Below are positions 1 through 64,000 of a stretch of DNA of 64,000 bases, piece by piece. The position numbers were made by a program, and so were the translations under genes. Under the pieces are notes generated by a model that saw nothing but the letters and a program-made list of their open reading frames with translations, searched no databases and had not been told where the DNA came from. The stretch is from positions 62,001 through 126,000 of the forward strand of contig JABWCF010000006.1 of the NCBI GenBank assembly GCA_013359255.1. Direction: 5' to 3'. This stretch comes from Flavobacteriales bacterium (GTDB lineage Bacteria; Bacteroidota; Bacteroidia; Flavobacteriales_E; Vicingaceae). The first letter of the stretch is position 1. Each line of letters starts with the position of its first letter.

Positions 1-317
1 AGTCGAATAGATTGTTTTATATTCTCGTCTAATTCGGGATGATTCAATATATAATAGTCATTGCACAAAGCCTCGAATATTTTTTGTTTTAGTCTCGATT
101 TCATAGAACGAAGACTACTGCTTTGCAACTTTTTTATTTTTAATCTTTCATATACCTCAGGGATATTTTTTTCATCTTTTGAAAAGCCTGAAATAAGGTT
201 AAAAAAATCCAGTGTTTTCGGCACTTCTCCCATTTGGCGGTATGCGTTCAAATGGCTGGCAATTATTCGCTTTTCCTTTACTGATAAGGATTTTATAAGT
301 TCTACTAATTCATTCAT
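1..317 (-). CDS. Hypothetical protein, N-terminal part (cut by window start)
   Basis: An open frame runs without a stop from the ATG at 317 to the window edge, giving 105 N-terminal residues that begin MNELVELIKSLSVKEKR. The protein is charged and helical, with a repeated K/R-rich pattern. The opening (KSL-x-x-x-EKR) resembles a family of large Bacteroidota proteins of unknown role whose N-terminus reads like SLTKxEKR and continues into helical repeats; that comparison is from memory. A TAnnTTTG box on the minus strand at 350-343 precedes the start, which supports this frame over the plus-strand open frame in the same DNA. No function can be assigned. Confidence 0.7.
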   Translation of the reverse strand, partial: MNELVELIKSLSVKEKRIIASHLNAYRQMGEVPKTLDFFNLISGFSKDEKNIPEVYERLKIKKLQSSSLRSMKSRLKQKIFEALCNDYYILNHPELDENIKQSIR

Positions 318-319
318 AA

Positions 320-423
320 ATTCTATTGCAACGAATTAGAAGCAAAAATACAAATTAAAAACATGAAATACAGATAGATAAAAATACATACCATGCAATA
401 TATATTCAATTCTATTGCAACGA
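320..423. repeat. Pair of 15-bp direct repeats in a divergent intergenic region
   Basis: The sequence ATTCTATTGCAACGA occurs at 320-334 and again, identical and in the same orientation, at 409-423. The first copy lies between the -7 box and the start codon of the minus-strand gene, so it covers that gene's probable transcription start. The second lies 74 nt before the start of the plus-strand gene at 497. Two copies in a divergent promoter region suggest binding sites for a regulator, but this is inference. Confidence 0.55.
343..350 (-). promoter_or_regulatory. -7 promoter box (TATTTTTG) for the gene at 317
   Basis: Read on the minus strand, 350-343 is TATTTTTG, a match to the Bacteroidota sigma-A -7 consensus TAnnTTTG. 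It lies 25 nt before the ATG at 317. No clear -33 TTTG is visible. Confidence 0.5.
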
Positions 424-496
424 TTTGAAAAAAGTGTTACAAAAAAATAAAAATATTACTCTGTATTTCGTAGTACAAATTTTAAAAATTTATACC

Positions 497-805
497 ATGA
501 AAAACCAAACAAACTCATTCAATCATCTGTTGAAAGGTCTTGCCTTTCTTTTACTATTCAGTATTTCTTCATTAAGCCATGCCATTAAAAACACCACTAA
601 GGTACAAACAGAAAGCGAAAATAATTGCGGGGTAACCGATGCACAGGTAACACAATACCTAAACAGTTTCGGTTACCAAGTGTACAGTTTAAGAAACGAA
701 AGAGGAACCTGCAACCGCATTGCCACTACCCAATACCCCAATATGTGGGTTATTGTATATATAGACAGTACAGGCATCTGTTGTTTTGAAGAAGTTTGGA
801 ATTAA
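497..805 (+). CDS. Small secreted cysteine-containing protein, unknown
   Basis: The 102-residue product has a clear Sec signal peptide: KNQ start, then a hydrophobic stretch GLAFLLLFSISSLSHA, with cleavage probably after SHA near residue 29. The mature part of about 70 residues has four cysteines, two of them adjacent near the C-terminus (ICCF), which could form disulfides in the periplasm. An in-frame TTG 72 nt upstream would add residues before the signal peptide, so the ATG at 497 is preferred. I do not recognise the family. It is followed by two other very short genes in the same direction. Confidence 0.6.
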   Translation: MKNQTNSFNHLLKGLAFLLLFSISSLSHAIKNTTKVQTESENNCGVTDAQVTQYLNSFGYQVYSLRNERGTCNRIATTQYPNMWVIVYIDSTGICCFEEVWN

Positions 806-835
806 ACAAATGATACTCTTATTAAAAACCATTCC

Positions 836-955
836 ATGAAATACGAAAGAATATTGTATATTCTTATCATCTGCACAGCCATAGTGGTGCTTATATTATC
901 GGCTATGGTTGTGCAGCTTGAGTTTAGCCCTGCCGATGCGGTGGCAAATGAATAA
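836..955 (+). CDS. 39-residue single-helix membrane peptide
   Basis: A short frame encodes MKYER, then a strongly hydrophobic segment (ILYILIICTAIVVLILSAMVV, split here only for description) and a polar tail ending in ANE. The positive N-terminus and single helix fit an inner-membrane mini-protein or an uncleaved signal anchor. It starts 31 nt after the previous gene and its stop overlaps the next start by 8 nt, which suggests co-translation. Short ORFs can arise by chance, so this rests on the topology and the tight spacing. Confidence 0.45.
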   Translation: MKYERILYILIICTAIVVLILSAMVVQLEFSPADAVANE

Positions 956-1268
956 CCTTAAAAACGAATACTACCGAATTCTATTTTTTATGAATACAGA
1001 ACAATTGAGAGAAGAAAACAAAAAACAAATGCCCGATTTCAGAATCAACTACGATACATCAATCCAAGTGGTTTACATTGATGTAACTGATTTCGACTGT
1101 AAAAATGCTACCTGTAAAATTGTAGATGATAAGGGCAATTTTGTTTTTAGTAGTATTACGAATAAAAAAACAATTGAAATACCTCTCGAAGATTTCGAAA
1201 AAGGATTTTATGTTCTTTCGGTAGAAAACGATTTGCATAAAAACTCTTTCCAGTTAAATAAGATTTAA
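948..1268 (+). CDS. Small beta-rich protein with T9SS-tail or DUF3244-like fold
   Basis: The product is 106 residues from the ATG at 948, or 92 from the ATG at 990. The C-terminal 70 residues alternate beta strands and end with GFYVLSVENDLHKNSFQLNK. That follows the G-x-Y-x-L-x-V pattern of T9SS type A sorting tails and of DUF3244-like domains. There is no signal peptide with either start, so export by T9SS is doubtful. It may be a detached tail domain or a cytosolic beta protein. The 948 start overlaps the stop of the preceding peptide gene, which favours it by coupling. Confidence 0.5.
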   Translation: MNNLKNEYYRILFFMNTEQLREENKKQMPDFRINYDTSIQVVYIDVTDFDCKNATCKIVDDKGNFVFSSITNKKTIEIPLEDFEKGFYVLSVENDLHKNSFQLNKI

Positions 1269-1382
1269 ATAAAAGCAGGTACTCTTTTAATAAAGAAAGG
1301 AAGTACGTTTTTGTATTGAGGTTTTTCTCTCTTGATATTTTTATTTAACTTTAAAAACCCATTTTTGTAAAACAGCAAAGCC

Positions 1383-1546
1383 ATGTTTTATAAAAATAAA
1401 ATAGCAGTACTAACAGCAGCAGTCCTTGTGCTGCAGTTGTTTACACCTGCAAAAAAGACCCTTACTTACCTATTGGCGATAGGGATTGTTTTGACTCAAT
1501 GGATATAAAGGGCAACAACCGCAAGGAGCTTACGTTCCCTGAGTGA
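1383..1546 (+). pseudogene. Possible frameshifted small lipoprotein gene
   Basis: From the ATG at 1383 the frame begins like a signal peptide (MFYKNKIAVLTAAVL) but then runs into an atypical sequence and stops near 1508. One reading frame over, the same DNA gives CAAVVYTCKKDPYLPIG and continues with normal-looking polar sequence to TGA at 1544-1546, ending KELTFPE. A CKKD motif after a hydrophobic stretch is typical of Bacteroidota lipoproteins. A single-base indel around 1425-1440 would join the two frames. It could also be a sequencing error, or two chance frames. Confidence 0.3.
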
Positions 1547-1560
1547 GGAAAAACGAACTG

Positions 1561-2076
1561 CTACCCTACCCTATACTCGAATTTATGTTGTTTCAATTCT
1601 TCGTTAGCTTTTAATATTTTCGATTTAAGGTTTGCCTTAAATTGCAGCACTTCATTAAGCAATGGTTCGTTTCCGGCAGCAATAATTTGAACGGCTAAAA
1701 TACCTGCATTTTGTCCACCATCTAAACCAACCGTAGCCACCGGTATTCCGGGAGGCATTTGAACAATAGAGAGCAAAGAATCCCAACCATCAATAGAAAT
1801 AGACGAACGGCAAGGTACACCTACCACGGGCAATGGGGTTAATGCAGCCACCACTCCGGGTAAATGGGCTGCCCCCCCTGCTCCGGCAATTATTACTTTT
1901 ATTCCGCGAGTATGGGCATTTTTGGCAAATTCCATAACTTGTTCGGGCACACGGTGTGCCGATAATGCATTTATCTCAAACGGAATTTTAAATTGATTGA
2001 GAATTTTTGCCGCTTCCTGCATAATGGGCATATCCGAAGTACTGCCCATAATAATACTTACCTGTGGTTTCATCAT
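1561..2076 (-). CDS. purE: 5-(carboxyamino)imidazole ribonucleotide mutase, PurE class I
   Basis: PurE moves the carboxyl group of N5-CAIR to C4 to give CAIR in de novo purine synthesis, in the cytosol as an octamer. The 171-residue length is normal. The GSTSD nucleotide-binding loop is at residues 11-17, the SAHR motif with the catalytic histidine at 39-42, and the GGAAHLPG loop at 67-74. It is the last gene of a minus-strand cluster with fdhD, a DUF486 protein and a mini membrane protein. The partner purK is not in this window. Two adjacent ATG codons begin the frame and either could be the start. Confidence 0.97.
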   Translation of the reverse strand: MMKPQVSIIMGSTSDMPIMQEAAKILNQFKIPFEINALSAHRVPEQVMEFAKNAHTRGIKVIIAGAGGAAHLPGVVAALTPLPVVGVPCRSSISIDGWDSLLSIVQMPPGIPVATVGLDGGQNAGILAVQIIAAGNEPLLNEVLQFKANLKSKILKANEELKQHKFEYRVG

Positions 2077-2151
2077 CTATTTTTTTTGTATATTAATTTT
2101 CAATGTTTTTTTCCAAGCAAATTTAATGATGTTTCGATTACATTTTATTTC

Positions 2152-2346
2152 CTACTCTTTTATATACTTATTTGTAAAAAACAAAATGAGTATCCAAGCT
2201 AAAAAAGAGAGTGCCACAATGGCTTTTCCTACTAAACTTTCTTTCCCAAAAAAAAGAAAAGCCAACAAGATGGATCCTGCTAGAAATACTGCCGCTATAA
2301 CTTTAATTTTATCTTTTTTTTTCACTCTACCACTTTTTAAAAACAA
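2152..2346 (-). CDS. 64-residue two-helix membrane protein
   Basis: The frame starts inside the end of the upstream DUF486 gene (20-nt overlap in another frame), a layout consistent with translational coupling. The N-terminus is very basic (GRVKKKDKIK) and is followed by two hydrophobic helices at about residues 16-33 and 40-57, with a short lysine-rich tail. That topology is unlikely by chance, so I call it a gene. The family is not recognised. It sits between the DUF486 gene and purE in a same-strand run. Confidence 0.55.
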   Translation of the reverse strand: MFLKSGRVKKKDKIKVIAAVFLAGSILLAFLFFGKESLVGKAIVALSFLAWILILFFTNKYIKE

Positions 2347-2662
2347 ACCATGCTCCTAAAACTATAAAAACAAAGCCCACGAAATAATTCCATTTAAAAT
2401 CTTCTTTTAAATAAGTTACAGAAAAAACAGCAAAAACGGTAAGACTAATTACTTCTTGTATGGTTTTTAGCTGAGCGGCCGAGAAGGTGGCGTGTCCGAT
2501 GCGATTGGCCGGTACCTGAAAACAGTATTCGGCAAAGGCAATAAGCCAACTTACTAAAATAACCATCCATAGGGCGTAATGCTTAAACTTTAAATGCCCG
2601 TACCAAGCCACCGTCATAAAAATATTAGAAATAGTGAGAAGAATTATTGTTTTCATACACAA
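2327..2662 (-). CDS. DMT-like membrane protein, DUF486 family
   Basis: This is a 111-residue integral membrane protein with four predicted helices. It matches the DUF486 family in length and in its landmarks: an AWYGHLKF segment after the first helix, FAEYCFQVPANRIG in the middle, and SAAQLKTIQEVI before the third helix. The family is small and drug/metabolite-transporter-like; its substrate is not established. It begins 5 nt after the fdhD stop and overlaps the next mini-gene, so it is in the fdhD operon. An alternative start two codons in (MKTI) is also possible. Confidence 0.9.
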   Translation of the reverse strand: MCMKTIILLTISNIFMTVAWYGHLKFKHYALWMVILVSWLIAFAEYCFQVPANRIGHATFSAAQLKTIQEVISLTVFAVFSVTYLKEDFKWNYFVGFVFIVLGAWFVFKKW

Positions 2663-2667
2663 AATGT

Positions 2668-3504
2668 TTAAAAAGAAATTCTTTCGGGGTGCGTATAAAC
2701 ATTAAACCTTTTTTCATTTAAAAAGCCAATAAGGGTAATGTTTTTTTCTTGGGCCAGTTGCACCGATAAACTAGAGGGTGCACCCACTGCCACCACAATG
2801 GGTATTGCGGCCATATAAGCCTTTTGTATTAGTTCAAAACTTAAGCGGCCACTAAGCCAAAGTATTTTGTTTTGTGCAGGTAATTCATTTTTTATAAAAC
2901 AGTAACCAATCAGTTTATCCAATGCATTGTGCCTTCCTATATCTTCTCTAACTCCTAACAACTCGGCCTGATATGAAAAAAATGCCGCAGCATGCAATGC
3001 TCCGGTATGTTTAAATACCGTTTGCTGTTGTTTGGTTAATTCTGATAATTTGTGAAATACGGAACCGGAAACCACCTTTTTTTCAATCTTCAAATTAAAT
3101 TGACTCATTGTACCCAAGGCTTCTATAGAAGATTTTCCGCATACTCCGCAAGAAGAATGAGTATAAAAATTGCGAATAATTTTATCCCAATTTATAAGTA
3201 CATCGGGTTTAAGTTCTGCTCTTATAATATTGTTTGCTTCTTGCTTTCCGTTATCGATACAATGTTTAATACTTTCTATTTGGCTTATATGAGTAATTAT
3301 TCCTTCGGAAAACAAAAATCCTAATGCTAACTCTTCATCGTTACCGGGCGTACGCATGGTTACCGATATACATTTTTGTTCTCTTGCATCAGAGCAACCA
3401 TAACCAATACGAATTTCCAAAGGCTCCTCTATGGCAAGTAAATCGGGTTTCGATTGATTTTTTTCTGTGAATACGGTAACCGGAAAAAGAGGTATTTTAC
3501 TCAT
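2668..3504 (-). CDS. fdhD: Formate dehydrogenase accessory sulfurtransferase FdhD
   Basis: FdhD passes sulfur from a cysteine desulfurase to the bis-MGD molybdenum cofactor of formate dehydrogenases. The protein is 278 residues. The MRTPGNDEELALGFLF segment is at residues 50-65, the catalytic SCGVCG loop with Cys119 and Cys122 at 118-123, and the DIGRHNALDK motif lies in the C-terminal half. A formate dehydrogenase that would need it lies about 30 kb away at 33444-36161. It is the first gene of a minus-strand cluster and is divergent from the NfeD/flotillin genes. Confidence 0.95.
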   Translation of the reverse strand: MSKIPLFPVTVFTEKNQSKPDLLAIEEPLEIRIGYGCSDAREQKCISVTMRTPGNDEELALGFLFSEGIITHISQIESIKHCIDNGKQEANNIIRAELKPDVLINWDKIIRNFYTHSSCGVCGKSSIEALGTMSQFNLKIEKKVVSGSVFHKLSELTKQQQTVFKHTGALHAAAFFSYQAELLGVREDIGRHNALDKLIGYCFIKNELPAQNKILWLSGRLSFELIQKAYMAAIPIVVAVGAPSSLSVQLAQEKNITLIGFLNEKRFNVYTHPERISF

Positions 3505-3523
3505 GAAATTGTGTATCAGTTTC

Positions 3524-3582
3524 CAAAAATACCTATAATGATTAGAAGGAATGAATGCCTTTACTAATTTTCTTTATATTTG
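3524..3582. promoter_or_regulatory. Divergent -7 boxes between fdhD and the NfeD/flotillin operon
   Basis: On the minus strand 3531-3524 reads TATTTTTG, 19 nt before the fdhD start. On the plus strand 3575-3582 reads TATATTTG, 14 nt before the ATG at 3597. Both match TAnnTTTG. The plus-strand leader would be only about 10 nt. Clear -33 elements are not visible. Confidence 0.55.
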
Positions 3583-3596
3583 AAAAAAAATAATCT

Positions 3597-4190
3597 ATGC
3601 TTTTATTAGATATTACTTCATGGTGGAACAGTCTTGGCGGTATGCAACAAGTGTACTGGAGCTTTGCCGTGCCGTTTAGCCTAATTTTTATACTTCAAAC
3701 GCTCATTACTTTTATTTCTGGTGATGGCGATGCCTCTACCGGACATGCCGATGAACTGGTAGAAGGAGACGATGGTATGGGTTTTCATTTTTTTACTCTA
3801 AAAAACATGGTTGCTTTTTTTACCATTTTCGGTTGGGTTGGATTAGCTTGTATCGAGGGTGGACTTGGTAATTTTATAACTATTTTCATATCGGTTTTTG
3901 CGGGTTTGGTAATGATGTTTATTATGGCATCTATTTTTTATTTTATGAGTAAACTGGCATACAGCGGAACATTAAAAATGAAAAATGCATTACATCAAAT
4001 TGGCGAAGTGTATTTAACTATTCCCTCTTCCAGAAAAGGTTTTGGAAAAATTCAGATTACCGTGCAAGGCTCGGTTCATGAGTTAGACGCCATGACCGAT
4101 GATGAGGAAGACCTAAAAAACGGAACGCTGATAAAAGTGATAGAAATAATAAATAATCAAATTTTACTTGTAACCAAAAACACGAAATAA
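3597..4190 (+). CDS. NfeD-like membrane protein with OB-fold tail, flotillin partner
   Basis: The 197-residue protein has a membrane-spanning N-terminal two thirds: helices at about 20-41, 70-86 and 92-117, with an acidic loop GDGDAS...VEGDD between the first two. The C-terminal 65 residues are beta-rich (LHQIGEVYLTIPSSRKGFGK onward), as in the OB-fold domain of NfeD/YuaF proteins. It ends 11 nt before a flotillin gene, the usual pairing. NfeD-like proteins are thought to assist flotillin microdomains. No protease domain is present, so this is the short form. Confidence 0.8.
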   Translation: MLLLDITSWWNSLGGMQQVYWSFAVPFSLIFILQTLITFISGDGDASTGHADELVEGDDGMGFHFFTLKNMVAFFTIFGWVGLACIEGGLGNFITIFISVFAGLVMMFIMASIFYFMSKLAYSGTLKMKNALHQIGEVYLTIPSSRKGFGKIQITVQGSVHELDAMTDDEEDLKNGTLIKVIEIINNQILLVTKNTK

Positions 4191-4201
4191 AACTTATACC
4201 C

Positions 4202-5578
4202 ATGATGAACTTTATTGTAATTGCAATTACCGGAGGAATATTTTTTACATTCATTCTCATTTATTCTCTGTTTAAAAGATATAAACGATGCCCCTCTGAC
4301 AGAATCTTAGTTGTATTTGGAAAAGTGGGTTCCAATGCAGAAGGAAGTTTATCGGCTAAGTGTATTCATGGAGGTGCCGCTTTTATTTGGCCTATAATAC
4401 AAGACTACTCTTTTTTAGATTTAACCCCTATTTCCATAGAAGTAAACTTAACCAATGCCCTCTCTCGCCAAAACATACGCGTAGATGTGCCATCACGCTT
4501 TACCGTAGGTATATCTACCGAACCGGGAGTTATGACCAATGCAGCAGAAAGATTATTGGGCTTGGGTCGCCAAGAAATTCATGATTTAGCAAAAGATATT
4601 ATTTTCGGACAACTTCGCTTAGTGGTGGCTACCATGGATATTGAGGAAATAAACAATAATCGTGATAAGTTCTTAGCCAATGTTTCAATGAACGTAGAAG
4701 CAGAGTTGAAAAAAATTGGTTTAAAACTAATTAACGTAAACGTAACCGACATTAAAGACGAATCGGGATACATTGAGGCCTTGGGTAAAGAAGCAGCCGC
4801 AAAAGCCATCAATGATGCAAGAGTTAGTGTTGCCGAAAAAACAAGAGACGGTTCTATTGGTGAAGCCAATGCCCACCAAGAGCAACGCATAAAAGTAGCT
4901 GATGCCGATGCCCATGCCGTACAAGGAGAAAACCTGGCAAAAATTAAAGTGGCGAATTCCGAAGCTCAACGTAGAGAAAAAGAAGCCGAAGCCTTGCGTA
5001 TTGCCATAGCCGCAGAAAAAGTGCAATCGGCAAAATCGTTGGAAGAAGCCTATGCTGCAGAACAAAATGCAGAAATGGCCCGTTCCGAAAGAGAAAGAGC
5101 CTCTAAAGTGGCCGATATTGTAGTGCCTGCCGAAATTCAAAAAAGAAAAATTGAAATTGATGCCGCAGCAATGGCCGAACAGGCCCGTATCGAGGCAAAA
5201 GGCGAAGCCGATGCCATCTTCTTAAAAATGGAAGCCGAAGCTAAAGGGATTTACGAAATATTAAGCAAACAAGCCGAAGGGTTCCAAAAATTAGTTCAAG
5301 CGGGAGGAAACGATGCAAACAAAGCCGTAATGTTAATGATTGCCGATAAACTTCCGGAGTTGGTTAAACTGCAAGCAGAGGCTATTCAGAATATTAAAAT
5401 TGACAAAGTAACCGTTTGGGATAGCGGAAGCAATAAAGACGGAAAAACATCTACCTCTAATTTTATTTCAGGACTGTATCAATCGGTTCCGCCCTTGCAA
5501 GAAATGTTTAAAATGGCAGGAATGGAACTACCCTCGTATTTAAAAGGTAAAACAGATTCTGATTCCGATACAAAATGA
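4202..5578 (+). CDS. Flotillin-like SPFH/band 7 protein
   Basis: Flotillins are membrane scaffold proteins of ordered lipid domains. The 458-residue protein has an N-terminal hydrophobic anchor at about residues 4-24, an SPFH domain at about 30-200, and then a long coiled coil at about 200-355. That coiled coil is rich in A, E and K with repeated EA and AEA steps, the hallmark of flotillin. A C-terminal tail follows with GSGSNKDGK-like linker character. It follows the NfeD-like gene by 11 nt and overlaps the next lipoprotein gene by 4 nt (ATGA). Confidence 0.92.
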   Translation: MMNFIVIAITGGIFFTFILIYSLFKRYKRCPSDRILVVFGKVGSNAEGSLSAKCIHGGAAFIWPIIQDYSFLDLTPISIEVNLTNALSRQNIRVDVPSRFTVGISTEPGVMTNAAERLLGLGRQEIHDLAKDIIFGQLRLVVATMDIEEINNNRDKFLANVSMNVEAELKKIGLKLINVNVTDIKDESGYIEALGKEAAAKAINDARVSVAEKTRDGSIGEANAHQEQRIKVADADAHAVQGENLAKIKVANSEAQRREKEAEALRIAIAAEKVQSAKSLEEAYAAEQNAEMARSERERASKVADIVVPAEIQKRKIEIDAAAMAEQARIEAKGEADAIFLKMEAEAKGIYEILSKQAEGFQKLVQAGGNDANKAVMLMIADKLPELVKLQAEAIQNIKIDKVTVWDSGSNKDGKTSTSNFISGLYQSVPPLQEMFKMAGMELPSYLKGKTDSDSDTK

Positions 5579-5997
5579 AAATGATGCTACGTAAAATATC
5601 TTTTTTTGCATTAACCATGCTTTTTTTATTGGCATGCGTGCCTGAAAAACTAAACGAAACTGAAGCCTCTAAAACGGCAGAAAATATACTGAATACTCTC
5701 AATGAAGAGAAGTATGATAACATTTCTTCCTTTTGCACCGCCTCTTATAACAACGGAGAAAACACCGAAAAAAGAAAAAGCAAATACATAGAATTAAAAA
5801 AGGTATTAGGAAGCATGCAATCGTACGAACGGGTAAACACAGAACATATTACCAATGCAGCAGAACCGGCCTACCTTATTTTAACGTACAAGGTAGTTTA
5901 TAAAAATGCCACTACACAAGAGATGTTTACCCTTACTAAAGAAGAAGGTAAAATTAAAATTTCCGACCACAATATTAGAACAGAGAATACGCTTTAA
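5575..5997 (+). CDS. Small lipoprotein coupled to flotillin gene
   Basis: The 140-residue product begins with a lipoprotein signal peptide (FFALTMLFLLAC, lipid-modified Cys21). The mature part has an alpha/beta pattern similar in size to DUF4864/DUF3887-type domains: a helix with ENILNTLNEEKYD, then strands ending in the KISDHNI region. The family assignment is tentative. Its ATG overlaps the flotillin TGA, so it is very probably translated with flotillin. A role at the envelope next to the flotillin domain is inference. Confidence 0.75.
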   Translation: MKMMLRKISFFALTMLFLLACVPEKLNETEASKTAENILNTLNEEKYDNISSFCTASYNNGENTEKRKSKYIELKKVLGSMQSYERVNTEHITNAAEPAYLILTYKVVYKNATTQEMFTLTKEEGKIKISDHNIRTENTL

Positions 5998-6004
5998 CTG
6001 CTGT

Positions 6005-6913
6005 TTATTTTAAAATTCGGTTAAGTACTATTTTTAGATTTTCATCATAAAAAATAAACCCGGTTTGTTTTAGTTTTTTATTATCTACTCGACTTCCTTG
6101 TAACAATAAGTCTGACATTTTTCCTAAAAATAATCTAAGCATAAAAGCAGGAATAGCGGGTAAAATTATTTTTTTACGATACACTTCCGCAATGAAACGA
6201 CTAAATGTTTCATTTGTTGTTCCATCATCAATTACCGCATTGTACTCTCCTGCCAATTGATTGTTTTCTATCGCATATAAATACAAGTTACACAAATCAT
6301 TCAACGATATCCAAGGCATATACTGTTTACCATTTCCTAGTTGACAACCTAATCCAAATCGAAAAAGAAATGCCATTTTGGGCAAGGCTCCTCCGGAATC
6401 ATCAAGCACGATACCTGTTCTAACTATTACGGTTCTTATTTTTTGTTCTACGAATTGCTTAGCGGCATTTTCCCATGCTACACAAACCTCTCCTAAAAAA
6501 TCATTGGCCGGCAAATCTTCTTCAGTAAATACTTTAGAGGAAGATAGGGTTCCGTATATATTCACTCCCGATGCTGAAATAATAGACTCTACGGAGTTTT
6601 TATTATTTTCTAGTGTATTATAAATTAATTCCAAGGGCTTGATTCTGCTTTCTATAAGTTGGATTTTATATTTTTTAGTCCACCGTTTATCAGCAATTCC
6701 CTCGCCTGCCAAATGAATGATAAAATGAGCGTTTTGTATCAGATTAACATCTATGATTTGCTTTTCTATATCCCAAAAACTGTAAATGGAGGATTCCTTA
6801 GATTTTTCATTATTTCTGGTTAGAACCTTTACCGAATAACCTTTACGTTGTAATAAGAGAGTTAGGCGTTTCCCTATAAATCCTGTACCACCAGTTATAA
6901 CTACATTTTTCAT
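6005..6913 (-). CDS. TIGR01777-family SDR epimerase (SulA/YfcH-like)
   Basis: This 302-residue protein is an extended short-chain dehydrogenase. The NAD(P)-binding loop TGGTGFIG is at residues 7-14. IIHLAGEGIADKRW follows the second strand and is diagnostic of the TIGR01777 group, and a SASGVNIYG active-site segment is present. The C-terminal region (about 245-302, FMLRLFLGKMSDLLLQGSRV) matches the DUF1731 tail of the family. The substrate is unknown. It lies 14 nt downstream of the SUI1 gene on the minus strand and is probably the last gene of that operon. Confidence 0.9.
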   Translation of the reverse strand: MKNVVITGGTGFIGKRLTLLLQRKGYSVKVLTRNNEKSKESSIYSFWDIEKQIIDVNLIQNAHFIIHLAGEGIADKRWTKKYKIQLIESRIKPLELIYNTLENNKNSVESIISASGVNIYGTLSSSKVFTEEDLPANDFLGEVCVAWENAAKQFVEQKIRTVIVRTGIVLDDSGGALPKMAFLFRFGLGCQLGNGKQYMPWISLNDLCNLYLYAIENNQLAGEYNAVIDDGTTNETFSRFIAEVYRKKIILPAIPAFMLRLFLGKMSDLLLQGSRVDNKKLKQTGFIFYDENLKIVLNRILK

Positions 6914-6927
6914 TGAATGTTCAACAA

Positions 6928-7263
6928 TTATTTGGCTTTATACCCTTTTTTTATCAGGTACTCCAAGGTTTTGTTTCTTACATCGCCCTGAATAAGAATT
7001 TCTCCGTTTTTTACACTCCCCCCTGTACCACATTTTACTTTGAGTTCTTTGCCTAACAATTCCAAGTCGTTTTCTTTACCAATAAAACCCTTTACCAAGG
7101 TAACTATTTTTCCGCCCCTGTGATTTTTTTCAATAAACACACGAAGATTTTGTTTCTCTGGCAAAAGGGTTTCTCGTTCTATCTCACCTTCTTCATTTTT
7201 AGGATTAAAAGTGCTTGATGTAGAATACACAATTCCATCTTGTTTAATTTTATTTTTATTCAT
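6928..7263 (-). CDS. SUI1/YciH-type translation factor homologue
   Basis: The 111-residue protein is the bacterial relative of eukaryotic initiation factor 1. The SUI1 fold covers about residues 35-111 and includes RVFIEKNHRGGK, a KCGTGGSVKNGEILIQGD segment and a C-terminal helix ending in GYKAK. In bacteria this factor can influence start-site discrimination, but it is not essential in most species. Its start overlaps the stop of the lipid kinase gene by 4 nt, so the two are translationally coupled. Confidence 0.92.
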   Translation of the reverse strand: MNKNKIKQDGIVYSTSSTFNPKNEEGEIERETLLPEKQNLRVFIEKNHRGGKIVTLVKGFIGKENDLELLGKELKVKCGTGGSVKNGEILIQGDVRNKTLEYLIKKGYKAK

Positions 7264-8138
7264 AGCTTATTACAAATTACATTAAGTGATTTTGGATAAA
7301 CACGAACATGTATGTGTCCATTCACTTTTACAGGCTCCCCATCAACATGGGCAATGGAACTTTGATGCTCAATAGTTATTTCTTTGGCCCTTATTGTTTT
7401 TACCTGTTTATGTTTATTTATTTTTTTTCGAAACATCGCTAATAATAATCCTGGTATTGAAGACCCTTTTACTTTTTGTATTATTACCACTTCCAACAAG
7501 CCATCATTGATGAGTGATAGAGGAGAAACAACAACATTATTTCCGTATTGGCTGCCATTTGCAATGGCCAAAGAAAATACCTCACCCTGATATGTTTCAT
7601 TTTCAGTTTTTACAAACACTTTTAGCGGTTTATAGCGAAACCATTCCTGCCCAATCATTTTAATGTATGTAGCTAAGCCTCTTTTTTTAGATGTTGCAAA
7701 CTTCCATGCTACAAGAGCTTCGAATCCAATACCGGCCATGCCTGCAAAAAAATAATGATTGAACATTGCTGTGTCGATTTTATTAACTTCCGTTTGAATT
7801 AAAAAAGATACAGCTTCTCTATAATGAATCGGAACTCCTAAGTGTCTAGCCATGCCATTTCCAGAGCCTGCCGGAATGATACCAAGAGCGGTTTCGCTAT
7901 TTACCAGTCCTTTTGCCACTTCATTTACACTACCATCTCCTCCTACTGCCACCACTGCATAAAAATAATTCTCTACAGCTTCTTTAGTTAATTCGGTTGC
8001 ATGACCTTTGTATTTGGTAAATTTTATTTCGTAATAAAAATTCGTCTTAGAACACACCTCGCGAATAAAAGAAACTATCTCGTTTTTATTTTTTGTTCCC
8101 GAGTATGGATTTACGATAAAACGTATTTTTTTTTGCAT
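7260..8138 (-). CDS. Diacylglycerol/lipid kinase family protein (DagK/YegS-like)
   Basis: The protein phosphorylates a lipid or sphingoid base with ATP at the membrane face. It is 292 residues. The N-terminal catalytic domain has FIVNPYSGTKNK at about 7-18, the GGDGSVNEVAKGL nucleotide loop at about 64-76 and GSGNGMARHL at about 92-101. The C-terminal beta domain contains HVDGEPV, as is usual for the family. It is between an LtaS-like sulfatase and SUI1 with overlapping ends, so a lipid or lipid-headgroup role shared with the sulfatase gene is plausible but not shown. Confidence 0.9.
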   Translation of the reverse strand: MQKKIRFIVNPYSGTKNKNEIVSFIREVCSKTNFYYEIKFTKYKGHATELTKEAVENYFYAVVAVGGDGSVNEVAKGLVNSETALGIIPAGSGNGMARHLGVPIHYREAVSFLIQTEVNKIDTAMFNHYFFAGMAGIGFEALVAWKFATSKKRGLATYIKMIGQEWFRYKPLKVFVKTENETYQGEVFSLAIANGSQYGNNVVVSPLSLINDGLLEVVIIQKVKGSSIPGLLLAMFRKKINKHKQVKTIRAKEITIEHQSSIAHVDGEPVKVNGHIHVRVYPKSLNVICNKL

Positions 8139-10012
8139 TACCGTGGTGTAAGTTGGTTTTTTATTAGCCTTTGCTGATAGGTTTGAATAATGGCTTTAAG
8201 TTTATTTTCCATTTCTTGCACCCTACTTTCTTCCTCTGTTAGTTTATTTTCAGAAAGCAGGCTATCGGTTTTATAGTTATATAAAGCAATGCTTTTTTCC
8301 CCATCAAACTGTAATAGGCAACTATCGTTTATAAACTGAAAAATACCACTGCTATAGTTTACACAAAAATTATGTGTTGATAAAAAATCGGCAATATTTC
8401 CAAAACTGGTAATGATTCCTTTATAATGGAGATGCTGCAGAAGAGTGGGCAAAATATCGGTTTGTTGGCAAACCGTGTGTATTTCCGTATGCTGTAAAAC
8501 ACTAGGCTCGAAGATAGCATATGGTATGGCATAATTCCCCAAGGAGTTTTTGTAGTAAGAGTGCTTTGAGATGGAAGTATGGTCGGCTGTAAGTATAAAA
8601 ACCGTATTCTTATACCATTCGGATTTTCTGGCTTTTTCAAAAAATTGTTTCAAGGAATAATCGGCATATCCTATGCTTTCATGTATTTCGTATTCTCCTT
8701 TAGGAAACTTTCCTTTATATTTTTCAGGTACTCTAAATGGGTGATGCGAAGAAAGCGTAAAAACTGTTGCCAAAAAAGGATGTTGTTTTTTTTCTAACTC
8801 TTCGGCCACGTACTGTAAATAAGGTTCATCAAAAATTCCCCAATGGCCGTCTTCATCGCCCTTTTTAGGATATTCGTTTTTCCCATAATAATAATTGTAC
8901 CCGGCCGCTTTGGCAAAAGCATCAAAACTCATGGTTCCATTATGCCCACCATGGTAAAAATGCGAAGTGTACCCTTGTTGATTTAAAATACTTGCTAAAC
9001 TATTGATTTTGTTTCCGGCATAGGGAGAGGTAATATACGAATCGTCCATTAAAGTGGGCAAAGAGGCTATAATGGCGGGAATTCCCTCTATCGATTGTTT
9101 TCCGTTAGCAAAACAATTCGTGTAAACAATACTATTTTGTAGTAATGAATCTAAAAATGGCGTATAGCCATAGCCATTGTTGTAATAACCGATGTACTCT
9201 TTCGAAAAACTTTCTAGTATGAGCAGCACTACATTTTTACCTGAAAAATCTCTTTGACTTTTTATTTCGATATCTGCATTAAAATATTTTTCCAACTCCT
9301 CTTCTGTAAAATATTTTTCTGGCTTTATTCGTGGTTCTGTAAGCGTTTTAAAAAAAGTAAAAGGAGTGTTTAATACAAGAGGTACTTGTTGAGGACTGGA
9401 ATAAGCTGCAGCATTTACTATGGTAATGGGTTTATATTGCCACCCCCCTCTAAAAGCTAATAAACTTAAACTTAATGCCACAAACAAAGCAAATATTGAA
9501 GGATAAAAATCTAGTTGAGACATTCCTTCTATTTTATTTTTCTTTATAAACCATAATAAAATTCCAATTAGAAATAAAAACAATAATACCACATACCAAT
9601 AATCTAAAGCAAAACGAGGTATTAATGAAACAAAATCGTTTGTATTACTCATTACTGTAAGGACATCAGCCGTAGTACGTTTTAGCGTAAATCTGAAATA
9701 AATAATATCCAGCAGATTTAAAAAAATTGATATAAAGGCTCCTACGAAATAAAAACTATTTACCGTAAAAAGAAAAAAACTATTTTTTTTATTAAAAAAA
9801 GGAGTAAACCATAAAAACGTAAAAGGGGCAAAAAGAAGAGCCACCGAAGATAAATCAAATCTAATACCACCCACAAATGAAAGAAAAGAAATAGACTTAC
9901 CAAGCAAAGAATAGTTAAATACTAAAAAAAGTATTCTGCATAAAGTATACAATGCCAACACAAAGCCAATTCGTTTAATGAAGGGAGTAATTAGTTTCAA
10001 AAATTGTTGCAT
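8138..10012 (-). CDS. LtaS-type membrane sulfatase / phosphoglycerol transferase
   Basis: The 624-residue protein has about five N-terminal transmembrane helices (residues 1-170). A periplasmic alkaline-phosphatase-like domain begins near NVVLLILESFSKEYIG (about 260-275), followed by NGKQSIEGIPA. In that motif a serine takes the place of the catalytic threonine of Gram-positive LtaS, as in many Bacteroidota homologues. Later metal-site motifs include FYHGGHNG, TLSSHHPF and FILTADHT. In Gram-negatives these enzymes usually transfer phospho-headgroups to glycans or lipids, or act as sulfatases; the substrate is unknown. The start overlaps nothing, and the stop overlaps the lipid kinase start by one base. 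Confidence 0.88.
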   Translation of the reverse strand: MQQFLKLITPFIKRIGFVLALYTLCRILFLVFNYSLLGKSISFLSFVGGIRFDLSSVALLFAPFTFLWFTPFFNKKNSFFLFTVNSFYFVGAFISIFLNLLDIIYFRFTLKRTTADVLTVMSNTNDFVSLIPRFALDYWYVVLLFLFLIGILLWFIKKNKIEGMSQLDFYPSIFALFVALSLSLLAFRGGWQYKPITIVNAAAYSSPQQVPLVLNTPFTFFKTLTEPRIKPEKYFTEEELEKYFNADIEIKSQRDFSGKNVVLLILESFSKEYIGYYNNGYGYTPFLDSLLQNSIVYTNCFANGKQSIEGIPAIIASLPTLMDDSYITSPYAGNKINSLASILNQQGYTSHFYHGGHNGTMSFDAFAKAAGYNYYYGKNEYPKKGDEDGHWGIFDEPYLQYVAEELEKKQHPFLATVFTLSSHHPFRVPEKYKGKFPKGEYEIHESIGYADYSLKQFFEKARKSEWYKNTVFILTADHTSISKHSYYKNSLGNYAIPYAIFEPSVLQHTEIHTVCQQTDILPTLLQHLHYKGIITSFGNIADFLSTHNFCVNYSSGIFQFINDSCLLQFDGEKSIALYNYKTDSLLSENKLTEEESRVQEMENKLKAIIQTYQQRLIKNQLTPR

Positions 10013-10031
10013 AGAAAATTAAACAAAAACT

Positions 10032-10178
10032 TTATTCTTTCTTCGAAGTGCGATTCATACTGCAATCCGAACATTTATTTCTACTTCTTCCCAATACGAA
10101 TCTTTTAAAGAGGTACAATACGGCTGTAACAAAAAGAGTGGCAACAATAATTTCTTGTATTCCTGCATTTATTTTCAT
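10032..10178 (-). CDS. 48-residue Cys-rich membrane protein, FeoB-associated type
   Basis: A short frame encodes MKINAGIQEIIVATLFV, one transmembrane helix, a basic stretch (FKRFVLGRSRNK) and a CSDC pair. This is the layout of the small Cys-rich membrane proteins that in Bacteroidota often follow feoB (xQEIIx helix, then clustered Cys). No feo gene is present here; it precedes the LtaS-like gene by 19 nt. The -7 box at 10192-10185 ends 6 nt before its start codon. Confidence 0.6.
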   Translation of the reverse strand: MKINAGIQEIIVATLFVTAVLYLFKRFVLGRSRNKCSDCSMNRTSKKE

Positions 10179-10184
10179 ACTCAA

Positions 10185-10212
10185 CAAAGTTAGTGTTTTT
10201 CATATAAATTTG
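10185..10212. promoter_or_regulatory. Divergent -7 boxes between the LtaS operon and E1 gene
   Basis: Minus strand 10192-10185 reads TAACTTTG, 6 nt from the ATG at 10178. Plus strand 10205-10212 reads TAAATTTG, 16 nt from the ATG at 10229. The two boxes are only 12 nt apart, so the two transcription units share a very compact control region. Confidence 0.6.
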
Positions 10213-10228
10213 CCTTATATTAAGATCT

Positions 10229-12208
10229 ATGGAAATTAAATTCAACCGAAGAAAATACGATAATAACTTTTTATTGGAATTATACAAAAACATCTTAAAA
10301 CCTCGCATGATTGAGGAAAAGATGTTACTGCTTTTACGTCAGGGAAAAGTTTCTAAATGGTTTTCCGGAATTGGTCAGGAAGCGATTTCTGTGGGAGCTA
10401 CCATGGCTTTAAAACCCGAAGAATACATCTTGCCCATGCACCGAAATTTAGGTGTTTTTACCTCTCGCAATATACCTCTCAATCGCCTCTTTGCCCAATT
10501 TCAGGGTAAAATGAGCGGTTTTACAAAAGGCCGCGACCGTTCTTTTCACTTTGGCACACAAGAACATAAAATCATCGGAATGATTTCGCACCTCGGCCCT
10601 CAACTTGGTGTAGCCGATGGCATTGCTCTTTATCATAAAATACACAACGAAAAAAATGTTTGCCTTGTTTTTAGTGGTGATGGTGGTGCGAGTGAAGGCG
10701 ATTTTCATGAAGCTGTTAATGTTGCTGCTGTTTGGAAATTACCCGTCATTTTTCTGATAGAAAATAACGGATATGGCCTCTCTACTCCCAGCAATGAACA
10801 ATTTGTTTTTAAAAATTTTGTAGATAAAGGCCCTGGATACGGAATAGAAACCGAATTAATTGACGGAAATAATATTTTAGATGTTTACCACAAAATATCT
10901 CTTATAGCAGAAGACCTCAGAGAAAACCCAAGACCTGTTTTGGTAGAGTGTTTAACCTTTCGAATGCGAGGACACGAAGAGGCTTCCGGCACCAAATATG
11001 TTCCGCAAGAATTATTTGATATTTGGCAGAAAAAAGACCCTGTTTCGAACTACGAAGATTTTTTGCTAAAAGAAAAAATACTAAACGATGAACTGATAAA
11101 AACCATAAGACTGGAAATACGAAAAGAAATTGAAGATGGGCTTGCTATGGCTTATTCCGAAAAATCTATAGAACCCGATACCGAAAGAGAAGTGAACGAT
11201 GTGTTTGCTCCATTCTCTTTCATGGAAACTCCGGCAACTGCACCTTTCAAAGAAATGCGACTCATTGATGCAATACATAACGCCTTGCAACTGGCCTTAG
11301 TAAAACACCCCAAACTTGTATATATGGGACAGGATATTGCTGAGTACGGTGGGGTTTTTAAAGCCACCGAAGGCTTTGTGTTGGAATTTGGAAAAGAACG
11401 TGTACGCAACACTCCTCTTTGCGAATCGGCTATAGTAGGAGCCTCTCTAGGACTTTCCATTAAAGGAGGGAAAGCCATGGTGGAAATGCAGTTTGCCGAT
11501 TTTGTTTCGGAAGCCATTACTCAAATCTGTAATAATTTGGCTAAAACCCATTGGAGATGGGGGCAACAAGCCGATGTAGTAATACGAATGCCCACAGGAG
11601 CAGGAGTTGCTGCAGGCCCCTTCCATTCACAGAGCAACGAAGCGTGGTTTTATAAAACCCCCGGACTTAAAATTGCTTATCCATCAAACCCAATCGATGC
11701 CAAAGGATTGCTTTTAACCGCATTTGAAGACCCTAACCCCATTATGTTTTTTGAACATAAAGCTCTTTACCGAAGCATTACCGCAAACGTACCAGAACAT
11801 TATTACACCATTCCGTTTGGTAAAGCGGCACTAGTAAATGAAGGTAACGATATTTCTATTATTACATACGGAATGGGTGTACATTGGGCATTGGAAGTAG
11901 TTAAAGAAAACCATATTAATGCCGATGTAATAGACCTCAGAACTCTTATTCCATTAGATTCTGAAGCCATTTTTACCTCTGTAAAAAAAACAGGAAAAGC
12001 ATTGATTTTGCACGAAGATTCACTAACAGGAGGAATAGGTGGAGAAATTTCGGCACTGATTACAGAAAATTGTTTTCAATATTTAGATGCTGCTGTAGTA
12101 CGCAGTGCAAGTTTAGACACCCCCATCCCCTTTTCGCCCAAACTGGAAGAAAATTATTTAGCCAAAAACACCCTACTGCAAAAAATAAACACACTGCTTG
12201 AATACTAA
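10229..12208 (+). CDS. Fused E1 alpha/beta subunit of 2-oxoacid dehydrogenase
   Basis: The 659-residue protein joins E1 alpha (about 1-330) and E1 beta (about 335-659) of a thiamine-diphosphate 2-oxoacid dehydrogenase. Substrates may be branched-chain 2-oxoacids or pyruvate. The alpha half has the ThDP motif GDG at 150-152 ending with NN at 179-180. The beta half has the MGQDIAEYGGVFKAT start, an AGAGVAAGPFHSQ-like phosphate loop (PTGAGVAAGPFHSQ) and the C-terminal transketolase fold. Fused E1 enzymes of this size are common in Bacteroidota. No E2 or E3 gene is nearby, so the complex partner must be encoded elsewhere. Confidence 0.93.
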   Translation: MEIKFNRRKYDNNFLLELYKNILKPRMIEEKMLLLLRQGKVSKWFSGIGQEAISVGATMALKPEEYILPMHRNLGVFTSRNIPLNRLFAQFQGKMSGFTKGRDRSFHFGTQEHKIIGMISHLGPQLGVADGIALYHKIHNEKNVCLVFSGDGGASEGDFHEAVNVAAVWKLPVIFLIENNGYGLSTPSNEQFVFKNFVDKGPGYGIETELIDGNNILDVYHKISLIAEDLRENPRPVLVECLTFRMRGHEEASGTKYVPQELFDIWQKKDPVSNYEDFLLKEKILNDELIKTIRLEIRKEIEDGLAMAYSEKSIEPDTEREVNDVFAPFSFMETPATAPFKEMRLIDAIHNALQLALVKHPKLVYMGQDIAEYGGVFKATEGFVLEFGKERVRNTPLCESAIVGASLGLSIKGGKAMVEMQFADFVSEAITQICNNLAKTHWRWGQQADVVIRMPTGAGVAAGPFHSQSNEAWFYKTPGLKIAYPSNPIDAKGLLLTAFEDPNPIMFFEHKALYRSITANVPEHYYTIPFGKAALVNEGNDISIITYGMGVHWALEVVKENHINADVIDLRTLIPLDSEAIFTSVKKTGKALILHEDSLTGGIGGEISALITENCFQYLDAAVVRSASLDTPIPFSPKLEENYLAKNTLLQKINTLLEY

Positions 12209-12241
12209 AATAAAATCCCGCCATTTGGCAGGATTTTATTT
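12208..12241. terminator. Bidirectional terminator hairpin
   Basis: An 11-bp perfect inverted repeat AAATAAAATCC (12208-12218) pairs with GGATTTTATTT (12231-12241) around a 12-nt loop. It overlaps the stop codons of both converging genes and gives A/T tracts on both sides, so it can terminate in both directions. Confidence 0.8.
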
Positions 12242-12440
12242 AATTATTCAAAACCTCGATAAACTCAATGCTCTCCGAAGGTCTAACACTTAATGCTTTT
12301 GAATATGCCAAAATGTTTGAAATAGCATTCTCTGAGGGTTCTGCTAAAAGCGATTCATTAAATTCATCTGCTAAATGGATTAAATGTTCCTCTTCTTTTT
12401 GCAATTGTTGAATTTCTAAAATAGTAAAAGTGTTCTTCAT
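12240..12440 (-). CDS. 66-residue acidic protein downstream of ECF sigma factor
   Basis: The small soluble protein is acidic and helical, with an ISNILAYSKALSV segment in the second half. I recall similar short proteins beside sigma factors in other Bacteroidota but cannot confirm this. It starts 76 nt after the sigma factor stop on the same strand and may share its transcript. Its first codons form one arm of a 15-bp inverted repeat with the leader (see the element at 12421-12494), so translation may be controlled. Function is unknown; no anti-sigma membrane domain is present. Confidence 0.7.
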   Translation of the reverse strand: MKNTFTILEIQQLQKEEEHLIHLADEFNESLLAEPSENAISNILAYSKALSVRPSESIEFIEVLNN

Positions 12441-12494
12441 AGGCAGATATTTTTTTAATTTGTTTCATATCTGGAAAACGAACACTTTTACTAT
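12421..12494 (-). promoter_or_regulatory. Nested inverted repeat around a start codon (candidate riboregulator)
   Basis: ATAGTAAAAGTGTTC at 12421-12435 is perfectly complementary to GAACACTTTTACTAT at 12480-12494 (15 bp). A second perfect 7-bp repeat, CAGATAT at 12444-12450 and ATATCTG at 12467-12473, lies inside it. In the minus-strand mRNA the leader arm would pair with codons 2-7 of the 66-residue gene, leaving its AUG (12440-12438) in the internal loop. That geometry suits translational control or a temperature- or ligand-sensitive switch. The pairing is seen; the role is inferred. Confidence 0.55.
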
Positions 12495-12516
12495 ATATTG
12501 TATTTCTTTTAAAAAA

Positions 12517-13113
12517 TTATGTAACAGAGAGAGTTACATTTTTCTCTACCATCATTCTTCTTAAGTTAATTAAGGCATATCGCATACGTCCAAGAGCCGT
12601 GTTTATACTTACATTCGTTTTATCGGCAATCTCTTTAAAACTTAAATGATAGTATAAACGTAATATCAAAACCTCTTTTTGGTCATCAGGTAAAAAATAA
12701 ATCATTTTCTTTACATCTTGCAATATCTGTTTTTTCACCATTTTTTGTTCCACGTTAAGTGTTTCGCAGGCAATAAAATTAAAAATATCAAAATCGCTTT
12801 CCGAATCGTTTTCCCGCATGGGCATTCGCTTATTTTTTCTGAAGTGGTCCATTATAAGGTTGTGTGCAATACGGTACACCCATGGCAAAAACTTTCCTTC
12901 CTCATTGTACTTGCCTTTTTTAAGCGTATTCACAACTTTGAAAAAAGCATCTTGAAAAATATCCAAGGCAAGATCTGCGTCCTTTACATTAAAAAGTATA
13001 TACGAGTATACCTTCGATTTGTGCCTGCGAACTAAATGTTCAAAAGCAGATTCATTGCCTGATTGGTAAGCCAATACTAATTCTTGGTCGGTTTTGTTTT
13101 TTAGCGTGTACAT
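12517..13113 (-). CDS. ECF-type RNA polymerase sigma factor
   Basis: The 198-residue sigma-70 family protein has region 2 at about residues 20-95 (ALDIFQDAFFKVVNTLKKGKY is the conserved 2.1-2.2 segment, and WVYRIAHNLIMDHFRK the 2.4 area). Region 4 is at about 135-190 (LPDDQKEVLILRLYYHLSF, then EIADKTNVS and a recognition helix). It directs RNA polymerase to a regulon that cannot be read from here. No anti-sigma gene is adjacent, which is common for Bacteroidota ECF groups. It has a rare strong Shine-Dalgarno sequence. A possible -7 box (TATATTTG) lies far upstream at 13285-13278. Confidence 0.93.
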   Translation of the reverse strand: MYTLKNKTDQELVLAYQSGNESAFEHLVRRHKSKVYSYILFNVKDADLALDIFQDAFFKVVNTLKKGKYNEEGKFLPWVYRIAHNLIMDHFRKNKRMPMRENDSESDFDIFNFIACETLNVEQKMVKKQILQDVKKMIYFLPDDQKEVLILRLYYHLSFKEIADKTNVSINTALGRMRYALINLRRMMVEKNVTLSVT

Positions 13114-13117
13114 ATTT

Positions 13118-13125
13118 ACCTCCTT
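13118..13125 (-). promoter_or_regulatory. Strong Shine-Dalgarno sequence before the ECF sigma gene
   Basis: Minus strand 13125-13118 reads AAGGAGGT, followed by AAAT and the ATG at 13113. This is a near-perfect anti-16S match at good spacing. I noticed no comparable site before the other genes in this window. Bacteroidota ribosomes are known to make little use of Shine-Dalgarno pairing, so the presence here may mark special translational control. Confidence 0.75.
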
Positions 13126-13336
13126 GTTTTACGGGTTAATTAAACTCGTTAAGGTTTTAAAAAAGGTAAATAGTGGCTATAGGCAATAAAATTTTAGGGG
13201 TTATGTTATTTATTCAAAATGGGTAAACGCCATCTTTTTAACGATATTGTGTACGCAAGTATTTTTTTTTTGTTTCACAAATATACAAAAAGTAAGATTA
13301 ATTTCGCCACTCATTTATTTATAGGCCTTTTTCTTT

Positions 13337-16177
13337 ATGTCAAATTATAAAACAGACACCGTTTTATCTCAGAAATATATACATATAAAAGGGGCAAGAG
13401 TACACAATCTAAAAAATATTGAGGTTTGCATTCCCCATAATCAGTTGGTAGTTTTTACTGGCGTAAGTGGCAGTGGAAAGTCATCGCTAGCTTTCGATAC
13501 CTTGTATGCCGAAGGGCAACGAAGATACATTGAAAGCCTTTCTTCTTATGCACGCCAATTTATGGGTAAATTAGAAAAGCCCGATGTAGATTTTATCTCG
13601 GGTATAGCTCCGGCTATAGCCATAGAACAAAAAGTAAATACGCACAACCCTCGTTCTACGGTTGGCACAAGTACAGAAATATATGATTACTTAAAAATTC
13701 TTTTTGCAAGAATAGGGAAAACTTTTTCTCCCACTTCCGGAATAGAAGTAGTGAGGCATAAACAAAGTGATGTATTAAAATATATTCATTCTTTTAAAAA
13801 TGGAACCAAAGTGATTCTCCTGTTTCCGCTTAAAACAAAAGCAGGCAGAACCCTTAGTGAAGAATTAATATTACTTCAGCAACAAGGATTTTCTAGAATA
13901 AAACTGAATGGAGAAATAAAAAAAATAGACGATTTAAAAACGTCATTAAAAAAGAATAACGAAATCTTTATTTTAATAGACCGCTTTATTGTTGACTCTG
14001 CGAATGAAGAAAACATTAACCGAATTTCCGACTCTATTGAGACGGCCTTTTTTGAATCGGAAGGAAATTGCTGCGTTGAAATAATCTCGGAAAATAATTT
14101 TTCCGAAATTAAATTTTTCTCGAATCGTTTTGAGGCCGATGGAATGCAATTTGAAGAACCAAGTGTACACTTTTTTAGTTTTAATAACCCGCTAGGAGCT
14201 TGTAAAACCTGCGATGGATTTGGAAGCGTGATAGGGATAGACGAAGATTTAGTGATACCGAATAAAAACTTATCGGTATACGAAGAAGCCATTGTTTGCT
14301 GGAAAGGAGAAAAGATGCAAGAATGGAAAGATGATTTGATTAAGAATGCTCATCATTTTAACTTTCCGGTTCATACTCCATATTTTCATCTAAGTAAAAA
14401 CGAAAAAGAATTACTCTGGAAAGGAAATAAATACTTTCACGGATTAAACCGTTTTTTTAAATACTTAGAAGAAAAAAGTTACAAAATACAATACCGAGTT
14501 ATGCTTTCGAGGTATCGAGGAAAAACCCAGTGCCCCGATTGCCATGGCACACGTCTACGAAGCGATGCGGCTTACGTAAAAATAGAAGGCCGAAATATTA
14601 TGGATATTGTGCTAATGCCCGTTTCGGAAGCTCTCTCTTTTTATGAATCACTAAAACTACCTCCACACGAAATGTTGGTGGCCAAACGACTATTAGAAGA
14701 AATTATCAACCGATTAAGCTATTTATGCAATGTTGGACTTGGTTATCTAACCTTAAACCGCCTTTCCTCTTCTTTATCGGGAGGAGAATCTCAACGCATT
14801 AATTTAGCTACTTCTCTTGGGAGTAGCTTAGTGGGTTCTCTATACATTTTAGATGAGCCTAGTATTGGATTGCATCCCCGCGATACACACCGATTAATTA
14901 AGGTATTACGCGAACTGCAAAAAGCAGGAAATACAGTAATTATTGTAGAGCATGATGAGGAAATAATGCGGGTAGCAGATGAGATTATCGATATTGGACC
15001 ACTAGCAGGAAGTTTAGGCGGAGAAGTTGTTTTTCAGGGAAACCACTCTGATTTAATAAAAGAGAAAAAGAGCCTTACCGCCCGATTTCTTACCGGAAAA
15101 GAAAAAATCCCTATTCCTAGCGAGAGAAGAACATCGAATTTATTTATCGAGTTGCAAGGCTGCCGACAAAACAACTTAAAAAACATAAATGTAAAAATCC
15201 CTTTACATACCCTTACTGTTGTTACCGGAGTAAGTGGTTCTGGAAAATCATCGTTGGTAAAAGGCTCTTTAGTGCCGGCTCTGAAAAAACTTTTTGACGG
15301 ATACTCTGAAAAAACAGGCGTTTTCGACAAACTTTCGGGCGATTTAGGTATTCTCACTTCAGTAGAATTTATAGATCAGAATCCAATTGGTAAATCCTCA
15401 CGTTCCAATCCGGTAACTTATGTAAAAGCTTTTGATGAAATTAGAGAATTATTCTCCACACGCCCACTTAGTAAAATGCGAGGATATAAACCTTCCTTTT
15501 TTTCTTTTAATGTTGATGGGGGGCGGTGTGAAAGTTGCAAAGGTGATGGTAATATTACCGTAGAAATGCAGTTTATGGCCGATATTCACTTGGTTTGCGA
15601 TGAATGTAAAGGAAAAAAATATAAAGAAGACATTTTAGAGGTGCAATACAAAAGCAAAAATATTCACGATATTTTAAACTTAACTGTAGATGAGGCGATA
15701 TTGTTTTTTACGCCACAAGCCGAAGCGCCTTCTGCACAAAAAGATTTGATTTTTGAAGCCAAAATTGTAGAAAAATTATTACCCTTACAAGAGGTTGGCT
15801 TAGGCTATGCAAAATTAGGTCAATCCTCCAGCACCCTCAGTGGTGGCGAAGCACAACGAATAAAGTTAGCTTCGTTTTTATCTAAAAAACAAAGTCATTC
15901 TCACGTATTGTTCATTTTCGATGAACCCACAACAGGATTACATTTTTTTGATATTCAAAAATTACTCAATGCATTTGAATCTCTTATAAAACAAGGACAC
16001 TCTATTGTTGTAGTAGAGCACAATGCCGAAGTAATAAAATGTGCCGATTGGGTTATAGACTTAGGTCCGGAAGGCGGCAATGCTGGAGGTAATATCGTTT
16101 TTGAAGGTGCACCGGAAAATCTGATTCACTGTAGCACATCCTATACTGGTCAATATTTAAGAGAAAAATTGGGGTAA
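13337..16177 (+). CDS. uvrA: Excinuclease ABC subunit A
   Basis: UvrA is the damage-recognising ATPase of nucleotide excision repair, acting as a dimer with UvrB. The 946-residue length is typical. Walker A GVSGSGKSS is at residues 42-50, and a second copy (TGVSGSGKSSL) is near residue 635. Zinc-binding CxxC pairs occur as CKTCDGFG and CPDCHGTR in the first half and CESCKGDG and CDECKGKK in the second. ABC signatures LSGGESQRI and LSGGEAQRI are present, followed by DEPSIGLHP and DEPTTGLH. It stands alone, tail-to-tail with accA. Confidence 0.98.
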   Translation: MSNYKTDTVLSQKYIHIKGARVHNLKNIEVCIPHNQLVVFTGVSGSGKSSLAFDTLYAEGQRRYIESLSSYARQFMGKLEKPDVDFISGIAPAIAIEQKVNTHNPRSTVGTSTEIYDYLKILFARIGKTFSPTSGIEVVRHKQSDVLKYIHSFKNGTKVILLFPLKTKAGRTLSEELILLQQQGFSRIKLNGEIKKIDDLKTSLKKNNEIFILIDRFIVDSANEENINRISDSIETAFFESEGNCCVEIISENNFSEIKFFSNRFEADGMQFEEPSVHFFSFNNPLGACKTCDGFGSVIGIDEDLVIPNKNLSVYEEAIVCWKGEKMQEWKDDLIKNAHHFNFPVHTPYFHLSKNEKELLWKGNKYFHGLNRFFKYLEEKSYKIQYRVMLSRYRGKTQCPDCHGTRLRSDAAYVKIEGRNIMDIVLMPVSEALSFYESLKLPPHEMLVAKRLLEEIINRLSYLCNVGLGYLTLNRLSSSLSGGESQRINLATSLGSSLVGSLYILDEPSIGLHPRDTHRLIKVLRELQKAGNTVIIVEHDEEIMRVADEIIDIGPLAGSLGGEVVFQGNHSDLIKEKKSLTARFLTGKEKIPIPSERRTSNLFIELQGCRQNNLKNINVKIPLHTLTVVTGVSGSGKSSLVKGSLVPALKKLFDGYSEKTGVFDKLSGDLGILTSVEFIDQNPIGKSSRSNPVTYVKAFDEIRELFSTRPLSKMRGYKPSFFSFNVDGGRCESCKGDGNITVEMQFMADIHLVCDECKGKKYKEDILEVQYKSKNIHDILNLTVDEAILFFTPQAEAPSAQKDLIFEAKIVEKLLPLQEVGLGYAKLGQSSSTLSGGEAQRIKLASFLSKKQSHSHVLFIFDEPTTGLHFFDIQKLLNAFESLIKQGHSIVVVEHNAEVIKCADWVIDLGPEGGNAGGNIVFEGAPENLIHCSTSYTGQYLREKLG

Positions 16178-16182
16178 TTTTT

Positions 16183-17142
16183 TTATAATTCCTCAATAAC
16201 TCCCATTTCACAAAACTTTTTGATGCGACTTTCCACGAGCTTGTCTGGTTTTGTTTTACAAAGTTTCACTAAATCTTTCAGTATCGTTTCTTTTACTAAT
16301 TGAAAGGCCTCCTCTGGGCGTGCGTGGGCTCCTCCCATTGGCTCTTTTATAATACCATCTATTAATTTATTATGAAGCATATCTTTAGCGGTTAGTTTTA
16401 ATGCTTCGGCCGCTTTTTCTTTATGATCCCAACTTCTCCATAAAATAGAAGAGCAAGATTCGGGCGAAATAACCGAATACCAAGTGTTTTCTAACATATA
16501 TACTTTATCGCCCACTCCTATTCCCAAAGCTCCCCCAGAGGCTCCCTCTCCAATAATAATACAAATAATAGGCACTTTTAACTGCGACATTTCCATTAAA
16601 TTTTTAGCAATAGCCTCACCCTGTCCTCTTTCTTCAGCCTCAATACCCGGAAAGGCTCCCGGAGTATCTATTAATGTAACAACAGGCTTATTAAATTTCT
16701 CGGCAAGTTTCATTAAGCGTAATGCCTTCCGGTATCCTTCGGGGTTTGCCATTCCAAAATTCCTATACTGCCTCATTTTGGTATTTATCCCTTTTTGCTG
16801 ACCAATAAACATTACCGATTTACCTTCAACCAGTCCAAATCCACCCACCATCGCCTTATCATCTTTCACCGAACGGTCGCCATGCAATTCTATAAAAGTA
16901 CCATCGGTTATATAATCAATGTACGCTAATGTATATGGTCTGTCGGGGTGGCGAGAAACCATTACCTTTTGCCAAGCACTTAGATTTTCGTATATATCTT
17001 TGGTTGTGTCTTTTAATTTTTTTTCGAGTTCTTTTACCGTTTTGCTAACATCTATCTGTGTTTTTTCTCCGGTAGTTTTTACTTTTTCTATTTCTTCGAC
17101 TATTATTTTAATAGGCTCTTCAAAATCAAGATAGGTAGTCAT
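16183..17142 (-). CDS. accA: Acetyl-CoA carboxylase carboxyltransferase subunit alpha
   Basis: AccA with AccD transfers carboxyl from carboxybiotin to acetyl-CoA in the first step of fatty acid synthesis. The protein has 319 residues, the usual length. It opens with a helical segment (residues 1-60) and has the carboxyltransferase core with [36 protein letters not shown]-type ([16 protein letters not shown]) and the oxyanion loop [16 protein letters not shown]. It ends 5 bp from the uvrA stop, converging. The accD gene is not in the window. Confidence 0.97.
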
Positions 17143-17185
17143 AATGATATTGGTTTTAAGTGGCTAAATTAGTAATTCGTACGAA

Positions 17186-17216
17186 TATTGAATTATTCTT
17201 TATATCCGTAGTTTTG
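17186..17216 (+). promoter_or_regulatory. Promoter of ispE
   Basis: TTG at 17188-17190 is followed after 18 nt by TAGTTTTG at 17209-17216, matching the Bacteroidota -33/-7 pattern. Only 6 nt separate the -7 box from the ATG at 17223, so the transcript would have almost no leader. This also shows that the in-frame GTG at 17160 is not the start. Confidence 0.65.
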
Positions 17217-17222
17217 TGTGCC

Positions 17223-18038
17223 ATGATTTTATTTCCGAATTCAAAAATTAATTTAGGTCTGCATGTCATTTCAAAGCGTTCCGATGGATTTCATTCCATT
17301 GAAACTGTATTTTATCCAATACAATGGAGAGATATACTGGAAATAACCCCACGTTTAAGTGCGAAAAAAAAAATTAAAGTTACCTTTTCGGGAATACCCA
17401 TTGATGGAAATAGCAACGATAATTTGTGCGTAAAAGCATACCAATTGTTAGATACAGAATATTCATTGCCACCTGTGCAAATGCATTTGCATAAAATAAT
17501 TCCTATGGGAGCCGGATTAGGTGGAGGTTCGGCTGATGCTGCTTTTGCCTTAAAAATGTTAAATACAATTTTCGAATTGAATTTAAACGATGAAAATTTA
17601 TTAAACTATGCAAGCAATTTGGGTAGCGACTGTGCCTTTTTTATTAAAAATAAAGCTCAATATGCACAAGGAAAAGGAGATGTATTGTCGGATATTTATA
17701 TTCCGTTGGAGGGATACTGGATATTAGTGATAAAGCCTCAAAATAACATAAGTACCAAAGAAGCATACAATGGTATTTTTCCAAAACAACCCAAACACCA
17801 ATTAATTGAAGTAATAAAACAAAAACCGGAATATTGGAAAGACTTTTTGATTAACGATTTTGAAGAAAGCATTTTGAAGAAATATCCGATTATAAAAAGT
17901 TTAAAAGAAAACTTGTATAACAGGGGGGCTGTTTATGCTTCTATGAGTGGTAGCGGATCGGCTGTATATGGCATATTTAAATCAGAACCCGATGTTTCTA
18001 ATTTAAATGAATATACTTTCTGGAAAGAACTATTTTAA
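17223..18038 (+). CDS. ispE: 4-(cytidine 5'-diphospho)-2-C-methyl-D-erythritol kinase
   Basis: IspE phosphorylates CDP-methylerythritol in the non-mevalonate (MEP) isoprenoid pathway. The 271-residue GHMP kinase begins with FPNSKINLGLHV, contains the ATP-binding glycine loop PMGAGLGGGSADAA at residues 94-107 and has the C-terminal GSGSAVYG motif. The ATG at 17223 was chosen because the family starts directly with the K-I-N-L strand. A GTG at 17160 would add an unlikely 21-residue hydrophobic extension and would lie upstream of the promoter box. It is a single-gene unit divergent from accA. Confidence 0.95.
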   Translation: MILFPNSKINLGLHVISKRSDGFHSIETVFYPIQWRDILEITPRLSAKKKIKVTFSGIPIDGNSNDNLCVKAYQLLDTEYSLPPVQMHLHKIIPMGAGLGGGSADAAFALKMLNTIFELNLNDENLLNYASNLGSDCAFFIKNKAQYAQGKGDVLSDIYIPLEGYWILVIKPQNNISTKEAYNGIFPKQPKHQLIEVIKQKPEYWKDFLINDFEESILKKYPIIKSLKENLYNRGAVYASMSGSGSAVYGIFKSEPDVSNLNEYTFWKELF

Positions 18039-18380
18039 CGTAAAAAACACTGAAATTAAATGGGTAAAACAAGAAAGAGCAGGTCCCCCAACCTGCTCTT
18101 CTTGACACTAAACTCCCCTACCCCTCCTTTTTTGTACTAGTCAGAATTATTTTCACCACTTTGATATACTACACCTAAACATCATTTAATAGGTTTTATT
18201 GCATATAAACATAATAAAGTATTGCTTTTTTAAAATAACCTAATATATAATATTAATAAAACACAAACTAATTTCATGTCTTATATAGTTTATAAATAAT
18301 ATTTTAATGTTTTATGGTATTTATTTATCTTTATAAACTATTTTTTGCATCTAACTATCATTCAAATAAATACATCTACC
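18039..18380. other. 342-nt AT-rich intergenic region
   Basis: Apart from the hairpin at 18070-18104, this gap shows no frame with coding character on either strand. It is very AT-rich from about 18160 on and must hold the promoter of the lipoprotein gene at 18381. The nearest -7-like string there is TATTTTTTG at about 18337, one base longer than the consensus. No RNA gene is recognisable by eye. Confidence 0.5.
18070..18104 (+). terminator. Strong hairpin after ispE, possible terminator
   Basis: CAAGAAAGAGCAGGT (18070-18084) pairs with ACCTGCTCTTCTTG (18091-18104) with one bulged base and a 6-nt C-rich loop. It lies 31 nt after the ispE stop. There is no T-tract after it, so it may be a weak terminator or an mRNA-stabilising hairpin. 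Confidence 0.5.
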
Positions 18381-19028
18381 ATGAAAAAACAAATTATCTG
18401 TGCTTTATCATCTGTTATCATACTCTCTTGCGGTGGCAGTAAAAACGATGATTTTGAAGAAACTAAAGGCCCAAGCAATGCCTTCGAAGCTATATCTAAT
18501 CTTTCTAAAGCAGGAAAGGAAATGAAGAACAATCTTAGCAAAGTAGAAGAGAAAATTAAAGAGCGTAAAGAAAGAGGGGATACACTAGCCATGCATTACG
18601 AAAAATTAATGGAATTTTTGCCCGAAGAAATGGACGGATATAAACGTAAAGAGCCCAATGGAGGCAGCGTAAATATGGTTGGCATGAGTTATTCGAGTGT
18701 TGATGCCCGATATGAAAAAGAAGATGGAGAATACATTAAAATTACTATTGTAGATTATAATCAGGCATACGGTATTTACCAATCGGCTACTGCTATGTGG
18801 GCTATGGGAATGAGCATAGATACTCCAACTGAAAAAGCTAACGGAGTAAAATTGAACGATGAAATTGCAGGATGGGAAACATTTAAAAAGAAATCGAAAG
18901 AAGCCACATTAACATTGGGTGTTGGCTACCGCTTTTGGTTAAATATTGAAGCAAACAAACAAGAAAATACCGACTTCTTAAAAAGTGTGGCAAAAAAAGT
19001 AGATCTGGATAAGCTTACAGCTATTTAA
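18381..19028 (+). CDS. Lipoprotein of unknown function
   Basis: The 215-residue protein has a lipoprotein signal (MKKQIICALSSVIILSC, Cys17), then a Gly/Ser stretch, a charged helical region at about 35-75 (NLSKVEEKIKERKERGD), and a C-terminal alpha/beta part with YIKITIVDYNQAYGIY. The helical part is followed by EFLPEEMDGYKR, which resembles the opening of a fold seen in other Bacteroidota lipoproteins of unknown role. The ATG at 18381 is chosen over an ATG 36 nt upstream, because it begins the signal peptide. It converges on the KdsC-like gene with an 8-nt overlap of the ends. Confidence 0.8.
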   Translation: MKKQIICALSSVIILSCGGSKNDDFEETKGPSNAFEAISNLSKAGKEMKNNLSKVEEKIKERKERGDTLAMHYEKLMEFLPEEMDGYKRKEPNGGSVNMVGMSYSSVDARYEKEDGEYIKITIVDYNQAYGIYQSATAMWAMGMSIDTPTEKANGVKLNDEIAGWETFKKKSKEATLTLGVGYRFWLNIEANKQENTDFLKSVAKKVDLDKLTAI

Positions 19029-19707
19029 TGGTATTAAGCAGCCAGTTATCTATAAATTCCCTAACACATGCATTACCACCCTTTTTATCAGTAATTACAT
19101 CGGCATGCCTTTTTATACTATCAACAGCATCGGCAGGACAAGCACTTAAGCCTACTTTTTTTATTACTTCTAAATCATTTATATCATCACCAATGTAAGC
19201 CACCTCTCCCATCTTTATTTTGAGTTGTTTGCACCATTTTGAGAGTATATTCAACTTCGCTTCGGTTCCCACATATACATACTTTATTTTTAACAAGTCC
19301 GCTCTACGTTGAATTATTTTTTTATTAAACCCGGAACTTAACAGGGCAACCGGAAATCCTTTTTCTGTAAGATTTTTTATGCCCATTCCATCGCGGGTAT
19401 GAAATTTTTTAAACTCATCTCCACCTTCCGTGTAGTACATTCCTCCATCGGTTAGCACACCGTCTACATCAATCACTAAAAATTTTATAGGAGGTACATT
19501 TTTTTTTATCTTCAGTTCTTTTTTTAAAAGTATTTCTGTGCTGATATTAAAATAATCTGAAAAAAGACAAATTTGTTCAGGAGTTGGAATATGGATTCTT
19601 AAAGTTATTTCTTTAATTACTTCTTTCGAAATACCCGTTTTTTTAGACACTTCTTTAATATCGTTTCCAACTAAAAATTTTATATTTTGATAAATGTACG
19701 ATTTCAT
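19021..19707 (-). CDS. XRE-type HTH fused to KdsC-like HAD phosphatase
   Basis: The 228-residue protein has two parts. Residues 1-65 look like an XRE/lambda-repressor helix-turn-helix (IKEVSKKTGISKEVIKEI, then PTPEQICLFSDYFNISTEIL). Residues 74-228 are a C0-type HAD phosphatase of the KdsC/YrbI group: DVDGVLTDG with Asp80 and Asp82, RDGMGIK at 105-111, SSG at 124-126, Lys151, and YIGDDINDLE at 171-180. KdsC normally has about 170-190 residues and no DNA-binding part. All catalytic residues are present. It is the last gene of a three-gene operon; its ATG shares one base with the DAHP synthase stop (TAATG). Confidence 0.85.
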   Translation of the reverse strand: MKSYIYQNIKFLVGNDIKEVSKKTGISKEVIKEITLRIHIPTPEQICLFSDYFNISTEILLKKELKIKKNVPPIKFLVIDVDGVLTDGGMYYTEGGDEFKKFHTRDGMGIKNLTEKGFPVALLSSGFNKKIIQRRADLLKIKYVYVGTEAKLNILSKWCKQLKIKMGEVAYIGDDINDLEVIKKVGLSACPADAVDSIKRHADVITDKKGGNACVREFIDNWLLNTIK

Positions 19708-20708
19708 TATACAATTTTCCGGTCTATGGCATTAGCCAAGTTTTTAAGAGAAGTAAACAAGTTGCTAAACTGCTCATGATTCAATTGTTGCGAAGCATCA
19801 GAAAGAGCTATTTTCGGATTGGGGTGTACCTCTATAAGTAAACCATCTACCCCCATCGCCATACAAGCCTTGGATAAATCGGGCACTCCGTAAGCATATC
19901 CTATAGCATGACTAGGATCTAAAATAACCGGAAGGTTCGTATATTCTTTTAAATAAGCTGCTCCGCACAAATCGAGCGTAAAACGGGTTTTTGTTTCGAA
20001 AGTTCGGATACCTCTCTCGCATAATATAACATTTTCGTTTCCTCCGCTAAGTATAAATTCGGCAGCCTGCACAAATTCTTGCAGCGTAGTACCAAATCCT
20101 CTTTTTAACAGAATCGGTTTATTGGTTTTACCACATCTTCGTAATATACCATGATCGTACATTGATTTTGCCCCAATTTGTATAATATCGGCATATTCTA
20201 TTACCTCCTCAATATGTGTAGCATCTCTAACTTCGGTAATGATATTCAGTTTGTATTTTTCTCTCATTTTAGCAAGCAATTTCAAGCCTTCCAATCCTAA
20301 ACCTTGAAAACTGTATGGCGAAGTACGTGGCTTATAGCAACCTGCACGTAGTGTGCTAATTCCTAGTTTTTGCATTAGTTGTGCAGAACTTTCTATCTGC
20401 TCTTCAGATTCTACTGAACAAGGGCCGGCAATAATTGCGGTATGATGAGTGTTTCCACCAATTACCACTCCTTTACCTAAAAGAACTTCTCTTTTGTTTT
20501 TAAGGTAATCGGCTGAGGCTAGTTGAATATCGGAAGACATTGGAAATACCGCTTCAGTAACGGAAGTGTATTTGGAACTCAACTCTTTTAATGCCGAAGG
20601 AGTAATCAATACATACTTATCGGGATTTGTAATTACAATGGCTTTTAACTCATCGGCAATGGTTTGAACTTCGCTTGTGGTTAGTGATTTTTTAAGGTGT
20701 ACTATCAT
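19707..20708 (-). CDS. aroF: 3-deoxy-7-phosphoheptulonate (DAHP) synthase, type I beta
   Basis: DAHP synthase condenses PEP with erythrose 4-phosphate at the entry to the shikimate pathway. The 333-residue protein has an N-terminal ferredoxin-like regulatory domain (about 1-80), as in Thermotoga-type enzymes, and a TIM barrel with GPCSVE at 95-100. Probable metal ligands are Cys97, His267, Glu293 and Asp304. KPRTSPYSFQG at 126-136 is the DAHP-synthase signature; Kdo-8-P synthases have KANRSS there. No chorismate mutase domain is fused. It overlaps the upstream epimerase/CBS gene by 4 nt (ATGA) and the phosphatase gene by 1 nt, so it may be a specialised paralogue. Confidence 0.88.
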   Translation of the reverse strand: MIVHLKKSLTTSEVQTIADELKAIVITNPDKYVLITPSALKELSSKYTSVTEAVFPMSSDIQLASADYLKNKREVLLGKGVVIGGNTHHTAIIAGPCSVESEEQIESSAQLMQKLGISTLRAGCYKPRTSPYSFQGLGLEGLKLLAKMREKYKLNIITEVRDATHIEEVIEYADIIQIGAKSMYDHGILRRCGKTNKPILLKRGFGTTLQEFVQAAEFILSGGNENVILCERGIRTFETKTRFTLDLCGAAYLKEYTNLPVILDPSHAIGYAYGVPDLSKACMAMGVDGLLIEVHPNPKIALSDASQQLNHEQFSNLFTSLKNLANAIDRKIV

Positions 20709-21709
20709 AATTCTCCTTTAATTAAGTTGAAAAATGTAAGTGCTCCACTTACTTTTTCATTATTATCTAATACCGGCATATATGAAATGGGAAATTTCTT
20801 ATTACGTATAAACTCGAGCATTTCTTTTACGGTCGTATTTTCGTTTATTGTAACCGGAGTACGATTCATTACATCATTTATATTTACCTTGTTCAAATCT
20901 TCTATATGTTTCAACAAGCCTTTTCTTACATCGGCATTACTAATCAACCCTTCTAATTTTCCCGTTTTATCAGCCAAAATAGTAAACCCCATTTTTCCTG
21001 TTTCTATTGAATTTAATATGTCCTTCAGTTGGCAATTTTCATATATTAAGAGAGGAATTTCATTTTTGTTGTGCATAAAATCTTTTACACAGTAGGTTGA
21101 ATGCGTTTCGTTGGCTTTAAGATTTAACAGAGCCGTACCCACATGTGTTTCGTTAAATAAATAAGAACCCGATACGGCCACATCTACTCCCATGTTACGG
21201 AGTATAAAAGAAACTTCTGCATTAACGCCTCCATCAACATGTACCGCTTTTTCGGGATAACGCCTTTTGAAGGCTCTAATTTTCTCAAAATTTTCTTTGT
21301 TAAACTGCCCTCCGCTTTTACCCGGAGTGGTGGCCATTATAAGAATAAACGAAAAACATTCGGCATATTCATCAAACACATCAATAGATGTATTAGATGT
21401 TATTGCCAATCCGTATTTTGCAGGTGTTTTCGGCAATTGTAATTTGCCCAAAATTTCTTCAAATTGAAAAGTAACGTAATCGGGTTTTTCTTTTTTTATG
21501 TAAGGGAAATATTTTTCCGGATCGGGAGTAATAATATGTAGATCGATGGGCTTATTACTAAGTGCTCGTATCGTTTTAAAATCATTAAAAACGCCAATGT
21601 CATCGTTACAATCTACATGAAACATATCTGCCCCGTTTAAATGCAGGTTTTTGATGGTATTTTCCAGTAAATCGGTTTTGTTGGAATATATTGATGCAGA
21701 GATTTTCAT
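20705..21709 (-). CDS. Ribulose-phosphate 3-epimerase fused to KdsD-type CBS pair
   Basis: The 334-residue protein has a ribulose-5-phosphate 3-epimerase-like TIM barrel at about 1-195. The four metal ligands of that family are conserved as His31 and Asp33 (HVD), His58 (LHI) and Asp159 (VDGG). Phosphate loops are seen at TPGKSGGQ (128-135) and GSYLF. Residues 204-334 form two CBS domains whose sequence pattern (VKDFMHNKNEIP, then ISNADVRKGLL, INDVMNRTPVTI) closely follows the CBS tail of arabinose-5-phosphate isomerase KdsD/KpsF. CBS tails usually sense nucleotides. An in-frame TTG 15 nt upstream is rejected because a -7 box sits beside it. First gene of the operon. Confidence 0.85.
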   Translation of the reverse strand: MKISASIYSNKTDLLENTIKNLHLNGADMFHVDCNDDIGVFNDFKTIRALSNKPIDLHIITPDPEKYFPYIKKEKPDYVTFQFEEILGKLQLPKTPAKYGLAITSNTSIDVFDEYAECFSFILIMATTPGKSGGQFNKENFEKIRAFKRRYPEKAVHVDGGVNAEVSFILRNMGVDVAVSGSYLFNETHVGTALLNLKANETHSTYCVKDFMHNKNEIPLLIYENCQLKDILNSIETGKMGFTILADKTGKLEGLISNADVRKGLLKHIEDLNKVNINDVMNRTPVTINENTTVKEMLEFIRNKKFPISYMPVLDNNEKVSGALTFFNLIKGEL

Positions 21710-21721
21710 ACTAAAGCCTTG

Positions 21722-21729
21722 CAAAAGTA
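21722..21729 (-). promoter_or_regulatory. -7 box (TACTTTTG) of the epimerase/DAHPS/phosphatase operon
   Basis: Minus strand 21729-21722 reads TACTTTTG, a full TAnnTTTG match, 12 nt before the ATG at 21709. No good -33 box is seen at the expected distance. Confidence 0.6.
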
Positions 21730-21785
21730 GTATTTCTGTGCAAAAGAAATCTGTTAATCACTTTTTCTTTAACTGTTGATAAAAC

Positions 21786-21819
21786 AAAAAGCGGCACGAT
21801 TCACTTCGCACCGCTTTTT
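21786..21819 (-). terminator. Terminator of dnaK
   Basis: AAAAAGCGGCACGA (21786-21799) pairs with TCGCACCGCTTTTT (21806-21819) with a single mismatch and a 6-nt loop. It lies 20 nt after the dnaK stop and ends in a U-tract on the minus strand. It is symmetrical enough to work on both strands. Confidence 0.85.
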
Positions 21820-21838
21820 TAAAAATTCTAAATTTATA

Positions 21839-23752
21839 TTATTTATTGTTATCGTCTTTTACTTCTTCAAAATCAACATCTGTAACCTCTCCATCTCCTG
21901 CATTACCTTCTGCGGCTCCTTGTGCATTGGTTCCGTCTGTTGCTGCTTGTCCCGAAGCATTATACATGTGTTGCGAAGCCGCAGAAAAGGCTGTGTTTAG
22001 TTTGTTCATGGCAGCTTCTATGGCAACTTCGTCCTGACTTTGGTGAGCGGTTTTCAATTCGGCTAGAGCACTATCAATTGGTCCTCGCATATCGGCCGGA
22101 ATTTTATCGCCATATTCTTTCAGTTGTTTTTCGGTTTGGAAAATAAGGCTGTCGGCTGCATTAATTTTTTCTGCTTTTTCTTTTTGCTTTTTGTCTGCCT
22201 CGGCATTTAACTCGGCCTCCCGCTTCATTTTTTCGATTTCTTCTTTACTTAAACCCGAAGAGGCTTCAATGCGAATACTTTGTTGTTTGTTGGTCGCCTT
22301 ATCTTTTGCCGAAACATTTAAGATTCCGTTCGCATCAATATCAAAAGTTACTTCAATTTGAGGCACACCGCGTGGTGCAGGAGGTAAACCATCTAAGTGA
22401 AACTTACCTATCGTTTTATTATCTCTGGCCATGGGTCGCTCTCCTTGTAATACGTGTATTTCCACTGAAGGCTGATTATCGGAGGCAGTAGAGAATGTTT
22501 CTGATTTTTTAGTAGGAATAGTAGTATTTGCCTCAATAAGTCTTGTGAATACCCCTCCCATGGTTTCTATTCCAAGAGAAAGTGGAGTTACATCTAAAAG
22601 TAGCACATCTTTTACCTCTCCTGTTAAAACTCCTCCCTGAATAGATGCTCCAACAGCTACAACTTCATCGGGATTAACTCCTTTTGACGGCTCTTTTCCG
22701 AAGAATTTTTTAACGGCTTCCTGAATAGCCGGAATACGGGTAGATCCGCCTACTAGGATAATTTCATCAATATCGCCTACATTTAAATTGGCACTTTTTA
22801 ATGCCGATTTACAGGGTGCAATAGTACGTTGAATTAAATCATCGGCTAGTTGCTCAAATTTTGCACGGGTAAGTGTTTTTACCAAGTGTTTTGGGCCTGT
22901 ATTGGTAGCTGTAATATAAGGTAAATTAATTTCGGTTTGAGCGGTGCTAGATAATTCTATTTTTGCTTTTTCGGCTGCTTCTTTTAATCGTTGAAGAGCC
23001 ATTGGGTCTAACCTTAAATCAATTCCTTCAGCAGCTTTAAATTCATCTGCCATCCAATCTATAATTTTTTGGTCAAAATCGTCTCCACCCAAATGAGTAT
23101 CTCCATCGGTAGATTTTACTTCAAACACTCCATCGCCCAATTCCAATACCGATACATCATGTGTTCCACCTCCGCAGTCGAAAACTACTATTTTTTGGTC
23201 TTTGTTTCTTTTATCGAGCCCGTATGCTAATGCAGCAGCCGTAGGCTCGTTAATTATTCTTCTCACTTTTAATCCGGCTATTTCTCCGGCTTCTTTTGTT
23301 GCCTGACGTTGCGAATCGTTAAAATAAGCTGGCACAGTAATTACTGCTTCGGTTACTTCCTGCCCTAAATAATCTTCGGCTGTTTTTTTCATTTTTTGAA
23401 GAATCATAGCCGATATTTCTTGAGGAGTGTACATGCGGTCGTCTATTTTAACACGTACCGTGTTATTCTCGCCTTTTACCACTTCATATGGTACTCTAGG
23501 CACTTCCTTTTCCATTTCGCTGAAGAGATGACCCATGAAGCGTTTTATAGAGAAAATGGTTTTTCGAGGATTGGTTATAGCTTGACGTTTAGCAGGGTCT
23601 CCTACGGTACGCTCTCCTCCTTCTAAAAAACCCACTACCGAGGGAGTGGTGCGTTTTCCTTCACTGTTAGGTATTACAACAGGTTCGTTTCCTTCCATAA
23701 CTGAAACACAGGAGTTCGTTGTGCCTAAATCAATTCCAATAATTTTACTCAT
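21839..23752 (-). CDS. dnaK: Molecular chaperone DnaK (Hsp70)
   Basis: DnaK is the ATP-dependent Hsp70 chaperone, acting with DnaJ and GrpE. The 637-residue protein starts with [12 protein letters not shown], has [15 protein letters not shown] and [15 protein letters not shown] in the ATPase domain, and the [15 protein letters not shown] linker into the substrate-binding domain. The lid ends in the acidic [12 protein letters not shown] tail. GGGTHD replaces the more usual GGGTFD. It is monocistronic here; grpE and dnaJ are not adjacent. The upstream region shows a -7 box but no obvious CIRCE inverted repeat. Confidence 0.99.
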
Positions 23753-23811
23753 ATTAATTTGTTTTAGTGTTTACTTTTTTTGCCTTGCAGAAAGTCAATG
23801 ATTGTGCCACC

Positions 23812-23819
23812 CAAACATA
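23812..23819 (-). promoter_or_regulatory. -7 box (TATGTTTG) of dnaK
   Basis: Minus strand 23819-23812 reads TATGTTTG, 59 nt before the dnaK start, which leaves a leader of about 50 nt. The box lies directly after the terminator of the upstream lipoprotein gene. Confidence 0.5.
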
Positions 23820-23833
23820 ATGTAGATAATACG

Positions 23834-23882
23834 AAAAAATGGCACTTTTCTTTAGTGCCATTTCCTTTTGCCTGTCAGGCAA
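23834..23882 (-). terminator. Double hairpin terminator after the DUF4249 gene
   Basis: In minus-strand order, a perfect palindrome TTGCCTG-A-CAGGCAA (23882-23868) is followed by a second hairpin with AAATGGCAC/GTGCCATTT arms (23863-23855 and 23845-23837) and a run of U to 23834. The second hairpin is a standard intrinsic terminator. The first begins 16 nt after the stop codon and may protect the mRNA end. Confidence 0.8.
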
Positions 23883-23898
23883 TCTGCCAATATTGCAT

Positions 23899-24960
23899 TT
23901 AATTACAAGGTATGGTTTGAGGGTTTGGCTCGGGGTCGCAAAAATTTAGATTATTTGTGTATTGAGAAAACCCAAACATTTTAATGGTGTACTGGTTCAG
24001 TTTTATTCCCTGTTTGATGGTGGTATTTCTGGAGGAAAAAATGCCGGCTGCATTGGTTAAGTTAGTATAGTCTGGTTTTTCCTGATTGATGGTATTCGAT
24101 GGTTTTGAGATATCCATATAAATACTAAGTTCTTCTGCTGCTCCATATATCATAAAATCGCAGTTGCCCAGTTCTCTTAGTTTTACATTGGGGTCGAATT
24201 TAACAGTTTCTCCTATTTTTTTATAGAAACTTTCTCCGTTAAAAACTTTCTCCAAGCTTTTTCCTCCTGAGAGTTTGGTGTCCGAAATTTTTTCTTCGCC
24301 AATGTAAATTCTCACTTTTCGGGCAATGGTATCAGTACCGGAAACAGGGATATCCCGATAGTTAAAATCTAAATACAACTGGTATCTCCTTACGTTTGGA
24401 GCAGATGTCCATTTAAAAATATATTCCTGATACTCTTGAAAATTATTTGAAAAAGCCACATTGGGAGAAGAGATGGGAGATGGTTTAGAAACCTGACAGT
24501 AGCCACAAATAAGCGTTTCGGAGGTAATTTCTTTTTTCGATTTAGAATTGGTAATCTTTAATTTATAAGTATAATCTGGATTGATAGGAGTATTTGTCTT
24601 AAATAGAGTATAATTAGAGGTGGCGAAATACCCTTCTTCTTTAATTTTTTCTTGTGTTTCCAAAAGCGTAATTACTTGCAATAAGTTCTTATTATGCCAT
24701 TCTTCTACTATTACCTGAAATGTGCCGGGTGCATAATGAATAGAATCAGGATTTTTAGAAATTTCATCGGCACTCATTTCGCCCAAAAAGGCTTTATTTA
24801 TTCTAATATACTGCACACTATCAGCAGGATTTAGTAGTCCAAAAACTACGGTAACATCTTTGTATGGGGCATTTAATGATAAATCGGTGGAGCATGCAAA
24901 AAATAATATGCTAACCGAAACTATTGCGGTATAAACTATTTTTTTAGTGTAATTCAACAT
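23899..24960 (-). CDS. DUF4249-like lipoprotein
   Basis: The 353-residue protein has a lipoprotein signal peptide (VSILFFAC, Cys23) and then a beta-rich body. It opens with a PYKDVTVVFGLLNPADSVQYIRI segment (given here as the landmark LLNPADSVQYIRI), as in the Bacteroidota DUF4249 family. The NAAGIFSSRNT motif near the C-terminus is typical of that family. DUF4249 proteins are often encoded beside TonB-dependent receptors; none is next to this one. It is probably on the periplasmic or surface side of the outer membrane; function unknown. Confidence 0.8.
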   Translation of the reverse strand: MLNYTKKIVYTAIVSVSILFFACSTDLSLNAPYKDVTVVFGLLNPADSVQYIRINKAFLGEMSADEISKNPDSIHYAPGTFQVIVEEWHNKNLLQVITLLETQEKIKEEGYFATSNYTLFKTNTPINPDYTYKLKITNSKSKKEITSETLICGYCQVSKPSPISSPNVAFSNNFQEYQEYIFKWTSAPNVRRYQLYLDFNYRDIPVSGTDTIARKVRIYIGEEKISDTKLSGGKSLEKVFNGESFYKKIGETVKFDPNVKLRELGNCDFMIYGAAEELSIYMDISKPSNTINQEKPDYTNLTNAAGIFSSRNTTIKQGIKLNQYTIKMFGFSQYTNNLNFCDPEPNPQTIPCN

Positions 24961-25003
24961 ATTTAATTAATGATAGGAAAAGCGTTATTAGTTTTATTAT
25001 TGG

Positions 25004-25050
25004 CAAAAATAGTATTTTTAGATAAAGCAATGGCTTATTTTGTAGCTTTG
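25004..25050. promoter_or_regulatory. Divergent -7 boxes between DUF4249 gene and panB
   Basis: Minus strand 25011-25004 reads TATTTTTG, giving a leader of about 40 nt before the ATG at 24960. Plus strand 25043-25050 reads TAGCTTTG, with about 45 nt of leader before panB. Both match TAnnTTTG; -33 boxes are weak. Confidence 0.5.
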
Positions 25051-25098
25051 TGCTTGTAATACTTTATAAACGGCTTTTATAAAAATACAGGCAGAAAA

Positions 25099-25929
25099 AT
25101 GTCAGCAAAAAAACAACAAACAAAGGCAGAAGTAACCAAAGTTACTACTCACGTATTGCAGGAAATGAAATTTAGAGGTGAAAAGATTTCTATGCTTACT
25201 GCATACGACTACTCGTTGGCAAAAATTATTGATGCAGCAGGCATAGATGTTATATTAGTAGGCGATTCCGCCTCGAATGTAATGGCTGGGCACGAAACTA
25301 CTTTACCCATTACTCTAGACCAAATGATTTACCACGGAGCATCGGTAGTAAGAGCTGTGAATAGGGCCCTAATAGTGGTTGATTTACCCTTTGGAAGCTA
25401 TCAAGGCAATTCTAAGGAAGCATTAAACTCTTCTATTCGCATTATGAAAGAAACCGGAGCACATGCCGTTAAAATGGAAGGGGGAAAAGAAATTGTAGAA
25501 TCTATTTCCCGAATTCTTTCGGCTGGAATTCCTGTAATGGGGCATCTTGGATTAACCCCTCAATCTATCTATAAATTTGGAACTTACAATGTTCGAGCTA
25601 AAGAAAAAGAGGAGGCAGATAAATTAATTAGCGATGCTAAATTATTAGAACAAACCGGATGCTTTTCTATCGTATTAGAAAAAATTCCGGCAAAACTTGC
25701 AAGCAAAGTAGCTAAAGAAGTTAAGATACCTGTTATTGGCATTGGGGCAGGCAGCGGAGTAGACGGACAAGTGTTGGTGCTTCACGATATGTTGGGAATT
25801 AACAAGCAATTTAGTCCCCGATTTTTGCGTAGATACCTAAATCTTTACGATGATATTTATAAAGCTGTAGGAGAATATATTAACGATATTAAAACACGCG
25901 ATTTTCCTAATGAAAGAGAACAATATTAA
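25099..25929 (+). CDS. panB: 3-methyl-2-oxobutanoate hydroxymethyltransferase
   Basis: PanB adds a hydroxymethyl group from methylene-tetrahydrofolate to 2-oxoisovalerate in pantothenate synthesis. The 276-residue protein has [29 protein letters not shown], the AHAVKMEGG strand, [10 protein letters not shown] and [16 protein letters not shown], all family landmarks of the TIM-barrel enzyme. It is followed 21 nt later by a pseudouridine synthase gene. panC and panD are not in the window. Confidence 0.98.
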
Positions 25930-25950
25930 ATATCTCTTACCTTTTCTTTT

Positions 25951-26643
25951 TTGAATACACCCTTGGAAATACTTTACGAAGACAATCACCTTATCGCCAT
26001 AAATAAACGACCTTCAGAAATAGTGCAAGGCGATAAAACTGGAGACCAACCTCTTAGTGAGAAAGTAGCTACTTACCTAAAAGAAAAATACAACAAGCCA
26101 GGTGAGGCTTTCGTTGGGGTTATACACCGAATAGACAGACCTGTAAGCGGAATAGTACTTTTTGCAAAAACTAGCAAAGCTTTAGCTAGGATGAATGAAC
26201 TATTTCAAAATCAAGCCGTTCAAAAAACATATTGGGCTGTAGTAAAAAATAAACCTCCACAACCAAGGGAGATATTAATTCATTACCTAATCAGAAATCA
26301 GGAAAAAAACAAAAGTTTTGCAAATACCACACAAAAAAACAATAGTAAACGAGCCGAATTAGAATATTCTACTCTTTATACTTTCGATAAATACTACTTG
26401 CTGGAAATTCTGCCGCATACGGGCAGGCACCACCAAATAAGGGCTCAACTTGCCGCCATTGGCTGCCCCATTAAAGGCGATGTTAAATATGGCGATAAAC
26501 GCAGCAACACTGATGCTTCAATACATTTACATGCAAAAAAAATTGAGTTTATTCATCCTGTAAGCAAAGAAATTATCTGCATTACAGCCTACCCTCCACA
26601 AGAAGATGCACTTTGGAAAAAAGCCACCGAAGTATGTTCCTAA
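25951..26643 (+). CDS. RluA-family pseudouridine synthase
   Basis: The 230-residue enzyme isomerises uridine in RNA; the exact target cannot be told from sequence alone. It has no S4 domain, as in the short RluA-type enzymes. The catalytic motif HRIDRPVSG contains the conserved Asp, and the later LLEILPHTGRHHQIR segment is also typical. The start is TTG (MNTPLEILYEDNHLIAINK): the first in-frame ATG lies after the catalytic motif, so a non-ATG start is required. Probably cotranscribed with panB. Confidence 0.92.
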   Translation: MNTPLEILYEDNHLIAINKRPSEIVQGDKTGDQPLSEKVATYLKEKYNKPGEAFVGVIHRIDRPVSGIVLFAKTSKALARMNELFQNQAVQKTYWAVVKNKPPQPREILIHYLIRNQEKNKSFANTTQKNNSKRAELEYSTLYTFDKYYLLEILPHTGRHHQIRAQLAAIGCPIKGDVKYGDKRSNTDASIHLHAKKIEFIHPVSKEIICITAYPPQEDALWKKATEVCS

Positions 26644-26738
26644 GAAGCTAAACACATTAGCTCCATTGTTTCTAAAATAAACAATAAAATTTAAACAACT
26701 GAATATTAATATATTAAAAATATTTTTAGTACTATGTA

Positions 26739-26770
26739 TTGCATTGTATTATAACAAACATATATCTTTG
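26739..26770 (+). promoter_or_regulatory. Promoter of the padR-pspC operon
   Basis: TTG at 26739-26741 is followed after 21 nt by TATCTTTG at 26763-26770, 17 nt before the ATG at 26788. PadR proteins often repress their own operon, so an operator should overlap this site, but no clear dyad is visible. Confidence 0.55.
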
Positions 26771-26787
26771 TAATAAATTATACAAAA

Positions 26788-27120
26788 ATGAATATAGAAA
26801 ATACAAAAGCTCAAATGCGAAAAGGGGTGCTCGAGTTTTGCATACTAAGTATTCTATCGGGAGGAGAAGCCTACCCTTCTGAAATTATTGATAAATTAAG
26901 AAACAGTAAACTTATTGTAGTAGAGGGTACACTTTATCCGTTACTTACTCGATTAAAAAATACAGATATACTTACTTACAGATGGGAAGAATCGACTTCC
27001 GGACCTCCAAGAAAATACTATAGACTTACCGATAAGGGAAAAATGTTTTTAAAGGAACTCTATTCTACTTGGAATGAATTGGTAGAAGCCGTAGAAAAAA
27101 CAAGCCATAATAATATCTAA
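26788..27120 (+). CDS. PadR-family transcriptional regulator
   Basis: The 110-residue protein is a short winged helix-turn-helix regulator of the PadR-s1 type. It has KGVLEFCILSILSGGEAYPSE in the first helices (GEAYPSEIIDKL is the landmark), VVEGTLYPLLTRLKN in the recognition area and the GPPRKYYRLTDKGK wing. It lies 18 nt before a PspC-domain membrane protein gene, a recurrent pairing in Bacteroidota in which PadR is presumed to control envelope-stress-like genes. The ligand is unknown. Confidence 0.95.
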   Translation: MNIENTKAQMRKGVLEFCILSILSGGEAYPSEIIDKLRNSKLIVVEGTLYPLLTRLKNTDILTYRWEESTSGPPRKYYRLTDKGKMFLKELYSTWNELVEAVEKTSHNNI

Positions 27121-27138
27121 CATAAATAAAGCACAAAA

Positions 27139-28785
27139 ATGAATCAAACAGTTACAGCAAACATAAGTGGCATTGTATTTCATATTGAAATAGATGCTTA
27201 TGATAAGTTAAAAAACTACTTATCCGAAATTAAAAAACGCTTTGAAGTGGCCGAAGAAAGAGAAGAAATAATGCTGGATATAGAAGCACGAATAGCCGAA
27301 GTTTTTAAAAGTAAACTAAACGAGCAAAATCAGGTAATATCAATGCCTCATGTAGACGAAGTGATTTCACTAATGGGACAACCAGAAGATTTTGCGGGTC
27401 AATCAGAAGAAGAAAGTAAAACCACTTCTCAACAAGAGTTTAAAACAGGGAAACGAATTTATCGATCCGGTGAAGATAAAATTTTGGCTGGTGTGTGCTC
27501 CGGTATTGCGGCCTACTTCGGTTTCGACCCAATATGGCTGCGATTGGTGTTTGCCATTGCTTTTTTTGTTTTCGGTTTCGGATTCCCGTTATATATTATT
27601 TTATGGATTATAATTCCCGAGGCTAAAACTAGAGCTCAAAAATTAGAAATGCGTGGAGAGCCTGTAAATATAGATAATATTGAAAAAACGATTAAAAAGG
27701 AAGCAGAAGAGTTTAGTAACAGAGTAAAGGATTGGGAAAAAGAAGGTGGGGCAAAAAAGCTCGAAAATATGATTAAAAACTTTGTAGAATTCATTATTTC
27801 TATTTTCACTCTTTTTATTAAAACATTTGCTAAAATATTGGGAGCCCTCTTTCTTTTTATTGGTCTTTTACTGCTTACTGCTCTTATAACAAGTGCTTTC
27901 GATTTAAAAACTATTACTATAGATGGATATAATATTTCTATATTCACAGTAGAAGACTTTGCAAATGCATTTTTTGAAAATTCCGAACAATATACGCTTG
28001 CTCTCATTGCATTATTTTTTATAGTAATGGCTCCTATATTTACTTTTATTTACAGCGGTTTAAAACTGCTTTTGAAAATAAAAAGCAATCATAAAATAAT
28101 TTCTTTAGCACTTTTTATATTTTTTACAACAGGCATTATTCTTTCTATAATAGTAGGGATTTTAGTTTCTTCTGAATTTAAAAGAGAGGCTGTGGCAACG
28201 AAAGTTTATAAAATTAAAAACCACGATGTTTTATATATAGATATTTTAAATGTTGACAAAAATTCCTTTATAATAAATGGTAAAGTGAAAAATATTAAAC
28301 CTTTTTATTTCACCGAAGATTCAATCTTTTACTCTTATCCCGAATTAAATATATTGCAGGCAACAGGTGACTCTGCTTATATTGAAATTTCAAAATCGGC
28401 CAAAGGAATATTACAAAAAGAGGCCGAGATAAGAGCCGAAAATATCAAATATAATTTCTATCAAAAAGACAGCACTTTATATTTTAATCAATACTTTTCC
28501 TCACACAAAGAAGATAAAATTAGAGGACAAAAAGTGCATATTACTCTCTATTTACCTATAAACTACGCTGTACATTTTACAAAAAACAGTAAAAAAATTA
28601 TTTACGATGTAGAAAATGTAACCAACACGCACGACTTAAAAATGATAAACCACACCTGGGTTATGCTCGAAAAAGGACTAACTTGCGTTGCATGCGAAAA
28701 AATAAAAGGACTATCGATGCAAGAATTACAGAAATTACAACTACCCAAAGATACTGTGAACGAAAAAATAATTTCTACTCCTTAA
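27139..28785 (+). CDS. PspC-domain membrane protein
   Basis: The 548-residue protein starts with a soluble region of about 90 residues with a TVTANISGIVFHIEID opening. It then has a PspC domain at about 108-160 (YRSGEDKILAGVCSGIAAYFG, landmark ILAGVCSGIAAYFG) with one or two helices. Three or more further membrane segments follow between about 220 and 345, and a soluble C-terminal part of about 200 residues. PspC domains take part in sensing membrane stress. It is cotranscribed with padR. Its end overlaps the end of the converging protease gene by 11 nt. Confidence 0.88.
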   Translation: MNQTVTANISGIVFHIEIDAYDKLKNYLSEIKKRFEVAEEREEIMLDIEARIAEVFKSKLNEQNQVISMPHVDEVISLMGQPEDFAGQSEEESKTTSQQEFKTGKRIYRSGEDKILAGVCSGIAAYFGFDPIWLRLVFAIAFFVFGFGFPLYIILWIIIPEAKTRAQKLEMRGEPVNIDNIEKTIKKEAEEFSNRVKDWEKEGGAKKLENMIKNFVEFIISIFTLFIKTFAKILGALFLFIGLLLLTALITSAFDLKTITIDGYNISIFTVEDFANAFFENSEQYTLALIALFFIVMAPIFTFIYSGLKLLLKIKSNHKIISLALFIFFTTGIILSIIVGILVSSEFKREAVATKVYKIKNHDVLYIDILNVDKNSFIINGKVKNIKPFYFTEDSIFYSYPELNILQATGDSAYIEISKSAKGILQKEAEIRAENIKYNFYQKDSTLYFNQYFSSHKEDKIRGQKVHITLYLPINYAVHFTKNSKKIIYDVENVTNTHDLKMINHTWVMLEKGLTCVACEKIKGLSMQELQKLQLPKDTVNEKIISTP

Positions 28786-30436
28786 CTATTTTTTTAGAGT
28801 AAAACAACTCGTTTCCTGTAACGGTTAGCATATAGATTCCCCTGTCTAAATGCGATAAATTTCCCACTTCTATCGTATTTACCGAATTTTCACTCATGTT
28901 ATAAAAGGCCGAATACACTTTCTTCCCCGAAATATCCTTCAACTCAAGAATAACCATTTGATTCGTTGCCGATTCTAAAACAAAAGAAAAGGATTTGTTA
29001 AACGGGTTCGGGTACACATGGGTATTTTCTACCAGGTTTATTGTCTTGCTCTGCGATAGAATAATATTCGCCATGCAAAAATCTGGTATTCCATACCCAT
29101 ATAAAGAATCATCGGGAAAATTATACTTGTGTGCACTTTTTATGATGGCATCATAAATTTCCATATTAGTCATTGTTGGATTAGCCTGCCACAAACAAGC
29201 CACAGCCCCACAGGTTATTGGTGAAGAAAACGAAGTACCATTGGCAGTTTGTATTCCGCCCCCCATAGAAGAAACAATGGCATCACGTCCTTGAGCACAA
29301 ACATTCGGTTTAATATCGCCATCGGCACTTGGCCCCCGAGAACTGAAATTTGTAATTACACCTCCTGCATCAACTGCCCCAACAGTAAGAGCACTATCGG
29401 CATCGGCAGGTGCTCCAATATGGTACCAGACAGATGCTCCACTATTTCCGGCCGAACAAACAGCAAACATTCCTTTCGATACAGCAAAATCTGAAGCCAC
29501 CGATATTCTACACGTATTTCCGTCTAAATCTTGATAGGAGTGATTCATAGAGTTATCATCAAATGTGGTATAACCCAAAGAAGTGTTTAATATGTCTGCT
29601 CCAACGCTATCGGCAAATTCCGCCCCTGCCACCCAGTTATCTTCTTCTACCAAAAACTCTGTATCGGCATCTTCGGTACGCAACAACCAATAACTTGCTT
29701 TGGGAGAGGTTCCTACAATTTGTCCACTTAAATACCCACCCATACAAGAAAGTACCATGGTTCCGTGCCAGTGGTCTTCAAACACCATTGTGTCTCCGGT
29801 TACAAAATCGCGAGTACCCAAAATCTGATGATTCGCCCAAAGACTATCGAATACAGGTAATGAATCTACTTTATAAAATCCGGCATCTAGCACTGCTACT
29901 ACCATTCCTTCTCCACTATACCCCATAAAATGCATGCAATCTCCTCCAATCATATTTATTTGATTAAACGAGGGGCCATAATTGTAAGCCAGCAACTCTT
30001 TGTTCTTACTTGGCGAAGCTTGTTTAGCATTTGAGAGATTATTAAATGTTTCGATATAATCATCATTAGGTCTTTTGTACCGCATTACCGGTTGTACACT
30101 TTGCACAAAAGGAAGTGCTGAAATGGCTGCCAAGGCATTGGCATCGGTAGTTTGTATGCTAATAGCATTGAACCATCGCGAGGTATATCTCAAATTTACA
30201 TTTCCGGTGGCCAACACCAACTGAACATACATGGGGGTAACCGGCAAATCGTTCTGAGTAACCGGAATATTTTGGTTTACTCTTCGCTGTATAGCACGTT
30301 GCGACAAGAAAGCCGAAGGATTATTTACAGTAAAGGGAGTTCCATTTTTATCTTTGAATACTATCCAATATTTATCGTAGGCCATAGCAGAAACACACAC
30401 AGAAAGAGCTAATAAAAAGAATACCATTTTTTTCAT
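28775..30436 (-). CDS. Secreted subtilisin-like serine protease with T9SS tail
   Basis: The 553-residue protein (from the ATG at 30436) has a signal peptide (KKMVFFLLALSVCVSAMA), an inhibitor-like propeptide at about 20-150, and an S8 peptidase domain. Catalytic residues are Asp184 (VLDAG), His224 (HGT) and Ser402 (GTSFSSP), with the oxyanion Asn331 (AGNSG). The last 80 residues (VYPNPFNKSF onward, ending KKIVKE) form a T9SS type A sorting domain, so it is exported to the surface or medium. An upstream TTG-type start would put 23 extra residues before the signal peptide and is rejected. Confidence 0.94.
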   Translation of the reverse strand: MKKMVFFLLALSVCVSAMAYDKYWIVFKDKNGTPFTVNNPSAFLSQRAIQRRVNQNIPVTQNDLPVTPMYVQLVLATGNVNLRYTSRWFNAISIQTTDANALAAISALPFVQSVQPVMRYKRPNDDYIETFNNLSNAKQASPSKNKELLAYNYGPSFNQINMIGGDCMHFMGYSGEGMVVAVLDAGFYKVDSLPVFDSLWANHQILGTRDFVTGDTMVFEDHWHGTMVLSCMGGYLSGQIVGTSPKASYWLLRTEDADTEFLVEEDNWVAGAEFADSVGADILNTSLGYTTFDDNSMNHSYQDLDGNTCRISVASDFAVSKGMFAVCSAGNSGASVWYHIGAPADADSALTVGAVDAGGVITNFSSRGPSADGDIKPNVCAQGRDAIVSSMGGGIQTANGTSFSSPITCGAVACLWQANPTMTNMEIYDAIIKSAHKYNFPDDSLYGYGIPDFCMANIILSQSKTINLVENTHVYPNPFNKSFSFVLESATNQMVILELKDISGKKVYSAFYNMSENSVNTIEVGNLSHLDRGIYMLTVTGNELFYSKKIVKE

Positions 30437-30455
30437 ATACAACAAATTATTTTTC

Positions 30456-30463
30456 CAAATGTA
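30456..30463 (-). promoter_or_regulatory. -7 box (TACATTTG) of the subtilase gene
   Basis: Minus strand 30463-30456 reads TACATTTG, 19 nt before the ATG at 30436. It is a full TAnnTTTG match and supports the shorter start. Confidence 0.6.
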
Positions 30464-30578
30464 ATAAAATAGTAAACAAGAAGCCTTTACTTCTTCCAAA
30501 AACATTGATGAAGATAGAACTGATAATTCCTTGCAAATGGCTATTTTTTCATACTTTTATAGCGAAAATTTAAGCAGT

Positions 30579-32225
30579 ATGTCAAAAAATTTAAGCGAAT
30601 TATCCGGAAGGAAAGGATTAACCAATAACCTCTTTGAAAAAATTGGAGATGCCGCTAAGGAAAGTGGCACACCATCGGAAGAAAGACTCAACGAATTATC
30701 TGAAGAATTTTTAATAGGTAAAGCAAGCACTTATGGAACGGCCACGTTTTACGACTTTACCAAACCCGAAAACAAAAATAAAAAAGCATATATATGCAAT
30801 GGAAGTGCCTGCGTTTGTGCCGGAACACAACAAAATGTAAAAGAAATTCTTTCGAAACAATTTTCTGAAAATGAAATAGGACATATGACTTGCCTCGGAA
30901 GATGCTACGAAAACAGTGCCTTTCATTATCAAGGAAAAAATTTTTCCGGACAGGATATTCTGCATTTCAAAAAAGAAAATTTAATTCAAAACGATTTACT
31001 TAACTACAATGTAAAATCCACTACTACTCCTCTTCTTACCATACCTTACAGTGGCTTCGAAAATCATTATGCGCTATTAAAAAAAGCACTAAACCAAACA
31101 CCCGATGAGTTATTAAGCGAAATAAAAAAATCAAATCTGAGAGGAAGAGGTGGTGCTGGTTTTCCTATGGGCTTTAAATGGGAAGCCTGTAAAAATGAAA
31201 ATAACGATACTAAATTCATTATCTGCAATGCTGATGAAGGCGACCCTGGAGCTTATTCCGATAGGTACTTATTGGAACAACGCCCCCACTCTGTATTGTT
31301 CGGAATGATTATAGCCGGTTATATTACAGGAGCCAAATGGGGGGTGCTATACATTCGGGCAGAATATCCTGAAGCAGCCAGCATTGTTCAACAAGCTATT
31401 GATGAATTAAAAGAGAATAATTTACTCGGAAAAAACATACATCATTCTAACTTTAATTTCGATTTTAAAATTATAAAAGCACAAGGTGCCTACATTTGCG
31501 GAGAAGAAACTGCACTAATAAACTCCATAGAAGGGCAACGTCCTGAAGTGCGTACCCGACCACCCTTTCCTACCCAAATAGGCTTATTTAATAGACCTAC
31601 AGTAGTAAACAATGTAGAAACACTGGCAGCAGTACATTCTATTATAAAAAATGGAGGCGAAGAATATGCTAAACTGGGTACAGAAAAATCGAAAGGAACC
31701 AAACTGGTTTGCCTCGATAGTTTTTTTAATAACCCGGGTATTTACGAAGTAGAAATGGGCACTCCCCTTTCCTCTGTAATAAATGAACTGGGAGGAGGTT
31801 TTAAAATTCCTGTTAAAGCCATGCAAATTGGAGGTCCGCTTGGAGGCATTGTTCCTCTTGAAAAAATAAATAATTTAAACATCGACTTCGAATCTTTTGC
31901 TAAACAAGGATTTTTACTCGGACACGCATCGGTGGTATGTATTCCAACGAATTTTCCAATGATGAAATATTTAGAACACCTTTTTGAATTTGCAGCTTAC
32001 GAAAGTTGCGGAAAATGTTTTCCCTGTCGCCTCGGTACCAAACGAGGACACGAACTAACCCAAAAAGCCCTAAACGAAAACTACAAAATAGATCGTGCTT
32101 TATTTGCCGATTTACTGAATACTCTTCAGCAAGGTTCGTTATGTGCCCACGGGGGAGGTATTCCGCTTCCTGTAAAAAATGCTTTACACTATTTTAACGA
32201 AGAGTTGAAAATGTACTTTAACTGA
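30579..32225 (+). CDS. NAD-linked formate dehydrogenase, fused NuoE-NuoF-type subunit
   Basis: The subunit passes electrons from the formate-oxidising subunit to NAD via FMN. In the 548-residue form, residues 1-140 are NuoE-like with a [2Fe-2S] site Cys73, Cys78, Cys105, Cys109. Residues 150-548 are NuoF-like: GRGGAGFP at 189-196 and NADEGDPGAY at 217-226 for FMN/NADH, GEETALINSIEGQRP, and a [4Fe-4S] site Cys477, Cys480, Cys483, Cys522. An in-frame ATG at 30537 could add 14 residues. The next gene starts one base after its stop. Two subunits that are separate in Complex I are fused here. Confidence 0.9.
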   Translation: MSKNLSELSGRKGLTNNLFEKIGDAAKESGTPSEERLNELSEEFLIGKASTYGTATFYDFTKPENKNKKAYICNGSACVCAGTQQNVKEILSKQFSENEIGHMTCLGRCYENSAFHYQGKNFSGQDILHFKKENLIQNDLLNYNVKSTTTPLLTIPYSGFENHYALLKKALNQTPDELLSEIKKSNLRGRGGAGFPMGFKWEACKNENNDTKFIICNADEGDPGAYSDRYLLEQRPHSVLFGMIIAGYITGAKWGVLYIRAEYPEAASIVQQAIDELKENNLLGKNIHHSNFNFDFKIIKAQGAYICGEETALINSIEGQRPEVRTRPPFPTQIGLFNRPTVVNNVETLAAVHSIIKNGGEEYAKLGTEKSKGTKLVCLDSFFNNPGIYEVEMGTPLSSVINELGGGFKIPVKAMQIGGPLGGIVPLEKINNLNIDFESFAKQGFLLGHASVVCIPTNFPMMKYLEHLFEFAAYESCGKCFPCRLGTKRGHELTQKALNENYKIDRALFADLLNTLQQGSLCAHGGGIPLPVKNALHYFNEELKMYFN

Positions 32226-32226
32226 A

Positions 32227-33438
32227 ATGAAACTATTTAATCCAGACACCTCTTTTTATAATAGCTACTACGATAAAGACAGGTTTTTACTGGCTTGGAG
32301 AATTTCAGTTGCTTTCACCTCCATCTTTACCATTATAACTATTTTATATGCCATTTCAGACTTCAAAGCCGCAATCACGTCAGGACTTGTTTTATTAACC
32401 GGTATTTTTTGTATTCTATTTTTACATTTTACTAAAAAATTTAAACCCCTATTTTGGGTTTATGCTATTTCCGGAAGTATACTGGCAAATCTTTCCATTT
32501 TTACAGTAATGAATTTTACGCATTATGTAGATTTTATGTGGATTTTGGTTACCATCTTTCTCGCTTTTATTGGAATAAACCGAAAAGCAGGCTTCTTGAT
32601 GATTGGGTTAAATCTCATACTTATTTCCATCTACTTTTATTTTTTTTTAAATACGCATATCGAAGTTCTTCCTCCAAGAAGTACCGTTCAAATTGTTTCC
32701 GAACTCATTGAAATTACTTTTGTGCTCTTTGTGTTTTCTTACTTAATCTATCAGTTTGTCGAATTCCAAAATTATTCGCAATACGAACTTAAAAAAACAC
32801 TATCCGAACTAGAAAAAACAAACCAAGTCATCTCCTCAAAAAACAAAGAAAACACGCTACTACTTAAAGAAATACACCATCGGGTAAAAAACAATTTGCA
32901 AATCATAATCAGTTTGCTTCGTTTACAAAAAAATAATTTATCTGCCGAAACTGAAAAGAGTTTTGAAGAAGCCATCAGCCGAATAATGACGATGTCGCTT
33001 ATCCATAAAACACTTTATCAATCAGAAAATCTAAATACCATCAATTTTGAATCGTACGTTACTGAATTAGTGAATACAATTTCTTCGTACAGTTGTAAGG
33101 GAAACATACAAACTACTATACACTCCGACTACAATCAAATTGGCACTAACACTATGGTGCCTTTGGGCTTAATGTTAAATGAACTCCTTACCAATTCTTT
33201 TAAACATGCATTTAACGACAACCTAAACGGAGTAATACACATTTCCATTCAATCAGATTCCAATCATTATTTTGCCTTAAAATACAGCGATAACGGCACT
33301 TGGAAAAATCCACCAGAACTCCACAACCATTTTGGAATGGAACTAATAGAAACATTAACGGAACAATTAGAAGGCTCATTTGTTAGAAAAGAATCTTCTT
33401 TTGTTTTCAACTTAAAAAATTTAGACCTTTTAAATTAA
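32227..33438 (+). CDS. Membrane sensor histidine kinase (HisKA_2) inside fdh operon
   Basis: The 403-residue protein has about six transmembrane helices in residues 25-178, a short coiled coil at about 183-212, and a HisKA_2 dimerisation domain with KEIHHRVKNNLQ (phospho-acceptor His217 or His218). A HATPase domain at about 305-400 carries GLMLNELLTNSFKHAF and YSDNGTW. There is no periplasmic sensor domain, so the membrane part is the likely sensor. It starts 1 nt after the NuoEF-type gene and ends 5 nt before the formate dehydrogenase alpha gene, so it is an integral operon member. No response regulator is near. Confidence 0.92.
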   Translation: MKLFNPDTSFYNSYYDKDRFLLAWRISVAFTSIFTIITILYAISDFKAAITSGLVLLTGIFCILFLHFTKKFKPLFWVYAISGSILANLSIFTVMNFTHYVDFMWILVTIFLAFIGINRKAGFLMIGLNLILISIYFYFFLNTHIEVLPPRSTVQIVSELIEITFVLFVFSYLIYQFVEFQNYSQYELKKTLSELEKTNQVISSKNKENTLLLKEIHHRVKNNLQIIISLLRLQKNNLSAETEKSFEEAISRIMTMSLIHKTLYQSENLNTINFESYVTELVNTISSYSCKGNIQTTIHSDYNQIGTNTMVPLGLMLNELLTNSFKHAFNDNLNGVIHISIQSDSNHYFALKYSDNGTWKNPPELHNHFGMELIETLTEQLEGSFVRKESSFVFNLKNLDLLN

Positions 33439-33443
33439 CTAGT

Positions 33444-36161
33444 ATGAATACAGCCTACATCAATAACAACCCCTATTCTTTTAATGCAGGAGAAAGCATT
33501 TTAGCCTTTGTAAAACGAATCGAAGGAAATAAAATTATTCCTACCCTTTGTGATGCTCCTAATTTAGACCCTTTTGGATCGTGCAGAGTATGTAGTGTGG
33601 AAGTAGCCATAGAAAAAAACGGCCACACCAAAACCGTAGCCTCTTGCCATACTCCGGTTACTAACGGCCTATACATATATCACGATACAGAATCCATCAG
33701 GCAATTAAGAAAAAACATAATAGAACTTGTTCTTACCGACCATCCTCTTACCTGCTTAACCTGCGAAGTAAACGGAAACTGCGAACTACAAGAAGTAGCT
33801 GCACGCGTAGGAATTACTGAAACACGCTACCCCGAAGGATCAAATCATCTTAACAGAGAAAAAGACCTTTCACACCCTTATATGCGTTCAGAATTATCTA
33901 AATGTATTAACTGCTACCGTTGCGTAAGAGCATGTGACGAAGTTCAGGGTGAAATGGTGTTAACCATGGCCGGAAGAGGATTTGATGCTCATATTGCCAA
34001 GAGTTTTAATCAATCGTTTTTCGAATCAGACTGTGTAAGTTGCGGGGCATGCTCACAAGCCTGCCCCACCTCGGCTATAGCCGATGTATTTCAATCTAAA
34101 TCTATACAAGCAACAAAAAAAACACGTACCGTTTGTACGTACTGCGGTGTTGGCTGCAACCTCGAAGTAGCTACCGTTGGAGGAGCAATAAAATCTATTC
34201 AGGCACCATACGATGCCGAAGTAAACGGTGGCCATACCTGTCTCAAAGGTCGTTACGCCTTTAAATTTTACAACCATCCGGAAAGACTACGCACTCCCTT
34301 AATAAAAAGAAATAAAAAATTTGAACCCGCCACATGGGAAGAAGCTTATGATTTTATTGCCACTCAACTTACCAGTATTAAAAATGAAAACGGCCCCGAT
34401 GCCATTGCCGGTATATCTTCAGCTCGCACTCCCAATGAAGAAAATTACTTGATGCAAAAATTTATGCGTGCCGTAATAGGCACCAATAATATCGATTGCT
34501 GTGCTCGCGTTTGCCACTCGCCTACTGCATTGGGTATGCAAAAAACATTCGGTACAGGTGCAGCCACCAACAGTATTGAAGATTTGGAGTATACCGATTG
34601 TATTTTTGTAATTGGGGCCAACCCAAGCAATGCACACCCTGTAACCGGAGCCAAATTAAAACAAAAGTTAATGAAAGGAATTACCGGTATTGTGGTAGAT
34701 CCCCGAAAAACAGACTTGGCAAAATATGCTACCTATCACTTACAACTTCGCCCCGGAACTAATGTAGCATTACTTAATATGATGTTGTATTTTATTATAT
34801 CGGAAGGTTTAGAAGATAAAGAATTTATTACCGCTCGTTGCGAGGGATACGAGGAAATGAAAACTGAAATTTTAAAATTAAACATCAACGAACTTGAAGA
34901 AATAACAGGAGTAAATAAAAATCTGGTTAGAGAAGCTTCTATAGCGTACGCTAAAGCCAATGCAGCTATGGAATTTCATGGCTTAGGTGTTACCGAACAC
35001 ACGCAAGGAACCTATACCGTGCAGCTAATTGCCGACTTAGCCATGATTACCGGAAACATAGGAAAAAAAGGAGCAGGAGTAAACCCTTTACGAGGGCAAA
35101 ATAATGTACAAGGAGCTGCCGACATGGGTGCACAGCCCCACCAAGGAGCCGGTTATTTAGACGTTACTAATCCAGAAATAAATCAGCGATACAACCAATT
35201 CTATGGAGCAAAAGTACCTAGTCATATTGGCTATAAAATTCCAGAAATGTTTGATGCTGCCCTTAACAGAAAACTAAAAGCATTGTGGATTATTGGTGAA
35301 GATGTAGTGCAAACCGACCCAAACACCCAAAAAGTAATGAAAGCCTTGGAAAGTTTAGACTTGTTAGTAGTATCTGAATTATTTATGACTGAAACAGCAA
35401 AATTAGCAACCGTTGTTTTACCTGCTTCTTCCTTTTTGGAAAAAGAAGGAACTTTTACCAACGGAGAAAGAAGAATTCAGCGTGTACAAAAAGTGGTAGA
35501 ACCTGTTGAAGGCACTAAACCCGATGGACAAATTATTGTAGAAATAATGCGAAAAATGGGTTACGAACAATGCGATTACACGGCAGAAAATATGCTGAAT
35601 GAAATTTCGCAAATTGTTCCTTTTTTTGCAGGTGTTAAATGGAAAGAGTTAGGAAACAACGGAAAGCAATGGCCCGTATTATCCAATGGAACCGACACCA
35701 AAATGCTACATACAAAAGAATTTACCAGAGGTAAAGGAAAATTCTTCTTCTACCCATTTAAAGAAAGTAACGAAATTGAAACTTACGGAAAAGACTACCC
35801 ATACATTATAACTACCAACAGGGAATTAGAACACTACAATTGTGGTGCAATGACCAGAAGAACCGGAAATGTTGAAATTGTTACAGAAGATGTTTTATTA
35901 ATTAATCCTGAAGATGCACAAGAAAATAAAATTAAAGACGGAGAATTTGTATGCGTAGAATCTCCAAGAGGTAAAGTAGATATTAAAGCAAAGATTACAA
36001 CAGAAGTAAAACCCGGCATATTGAGTTCCACCTTTCATTTTCCAGAAATAATGTTAAACAATATTACTTCGAATGAGCATGACAGTGAGGCCATGTGCCC
36101 TGAATACAAAGTAGTGAGTTGCCGTATCCGAAAAAGTAAAGGAAAACATTTAACTCATTAA
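33444..36161 (+). CDS. Formate dehydrogenase alpha subunit, NuoG-type with MGD site
   Basis: The 905-residue subunit oxidises formate at a bis-MGD molybdenum or tungsten centre. Residues 1-80 hold a [2Fe-2S] ferredoxin (Cys36, 47, 50, 68). A His-Cys3 cluster follows (His100, Cys104, 107, 113), then two [4Fe-4S] clusters (Cys154/157/160/164 and 197/200/203/207). The MGD-domain cluster is Cys231/234/238/266. The metal ligand is Cys357 in RVCHSP, a cysteine and not selenocysteine. The C-terminal molybdopterin-binding domain starts near residue 780. Likely substrate formate; CO2 reduction is also possible. The sulfurtransferase FdhD is encoded at 2668-3504. Confidence 0.93.
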   Translation: MNTAYINNNPYSFNAGESILAFVKRIEGNKIIPTLCDAPNLDPFGSCRVCSVEVAIEKNGHTKTVASCHTPVTNGLYIYHDTESIRQLRKNIIELVLTDHPLTCLTCEVNGNCELQEVAARVGITETRYPEGSNHLNREKDLSHPYMRSELSKCINCYRCVRACDEVQGEMVLTMAGRGFDAHIAKSFNQSFFESDCVSCGACSQACPTSAIADVFQSKSIQATKKTRTVCTYCGVGCNLEVATVGGAIKSIQAPYDAEVNGGHTCLKGRYAFKFYNHPERLRTPLIKRNKKFEPATWEEAYDFIATQLTSIKNENGPDAIAGISSARTPNEENYLMQKFMRAVIGTNNIDCCARVCHSPTALGMQKTFGTGAATNSIEDLEYTDCIFVIGANPSNAHPVTGAKLKQKLMKGITGIVVDPRKTDLAKYATYHLQLRPGTNVALLNMMLYFIISEGLEDKEFITARCEGYEEMKTEILKLNINELEEITGVNKNLVREASIAYAKANAAMEFHGLGVTEHTQGTYTVQLIADLAMITGNIGKKGAGVNPLRGQNNVQGAADMGAQPHQGAGYLDVTNPEINQRYNQFYGAKVPSHIGYKIPEMFDAALNRKLKALWIIGEDVVQTDPNTQKVMKALESLDLLVVSELFMTETAKLATVVLPASSFLEKEGTFTNGERRIQRVQKVVEPVEGTKPDGQIIVEIMRKMGYEQCDYTAENMLNEISQIVPFFAGVKWKELGNNGKQWPVLSNGTDTKMLHTKEFTRGKGKFFFYPFKESNEIETYGKDYPYIITTNRELEHYNCGAMTRRTGNVEIVTEDVLLINPEDAQENKIKDGEFVCVESPRGKVDIKAKITTEVKPGILSSTFHFPEIMLNNITSNEHDSEAMCPEYKVVSCRIRKSKGKHLTH

Positions 36162-36164
36162 AAT

Positions 36165-37748
36165 TTGTACTCCATTTTTCGATATCTTGTATTTTATCTT
36201 CTTATTAGTACTTATGCATTTTCTAATACTACCGATTCGCTTAGATACGAATTAGAGAAAGCTCACATCGATTCTCAAAAAGTTTTTCTACTCAATAAAC
36301 TTGCGTACGAATATATTTCAATAAAAAATGATTCTACATTATTATTTGTGGGGCAAGCACTGAATATTATTCAAAACATGGATAATAAGAATACGATTTG
36401 GAAAAATAATTACAAAGCTAAATTATACACACACTTAGGGGCTTTCCATCAACACAGAAGCAATGTATCTACCGCTTTAAATTATTACTTTAAAGCCCTG
36501 AAATTGTACGAAACAACGGGTAACATTTCCGGCCTTTTAACCCTTTATGAAAAAATCGGATTGTCTTATTCTGACTTGGCTAACTACGAAAAAGCCTTGG
36601 TGTTTTACGTTAAAGCAATCAAATTGTATGAAAAATATAAAATTACAGATGGAAAAGCCTCTGTATTGGGAAACATTGGAACAGTTTATGCTGAACAATC
36701 AAACTTTCCAAAGGCTTTAGATTTTTTTTTTAACTCTTTAAAAATAAACGAAGAATTAAATAATAAAGCAGGTATTGCCAACTGCTATACCAATATTGGG
36801 GTATTGTATAAAAATCAATTAAATATTGAAAAAGCGTTAGAGTATTACTCCAAAGCACTTCGTATAAATGAAGAGCTAAATTATAAAAGAGAAATGGCCC
36901 TCATCATCGGTAATATAGCCAATATTTATGCCGAGCAATTAAAAACAGAAGAGGCAATGAAATATTATTTAAGAGCTATTGAGATAAATAATGAAATCAA
37001 TAACAAAAGAGGTCTTTCTCATATCATGGGAAATATTGGGTGTTTATATATAGACCTAAATGACCTCCCTAAAGCATTCCCTTATTTAAAAGATGCATTA
37101 AAAATTTCGGAAGAAATTGGCAATAAATATTTAATTTCTATTTGGCAGAGTAACCTAGGTGAAGTGTATACGAAAAATAAAAATTATAAAGAAGCAGAAA
37201 TTATTTTAGAAAAATCATTACAAATAACAAATCAAATTGGAGCCTTAAGTATTAAGGAACGTAACGAAAAATTATTAAGCGATATTTATTCAGAAACAGG
37301 GAGACACAAATTAGCTTACGAACACTACAAAAACTATATTTTAATAAGGGACAGTTTAAAAAACGAGGAAAACTCAAAAAAACAAATTCGCCAACAAATG
37401 CAATATGAGTACAGTAAAAAACAAGCCGCTGATAGTATTTTATTTGCAAAAGAAAAAAAAATAAAAGAAATTGAAATTACTCGTCAAAATGCAGTTATAA
37501 AAGCAAAAAGAAATCAACAATATCTTCTAATGGGCAGTTTAGTTTTGTCTTTATTTTTCATTGGATTTATTTATAAACGTATTAAAATCATTCGAAATCA
37601 GAAAAAAATAATTGAAAAACAAAAACTTTTTGTAGAACAAAAACAAAAAGAAATTTTAGACAGTATCTATTATGCAAAAAGAATACAAGATTGTATGATG
37701 CCAAAAGAAAAATATATTCTCAAAAAACTGAAGGACTTAAAAAAGTAG
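36165..37748 (+). CDS. TPR sensor protein lacking its usual C-terminal output domain
   Basis: The 527-residue protein has a signal peptide (FRYLVFYLLISTYAFS), about seven tetratricopeptide repeats at residues 55-400 (40-residue units with the pattern ALxYYxKALxIxEExxNKxG), one transmembrane helix at about 450-468 and a cytoplasmic coiled coil. It ends with DSIYYAKRIQDCMMPKEKYI and a few lysine-rich residues. In Bacteroidota proteins of this type, that segment normally leads directly into a SpoIIE/PP2C phosphatase domain, which is absent here. The start is TTG at 36165, needed for the signal peptide, 4 nt after the preceding stop. Confidence 0.85.
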   Translation: MYSIFRYLVFYLLISTYAFSNTTDSLRYELEKAHIDSQKVFLLNKLAYEYISIKNDSTLLFVGQALNIIQNMDNKNTIWKNNYKAKLYTHLGAFHQHRSNVSTALNYYFKALKLYETTGNISGLLTLYEKIGLSYSDLANYEKALVFYVKAIKLYEKYKITDGKASVLGNIGTVYAEQSNFPKALDFFFNSLKINEELNNKAGIANCYTNIGVLYKNQLNIEKALEYYSKALRINEELNYKREMALIIGNIANIYAEQLKTEEAMKYYLRAIEINNEINNKRGLSHIMGNIGCLYIDLNDLPKAFPYLKDALKISEEIGNKYLISIWQSNLGEVYTKNKNYKEAEIILEKSLQITNQIGALSIKERNEKLLSDIYSETGRHKLAYEHYKNYILIRDSLKNEENSKKQIRQQMQYEYSKKQAADSILFAKEKKIKEIEITRQNAVIKAKRNQQYLLMGSLVLSLFFIGFIYKRIKIIRNQKKIIEKQKLFVEQKQKEILDSIYYAKRIQDCMMPKEKYILKKLKDLKK

Positions 37749-37754
37749 AAACGG

Positions 37755-38039
37755 TTACAGCAATCTTAACTCATCAACCAACATCTTTCCCATCTTCTCA
37801 TTTATTTTCTGAACAATTTCCGTTCTAAGATAAGACAATTCGTGCCGCAGCGGAGCCGAATCTAATTTTACCGTTAATACCTTTTTTTTATACACCACAT
37901 CAATGGTATGCTTTGCAATGGTTTTACCCATTACATCTTCCCATGCCTTAATAAGGTCTATCCCTTGCATTTTTTCTTCCAGGCCATACATACGAAGCAA
38001 GGCATGAATAGCTTCTTTGAGAGTGGTTTCGTTTTTCAT
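37755..38039 (-). CDS. DUF721 family protein (DciA-like)
   Basis: The 94-residue protein matches the DUF721 group in its DLIKAWEDVMGKTIAKHT opening motif and in the VKLDSAPLRHELSYLR segment. DciA-type members of this family bind and help load the replicative helicase; whether this short form does so is not known. It lies 8 nt after recF on the same strand, the standard Bacteroidota arrangement of recF with a DUF721 gene. Confidence 0.88.
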   Translation of the reverse strand: MKNETTLKEAIHALLRMYGLEEKMQGIDLIKAWEDVMGKTIAKHTIDVVYKKKVLTVKLDSAPLRHELSYLRTEIVQKINEKMGKMLVDELRLL

Positions 38040-38047
38040 TTTTAAAT

Positions 38048-39145
38048 TTAAACCTCGCTTGCTTGTAGAATATTAATTTTTAAAGGCATCTGTAGTTTTT
38101 CAAACACCTGAGGTATTCGCTGCGGATGAGTATCTGTAATGAAAAGTTGTCCAAAATAGTCGTTTACCAAAATGGCAATCAGTCTCGCCAAACGTTCATC
38201 ATCGAGTTTATCGTAAATATCATCGAGCAAAATAATAGGTTTCGTTTTTAATTTTTCTGTGATATATTGGGCTTGAGCCAAACGCAACGAAAGTAAATAC
38301 GTTTTTTGCTGCCCCTGAGAGGCAAATTTCTTTACCGGAAAATTATTGATAAAAAAAGCCATATCATCTTTATGTATTCCGCAGGTTGTATGTGTAGCGG
38401 CTCTATCTCTTGCATAGGTATTTTCTAACAACTCTGTAAAGTTATTCTCTAACAGCATACTTTCGTACACCAACGATACTGTTTCATTTACATCAGATAT
38501 TTGAGAATAATACGATCTGAAAATTGGAATAAATTCCCGAACAAACTCGCACCGGGCTTCGTAAATAGGGTTGCCAAATTTTACTAGCTGCTCATTCCAT
38601 AAAAAAACACTTTCTTTATCGCACCTACCAGAAGCTGCCATTTGCTTCAACAACACGTTTCGTTGGGCTAAAGCCCTATTATAATTTAATAAGTTGTCTA
38701 AGTAATTTTTATTACTTTGAGCAATAATGCCATCAAGAAACTTTCTTCGCGTTTCACTCCCCTCTAAAATAAGTAAAACATCGGCAGGCGAAACCATTAC
38801 CAATGGAAATTTACCAATATGATCGGCCAAACGCTCGTAAACCTTTTTATTTAACTTAAATATTTTTTTTTGGCTTCGCTTTATACTGCAATGCACAAGG
38901 TATTCCTCCCCGTCTTTCTGATAAAGACCTTTCAGCATAAAAAAATCTTTTTCATTCTGTATATTCTGCGAGTCAATAGGATTAAAAAAACTTTTACAAA
39001 ATGAGGTATAATAAATAGCATCGAGCAAATTCGTTTTCCCAATTCCGTTATTTCCTCCAAAAAAGTTTGCCTTCTCCGAAAATTCAAAGAATGCCTCTGA
39101 ATAATTTTTAAAATTAAAAAGCGAAAGTTCTTTTAGGTACATCAT
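38048..39145 (-). CDS. recF: DNA replication and repair protein RecF
   Basis: RecF binds gapped DNA and with RecO and RecR loads RecA. The 365-residue SMC-like ATPase has Walker A GGNNGIGKTN at about residues 31-40, the VSPADVLLILEGSETRRKFLD signature area (landmark GSETRRKFLD), SQGQQKT and the Walker B LLDDIYDKLD. Two ATG codons in a row start the frame. The -7 box ends 1 nt upstream of the first, so the second may be the start of a leaderless mRNA. It is followed by a DUF721 gene. Confidence 0.96.
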   Translation of the reverse strand: MMYLKELSLFNFKNYSEAFFEFSEKANFFGGNNGIGKTNLLDAIYYTSFCKSFFNPIDSQNIQNEKDFFMLKGLYQKDGEEYLVHCSIKRSQKKIFKLNKKVYERLADHIGKFPLVMVSPADVLLILEGSETRRKFLDGIIAQSNKNYLDNLLNYNRALAQRNVLLKQMAASGRCDKESVFLWNEQLVKFGNPIYEARCEFVREFIPIFRSYYSQISDVNETVSLVYESMLLENNFTELLENTYARDRAATHTTCGIHKDDMAFFINNFPVKKFASQGQQKTYLLSLRLAQAQYITEKLKTKPIILLDDIYDKLDDERLARLIAILVNDYFGQLFITDTHPQRIPQVFEKLQMPLKINILQASEV

Positions 39146-39146
39146 G

Positions 39147-39154
39147 CAAATTTA
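39147..39154 (-). promoter_or_regulatory. -7 box (TAAATTTG) touching the recF start
   Basis: Minus strand 39154-39147 reads TAAATTTG. Its last base is 1 nt from the first recF ATG, so initiation of transcription would fall on or just after that ATG and the second ATG (39142) would begin a leaderless mRNA. No good -33 box is present, so the box could be fortuitous. Confidence 0.45.
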
Positions 39155-39250
39155 AGGCTTAGTTGGTATTAAATTCAGTTTGTCTCAAACAAAATAAATC
39201 TTAGCTCCTTAATCGGTTAGCACCTTCTTTTATTTAAAGTTTGCGAATTG

Positions 39251-39282
39251 TTTGAAATAAACAAAAACGCGGACTAAATTTA
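39251..39282 (+). promoter_or_regulatory. Promoter of the fad operon
   Basis: TTTG at 39251-39254 and TAAATTTA at 39275-39282 are separated by 20 nt, matching the Bacteroidota promoter layout except for A in the last position of the -7 box. The leader to the ATG at 39324 is about 37 nt. Confidence 0.55.
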
Positions 39283-39323
39283 CACCATACAAAGAAATAT
39301 CTTCATTTAGCAAAAATTTAGCA

Positions 39324-41729
39324 ATGAACAGAAAGATTAAAAAAGTAGCTGTACTAGGCTCAGGGGTTATGGGTTCTCGTATTGCATGTCATTTTGCAAA
39401 TATCGGTTTACAAGTTTTGCTGCTCGACATTGTTCCAAACGAACTGCTCGAAGAAGAAAAACAAAAAAAACTTACTTTAAACGATAAAGCGGTACGTAAC
39501 CGTATTGTAAATACAGCCTTACAAAATGTGTTAAAATCTAATCCCTCACCAATTTACCTTAAAAAGTTTGCCGCCCACATTGCTACCGGAAATATGGAAG
39601 ATGACTTACCTCAAATTTCCGATTGCGACTGGATTATAGAAGCGGTAATAGAACGTCTAGATATTAAAAAAATAGTATTCGAAAAAATCGAAAAGTACCG
39701 CAAACAAGGAAGTATTGTAAGTTCAAACACTTCGGGAATTCCTATGCAACTAATGATAGAAGGAAGAAGCGAAGACTTTAAAAAACACTTTTTAGGCACC
39801 CATTTTTTCAATCCACCACGTTACCTAAAATTGTTAGAAATTATTCCCACCCCGGAAACCGATGAAAACATTGTACATTTTTTAGAAGATTTCGGAACTC
39901 GCTTTTTAGGCAAAACCACTGTGCTTTGCAAAGACACTCCCGCTTTCATTGCTAACCGAATTGGAGTTTATTCCATTCAGTCCCTTTTTCATCTTATTAC
40001 CGAAATGCAATTAACCGTTGAAGAAGTAGATAAACTTACAGGCCCTGTGTTGGGCAGACCCAAATCGGCCACCTTTAGAACCTGCGATGTAGTCGGATTG
40101 GACACATTGGTACACGTAGCAAACGGATTAAAACAAAATTGTCCTAACGATGAAGCTCACCCCCTTTTCGAAACGCCCTTCTACATTAGTAAAATGATAG
40201 AAAATAAATGGCTTGGAAGCAAAACCAAGCAAGGTTTCTACAAAAAAATTAAAAACGAAAAAGGTGAAAACGAAATTCTTGCTCTCAATTTAAATACCTT
40301 AGAATATCAGCCACAACAAAAAGTAAAATTTGCAACTCTCGAAGCCGCCAAGCAAGCCGACCATCTTTCTGATAGACTGAAAATTTTATTCTCTGGCAAA
40401 GACAAAGCCGGAGAGTTTTACCGAAAATCATTCTTCGGGCTATTTGCCTACGTTTCAAACCGAATTCCCGAAATAGCAGAAGAACTTTACAAGATAGACG
40501 ATGCCCTTAATGCTGGTTTTGGTTGGCAAACAGGACCTTTCGAAACATGGGATATACTAGGTGTTGAAACCGTTTGTAAACAAATGGAAGGGGCCGGCAT
40601 AAAACCCGCCCAGTGGGTTTACGAAATGCTGCAAAAAAATATATTTTCTTTTTATAAAATCGAAAACGGAAAAAAATACTTTTATAACATTTCGTCTAAA
40701 ACATACACCCTCATTCCTGGAAGCGAAAATATTTTAATTCTTTCAAACCTTCGTTACTCAAATGTAATTTGGAAAAATTCAGGAACTACTCTTACCAACC
40801 TAGGTGATGGAATTATAAACCTTGAATTCCATACCAAAATGAATACTATGGGAAGTGAAGTGTTAGAGGGAATAAACAAAGCCATAGACATTGCCGAAAA
40901 AGATTTTTTAGGACTTACCATTTATAACGAAGGCGAAAACTTTTCTGCAGGAGCTAATGTGGGATTAATATTTATGATGGCTGCAGAACAAGAATACGAT
41001 GAACTAGACTTTGCCATCAGAGCCTTCCAAAACACCATTATGCGCGTCCGTTACTCCTCTATTCCCGTTGTAGCTGCCCCACATAACCTTACGCTAGGCG
41101 GAAGCTGCGAACTGTGCATGCATTCTGATAAAGTAATAGCCCACGCAGAAACATACATGGGTTTGGTTGAATTTGGAGTTGGCGTTATTCCTGGCGGTGG
41201 CGGTACCAAAGAATTTGTATTACGATTATCTGACGAAATTAACGAAGGAGATGTAAAAATAAACGCCCTACGTAAACGATTTCTTACCATTGGTCAGGCT
41301 CAAGTTTCAACCTCTGCACACGAAGCCTTTGAATTGGGATACTTGCGTAAGGGGCAAGATGAAGTAATAGTAAGTCGTGCACACCAACTACAATACGCAA
41401 AAAAAGCCGCCCTTAACATGGCCCAAAAAGGCTACACCACACCTATTCCTCGTACCGATATTGAAGTTCTAGGAAACGAAGGATTAGGAATCGTGTACGT
41501 AGGAGCCCACTCCATGAAAAGCGGAAACTACATCTCTGAACACGACCAATTGATAAGCGAAAAATTAGGATACATTATGTGCGGAGGAAACCTTTCCCAA
41601 CCCACCAAGGTTTCTGAGCAGTATTTGTTAAGCCTCGAAAGAAAAGCTTTTTTAGAATTATGTGCCGAACGAAAAACGCTAGAAAGATTGCAAAGTATTA
41701 TTACAAGCGGCAAAGTGCTTCGTAACTAA
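39324..41729 (+). CDS. fadN: 3-hydroxyacyl-CoA dehydrogenase / enoyl-CoA hydratase, FadN type
   Basis: The bifunctional beta-oxidation enzyme hydrates enoyl-CoA and oxidises 3-hydroxyacyl-CoA with NAD. The 801-residue protein has the NAD-binding loop LGSGVMGSRIA at residues 11-21, HFFNPPRYLKLLEIIPT after the Rossmann domain and a second dehydrogenase helix domain. A C-terminal crotonase domain begins at about residue 480, with oxyanion elements EGENFSAGAN and GVIPGGGGTKE. The dehydrogenase-first order is that of FadN, opposite to FadB. It is first in an operon with thiolase and acyl-CoA dehydrogenase genes. Confidence 0.94.
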   Translation: MNRKIKKVAVLGSGVMGSRIACHFANIGLQVLLLDIVPNELLEEEKQKKLTLNDKAVRNRIVNTALQNVLKSNPSPIYLKKFAAHIATGNMEDDLPQISDCDWIIEAVIERLDIKKIVFEKIEKYRKQGSIVSSNTSGIPMQLMIEGRSEDFKKHFLGTHFFNPPRYLKLLEIIPTPETDENIVHFLEDFGTRFLGKTTVLCKDTPAFIANRIGVYSIQSLFHLITEMQLTVEEVDKLTGPVLGRPKSATFRTCDVVGLDTLVHVANGLKQNCPNDEAHPLFETPFYISKMIENKWLGSKTKQGFYKKIKNEKGENEILALNLNTLEYQPQQKVKFATLEAAKQADHLSDRLKILFSGKDKAGEFYRKSFFGLFAYVSNRIPEIAEELYKIDDALNAGFGWQTGPFETWDILGVETVCKQMEGAGIKPAQWVYEMLQKNIFSFYKIENGKKYFYNISSKTYTLIPGSENILILSNLRYSNVIWKNSGTTLTNLGDGIINLEFHTKMNTMGSEVLEGINKAIDIAEKDFLGLTIYNEGENFSAGANVGLIFMMAAEQEYDELDFAIRAFQNTIMRVRYSSIPVVAAPHNLTLGGSCELCMHSDKVIAHAETYMGLVEFGVGVIPGGGGTKEFVLRLSDEINEGDVKINALRKRFLTIGQAQVSTSAHEAFELGYLRKGQDEVIVSRAHQLQYAKKAALNMAQKGYTTPIPRTDIEVLGNEGLGIVYVGAHSMKSGNYISEHDQLISEKLGYIMCGGNLSQPTKVSEQYLLSLERKAFLELCAERKTLERLQSIITSGKVLRN

Positions 41730-41745
41730 CTAAACTTAAACCCAA

Positions 41746-42924
41746 ATGAACGCATACATTGTAAGTGCATACCGAACAGCCGTGGGAAAAGCCAACAAAG
41801 GCGGATTCCGTTTTACAAGATCCGATGAATTGGCAAAAACAGTGTTGAAACACCTTATGACCCAACATCCATCTGTACAACCTGAAGAAATAGACGACCT
41901 GATAGTGGGCAATGCCATGCCCGAGGCCGAACAAGGTTTAAACATGGCAAGGCTTATCTCGTTAATGAGTTTTCAATCTGAAAAAGTACCCGGTATGATT
42001 GTAAATCGTTTTTGTGCATCTGGGTTAGAGGCAATAGCCATAGCCGCCTCTAAAATTCATGCAGGTATGGCTAATTGTATTTTAGCAGGCGGGGCTGAAA
42101 GTATGAGTCAAATTCCTATGGGCGGCTGGAGAGTGGTTCCTAATGCCGATGTGGCAAAACAACATCCAGACTGGTATTGGGGCATGGGGCTAACAGCCGA
42201 AGCTGTGGCAAAAGAGTTCTCCGTATCTCGTGAAAAACAAGACGAGTTTGCCTTCCTCTCGCATCAAAAAGCGGTAAGAGCCAATGAAGAAGCAAGATTT
42301 AAAAGTGAAATTGTTCCAGTTTCCGTAACAGAAAGATACCCGGATATCAATGGAAATATAAAAGAAAAAACTTTTACTATAGAAACCGATGAAGGACCTA
42401 GAAATGACACAAGCATCGAATCGCTTTCTAAGTTAAAACCCGTTTTTGCCACAAACGGAAGTGTTACCGCGGGTAACTCCTCTCAAACATCAGATGGTGC
42501 GGCATTTGTAATGGTGGTTTCTGAAAACTTTCTTAAAAAACACAAACTTACCCCTCTGGCACGTATGGTAAGTTATGCTACTGCGGGCGTAGAGCCTCGC
42601 ATTATGGGAATAGGCCCGGTAGCGGCTATACCCAAAGCCTTGCAATTAGCAGGAATAAAGACAGAACAAATAGACCTCATAGAGTTAAATGAAGCATTTG
42701 CTTCACAATCGTTAGCCGTTATAAAAAAATTAGATCTCAATCCGGATATTATAAACGTAAACGGAGGAGCCATTGCTTTGGGTCACCCTCTGGGTTGTTC
42801 AGGAGCCAAGCTTTCTGTTCAAATTTTAAACGAATTAAAAAAACAAAATAAAAAATATGGCTTAGTTTCCATGTGTGTTGGTACAGGACAAGGAGCAGCC
42901 GGAGTATTTGAAATATTTCATTAA
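41746..42924 (+). CDS. fadA: Acetyl-CoA C-acyltransferase (thiolase)
   Basis: The thiolase cleaves 3-oxoacyl-CoA with CoA in the last step of the beta-oxidation cycle. The 392-residue length is normal. The nucleophile is in the NRFCASGLEA motif (about Cys89), the GGAIALGHPLGCSGA motif holds the catalytic histidine, and the C-terminal cysteine is in MCVGTGQGAAG. It starts 16 nt after fadN and forms the mitochondrial-trifunctional-like pair with it. Confidence 0.96.
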   Translation: MNAYIVSAYRTAVGKANKGGFRFTRSDELAKTVLKHLMTQHPSVQPEEIDDLIVGNAMPEAEQGLNMARLISLMSFQSEKVPGMIVNRFCASGLEAIAIAASKIHAGMANCILAGGAESMSQIPMGGWRVVPNADVAKQHPDWYWGMGLTAEAVAKEFSVSREKQDEFAFLSHQKAVRANEEARFKSEIVPVSVTERYPDINGNIKEKTFTIETDEGPRNDTSIESLSKLKPVFATNGSVTAGNSSQTSDGAAFVMVVSENFLKKHKLTPLARMVSYATAGVEPRIMGIGPVAAIPKALQLAGIKTEQIDLIELNEAFASQSLAVIKKLDLNPDIINVNGGAIALGHPLGCSGAKLSVQILNELKKQNKKYGLVSMCVGTGQGAAGVFEIFH

Positions 42925-42936
42925 AAAACACCTATT

Positions 42937-43431
42937 ATGAATGCAGAACTGGCAAGATTTAAAGAACAAATGTATGTTGTATCCTTAGACATTAAGGATA
43001 AATATTACGAAAGAGCACTTAATAAGATTAACGAACTCATCCAAATTTATCCCAACCGACCAGAGATTTATTACGAACTGGGGAAATTCAACTACAACAA
43101 TTGGGATAATGAATCGGCTGAAAAAAATTTTTTAAAAGCATTAGAAGTCGATCCTAATTATTTCCCCACCTATACCCAGTATGCATTAATATTAATTAAA
43201 GACAAACGGTATAAGGATGCAGAAATCATTCTAAACAAATCGAAAAAACTAAAAAACAAAGAAGATTCCGATATCTATTTTTACTTGGGTATGCTTTTTC
43301 AGCATCAGGGAAATTTAGATACCGCTATTGAAGCCTACACCCAATCACTCTACTACAGTATTAACGAAGCACAGATAGATTCAGCCATGAAATTTATTAA
43401 AGTTTGCAAAGAACTACGAGGTTGGGAATAA
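42937..43431 (+). CDS. Small TPR protein within the fad operon
   Basis: The 164-residue soluble protein consists of about three to four tetratricopeptide repeats: KINELIQIYPNRPEIYYELGK, with equivalent positions repeated at ALEVDPNYFPTYTQYAL and YFYLGMLFQHQGNLDTAIEAY. It has no signal peptide or membrane helix, so it is cytosolic. It lies 12 nt after fadA and 30 nt before fadE, thus inside the operon. TPRs mediate protein contacts; a scaffold or assembly role for the beta-oxidation enzymes is possible but unproven. Confidence 0.85.
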   Translation: MNAELARFKEQMYVVSLDIKDKYYERALNKINELIQIYPNRPEIYYELGKFNYNNWDNESAEKNFLKALEVDPNYFPTYTQYALILIKDKRYKDAEIILNKSKKLKNKEDSDIYFYLGMLFQHQGNLDTAIEAYTQSLYYSINEAQIDSAMKFIKVCKELRGWE

Positions 43432-43461
43432 ACCATAAAAATTTAATTTAAAAGATACCAT

Positions 43462-45237
43462 ATGAAAGCACTTAAAGGCGGAGAATTTCTAATAAAAGAA
43501 ACATTACCCGAACAAGTATTTATACCCGAAGAGTTTGATGAAGAACAAAAAATGATAGCAGAAACCTGCCAATCGTTTTTAGAACAAGAAATATTTCCAA
43601 ACTTAGACCGTATTGATGCATTAGAAGAAGGCCTCATGCCTTCGTTGCTTGATAAAGCCGGAGAATTAGGCTTACTAAGCATTTCTATTCCCGAAGAATA
43701 CGGTGGTTTTGGAAAAGATTTTATTACCGGCATGTTGGCCAACGAAAAACTTGGAGCAGGGCATTCTTTTGCCGTTGCACAAGCAGCCCATAACGGCATT
43801 GGTACTTTACCCATACTCTATTTTGGCAACGAAGAACAAAAGAAAAAATATATTCCAAAACTTGCTAGCGGAGAACTAAAAGCATCTTACTGCTTAACCG
43901 AACCCGGAGCTGGCTCCGATGCCAACTCGGGCAAAACAAAAGCCACCCTCTCTTCTGATGGAAAACACTGGATTTTAAACGGTCAGAAAATGTGGATTAC
44001 CAACGCAGGATTTGCTGATATTTTTACCGTTTTTGCCAAAATCGATAACGATGAAAACCTTAGTGCTTTTATTGTGGAAAAATCTTACGGGGGTATTGAA
44101 TTAAATCCGGAAGAAAAAAAAATGGGGATTAAAGGATCTTCTACCCGCCAAGTTTTTTTTACCAATTGTCAGATACCTGTAGAAAACCTTTTAGGCCAAA
44201 GACAAGAAGGCTTTAAAATAGCACTTTATATTCTGAATATAGGAAGGATAAAGCTAGCCGGAGCAGCCCTTGGTGGGGCAAAAGAAGCTATTCATCAGTC
44301 CATAAAATATGCTGGAGAAAGAGAACAATTTGGCCGAATTATAGGAAAATACGGGGCCATCAAATATAAACTGGCCGAACAAGCCATTCGTACTTATGCC
44401 CTAGATTCTGCACTATACCGTTGTAGCAGTAGTGTTCAAAATGCCATAGAAGAAGAAATGGAAAACGGAAAAAACAAACAGGAAGCTTCTCTTACCGGAA
44501 TTAAAGAATATGCCGTAGAAGCTGCTATACTTAAAATATTTGGCTCCGAAGTGCTAGATTATGTGGTTGACGAAGCGGTACAAATATACGGTGGCATGGG
44601 CTATTCGGCCGAAGGCCCGGTAGAAAGAGCTTACCGCGACTCTCGTATTAATCGCATTTTTGAAGGAACCAACGAAATAAACAGAATGTTGATTGTAGAC
44701 ATGCTTCTAAAAAAAGCCATGAAGGGAGAACTCGATTTACTTACTCCCGCTATGGCAGTAACCAAAGAATTAATGAGCATTCCCGATTTTAGTTCAACCG
44801 AAAATACTACTCTCTCTGAAGAGAAGAAAGCCCTTGCAAACTTTAAAAAAGCAATACTAATGACGGCTGGCGCAGCCGCTCAGAAGCTCATGGCAAACCT
44901 GGCAAAGGAACAAGAAATAATAATGAATATATCCGATATGATTATTGATTTATACGTTTCGGAATCGGTTCTTCTTAGAACAGAAAAACTAATTGCAAAA
45001 AACGGAGAACAAGCCCACCAAGAACAAATGGCCATTACTAAGGTATTTATTTACGATGCAGCCGACCGTATTGCCAAAGCAGGAAAAGATGCCATAAACT
45101 CTTTTGCCGAAGGCGATGAACAACGCATGATGTTGATGGGACTAAAACGCTTTACAAAAATTAATTCTATAAATGCAAAAGAATACCGTAGAACCATTTC
45201 CGATAAACTGATGCAGAACACCAAATTTTGTTTTTAA
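43462..45237 (+). CDS. fadE: Acyl-CoA dehydrogenase with C-terminal extension
   Basis: The flavoenzyme introduces the first double bond into acyl-CoA. The 591-residue protein is of the long type: an acyl-CoA dehydrogenase fold to about residue 420, then a helical extension as in Bacillus FadE and mitochondrial VLCAD. Landmarks are CLTEPGAGSDANSGKTKA, MWITNAGFADIF, REQFGRIIGKYGAI and YGGMGYSAEGPVERAYRD (YGGMGYSAEGPVERAY). FADH2 electrons would go to an ETF encoded elsewhere. Last gene of the fad operon. Confidence 0.95.
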   Translation: MKALKGGEFLIKETLPEQVFIPEEFDEEQKMIAETCQSFLEQEIFPNLDRIDALEEGLMPSLLDKAGELGLLSISIPEEYGGFGKDFITGMLANEKLGAGHSFAVAQAAHNGIGTLPILYFGNEEQKKKYIPKLASGELKASYCLTEPGAGSDANSGKTKATLSSDGKHWILNGQKMWITNAGFADIFTVFAKIDNDENLSAFIVEKSYGGIELNPEEKKMGIKGSSTRQVFFTNCQIPVENLLGQRQEGFKIALYILNIGRIKLAGAALGGAKEAIHQSIKYAGEREQFGRIIGKYGAIKYKLAEQAIRTYALDSALYRCSSSVQNAIEEEMENGKNKQEASLTGIKEYAVEAAILKIFGSEVLDYVVDEAVQIYGGMGYSAEGPVERAYRDSRINRIFEGTNEINRMLIVDMLLKKAMKGELDLLTPAMAVTKELMSIPDFSSTENTTLSEEKKALANFKKAILMTAGAAAQKLMANLAKEQEIIMNISDMIIDLYVSESVLLRTEKLIAKNGEQAHQEQMAITKVFIYDAADRIAKAGKDAINSFAEGDEQRMMLMGLKRFTKINSINAKEYRRTISDKLMQNTKFCF

Positions 45238-45270
45238 TTTTTTTTGTAAATTGGCTTTTTTTACATCACA

Positions 45271-45657
45271 ATGGAAAATCTATACATAGCCCCTACCATA
45301 CGTACCCCTGAAATAATTTTTGATTATGCCAAAGGCGAGTTAGAACTCATTGGGCGATCCATTCCTGAACATGCTATGCAATATTATACGCCTTTATTTA
45401 ACTGGATTGATGAATATGTAACAAAGCCGAAATCTTGTACCACTCTTAACGTAAAGATGGAATATTTTAATACCAGTTCATCTAAATGCGTGTTGGAAAT
45501 TATTAAAAAATTAAAAAAATTAACCGAAAATAATCTTCAACTTATAGTAAACTGGTATTACGAAGAAGATGATATTGATATTAAAAGAACCGGTGAAGAT
45601 TTTCAGGTTTTAACCGATTTTTCTTTCCAATTTCATGGAATAGACGATCTCTTCTAG
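45271..45657 (+). CDS. siaC: SiaC-family (DUF1987) regulatory phosphoprotein
   Basis: The 128-residue protein matches SiaC/DUF1987: TPEIIFDYAKGELELIGRSIPE at the start (landmark LIGRSIPEHAMQYY) and the MEYFNTSSSKCVLEII motif, whose serine/threonine run holds the phosphorylation site in characterised members. In Pseudomonas SiaC is phosphorylated by the SiaB kinase, dephosphorylated by the SiaA PP2C phosphatase and activates a diguanylate cyclase. Neither partner is next to it here, and a TPR protein in this window lacks its phosphatase domain. The adjacent fad operon ends 33 nt before. Confidence 0.88.
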   Translation: MENLYIAPTIRTPEIIFDYAKGELELIGRSIPEHAMQYYTPLFNWIDEYVTKPKSCTTLNVKMEYFNTSSSKCVLEIIKKLKKLTENNLQLIVNWYYEEDDIDIKRTGEDFQVLTDFSFQFHGIDDLF

Positions 45658-45680
45658 TTCTCCCCATTCATTCCCTCATA

Positions 45681-46079
45681 CTAATCTAAAAAAAACTTCT
45701 TCTTTTGTGCATCTAACAAAAGGCAGTTTTTTTTACCTTTCCATATTTTATAACGATTACGTGCAATAAAATCGTATAAATAATTTCTTAGTTTTTGGGG
45801 TATTATATAAAATATTTTTGCACACTTAAACAGTAAGTTTATATCAGATAATATTTCAATTACCGCATTCGACTTGTAATAAAAGATTCCGTTTTTTAAG
45901 TAAATTACGGTATCGACTTTATGGTTACCGGCAGATAATCTCCACTTACCTGCTGTTGTACCACTTAAGGAGGCTAATTGAATAGTTCTTCTATGGTTCT
46001 TTCTTACTATAAAATGGGCGAAATAATTACATAACACACACTCTGTATCCAAAAAAACGATAGAATTATCTGAAATCAT
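45681..46079 (-). CDS. DCC-family (DUF393) thiol-disulfide-like protein
   Basis: The 132-residue protein has the family motif near its N-terminus, DTECVLCN, with the D-x-x-C-x-x-C pattern and a following NYFAHFIVRK helix. The middle has VIYLKNGIFYYKSNAVIEIL, with the landmark KSNAVIEIL (usual form xSxAxLxIL), and the end has YDFIARNRYK. DCC proteins are predicted thioredoxin-like oxidoreductases without a defined partner. It is convergent with the SiaC gene, with about 23 nt between their ends. Confidence 0.88.
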   Translation of the reverse strand: MISDNSIVFLDTECVLCNYFAHFIVRKNHRRTIQLASLSGTTAGKWRLSAGNHKVDTVIYLKNGIFYYKSNAVIEILSDINLLFKCAKIFYIIPQKLRNYLYDFIARNRYKIWKGKKNCLLLDAQKKKFFLD

Positions 46080-46169
46080 ACCTAAAGGGTTGTTAAGGCC
46101 TTGTTAAAATAAAGCGACTAAAATCATTAACAACTAATTTTAAAATATGTTAACACACTTGGCAAGTTA

Positions 46170-46200
46170 TTTGAGAATAGTTTAAACAATACTACATTTG
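46170..46200 (+). promoter_or_regulatory. Promoter of the thioredoxin/SCO pair
   Basis: TTTG at 46170-46173 and TACATTTG at 46193-46200 are 19 nt apart, an exact Bacteroidota -33/-7 promoter. The ATG at 46221 follows 20 nt later. Confidence 0.75.
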
Positions 46201-46220
46201 AACACTAAAAAACCACTCTT

Positions 46221-47690
46221 ATGAAAGTTCTATCTTTTTTGTTTTTAATTACCGCATTTATTTTTAACGCATATCCGCAAGATAAGGGATACGAAATAAA
46301 AATAAAAGTAAACGGATACAATAAAGGTACGGTATACCTTGCCAACTACTTTGGAGATAAACAATACTATGCCGACACCTCTGAAATTGATAAAACCGGA
46401 TGGGCCACTTTTAAAAAATCTAAACCTCTTCAGGGTGGAATTTATATGGCCGTATTCCCAGGCATGAAATACTTTGAATTTATTTTTACCGAACCCCGAT
46501 TTACCATGGAAACAGATACCTTAGATATGGTAAAAAATATGAAAATAAAAGGAAGCAAAGAAAACGAACTCTTTTTTCAGTACTTACATTTTATCAATAC
46601 CAAAAGCAAAGAAATGCAGCCTTTACAAGAAAAGCTAAAAGCCATACAAGAAACCAACCCAATCGAAGCCGATAAAATAAAAGAACAACTTATTGCAATG
46701 GATAACGAGGTAAAAAAATATCGGTTACAGTTTATCGAAAACAATAAAGGCACTTTTGTGGCTAAAATGTTTCAGGCTATGTCAGAACCCGATACACCCG
46801 AAATGCCCACTTTGTCCGATGGAACCAAAGATTCTACATTCCCATTCAAATACTTTAAAACACACTATTGGGAAGGGTTTGATTTTTCTGACGACCGTTT
46901 AGTAAGAACACCTGTTTTTCACAATAAATTAAAAAAATACTTTAGTCAGTTGGTGGTACAGGTACCCGATAGCATAAACAAAGAGGCCGATTGGCTGATA
47001 GAAAAATTTGGTCAATCAAAAGAACTTTTTAAATACACTATACATTACATTACCAACACCTATGAAAAATCTAACATTATGGGAATGGATGCCGTATTTG
47101 TTCACATGGGGCTTAATTATTATCTTACCGGAAAAGCTTTTTGGATGGATAGCCTGAACTTGAAAAAATTTGAAGAAAGAGTTAAAACATTAGAACCGCT
47201 ACTTATCGGAAAAACAGCTCACAACATTTCCTTAATAGATATTAATGGCAAAAACTGGGTTAAACTGCACGATGTAAAAGCCGAATTTACCATTCTTGCC
47301 TTTTGGGACCCAGATTGTGGGCATTGTAAAAAAGAAATACCTAAACTAGCTGAATACTTCAATACTGTTAAGCATAAAAGTATAAAAGTATTTGCCGTAA
47401 GTTCGCATGAAGATGACAAATGGAAAGAATTCGTAAAAGAGAAACAACTCGATTTTATAAATGTGGCTGTTCCTGTTAAAGTGTATTCAGACCAAAACTA
47501 TACTAACGAAATGGTTTTAAGTGGCGTTACCGATGTAAAAAGTCTTAACTACCATAGCACCTTTGATATTTATAGCACTCCTGTAATATACCTACTTGAT
47601 AAAGACAAGAAAATAATTGCCAAACGCTTAGATGTAGAAAATTTAGAGAAACTCATAGAATTTGAATTAAAAAAAAATGATAAAAAGTGA
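46221..47690 (+). CDS. Periplasmic thioredoxin-like protein (DUF4369-like N-terminus)
   Basis: The 489-residue protein has a signal peptide (VLSFLFLITAFIFNAYPQ), an N-terminal DUF4369-like beta domain (YEIKIKVNGYNKGTVYLANY, landmark NGYNKGTVYLANYFGDK) and a central helical part resembling DUF5106. The thioredoxin fold starts near 331, with the CxxC at Cys366-Cys369 (DPDCGHCKKE). It is probably a periplasmic disulfide reductase or carrier. The SCO-family gene overlaps its stop by 4 nt, which suggests shared work in thiol or copper chemistry at the envelope. Confidence 0.88.
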   Translation: MKVLSFLFLITAFIFNAYPQDKGYEIKIKVNGYNKGTVYLANYFGDKQYYADTSEIDKTGWATFKKSKPLQGGIYMAVFPGMKYFEFIFTEPRFTMETDTLDMVKNMKIKGSKENELFFQYLHFINTKSKEMQPLQEKLKAIQETNPIEADKIKEQLIAMDNEVKKYRLQFIENNKGTFVAKMFQAMSEPDTPEMPTLSDGTKDSTFPFKYFKTHYWEGFDFSDDRLVRTPVFHNKLKKYFSQLVVQVPDSINKEADWLIEKFGQSKELFKYTIHYITNTYEKSNIMGMDAVFVHMGLNYYLTGKAFWMDSLNLKKFEERVKTLEPLLIGKTAHNISLIDINGKNWVKLHDVKAEFTILAFWDPDCGHCKKEIPKLAEYFNTVKHKSIKVFAVSSHEDDKWKEFVKEKQLDFINVAVPVKVYSDQNYTNEMVLSGVTDVKSLNYHSTFDIYSTPVIYLLDKDKKIIAKRLDVENLEKLIEFELKKNDKK

Positions 47691-48343
47691 GTAAACACAT
47701 TGCCGTATGGGGTTTTCTTTTGGTGTTTGCAATAGCCGTAGCAATAGCTTATAACATTATTAATCAACCCAAGAAACTAAAAATTTACAATCCCTCTCAA
47801 CTTAATCCGGAAATTGTAGATACCACACTTCGTTTCGTAAACAAAAATCATCGCATCGGAAAATTTTCACTCACCAACCAATACGGAGAAAACATTACTG
47901 AAAAAAACACCGAAGAGAAAATATATATTGCCGACTTTTTTTTTACCACCTGCCCCACTCTTTGTCCGAAAATGAGTAAACAAATGATACGAGTGCAAGA
48001 AAAATATAAAAATAATCCTAAAATTATTATTCTTTCGCACAGTGTTATGCCGGAAAACGACTCAGTTCCTGCATTGTTGGAATATGCAATAAAACAAGGT
48101 GCCATTAAAAACAAATGGCATTTTTTAACAGGCCCAAGAGAGCATATTTATGATTTAGCCCGAAAACAATACTTTACTGCCACAATATCAGGAAAAGGAG
48201 GTCTCCAAGATTTAATGCATACCGAAAATTTTGTACTGATAGACTCTGACAAACGCATTAGAGGATATTACGATGGAACCTCTGAAAATGAAGTAAACAT
48301 ACTTTTAAAAGATATTGATACGTTATTAAAAGAATACGAATAA
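47687..48343 (+). CDS. SCO1/SenC family protein
   Basis: SCO proteins carry copper or reduce thiols for cytochrome oxidase assembly. The 218-residue protein has an N-terminal membrane anchor (about 6-23), a thioredoxin fold with the copper-binding CPTLC pair (Cys89 and Cys93) and the conserved His178 in LMHTENF. The start is GTG, overlapping the previous TGA as GTGA. The region TLRFVNKNHRIGKFSLTNQYG precedes the fold (landmark IGKFSLTNQYG). Its location beside a thioredoxin-like gene fits the need to keep the CxxxC reduced. Confidence 0.93.
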   Translation: MSKHIAVWGFLLVFAIAVAIAYNIINQPKKLKIYNPSQLNPEIVDTTLRFVNKNHRIGKFSLTNQYGENITEKNTEEKIYIADFFFTTCPTLCPKMSKQMIRVQEKYKNNPKIIILSHSVMPENDSVPALLEYAIKQGAIKNKWHFLTGPREHIYDLARKQYFTATISGKGGLQDLMHTENFVLIDSDKRIRGYYDGTSENEVNILLKDIDTLLKEYE

Positions 48344-48353
48344 ATTACTTTTT

Positions 48354-48361
48354 TACCTTTG
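48354..48361 (+). promoter_or_regulatory. -7 box (TACCTTTG) abutting the next start codon
   Basis: TACCTTTG at 48354-48361 is a full match, and the ATG begins at 48365, 3 nt later. If transcription starts at the usual distance, the mRNA begins at or next to the A of the ATG. It also shows that an in-frame TTG at 48359, which lies inside the box, is not the start. Confidence 0.55.
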
Positions 48362-48364
48362 AAT

Positions 48365-48757
48365 ATGAAAATCAGCAAACTCTCCATTATTCTACTTCTC
48401 TTTCTCTTTGTAATCATAGGAAAGTCGGTTTTTGCACAAAAAAAAGCAGCCGACCCCATGTTTAGCAAAAAAAAGGTAAACAAAAGAAATGGGGCTTACG
48501 AAGATAAAAGATTTAAGAAAAAGCCGGCCAGCGTTGTAATAGCCGAAGAATTTGATGACGGACAAAAAAACTACACCAATCCTCGCAAAGCAGCACGAAA
48601 AGCAGAAAAAGAAACCCAAAAAATTAAAAATGAATCGGCCAAAAAACGAGATAAACACAATAAAAAAATAAGTAAAGGAAATACACACGTTAACTCCTTT
48701 AAAAAACAAAGAGGCAAAAAAACGTCTAAACCTACAAAGCCAAAAACTGAACAATAA
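48365..48757 (+). CDS. Small, very basic secreted or membrane-anchored protein
   Basis: The 130-residue product has an N-terminal hydrophobic signal (LSIILLLFLFVIIGKSVFAQ) and a mature region of about 105 residues with more than a quarter Lys/Arg, few hydrophobic residues and low complexity. It is probably disordered. One acidic patch (EEFDDGQ) interrupts the basic sequence. The family is not recognised. A basic disordered protein in the periplasm might bind nucleic acid, LPS or peptidoglycan; this is speculation. Probable leaderless mRNA. Confidence 0.65.
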   Translation: MKISKLSIILLLFLFVIIGKSVFAQKKAADPMFSKKKVNKRNGAYEDKRFKKKPASVVIAEEFDDGQKNYTNPRKAARKAEKETQKIKNESAKKRDKHNKKISKGNTHVNSFKKQRGKKTSKPTKPKTEQ

Positions 48758-48854
48758 ATTTACAATAGGTTATATAAAAGAACAACCGGCTCTTATTTTT
48801 AAATCTGAATGTATATTTTTACAATCTAAATATATCCTCCTTCAAAGGAATCAT

Positions 48855-48862
48855 TACCTTTG
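48855..48862 (+). promoter_or_regulatory. -7 box (TACCTTTG) of the TonB-dependent receptor gene
   Basis: TACCTTTG at 48855-48862 lies 20 nt before the ATG at 48883. No -33 TTTG is present at the right spacing. Confidence 0.55.
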
Positions 48863-48882
48863 GCGACCATAAATTCGAAAAA

Positions 48883-51207
48883 ATGAAGCTCTGCAGATTC
48901 TTATTCTTTCCATTGTTTTTAGCTTTAATTACCCTAAGTGCTTTTTCTCAAACAGCCACTATTAAAGGATTTGTTTATGACAAAGAATCCGGAGAGCCTA
49001 TGATTTTTACTACCGTGTACCTTAAAGGCACTTCATACGGTACCACTACCGATGTCAATGGCTTCTTTCAATTAGCTAAAATACCGGCCGGAAATTACAC
49101 CCTCATTACTTCGTATGTAGGATATGACACCGCCAAAGTTACACTCTCATTAAAAGTTGGCGAATTAGTTTCGCACAAATTGTTTTTGCTAAAAGGCATC
49201 AAACTTAAAACTTTTGAAGTGAGTGCCGAAAAAGAAGAAAATAAAACCGAAGTAAAAATGTCGGTAGCCAAAATTACTCCCAAAGAAATAAAATCTATCC
49301 CCAGCATTGGTGGCGACCCCGATTTAGCACAATACCTACAAGTACTACCCGGTGTAATTTTTACAGGAGACCAAGGCGGGCAATTATACATACGAGGCGG
49401 TTCGCCTATTCAAAACAAAGTATTGTTAGATGGACTAGTTATATACAATCCCTTCCACTCCATTGGATTGTTTTCCGTTTTCGATACTGATATTATTCGT
49501 AATGCCGATATTTATACCGGTGGCTATGGGGCAAAATACGGTGGCAGAATCTCTTCTATTATGGATATTACCACTAAAGATGGAAACAAAAAAAGACATA
49601 CAGGAAAAGTATCGGCAAGCACCTTTGCTGCCAAAGCAATGTTAGAAGGTCCTATTTCTAAACAAAAGGAAGATGATGGAGGAGGTAGTATTTCTTATGT
49701 TGTTACCGGCAAACATTCTTACCTCAACGAATCGTCCAAATTGCTTTATTCATACATCGATACAGCCGGTTTGCCATTTCGCTTTACCGACCTCTACGGC
49801 AAAGTTTCCATGAATGCCGATAATGGCAGTAAATTAAATTTATTCGGGTTTAACTTTCGCGATGGAGTAAGCTACAAAAACGTATCAGATCTTAATTGGA
49901 ACGCTTTGGGAGGTGGAGCTAATTTTGTTTTTATTCCGGGACAATCGAAAACGCTTATTGATGGCGTAATTGCTTATTCTGATTATAAAATCACATTAAT
50001 GGAAATGGATAGTTTGCCACGAGAAAGCTCTATAAATGGAATTAACGCAGGAATGAACTTTACCAACTATTTTGGCAACAACAACGAGGTTAGATATGGA
50101 ATAGAATTTGTGGCTTTCGAAACCGATTTTAATTTCTTTAATACCATTGGACGTAAAATTTCGCAAGCACAAAATACCAGTGAAATTTCTGGATACGTAA
50201 ACTGGAGAATCAATTCAGGGAAGTTTGTATTCGAACCCGGATTCCGTTTGCAATATTATTCCTCTCTTGCCACCGCTTCGCCCGAACCCCGCTTGGCAGT
50301 AAAATATAATATTTCAGACCACTTACGCTTTAAATTAGCCAGCGGTTTATACTCTCAAAACCTTATCAGTGCCACTTCTGACCGAGATGTAGTAAATCTT
50401 TTTTATGGTTTTCTTTCAGGCCCCGACAATTTACAAGAAAAATTTACCGATGAAAAGGGGAACACAAAAAATGTAAAACACAAATTGCAAAAAGCAGCTC
50501 ATTTAGTAGGCGGTTTCGAAATAGACATTAATAAATCGTTTACCATTAACATAGAAGGCTACTTCAAAAGATTCTCGCAACTAACCAATATAAACCGAAA
50601 CAAAATTTTTGATGATAATGTAGATAACGCCACACGCCCCGAACTACTGAGAAAAGATTTTATTATAGAAACAGGAGATGCTTATGGAGCCGACCTCGTA
50701 GTTCGATACGACCTGAACCACATAAACCTTTATGCGGTTTACTCCATTGCAAAAGTAACCCGATGGGACGGAATTGCCACTTACGCTCCCATTTTTGACA
50801 GAAGACACAACGCCAATTTTACGGTTTCTTACAACTTTGGAAAAGATTTAAATTGGGAAATTGATGCACGTTGGAACCTGGGTTCAGGTTTTCCTTTTAC
50901 TCAAACACAAGCCTTTTACGAAAACATCACTTTCAATAATGGCATAAATACTGACTACACCATTTCCAATGGTGATCTTAAAATACAATATGCCGAAATT
51001 AACAAAGGCCGCTTACCGTATTACCACCGCCTCGATTTAACCGGAAAAAGAAAATTTGTTCTAAATAATTATTCTATATTAGAAATTGTAGTAAGCGTAA
51101 CCAATGCATACAACCGCGAAAATATATTTTACTTTAACCGAGTTACTTACGAAAGAGTAAATCAACTGCCTTTAATGCCTAGTTTAGGTATTAGTTTAAC
51201 CTTTTAG
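48883..51207 (+). CDS. TonB-dependent outer membrane receptor
   Basis: The 774-residue protein has a signal peptide (ending LSAFSQ near residue 23), a carboxypeptidase-regulatory-like beta domain at about 24-105 (GFVYDKESGEPMIFTTVYLKG, landmark TTDVNGFFQLAKIPAGNY), a plug domain at about 120-230 (YLQVLPGVIF and GGQLYIRGGSPIQNKVLLDG) and a 22-strand-type barrel ending in GISLTF. It is the SusC-unrelated type: no SusD partner follows. The substrate is unknown. A TonB box is not evident. It is alone between a small basic protein gene and pyrG. Confidence 0.9.
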   Translation: MKLCRFLFFPLFLALITLSAFSQTATIKGFVYDKESGEPMIFTTVYLKGTSYGTTTDVNGFFQLAKIPAGNYTLITSYVGYDTAKVTLSLKVGELVSHKLFLLKGIKLKTFEVSAEKEENKTEVKMSVAKITPKEIKSIPSIGGDPDLAQYLQVLPGVIFTGDQGGQLYIRGGSPIQNKVLLDGLVIYNPFHSIGLFSVFDTDIIRNADIYTGGYGAKYGGRISSIMDITTKDGNKKRHTGKVSASTFAAKAMLEGPISKQKEDDGGGSISYVVTGKHSYLNESSKLLYSYIDTAGLPFRFTDLYGKVSMNADNGSKLNLFGFNFRDGVSYKNVSDLNWNALGGGANFVFIPGQSKTLIDGVIAYSDYKITLMEMDSLPRESSINGINAGMNFTNYFGNNNEVRYGIEFVAFETDFNFFNTIGRKISQAQNTSEISGYVNWRINSGKFVFEPGFRLQYYSSLATASPEPRLAVKYNISDHLRFKLASGLYSQNLISATSDRDVVNLFYGFLSGPDNLQEKFTDEKGNTKNVKHKLQKAAHLVGGFEIDINKSFTINIEGYFKRFSQLTNINRNKIFDDNVDNATRPELLRKDFIIETGDAYGADLVVRYDLNHINLYAVYSIAKVTRWDGIATYAPIFDRRHNANFTVSYNFGKDLNWEIDARWNLGSGFPFTQTQAFYENITFNNGINTDYTISNGDLKIQYAEINKGRLPYYHRLDLTGKRKFVLNNYSILEIVVSVTNAYNRENIFYFNRVTYERVNQLPLMPSLGISLTF

Positions 51208-51238
51208 TCTAATATTTTCAGTATTTGGAATTTAGTTC

Positions 51239-52910
<1,672 letters not shown>

Positions 52911-52982
52911 CCACCTTTCTATTTCTCTCTATTTGCACTGTAAGGAAAAATAGAAAATCGTGCCTCCTAAAAAAAAGAACTT

Positions 52983-52990
52983 TACCTTTG
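52983..52990 (+). promoter_or_regulatory. -7 box (TACCTTTG) setting the rarA start
   Basis: TACCTTTG at 52983-52990 lies 20 nt before the ATG at 53011. A GTG in frame at 52960 lies upstream of this box, so if the box is used the longer form is not made. Confidence 0.5.
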
Positions 52991-53010
52991 TGCGTAATAC
53001 ACCTCATACC

Positions 53011-54291
53011 ATGCATTTAGCCCCATTATCAGAACGAATGCGTCCGAAAAACCTGAACGAATTTATTGGTCAGGCTCATTTGGTGGGTCCAAACGGAATT
53101 ATCCGAAAAGTAATTGAAAACGGCATGGTTCCTTCTATTATTTTTTGGGGACCACCAGGAGTTGGAAAAACCACCTTAGCCCAAATTATAGCCAACGAAG
53201 TAAAGCAGCCTTTCTACACCTTAAGTGCCATTAATTCCGGAGTAAAAGACATTCGCGAAATCATTGAAAAAGCCCAAAACACCCAATTTTTCAATACACA
53301 ACGCCCAATATTATTTATAGACGAAATACATCGTTTTAGCAAATCGCAACAAGATTCCTTGTTGGGTGCTGTAGAAAAAGGCATAGTAACCCTTATTGGA
53401 GCTACTACTGAAAACCCCAGTTTTGAGGTTATTCCCGCACTACTCTCTCGCTGCCAAGTTTATACACTCGAATCATTGGGAAAAGACGAACTACTTTCTC
53501 TATTAACTTCAGTTATAAAAGAGGATGTTCTGCTTAAAAAGAAAAAAATAACCTTCAACGAATATAATGCTCTACTTAGCTTATCCGGTGGAGATGCCAG
53601 AAAACTGCTGAATCTGCTAGAAATTACAGTAAACCACTTTAAAGAAGATGATGAAATACTGATTACAAATGTCCTTGTTACAGAAATAGCTCAGCAACAA
53701 TTGGCTCGCTACGATAAAAACGGAGAAATGCACTATGATATAATCAGTGCCTTTATTAAATCCATACGCGGTAGCGACCCCAATGCTGCTGTTTATTGGC
53801 TTGCTCGCATGGTAGAAGGAGGAGAAGACCCTCTGTTTATTGCCCGTAGAATGCTCATTCTTTCATCGGAAGACATAGGGAACGCAAACCCTACCGCTTT
53901 GGCAATTGCTAACAACTGTTTTCAAGCCGTTAGTGTAGTAGGTTGGCCTGAATCCAGAATTATACTTTCTCAAACAGCTATTTATTTAGCAACCTCACCT
54001 AAGAGTAATGCTGCTTACATGGCTATCAACACCGCTCAGGAACAAGTAAAAAAAACTGGCGGATTGCCTGTACCCCTGCATCTACGAAATGCTCCAACCA
54101 AACTAATGAAAGAATTGGGTTATGGAAAAGAATATCAGTACTCTCATCTTTACAAGGGCAATTTTTCTGAACAAGAATATTTGCCGGAAACTCTATCCGG
54201 AACCATATTTTACGAACCTGGCAACAACAAACGAGAAGAAGAAATTAAAAACAACCTTAGGAAATTGTGGCAGAACAAATACAAATACTAG
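53011..54291 (+). CDS. rarA: Replication-associated recombination protein A (MgsA/Mgs1 type)
   Basis: RarA is an AAA+ ATPase related to clamp loaders that acts at stalled replication forks. The 426-residue form starts [20 protein letters not shown], matching family N-termini. Walker [10 protein letters not shown] is at 47-55, Walker B with DEIHRFS at 104-110, and [10 protein letters not shown] and the LSRCQVY arginine-finger area follow. The C-terminal tetramerisation domain has [21 protein letters not shown] (landmark [15 protein letters not shown]). A GTG start at 52960 would add 17 residues but lies upstream of a -7 box. Confidence 0.93.
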
Positions 54292-54339
54292 CATACTAAA
54301 AGGTTTTGCTTAAATTTATGCACTTAAATTTCTGTTTCA

Positions 54340-55935
54340 ATGAAAAACAAAATATTCATTACCCTTCTCTTTGTTGGAATTCTTTCATTGGCCTGTCGCA
54401 AAAAAGGAGCTAAACCTAACTGGGAAATAGATTCCCTACTTCCTCTTTTCGAAACCAGCCTGAGTATTGCCGATATCGCAGGAAAGGATTATGTTAAAAA
54501 CAACCCCGATAATTCCGTATCAGTTGTTTTTAAAGAAAATTTCTACGATTTAAATATTGATTCTTTAGTTCAAATTCCAGATACCATTATTACAGAACAA
54601 TTGAACATTCCTTTTAATATGAATGCTAGCCCTGGTACCACTTTTTATTCTAGTAATGAAACTACAAAATACAATTTAGGACAGGTAGAACTGAACAAAG
54701 CAATTATAGAATCGGGTGTAGCCGAAATTGAATTCGTTTCTTCTGTTCAGGAAAAAACAATTATTACATACTCCCTACCTTGTGCCACAAAAAACGGAGC
54801 CATCCTGGAATTAACCGAATACGTTCCAAAACCACCGTTAAATAGCTCTATTACCATAAAAAAAACCATCGACTTGTCGGGCTATACCATCGATTTACGC
54901 AGCCCAACTTTTAATAATGTAAATACCATTTACACACAAGTAAATGCCAAGGTAGACCCAACAGCCGATGGCCCTGTAACCGTAGGCCCATCCACTATTT
55001 TAAAAGTAAAAAACCATTTCAAAGACATTGTGCCTTATTATGTTAAAGGATATTTTGGAAAACACAATATGGCCTTTGGTCCGGAACAAAATACTTTTAG
55101 TGGTTTGCAAAATATTATAAGCGGAACAGTTGATTTGGAAGATGTGATAGTAAAAATCAATATCCATAATGCATTTGGTATAGATGCTAAAGCAAAAATA
55201 ACTCAATTAGCTTCTATTAATAACAAAAACAGCACACAAGTAAATTTAAATCATACTATAATCGGAAATACTATTTTTATTAATAGAGCAACCGAAATCA
55301 ATGGAAACCCTCCGGTACAATATACCTATTTTAGTGAATTGCTAAACGCACAAAACTCAAACACTGATGCAATGCTAGAAATTATTCCTGATGCTTTTCT
55401 ATATGGGTTAAATATGGAGATAAACCCTCTTGGAAACGTATCAAACGGAAACGATTTTATGTTTAAAAATTACCCCTTGGAAGCCACCCTTGAAATAGAG
55501 GTGCCTCTTTCGTTTAAATCAAACACCCTTACCATTCAAAATATTTCGCCCATTAATATTGCATTCAACGAAAACGAAACAAAACTAAATGAAGGCTCCT
55601 TTTTACTTTTTGCAGAAAATGGTTTTCCTATGGAAACACAACTTACTCTTGAATTAATGGATCAAAATAACAAGGTACTTTCAAATATCCCCATCGACAA
55701 AGGAATACCTGCAGCACCCGTAAACACATCGTTTGTAGTAACCGAGCCGGCCAAAGAGAAGATTGCCATACGATTGAATAAGGAAAATACCGACCTGCTT
55801 TACAAGGCTGAAAAAATAAGAGTAAAAGCATCTTTTACAACTATTCCTCAAAGCTCTTTTATTAAAATTTACAACCATTATCAACTAAAATTACAAATGG
55901 TAGCCGATGCCAATATGCATGTATTTTTAAAATAG
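54340..55935 (+). CDS. Large beta-rich lipoprotein, unknown
   Basis: The 531-residue protein begins with a lipoprotein signal peptide (TLLFVGILSLAC, Cys19) followed by RKKGAKPNWEIDSLLPLFE. The rest is beta-rich with few charged clusters and looks like several immunoglobulin-like or beta-sandwich repeats. No catalytic motif is visible. The following gene encodes a probable outer membrane barrel starting 6 nt later, so the two form an operon and may act together at the outer membrane. Bacteroidota carry similar two-gene sets of unknown role (recollection). Confidence 0.8.
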   Translation: MKNKIFITLLFVGILSLACRKKGAKPNWEIDSLLPLFETSLSIADIAGKDYVKNNPDNSVSVVFKENFYDLNIDSLVQIPDTIITEQLNIPFNMNASPGTTFYSSNETTKYNLGQVELNKAIIESGVAEIEFVSSVQEKTIITYSLPCATKNGAILELTEYVPKPPLNSSITIKKTIDLSGYTIDLRSPTFNNVNTIYTQVNAKVDPTADGPVTVGPSTILKVKNHFKDIVPYYVKGYFGKHNMAFGPEQNTFSGLQNIISGTVDLEDVIVKINIHNAFGIDAKAKITQLASINNKNSTQVNLNHTIIGNTIFINRATEINGNPPVQYTYFSELLNAQNSNTDAMLEIIPDAFLYGLNMEINPLGNVSNGNDFMFKNYPLEATLEIEVPLSFKSNTLTIQNISPINIAFNENETKLNEGSFLLFAENGFPMETQLTLELMDQNNKVLSNIPIDKGIPAAPVNTSFVVTEPAKEKIAIRLNKENTDLLYKAEKIRVKASFTTIPQSSFIKIYNHYQLKLQMVADANMHVFLK

Positions 55936-55941
55936 AAAAAG

Positions 55942-57195
55942 ATGTTTCGAATTTTCATTCTACTTTCCTTTTTGTTTTTTGGTATAAATACAAAAATTTA
56001 CGCTCAACTGAATGATGAATATTTTCAGCAATCTAAAAATTCGACCGGAGCCTACTCTTCATTCAATGCCAATTCAAATGCTTTTACTAACGGATTTCTA
56101 TCAGCATTTTACAATGGTAGCTTCATAGACAGTACCACCAAAACAGAGGTAAGTAAAAAGCTAAAAAACACCAACCGCTTTGGATTCGATTACACCATTC
56201 ATGTTTGGGGCATGGCTTCAATAGACACCTTCTTAAATAAAACAGGCTATTCTTTTGTAGCAGGCATACAACACACAGAACATATCGATATGCGTTTTAG
56301 CAAAGACTTATTTAACCTTGCTTTTTTCGGAAACAAATCTTTTGCAGGCAAAACAGCCGATGCCGGAAATTTTTCTTTCAACCAACTCCGCTATCAGGAA
56401 TTTTTTGTTGGATACTTTAAGCAAACCGAAAAGTTTGGTCGACTATTAAACGAAGGGTTTACCATATCGTTTGTGAAAGGCGAAAAAAATGCCGCTATAA
56501 AAATTCCGGAAGCCAGCATTTATACGCAAGAAGAAGGTAGAGAAATTTCGCTGGCTATGCAATATGAATACGCATCTTCCGATACCTCAAAAAAAGGAAT
56601 TAAGGCACTAAACGGTTGGGGATTGGCTTCCGATTATTTTACCGAAATTCCCATAGGAGATTGTGATAAAATGCGATTTGAGTTTACCGATTTAGGATTT
56701 ATCTTTTGGAACAAAAAAGCCTTTACAATTACGACTGATACTTCTTTTGTATTTAACGGTTTGAAAATTGATCATATTTTAGATTGGAAAGACAGTGTTA
56801 ACACCAGTTTAAACAATGACTCTCTGATTAATCAATTAAATCAAAAAACAGAATTTAATCATTACGCAATTGCGTTGCCCACTTCAGTTCATTTTTATTA
56901 TCAAAAAAACTTTAACGATAAAGTAATGATAAAAGGTGGGGCAATGATGCGTTTTTTTGCAAATTATACTCCCCTTTTATATTGTAAATTTGAATACTAT
57001 CCTACCACATCTCTTTGTCTCAACTGGCGTTTTGCCTATGGAGGGTACGGCAAACTTACTTTTGGAATGGGTGCAGATAAATTGTTTTTAAAAAAATATG
57101 CGTTATCTGTAGGTACTCAGCATATAGAGGGTTTACTATCTAAGACTACCAGTGGAATAAATGCTTATGCTGGGTTTAAAGTTTACTTCAAATAA
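55942..57195 (+). CDS. Outer membrane barrel-like protein, DUF5723-like
   Basis: The 417-residue protein has a signal peptide (IFILLSFLFFGINTKIYAQ) and a body of alternating aromatic and polar residues typical of outer membrane beta barrels, ending with GINAYAGFKVYFK. The overall pattern (asymmetric FGFDYTIHVWGMASI, WGLASDYFTEIP, EYYPTTSLCLNWRFAYGG) resembles the DUF5723 family of Bacteroidota. That assignment is from memory. It is coupled to the lipoprotein gene upstream, and its end overlaps the end of the converging membrane protein gene by 13 nt. Confidence 0.72.
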   Translation: MFRIFILLSFLFFGINTKIYAQLNDEYFQQSKNSTGAYSSFNANSNAFTNGFLSAFYNGSFIDSTTKTEVSKKLKNTNRFGFDYTIHVWGMASIDTFLNKTGYSFVAGIQHTEHIDMRFSKDLFNLAFFGNKSFAGKTADAGNFSFNQLRYQEFFVGYFKQTEKFGRLLNEGFTISFVKGEKNAAIKIPEASIYTQEEGREISLAMQYEYASSDTSKKGIKALNGWGLASDYFTEIPIGDCDKMRFEFTDLGFIFWNKKAFTITTDTSFVFNGLKIDHILDWKDSVNTSLNNDSLINQLNQKTEFNHYAIALPTSVHFYYQKNFNDKVMIKGGAMMRFFANYTPLLYCKFEYYPTTSLCLNWRFAYGGYGKLTFGMGADKLFLKKYALSVGTQHIEGLLSKTTSGINAYAGFKVYFK

Positions 57196-58580
57196 ACATA
57201 CTTCTGTTCGGGCAATTTAAAATACGCTGTATTCAATTGCTTCTGCGATAAAACTTCATTCGGATTTATATACAAAAAAATGTCTTTTTGTTCTAACACT
57301 TCATTGTTCACCGTATTATTTTCTCTTTCAATAAATATGGTTACGCTTTGTTCGGCATCATCAAAAGAGGATAGAATTATACTTTCCATGGAATAAGCCC
57401 ATGGAATAAGTCCGTTTTTGCTGCTTAACGTATCAAATTTTAATATTGCTTTATTTACACCTTGCTCTCTGGCTTGTTGAATATTTATTCGAACATTTTC
57501 TATTCTTTGTTTTTGATGTTTCCCAATGAGTGCAACATCCCTAAATTTTAAAAATAAAACACCTGAAAGTAAGAGCATAACTGAAATATTAAACCACTTT
57601 TTCTTTTCGTAAAGGATATCATGAAAAAGAGGTAGAGAGCAAAGAAAAGCAAGAGGAGCAAAGGCTTTTCCAAGCACCACTGCACTTTCTCCTTCTATGT
57701 ATACAATTGCAGCCAACAACCATATAGTAAGTACAGATATGAAAAGAATAATTGCTTTTTCAATGCCTCTTTTAAATAAATAAAAAATGAGAGCAGCACC
57801 AAATAAAACCACAGCCAAAAGATAGATGCTTGTACTTTGCCACGTATGAATATAAAAAAAATGAGCCGAAGGTGCCGTAAATACTTCTGGCAAATAAGAG
57901 AAAACAGAAAATGCTTTACGATAGCCCGTGTATTCGTTGGCATTTATCGATTTAGCCATAAAAGGTCTTACCACGTAAAACAAAAAGGACACACAGGCAA
58001 GTAAAGCGAGTACCCATTTTTCCTTCTTTTCGGTTAATTCAAAGAGTTTGTACAACAGTAAAGGAAGAATCAGAAATATTGTAATGGGATGTGTTAGATA
58101 GCAAATATAAATCAATATTAAAGATAAGCCATACCTTATTACACGATGCTTTATTACTTCGGAAAAGAGCACAGCATATAAAATGCAAACGTATGCCATG
58201 CCTAAATATACCTCTGTAGCAGGGTAATAAAAGGTGTCGCGGGTGCATAAAATTAATGAGAAAATAAGCAACCATGCCGCAGCATCGCTTTTTAAACCAT
58301 ATACAATAAGCAAAAAAATAAGGTAAAATAACAGTGCATAAGAAACCGAAAATGCAGCAATTACCAAGTATAAAGAAAGTTTCAGTTTAATAAAAAGAAG
58401 AGGCAATAGTAACACAGGGTATCCTCCTTCTCTTCCTGTTATAAATAGTGTTTGATGATTAATCAGATCGAACAGGTATTTTGCTGAATCTATAAATACA
58501 ATGCGTTCGGTAGCGTAGTAAACCGATAATACGGCATATATTATAAAAAAAAGATGACCAACATAACGAATTCCAAACAT
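57183..58580 (-). CDS. Polytopic membrane protein, possible GT-C-type glycosyltransferase
   Basis: The 465-residue protein has about ten transmembrane helices in residues 5-350 and a soluble C-terminal part of about 110 residues. The first loop contains ATERIVFIDSAKYLFDLI with an acidic residue, and FYYPATEVYLGMAYV in the third loop. The layout resembles GT-C glycosyltransferases (such as ArnT-like or DUF6056-type proteins), but no diagnostic DD or DxD motif is clear, so the role is open. It starts 3 nt after the T9SS propeller gene and shares its operon. Confidence 0.65.
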   Translation of the reverse strand: MFGIRYVGHLFFIIYAVLSVYYATERIVFIDSAKYLFDLINHQTLFITGREGGYPVLLLPLLFIKLKLSLYLVIAAFSVSYALLFYLIFLLIVYGLKSDAAAWLLIFSLILCTRDTFYYPATEVYLGMAYVCILYAVLFSEVIKHRVIRYGLSLILIYICYLTHPITIFLILPLLLYKLFELTEKKEKWVLALLACVSFLFYVVRPFMAKSINANEYTGYRKAFSVFSYLPEVFTAPSAHFFYIHTWQSTSIYLLAVVLFGAALIFYLFKRGIEKAIILFISVLTIWLLAAIVYIEGESAVVLGKAFAPLAFLCSLPLFHDILYEKKKWFNISVMLLLSGVLFLKFRDVALIGKHQKQRIENVRINIQQAREQGVNKAILKFDTLSSKNGLIPWAYSMESIILSSFDDAEQSVTIFIERENNTVNNEVLEQKDIFLYINPNEVLSQKQLNTAYFKLPEQKYVYLK

Positions 58581-58583
58581 ATG

Positions 58584-60098
58584 CTACTTAACAACCGAAA
58601 TAGTGGATGTAATTTTTTTCTGATATAGGCTCTCATTACCGGTGTTATAGGTAATATGCATAAAATAAATTCCGGCAGGCCACTCTGAAAGAGGTATTTG
58701 AAAAGATGGAGAGGTTTGATTTTTTATACTATACACAATACTCCCAACTTGTGAATAGAAAGAAACCGAGGCATTAAAAGAGGTTTCTCTTAAAAAGTCT
58801 AAATCTACTTGTAAATAGTCTGCTGCAGGTTGAGGAAAAATGTTGTAGTAAATATTACTCTGATAAGATTGAATAGAAATGTGTACATGATTCGTGTCGT
58901 GATAAACTTCTGCCGGAGCATTTTGATATGAATAAAACCCATCGTATTTTGTTTTTATAAAAAATACATCGTTGTTTCCATTTCCAAAACTATTCGTAGT
59001 TGCCACTATTGCTTGCCCTCCCTGCTTGGCAGGTATTATGGAGTACCCTCTTTCGTATTCGAGCCAGCCGTACGTGGTAAGTTGAGTAATAAGTTTTCCG
59101 GGAGTAATTCGCATAAAAAAAACATCTTCGTAACCGGCACCAATAATTGAATAGGAGTAACCTGTAAGGATGTAGTCGCTGCCATTATCTATGTTTATAG
59201 AAAACCATTCCTCATCGCCATCGGGGCCATGCACTCGATGGGTCCAAAGAGTATCACCCAACGTATCGGTACGTATAATATAAAAATCGCGGTTCACCGC
59301 TCCAAAGTTTTCGGTATATCCGGCCAATGCAAGGGTTTGATCGTTACTGTTATAATAGAGAGAATGGGCTACATCGTTTTTAATTCCTCCGTAGGTTTTA
59401 GTAAAAAGAGTATCGCCCGTTTGGTTGGTTCGCACTAAAAAAACATCGAACATTCCTTTTCCTTTGCTTTCGGTTGCTCCAACAAGCACATAACTACTAT
59501 CGGAGATCTGAACCACATCTTTTGCAAAATCCTGCAAAGGGCCTCCATATTTTTTTTCCCATTCAAATTGTCCGTTCGCAGAAATTTTAACCAGCCACAT
59601 ATCGTTTTCTCCGTTTGTACTACTAAATGTTTCTCCGGCAATAATGTAACCTCCATCAAAGGTGCCTTGAATAGAATGGGCAAAATCCCAGGCGTTGCCC
59701 CCGAAGGTTTTTGTCCAGAGTGTATCGCCCAGCAAATTAATTTTAAGCACATACGCATCGTATCCTCCGCTTCCGTAAGTATTAGTATAACCGGTAATCA
59801 CACAGGTTCCATCGTTAAAACATTTAATACAGTTTGCCCCTTCGGTATTATTTCCTCCATACACCTTGCTCCATATATATTTACCGAGTGAATCGATTCG
59901 AATAATATATACATCGCTACTTCCGTTTCCAAAACTGCCCGAAGAACCTACCAAAATAAATCCGCTATCGGGTGTTTGTGCAAGCGAATGCCCCACTTCA
60001 TCGCCATAACTACCGTATGCGTATGCAAAAGCGGTGTCCTGCGAGTATACACAACCGACTAAAAGAGCAGAAAGGATAAGAAGTAGGATTTTTCTCAT
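58584..60098 (-). CDS. Secreted beta-propeller-like repeat protein with T9SS tail
   Basis: The 504-residue protein has a signal peptide with a possible lipoprotein-like cysteine (LLILSALLVGCVYSQ; cleavage after YSQ is more likely). Seven to eight repeats of about 48 residues follow with the pattern DGGYIIxGxTxSxGxGxxDxxLVKIxxxGxxxWxKxYGG, which forms a beta-propeller. The last 85 residues (YNIFPQPAADYLQVDLDF, ending YQKKI) are a T9SS type A tail, so it is exported across the outer membrane. Ligand unknown. A -7-like box TACATTTA lies at 60110-60103, 4 nt before the start. Confidence 0.88.
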   Translation of the reverse strand: MRKILLLILSALLVGCVYSQDTAFAYAYGSYGDEVGHSLAQTPDSGFILVGSSGSFGNGSSDVYIIRIDSLGKYIWSKVYGGNNTEGANCIKCFNDGTCVITGYTNTYGSGGYDAYVLKINLLGDTLWTKTFGGNAWDFAHSIQGTFDGGYIIAGETFSSTNGENDMWLVKISANGQFEWEKKYGGPLQDFAKDVVQISDSSYVLVGATESKGKGMFDVFLVRTNQTGDTLFTKTYGGIKNDVAHSLYYNSNDQTLALAGYTENFGAVNRDFYIIRTDTLGDTLWTHRVHGPDGDEEWFSINIDNGSDYILTGYSYSIIGAGYEDVFFMRITPGKLITQLTTYGWLEYERGYSIIPAKQGGQAIVATTNSFGNGNNDVFFIKTKYDGFYSYQNAPAEVYHDTNHVHISIQSYQSNIYYNIFPQPAADYLQVDLDFLRETSFNASVSFYSQVGSIVYSIKNQTSPSFQIPLSEWPAGIYFMHITYNTGNESLYQKKITSTISVVK

Positions 60099-60127
60099 AG
60101 GGTAAATGTACTAATTTTATGAAATTG

Positions 60128-63100
60128 CTACGAAGCTAATTCTATTGTTTCATTTTTATATACCAGCAATCCTTTATCTACACTATAACCCATTTGTTTA
60201 TACAACGCCATATATTCTTTAACTTGTGTAATATGTTTTTCTTGTTTTTCTCCTGTTTTAAAATCTATTAAAACCACTATGTTTTCTTTCTGTAATACTT
60301 TATCGGGAATGTACAAGCGACTGTGTGATAATATAGCGGCCTCTGACCTTGCCGTGTAGCCAGATGAAAGATATTTTTCTATTTCTGATTTTTCCCAAAG
60401 TAAAAGAGCCAGTTCTATGATTTTCTTAAAAATTTCAGGGCTTATATTTTCTGCGTTTTCCACTTTTTGAATAGAAGAAGCGGAATCGGCTTCTTGTAAT
60501 AAACGATGTATTAGAATACCGTACGTTCTCGCGTCAAAATAATCTAAGACATTCCATTCGTTGGGAGCTTGCCTGCTTATACTAATTTTTTGTTGCCAAT
60601 TTGCACTCTGCACAAATTCTAACTCCTGTTGTATTATCTGCTCGTTTTTGTTTTTATCTTTCTCTTTTTTATCATTCTGTTTAAATTTTTCTTTTTTACC
60701 AAATGTGTACTGATTTTGCTCGTTGTTGAATAACTCTTTTTTCAATAAAAAATTTGAGATGAATTTATTCACAGAGAAGGAACCTCCTTCGGTGTTTGAA
60801 CTTTTTTTAGATTCCGGAATGCGATTACACAAAATATAAAGTCTGTTTACCGGGCGGGTAAATGCAACGTACATCTCGTTTACCAAATCGCGTTTGCTTT
60901 GGGTTGCTTCTAATTTGTACTCATCAGCTAAATCTGTATCTTCTAACGCTTTATTTCCTTTTACAAGCAGATATGGAAAGGTTATATCGTTTTTCAGCAC
61001 GTTTTCTGCCCAAAAGAATTCTTTTTGCCTTCGTTCTCTTTTATTGGCATAAAAATATATTACCACCGGAAATTCTAATCCTTTCGATTTGTGTACAGTT
61101 AACAAAGTAACAGCATTTGTATTCTCTGGTATTTTTACGCTTATTCTTTCTGCACTATCATTCCACCAATCTATAAATGCTGGAATATCGTTCCCCGATC
61201 GCTTTGAAAAGTCATTCACGGCATCTACAAAGCAAAGTAAGTATGCATCGTGGTTTTCAATTTTTAAGAAATGTTTTATTATGTATTCGCATTGTTCGGG
61301 TAAGGAGAGGGAAGTTATTTCTTCTACCTCTATTTCATCTTTCGTAATTTCTTTTATAAATTTTTTAATTGGAAGTTTTGCCTTTTTGGTTGTCAGTGCC
61401 ATAGCTGTTAATTTTTCCGGCATATTCATGTAATCGAGGTACGACTTAATAAAAACTACTCGAGAAGTAATATCGTAAGGAGTTGATAATAATTTTAAGG
61501 TGGCGATAACCCATTTAACAGCTAAAGAGGAAAACACTAATAAACTATCGGGCGATATGACATTTATTTTAATACTTGTTAAGTAATCGGCCACGCTCAC
61601 TCCTTCTTTGTTTGTAGAAGTAATAACAGCTATCTCTTTATAAGAATATCCATCGACCAACAGTTCTTTCAGTATTTCATTCAGTTTTAAAAAATAATCT
61701 TCTTCGGCCAACGAAGTTTTTTGCGGAAATAGATTAATTTGTACATACCCTCCCGTATTTTTAGGATTAAACGTTTGTTCTACCTCTTTGTAAAGGCTTT
61801 GAATATCTTCCGAACTTTGAGCAATCAACGAAAAGAATTGATTGTTAAAATCTATAATTTCACAACAGGAGCGATAGTTTGACGATAATTTCTTTTCCTG
61901 GTAATTTCGTTGCAGGGTGGCTTCTTTTTCTAAAATCAGTTCGGGCGAATCGGGAGGGTAAATCTGCGGTAATTCGGTAAACTGCTCGCTTACTCCACCC
62001 CTCCACCGATAAATGGATTGCTTGGCATCGCCCACCAACATATTAAAATAACCGCCTGCCAGCGAATTCTCTACCAATGGAAGCAGGTTTTGCCATTGCA
62101 GCACAGAGGTATCCTGAAATTCATCTATCATAATATGGTGATAATGTTCGCCCATTCTTTCGTAAATAAAAGGCACTGGCTCGCTAATTACCACATCGTT
62201 TATTAGTTTATTAAAATGAGCTAAAAGGAGTAGATTATTTTCGCTTTGCAATTCATTAATATATTTTTCTACGTAGCCAATGAGCGATAAGGCATATAAA
62301 TGTTTTTGTGCAGAATTTGCAATGTAATAGGTGGAATAATTTTGGGTTACATGCCCATTTATTTCATTAAACAGCCTAATGAGCTCTGGTGTAATTTCTT
62401 TAATCACTTCCTGTTCTTCTTTATTGGCTTTAGTGGCATATAAAATTTGTTTACTTACCATAGTACAAACCGTATCGGTAGGAAAATAATTTTCGCTTCG
62501 TCCTTCAACAATGTAAGTAAAATATTTGGGTAAACCCTTCGATTCTCCGCCTGCATAACAAGAAAAATTAAGACCCTTTTCTTGTATTTTACTTAATGCT
62601 ATTTTTGCTCGTGAAGAAATAAAATGCTCAAAATTTTCAGTAACCCTTTTAAGATGTTCGTTTAGCATTTTAAACTTTTCAAAATCTGCTTTTTTAAGAG
62701 TTTCTACTTTACTTTCGTTGTTTTCGTTAAACAAAATCGTTTTTACAAATTCAAGTACACTTATCCGGGGCGACCATGATTTTTCTTCTTCCATTCTTGA
62801 AATGGCAAATTCCGTAAGGGTTTGAGTAATGTATTCGTTTTCTCCAATTTGTTCTATAAGTAAATCTACGGCTTGTTCCAAAATATCGTCTTTATCTAAA
62901 TAAACTTCAAAATTTACAGGCAAATGAAGATCGCGGGCAAACGCACGCACCACTCGGTGTGTAAACTTATCGATGGTGCTTATAGAGAAATCGGAATACT
63001 GATGTAATATTGCTTTTAGTATCGTTCTGCTTTTTTCTTTTATTATTTTTTCTGGCAAACCCGTTTCCTCTTCAATCTGTTTTAGTAGATGAGTGTTTTT

Positions 63101-63328
63101 TTCTCCTTGTCCATTTTCCGCAGCAAACTCTCTTAGGGCATTTAATATCCGTTCTTTCATTTCGGCCGATGCCTTATTGGTAAAGGTTATAGCAAGGATA
63201 TGCCTGAAATAATCGGCACTATGGGCGGTAAGCAGCAGTTTAATAAATTCCTTTACCAAGGTAAAAGTTTTTCCGGAGCCGGCTGATGAGCGATACACCA
63301 CAAAATTTTTGTTTGTCTTATAGCTCAT
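60128..63328 (-). CDS. AddA/RecB-like UvrD-family helicase-nuclease
   Basis: The 1066-residue protein is a superfamily 1 helicase for double-strand break repair. Walker A is SAGSGKTF at about residues 15-22. Walker B with DEFQDTS is in the middle, and motif III QSIYRWRGG and motif V (VTLLTVHKSKGLEFP, landmark TVHKSKGLEFPVV) follow. The last 50 residues carry a RecB-type nuclease motif: Asp1022, Lys1024 (IDFKTG) and Gln1035. It is the AddA-type half; an AddB partner is not in the window. Its ATG overlaps the miaA end by 11 nt. Confidence 0.93.
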   Translation of the reverse strand: MSYKTNKNFVVYRSSAGSGKTFTLVKEFIKLLLTAHSADYFRHILAITFTNKASAEMKERILNALREFAAENGQGEKNTHLLKQIEEETGLPEKIIKEKSRTILKAILHQYSDFSISTIDKFTHRVVRAFARDLHLPVNFEVYLDKDDILEQAVDLLIEQIGENEYITQTLTEFAISRMEEEKSWSPRISVLEFVKTILFNENNESKVETLKKADFEKFKMLNEHLKRVTENFEHFISSRAKIALSKIQEKGLNFSCYAGGESKGLPKYFTYIVEGRSENYFPTDTVCTMVSKQILYATKANKEEQEVIKEITPELIRLFNEINGHVTQNYSTYYIANSAQKHLYALSLIGYVEKYINELQSENNLLLLAHFNKLINDVVISEPVPFIYERMGEHYHHIMIDEFQDTSVLQWQNLLPLVENSLAGGYFNMLVGDAKQSIYRWRGGVSEQFTELPQIYPPDSPELILEKEATLQRNYQEKKLSSNYRSCCEIIDFNNQFFSLIAQSSEDIQSLYKEVEQTFNPKNTGGYVQINLFPQKTSLAEEDYFLKLNEILKELLVDGYSYKEIAVITSTNKEGVSVADYLTSIKINVISPDSLLVFSSLAVKWVIATLKLLSTPYDITSRVVFIKSYLDYMNMPEKLTAMALTTKKAKLPIKKFIKEITKDEIEVEEITSLSLPEQCEYIIKHFLKIENHDAYLLCFVDAVNDFSKRSGNDIPAFIDWWNDSAERISVKIPENTNAVTLLTVHKSKGLEFPVVIYFYANKRERRQKEFFWAENVLKNDITFPYLLVKGNKALEDTDLADEYKLEATQSKRDLVNEMYVAFTRPVNRLYILCNRIPESKKSSNTEGGSFSVNKFISNFLLKKELFNNEQNQYTFGKKEKFKQNDKKEKDKNKNEQIIQQELEFVQSANWQQKISISRQAPNEWNVLDYFDARTYGILIHRLLQEADSASSIQKVENAENISPEIFKKIIELALLLWEKSEIEKYLSSGYTARSEAAILSHSRLYIPDKVLQKENIVVLIDFKTGEKQEKHITQVKEYMALYKQMGYSVDKGLLVYKNETIELAS

Positions 63329-64000
63329 ATCGGCTTACTATTTTTAAAAGGGTTTCTATTTTTTCTTTTTCTGTTAGCAGTCCGTTTATTCGATGCATTT
63401 CTACTCCTTGTTTTTCCATACGCCTAAACCAAGTGGTTTGCCGTTTGGCAAATTGAGAAATAGCGATAAATAACTTTTCTTGCATTTGAGAATACGAAAT
63501 TTCTTTGTGTAAGTATAAGGAAATATATTTATACTCCAGTCCGTAGTATTTCATTTTTTCCGGGCTTATGCCATTGTTTAAAAGTTGCTGTACCTCTTCT
63601 ATCATTCCGTTGTTTAATCTTTGCTGAAGACGGTGTTCTATTCTTTTTTTTATTTCTTCGCGAGGTAAATCTATTAAGAAAAAAACATATTGCTCTTGGG
63701 GGGGAAATTGAAATTTCGATGGTGTATTTTTAAGCATTTCTATCTCAATAGCTCTAACCAATCTTTCTTTCGATGTAATATCGGTGGTATTATGCAAAGG
63801 TTTTAAGTTCTTTAGTTTGTTTATTAATTCCTGTAAACTAAAAGAGGCTAGTTCTATTCGTAATTCCGTATTTTCAGATACCTGAATATATTGCCTCAGG
63901 CCTAATGCCGCTTCAATGTAAAAACCGGTTCCTCCACATAAGACTACATTTTTATTTTGTTCTTTTAATTGTGTAACGCATTTTTTAAAATCGCGTTGAA
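63318..64000 (-). CDS. miaA: tRNA dimethylallyltransferase, C-terminal part (cut by window end)
   Basis: MiaA adds a dimethylallyl group to A37 of tRNAs that read UNN codons. The frame is open from the stop at 63318 to the window edge and gives 226 C-terminal residues plus a partial codon. Motifs are GGTGFYIEAAL, NTTDITSKERLVRAIEI, GLEYKYISLYL and QFAKRQTTWFR. A TTG inside the frame at 63797 is an internal codon, not a start. The N-terminal P-loop lies beyond the window. It leads an operon with the AddA-like gene. Confidence 0.94.
   Translation of the reverse strand, partial: QRDFKKCVTQLKEQNKNVVLCGGTGFYIEAALGLRQYIQVSENTELRIELASFSLQELINKLKNLKPLHNTTDITSKERLVRAIEIEMLKNTPSKFQFPPQEQYVFFLIDLPREEIKKRIEHRLQQRLNNGMIEEVQQLLNNGISPEKMKYYGLEYKYISLYLHKEISYSQMQEKLFIAISQFAKRQTTWFRRMEKQGVEMHRINGLLTEKEKIETLLKIVSRYEL

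Follow-up and report, generated by a model that had tools for sequence, protein, structure and literature searches.

A membrane HisKA_2 sensor kinase gene recurrently placed beside formate-dehydrogenase-type genes in a Flavobacteriales lineage

Introduction

The closest described counterparts of the enzyme genes analysed here are those of the NAD-dependent Mo/W formate dehydrogenases of solved structure (the 6tg9 type and the two-subunit 7vw6 type), and we know of no sensor kinase gene in the operons of these solved enzymes. To our knowledge, little has been established about the regulation of formate oxidation in Bacteroidota. The kinase considered below has its closest described relatives among the HisKA_2/HWE kinases (PF07568, PF07536). 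Orphan kinases of the HWE/HisKA2 type exist, and an extract of the work on Brucella PhyK (PMC12354254) provides an example. Among the open-licence papers found on formate dehydrogenase together with kinases, no title or first part of an abstract names a kinase gene lying between those of formate dehydrogenase subunits, and extracts of two papers (PMC9230146, PMC5852097) discuss kinases apart from formate dehydrogenase genes.

In the stretch of DNA analysed here (64,000 nucleotides as a whole, hereafter the window; genome G000, 2.9 Mb, window on C33), a gene for a membrane HisKA_2 sensor histidine kinase lies between two genes of a formate dehydrogenase. The kinase shares with the HisKA_2/HWE kinases the HisKA_2 domain and the HHRVKNNLQ motif, but differs from them in its membrane sensor domain, which received no Pfam name at the cut-off used, and in its location inside an enzyme operon. 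The enzyme has the alpha subunit in common with the 6tg9 and 7vw6 types, with NuoE and NuoF fused in the window, and the sensor kinase gene between the subunit genes would set the operon apart from both. We propose, with moderate confidence, that the kinase is an orphan two-component sensor kinase, which in this Flavobacteriales lineage shares a transcript with formate-dehydrogenase-type molybdoenzymes and is linked to them in function. Should this link hold, the operon would point to a sensor that can be tested and whose membrane domain is undescribed, and those genomes in which the enzyme was swapped and the kinase kept would serve as natural controls for the sensed cue.

The kinase gene and the operon of the window

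The kinase gene (32227-33438, forward strand; 403 aa, ATG start) was placed by the first-pass annotation between two formate dehydrogenase genes, with gaps of 1 nt and 5 nt, and the ORF and its neighbours are found exactly so, 1 nt past the stop of the NuoE/NuoF-type gene (32225) and 5 nt ahead of the FdhA start codon (33444). The NuoE/NuoF-fused, beta-type diaphorase subunit gene (30579-32225, forward strand; NuoEF below) has Pfam matches to Complex1_51K, NADH_4Fe-4S and, weakly, 2Fe-2S_thioredx (158 bits for PF01512 and 72 bits for PF10589), and the beta subunits of solved NAD-dependent formate dehydrogenases are among its matches. Its start is most likely the ATG at 30579 and not the upstream TTG at 30531, judging from the encoded N-terminus MSKNLSEL, which relatives share in similar form. 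The gene of the catalytic (alpha) subunit, FdhA, with a NuoG-like N-terminus (33444-36161, forward strand), scores 808 bits against the Fdh-alpha equivalog TIGR01591 (cut-off 666) and aligns over nearly its full length with 6tg9_A (783 bits) and 7vw6_A (527 bits). By sequence, the enzyme beside the kinase is thus classed as an NAD-type formate dehydrogenase. The FdhA gene is followed after 3 nt by a gene (36165-37748, forward strand) for a TPR protein in which no output domain was recognised; this gene is kept in the sister species G001; these four co-directional genes are separated by gaps of 1, 5 and 3 nt, and the membership of the TPR gene in the operon is uncertain. A gene for an FdhD-type accessory sulfurtransferase (2668-3504, reverse strand; PF02634, E 1e-66), 27 kb off, encodes a probable maturation factor outside the operon.

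The HisKA_2 domain of the kinase (32869-33087, residues 215-287), with the HHRVKNNLQ motif, scores 88.8 bits, above the curated Pfam cut-off of 22.3, and its phosphoacceptor motif is intact. It is followed by a HATPase-like stretch (33163-33345, residues 313-373), whose position fits and whose two profile matches are weak, both being below their curated cut-offs (22.6 vs. 27.4 bits and 17 vs. 26.4 bits); motifs resembling the N-box and the D-box are nearly invariant across the kinase copies. The PhyK model NF051872 was matched over residues 199-384 with 108.8 bits, under its equivalog cut-off of 750. The membrane sensor region (32275-32751, residues 17-175) has five clear membrane segments by hydropathy, and six helices in an AlphaFold model that was built from a three-sequence input and is of low confidence (pLDDT 43.8). 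Seven residues of this region (K17, G83, H99, F103, W105, F114, and G122) are invariant in all 14 close copies of the kinase described below, and H99 stands where the fourth helix begins in the low-confidence model. Most relatives of the kinase have a similar N-terminus, in support of the annotated start. A search of G000 with the whole kinase matched five other places, in the kinase part only, with 34-46% identity.

The dN/dS ratio of the kinase gene between G000 and G001 (NG86, one pair) is 0.088, with 0.077 for the membrane part and 0.094 for the rest; the reading frame is therefore no accident but a gene that is being maintained. The kinase is intact and under purifying selection, which acts on its membrane and kinase parts alike. 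In the same single comparison, the values for NuoEF, FdhA, and the TPR gene are 0.078, 0.047 and 0.167, respectively.

The expectation that the three genes are made together in similar amounts could be retained in part: the short gaps are compatible with a common transcript, but do not imply that the proteins reach equal levels. A scan with a Bacteroidota-type promoter pattern gave 8 matches vs. 6.7 expected, none of them at 26787-46169, and a sigma-70 scan gave 19 matches vs. 28.0 in shuffles, so that the promoter totals are at or below background. One weak sigma-70-like match (9/12) is located just upstream of the kinase gene, at 32183-32212. Terminator-like sites numbered 9 vs. 5.9.

Distribution and gene order in related genomes

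A profile of the membrane region, run over 46 genomes of the family, gave 19 matches in 15 genomes (E 0.001). With a threshold of our own of more than 120 bits, 14 of them, in 13 genomes, were classed as close copies, and five (54-90 bits; G061 C90, G004, G017, G032 C288, and G023 C194) were set aside as distant paralogs; the 12-20 kb stretches around these five contain no FDH-type gene. NuoEF or FdhA of the window type is encoded by 18 of the 46 genomes. Had the insertion been confined to the window genome, this would have spoken against a link, and a check for its recurrence had been proposed at the outset. The kinase gene is in fact found between NuoEF and FdhA in seven of the 18, the window genome included (G000, G001, G034, G005 C61, G061, G062, and G065), whereas NuoEF and FdhA adjoin each other with no kinase gene between them in eight (G029, G024, G023, G032, G066, G027, G010, and G063); the other three of the 18 (G068, G035, and G033) were assigned to neither arrangement.

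In three additional genomes (G013, G069, and G064), the kinase gene directly precedes a gene of another formate-dehydrogenase-like enzyme, of the FdhF/YdeP type. That of G013 matches TIGR01701 with 930 bits, and those of G069 and G064 are 87-89% identical to it. Altogether, ten of the 14 close copies lie directly upstream, on the same strand, of an FDH-type catalytic gene (seven of FdhA, in one case with a 127-aa ORF in between, and three of the FdhF/YdeP type), although the arrangements in G034 and G064 were pieced across two contig ends. The remaining four (G005 C4, G024, G023, and G032) are unlinked to an enzyme gene. G005 has two close copies (L058 10001-11203; L061 8973-10178), one alone beside murQ and one in the enzyme operon.

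The junction of NuoEF and FdhA accommodates other ORFs as well. A 127-aa ORF of the 23S_rRNA_IVP type separates NuoEF from the kinase gene in G065 (L087 10396-10779), and a similar one separates the kinase gene from FdhA in G062 (L089 10462-10845). At this junction, G051 carries genes for a D12 DNA methylase and a protein of unknown function (L049 9266-11253), and G068 has small ORFs before FdhA (L106 3309-3682) that, by their look, resemble the GxxExxY type.

Each of the 13 genomes that carry a close copy encodes either enzyme type, as do 15 of the 33 genomes without it (Fisher p 4.9e-4); when only the NuoEF-FdhA type is counted, the proportions are 10/13 and 8/33 (p 0.0019). These tests count related genomes as independent and include the linked copies, and several of the genomes are incomplete. 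The enzyme is still present in the three genomes that have only unlinked close copies (G023, G024, and G032).

A class-wide search of 395 genomes (E 1e-8) showed the membrane domain to be present in at least 14 class genomes, at least seven of them outside the family; at most eight candidates were scored in most genomes, so these counts may miss some. In the seven outside genomes, the FdhA query found no enzyme of the NuoEF-FdhA type: its matches were NuoG-like N-terminal parts in six and one YdeP-like protein in G232, encoded about 180 kb from a kinase copy. The link to formate is thus a trait of the family and not of the kinase type. Four class relatives outside the family that have the enzyme (G037, G050, G051, and G044) have no such kinase gene between NuoEF and FdhA.

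In the kinase tree, two groups are well supported, one of G000, G001, G034, G005 C4, G024, G023, and G032 (95/96) and the other of G061, G062, G064, G013, and G069 (100/99). The kinases of G065 and of the outside relative G232, as well as the second copy of G005, which does not group with the first, lie beside both groups in an order that the tree leaves open; hence, the close copies do not emerge as one clade. In the enzyme trees, kinase-bearing and kinase-free genomes are mixed. The FdhA of G034 groups with that of G068 (100/100) and its NuoEF with that of G029 (96/93), a pattern that replacement of the catalytic gene would produce; the two genes come from different clades in what appears to be a single operon lying across two contigs (L174 316-3045; L044 6532-8172). 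The kinase stays whereas its neighbouring enzyme changes, to the YdeP type in G013, G069, and G064 and in G034 to an FdhA from a different clade. The simplest history would be an old association of the kinase with the enzyme, followed by repeated loss, relocation, and enzyme replacement.

The recurrence of the kinase gene in seven of 18 genomes and before a second enzyme class favours a functional link, and its insertion is probably no matter of chance, the kinase more likely being a dedicated regulator. Alternatively, insertions may simply be tolerated at the junction of NuoEF and FdhA and at the murQ-flanked site described below, the kinase having arrived once, been inherited and now being lost, as a working protein that is unrelated to formate. 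The other ORFs at the same junction in G065, G062, G051, and G068, the operons of eight genomes without the kinase gene, and the kinase relatives in the seven outside genomes that lack this enzyme would all suit such a passenger. The kinase, however, recurs before two enzyme classes, purifying selection maintains it although identity falls to as little as 42%, and its close copies are found only in genomes with the enzymes, and we consider a passenger possible but rather unlikely.

The murQ-flanked site

Most enzyme-linked kinase copies are located at a site flanked by a divergent murQ gene (named by NCBIfam in G013; the others are 71-87% identical to it). The content of this site varies: it holds NuoEF-kinase-FdhA in G034, G061, G062, and G065, NuoEF-FdhA with no kinase gene in G029, G066, and G027 (in the latter across two contigs), kinase-YdeP in G013, G069, and G064, YdeP alone in G018, G067, and G022, and the kinase alone in G005 C4 and G024. 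In nine of the 14 close copies, murQ is next to the kinase gene or beyond NuoEF (in G065 with a small ORF in addition), and in two of these nine (G005 C4 and G024) no enzyme gene adjoins. The kinase might on these grounds belong to murQ, which encodes N-acetylmuramic acid 6-phosphate etherase, and sense the state or recycling of the cell wall, with the enzymes being mere neighbours at the site. BadF-type ATPases act as MurNAc kinases, and a gene of this type, scoring 28.5 bits and thus below its cut-off of 31.5, is found one gene from the kinase in G023 and G032. Against this stand the kinase genes of G000, G001, and G005 C61, which belong to the enzyme operon, murQ being absent from the stretches examined around the NuoEF-kinase-FdhA block, and the six genomes (G029, G066, G027, G018, G067, and G022) in which murQ borders the enzyme genes and the kinase is missing. 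An attachment to murQ appears improbable to us.

It is very improbable that the kinase serves as an anchor, a possibility raised by the first-pass annotation, or as a structural subunit that ties the soluble formate dehydrogenase to the membrane: the tight spacing of its gene between two subunit genes would fit, but the enzyme genes adjoin without it in eight of 18 genomes, it also precedes another enzyme class, four of its 14 close copies are unlinked, which rules out an obligatory role of this kind, and its phosphoacceptor motif, needless for an anchor, is intact.

Proposed role of the kinase

The insertion is recurrent, and a sensor linked to the formate enzyme is the leading reading of its function. 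The membrane domain of such a sensor would perceive a cue linked to formate oxidation, which may be formate itself, the quinone or redox state, or a membrane condition. The kinase would then phosphorylate itself on a histidine of HHRVKNNLQ, and the phosphate would go on to a response regulator from another locus. The close packing of the genes would maintain the co-expression of sensor and enzyme. It could be speculated from the structural model that H99 binds a ligand or a cofactor.

A more specific version, which we put forward tentatively and regard as unlikely in its entirety, would make the kinase a dedicated sensor of formate oxidation in Bacteroidota, in which the invariant H99-xxx-F-x-W motif at a membrane helix reads formate, quinone or redox state, which stays in place while the dehydrogenase is swapped between two classes, and which feeds a LytTR hub shared with other HisKA_2 kinases. 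The confinement of the close copies to genomes holding either enzyme and the recurrent placement before FdhA or YdeP genes speak for the broader reading of an enzyme-linked sensor. Against that broader reading count the kinase-free operons (8/18), the unlinked copies (4/14), and murQ as an equally frequent neighbour (9/14), as well as the other ORFs at the same junction, the weak promoter-like match before the kinase gene, and a candidate regulator type that, as described below, is non-discriminating.

Response regulators and other candidate partners

The remark of the first-pass annotation that no response regulator is close agrees with our Pfam scan of the window, in which none of the 44 ORFs scanned (four at E 0.01 and 40 at E 1e-8) matched one; the ORFs 39324-41729, 41746-42924, and 63318-63797, overlapping shadow ORFs, and most ORFs shorter than 120 aa were outside this set. 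We call the kinase an orphan because these 44 ORFs include no regulator. Described pairs of HisKA_2 kinases with LytTR regulators have their counterparts here in a kinase relative of G075, whose gene overlaps a response-regulator gene, and in two HisKA_2 paralogs of G000 with adjacent regulators of this type; in contrast, inspection by eye revealed no regulator gene adjoining any of the 14 close copies.

The G000 regulators most similar to that of G075 are the one on C7, with 44% and a Pfam assignment to LytTR, and the one on C16, with 38%; each of them adjoins another HisKA_2 kinase. The C16 LytTR-type regulator (G000 C16:71689) is encoded beside a PAS-HisKA_2 kinase, and regulators 72-99% identical to it are found in 11 other kinase-bearing genomes examined, while G032, the thirteenth, had no match at the search cut-off. 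The C7 query matched regulators in 42 of the 46 family genomes (1e-30). The C16 type is probably widespread in the family, and as regulators of this type occur in 42 of 46 genomes, they do not set the kinase-bearing genomes apart. C16 is, weakly, the best candidate partner to receive the phosphate from the kinase. The C7 regulator was dropped as a required partner, for it is missing from G001, whose kinase is 95% identical. In G065, the C16-type regulator gene has two in-frame TGA codons (L191 2927-3682), which may reflect a broken gene or an assembly error.

SpoIIE phosphatases encoded near some of the operons were also considered as partners and set aside, since there are 8-31 of them per genome in 15 genomes and chance neighbours are plausible. 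A TPR-SpoIIE gene follows FdhA in G034 (L174 3064-8698; Pfam), with a second one there by its look, and, also by its look, in G062 (L089 13684-15612). Large proteins that look like signalling proteins are encoded upstream of NuoEF in G032 and G023 (L046 12913-15999; L047 8161-11283). The TPR gene of the window (36165-37748) stops where its relatives run on into a SpoIIE phosphatase domain. In G001, two TPR-SpoIIE-type genes are arranged in tandem (L042 4881-7191), and the last residues of the window TPR gene match the end of the second of them, which suggests recombination between tandem copies. Farther downstream in the window, a gene for a SiaC-family regulatory phosphoprotein is located at 45271-45657 (PF09345), and G000 has about 30 SpoIIE matches.
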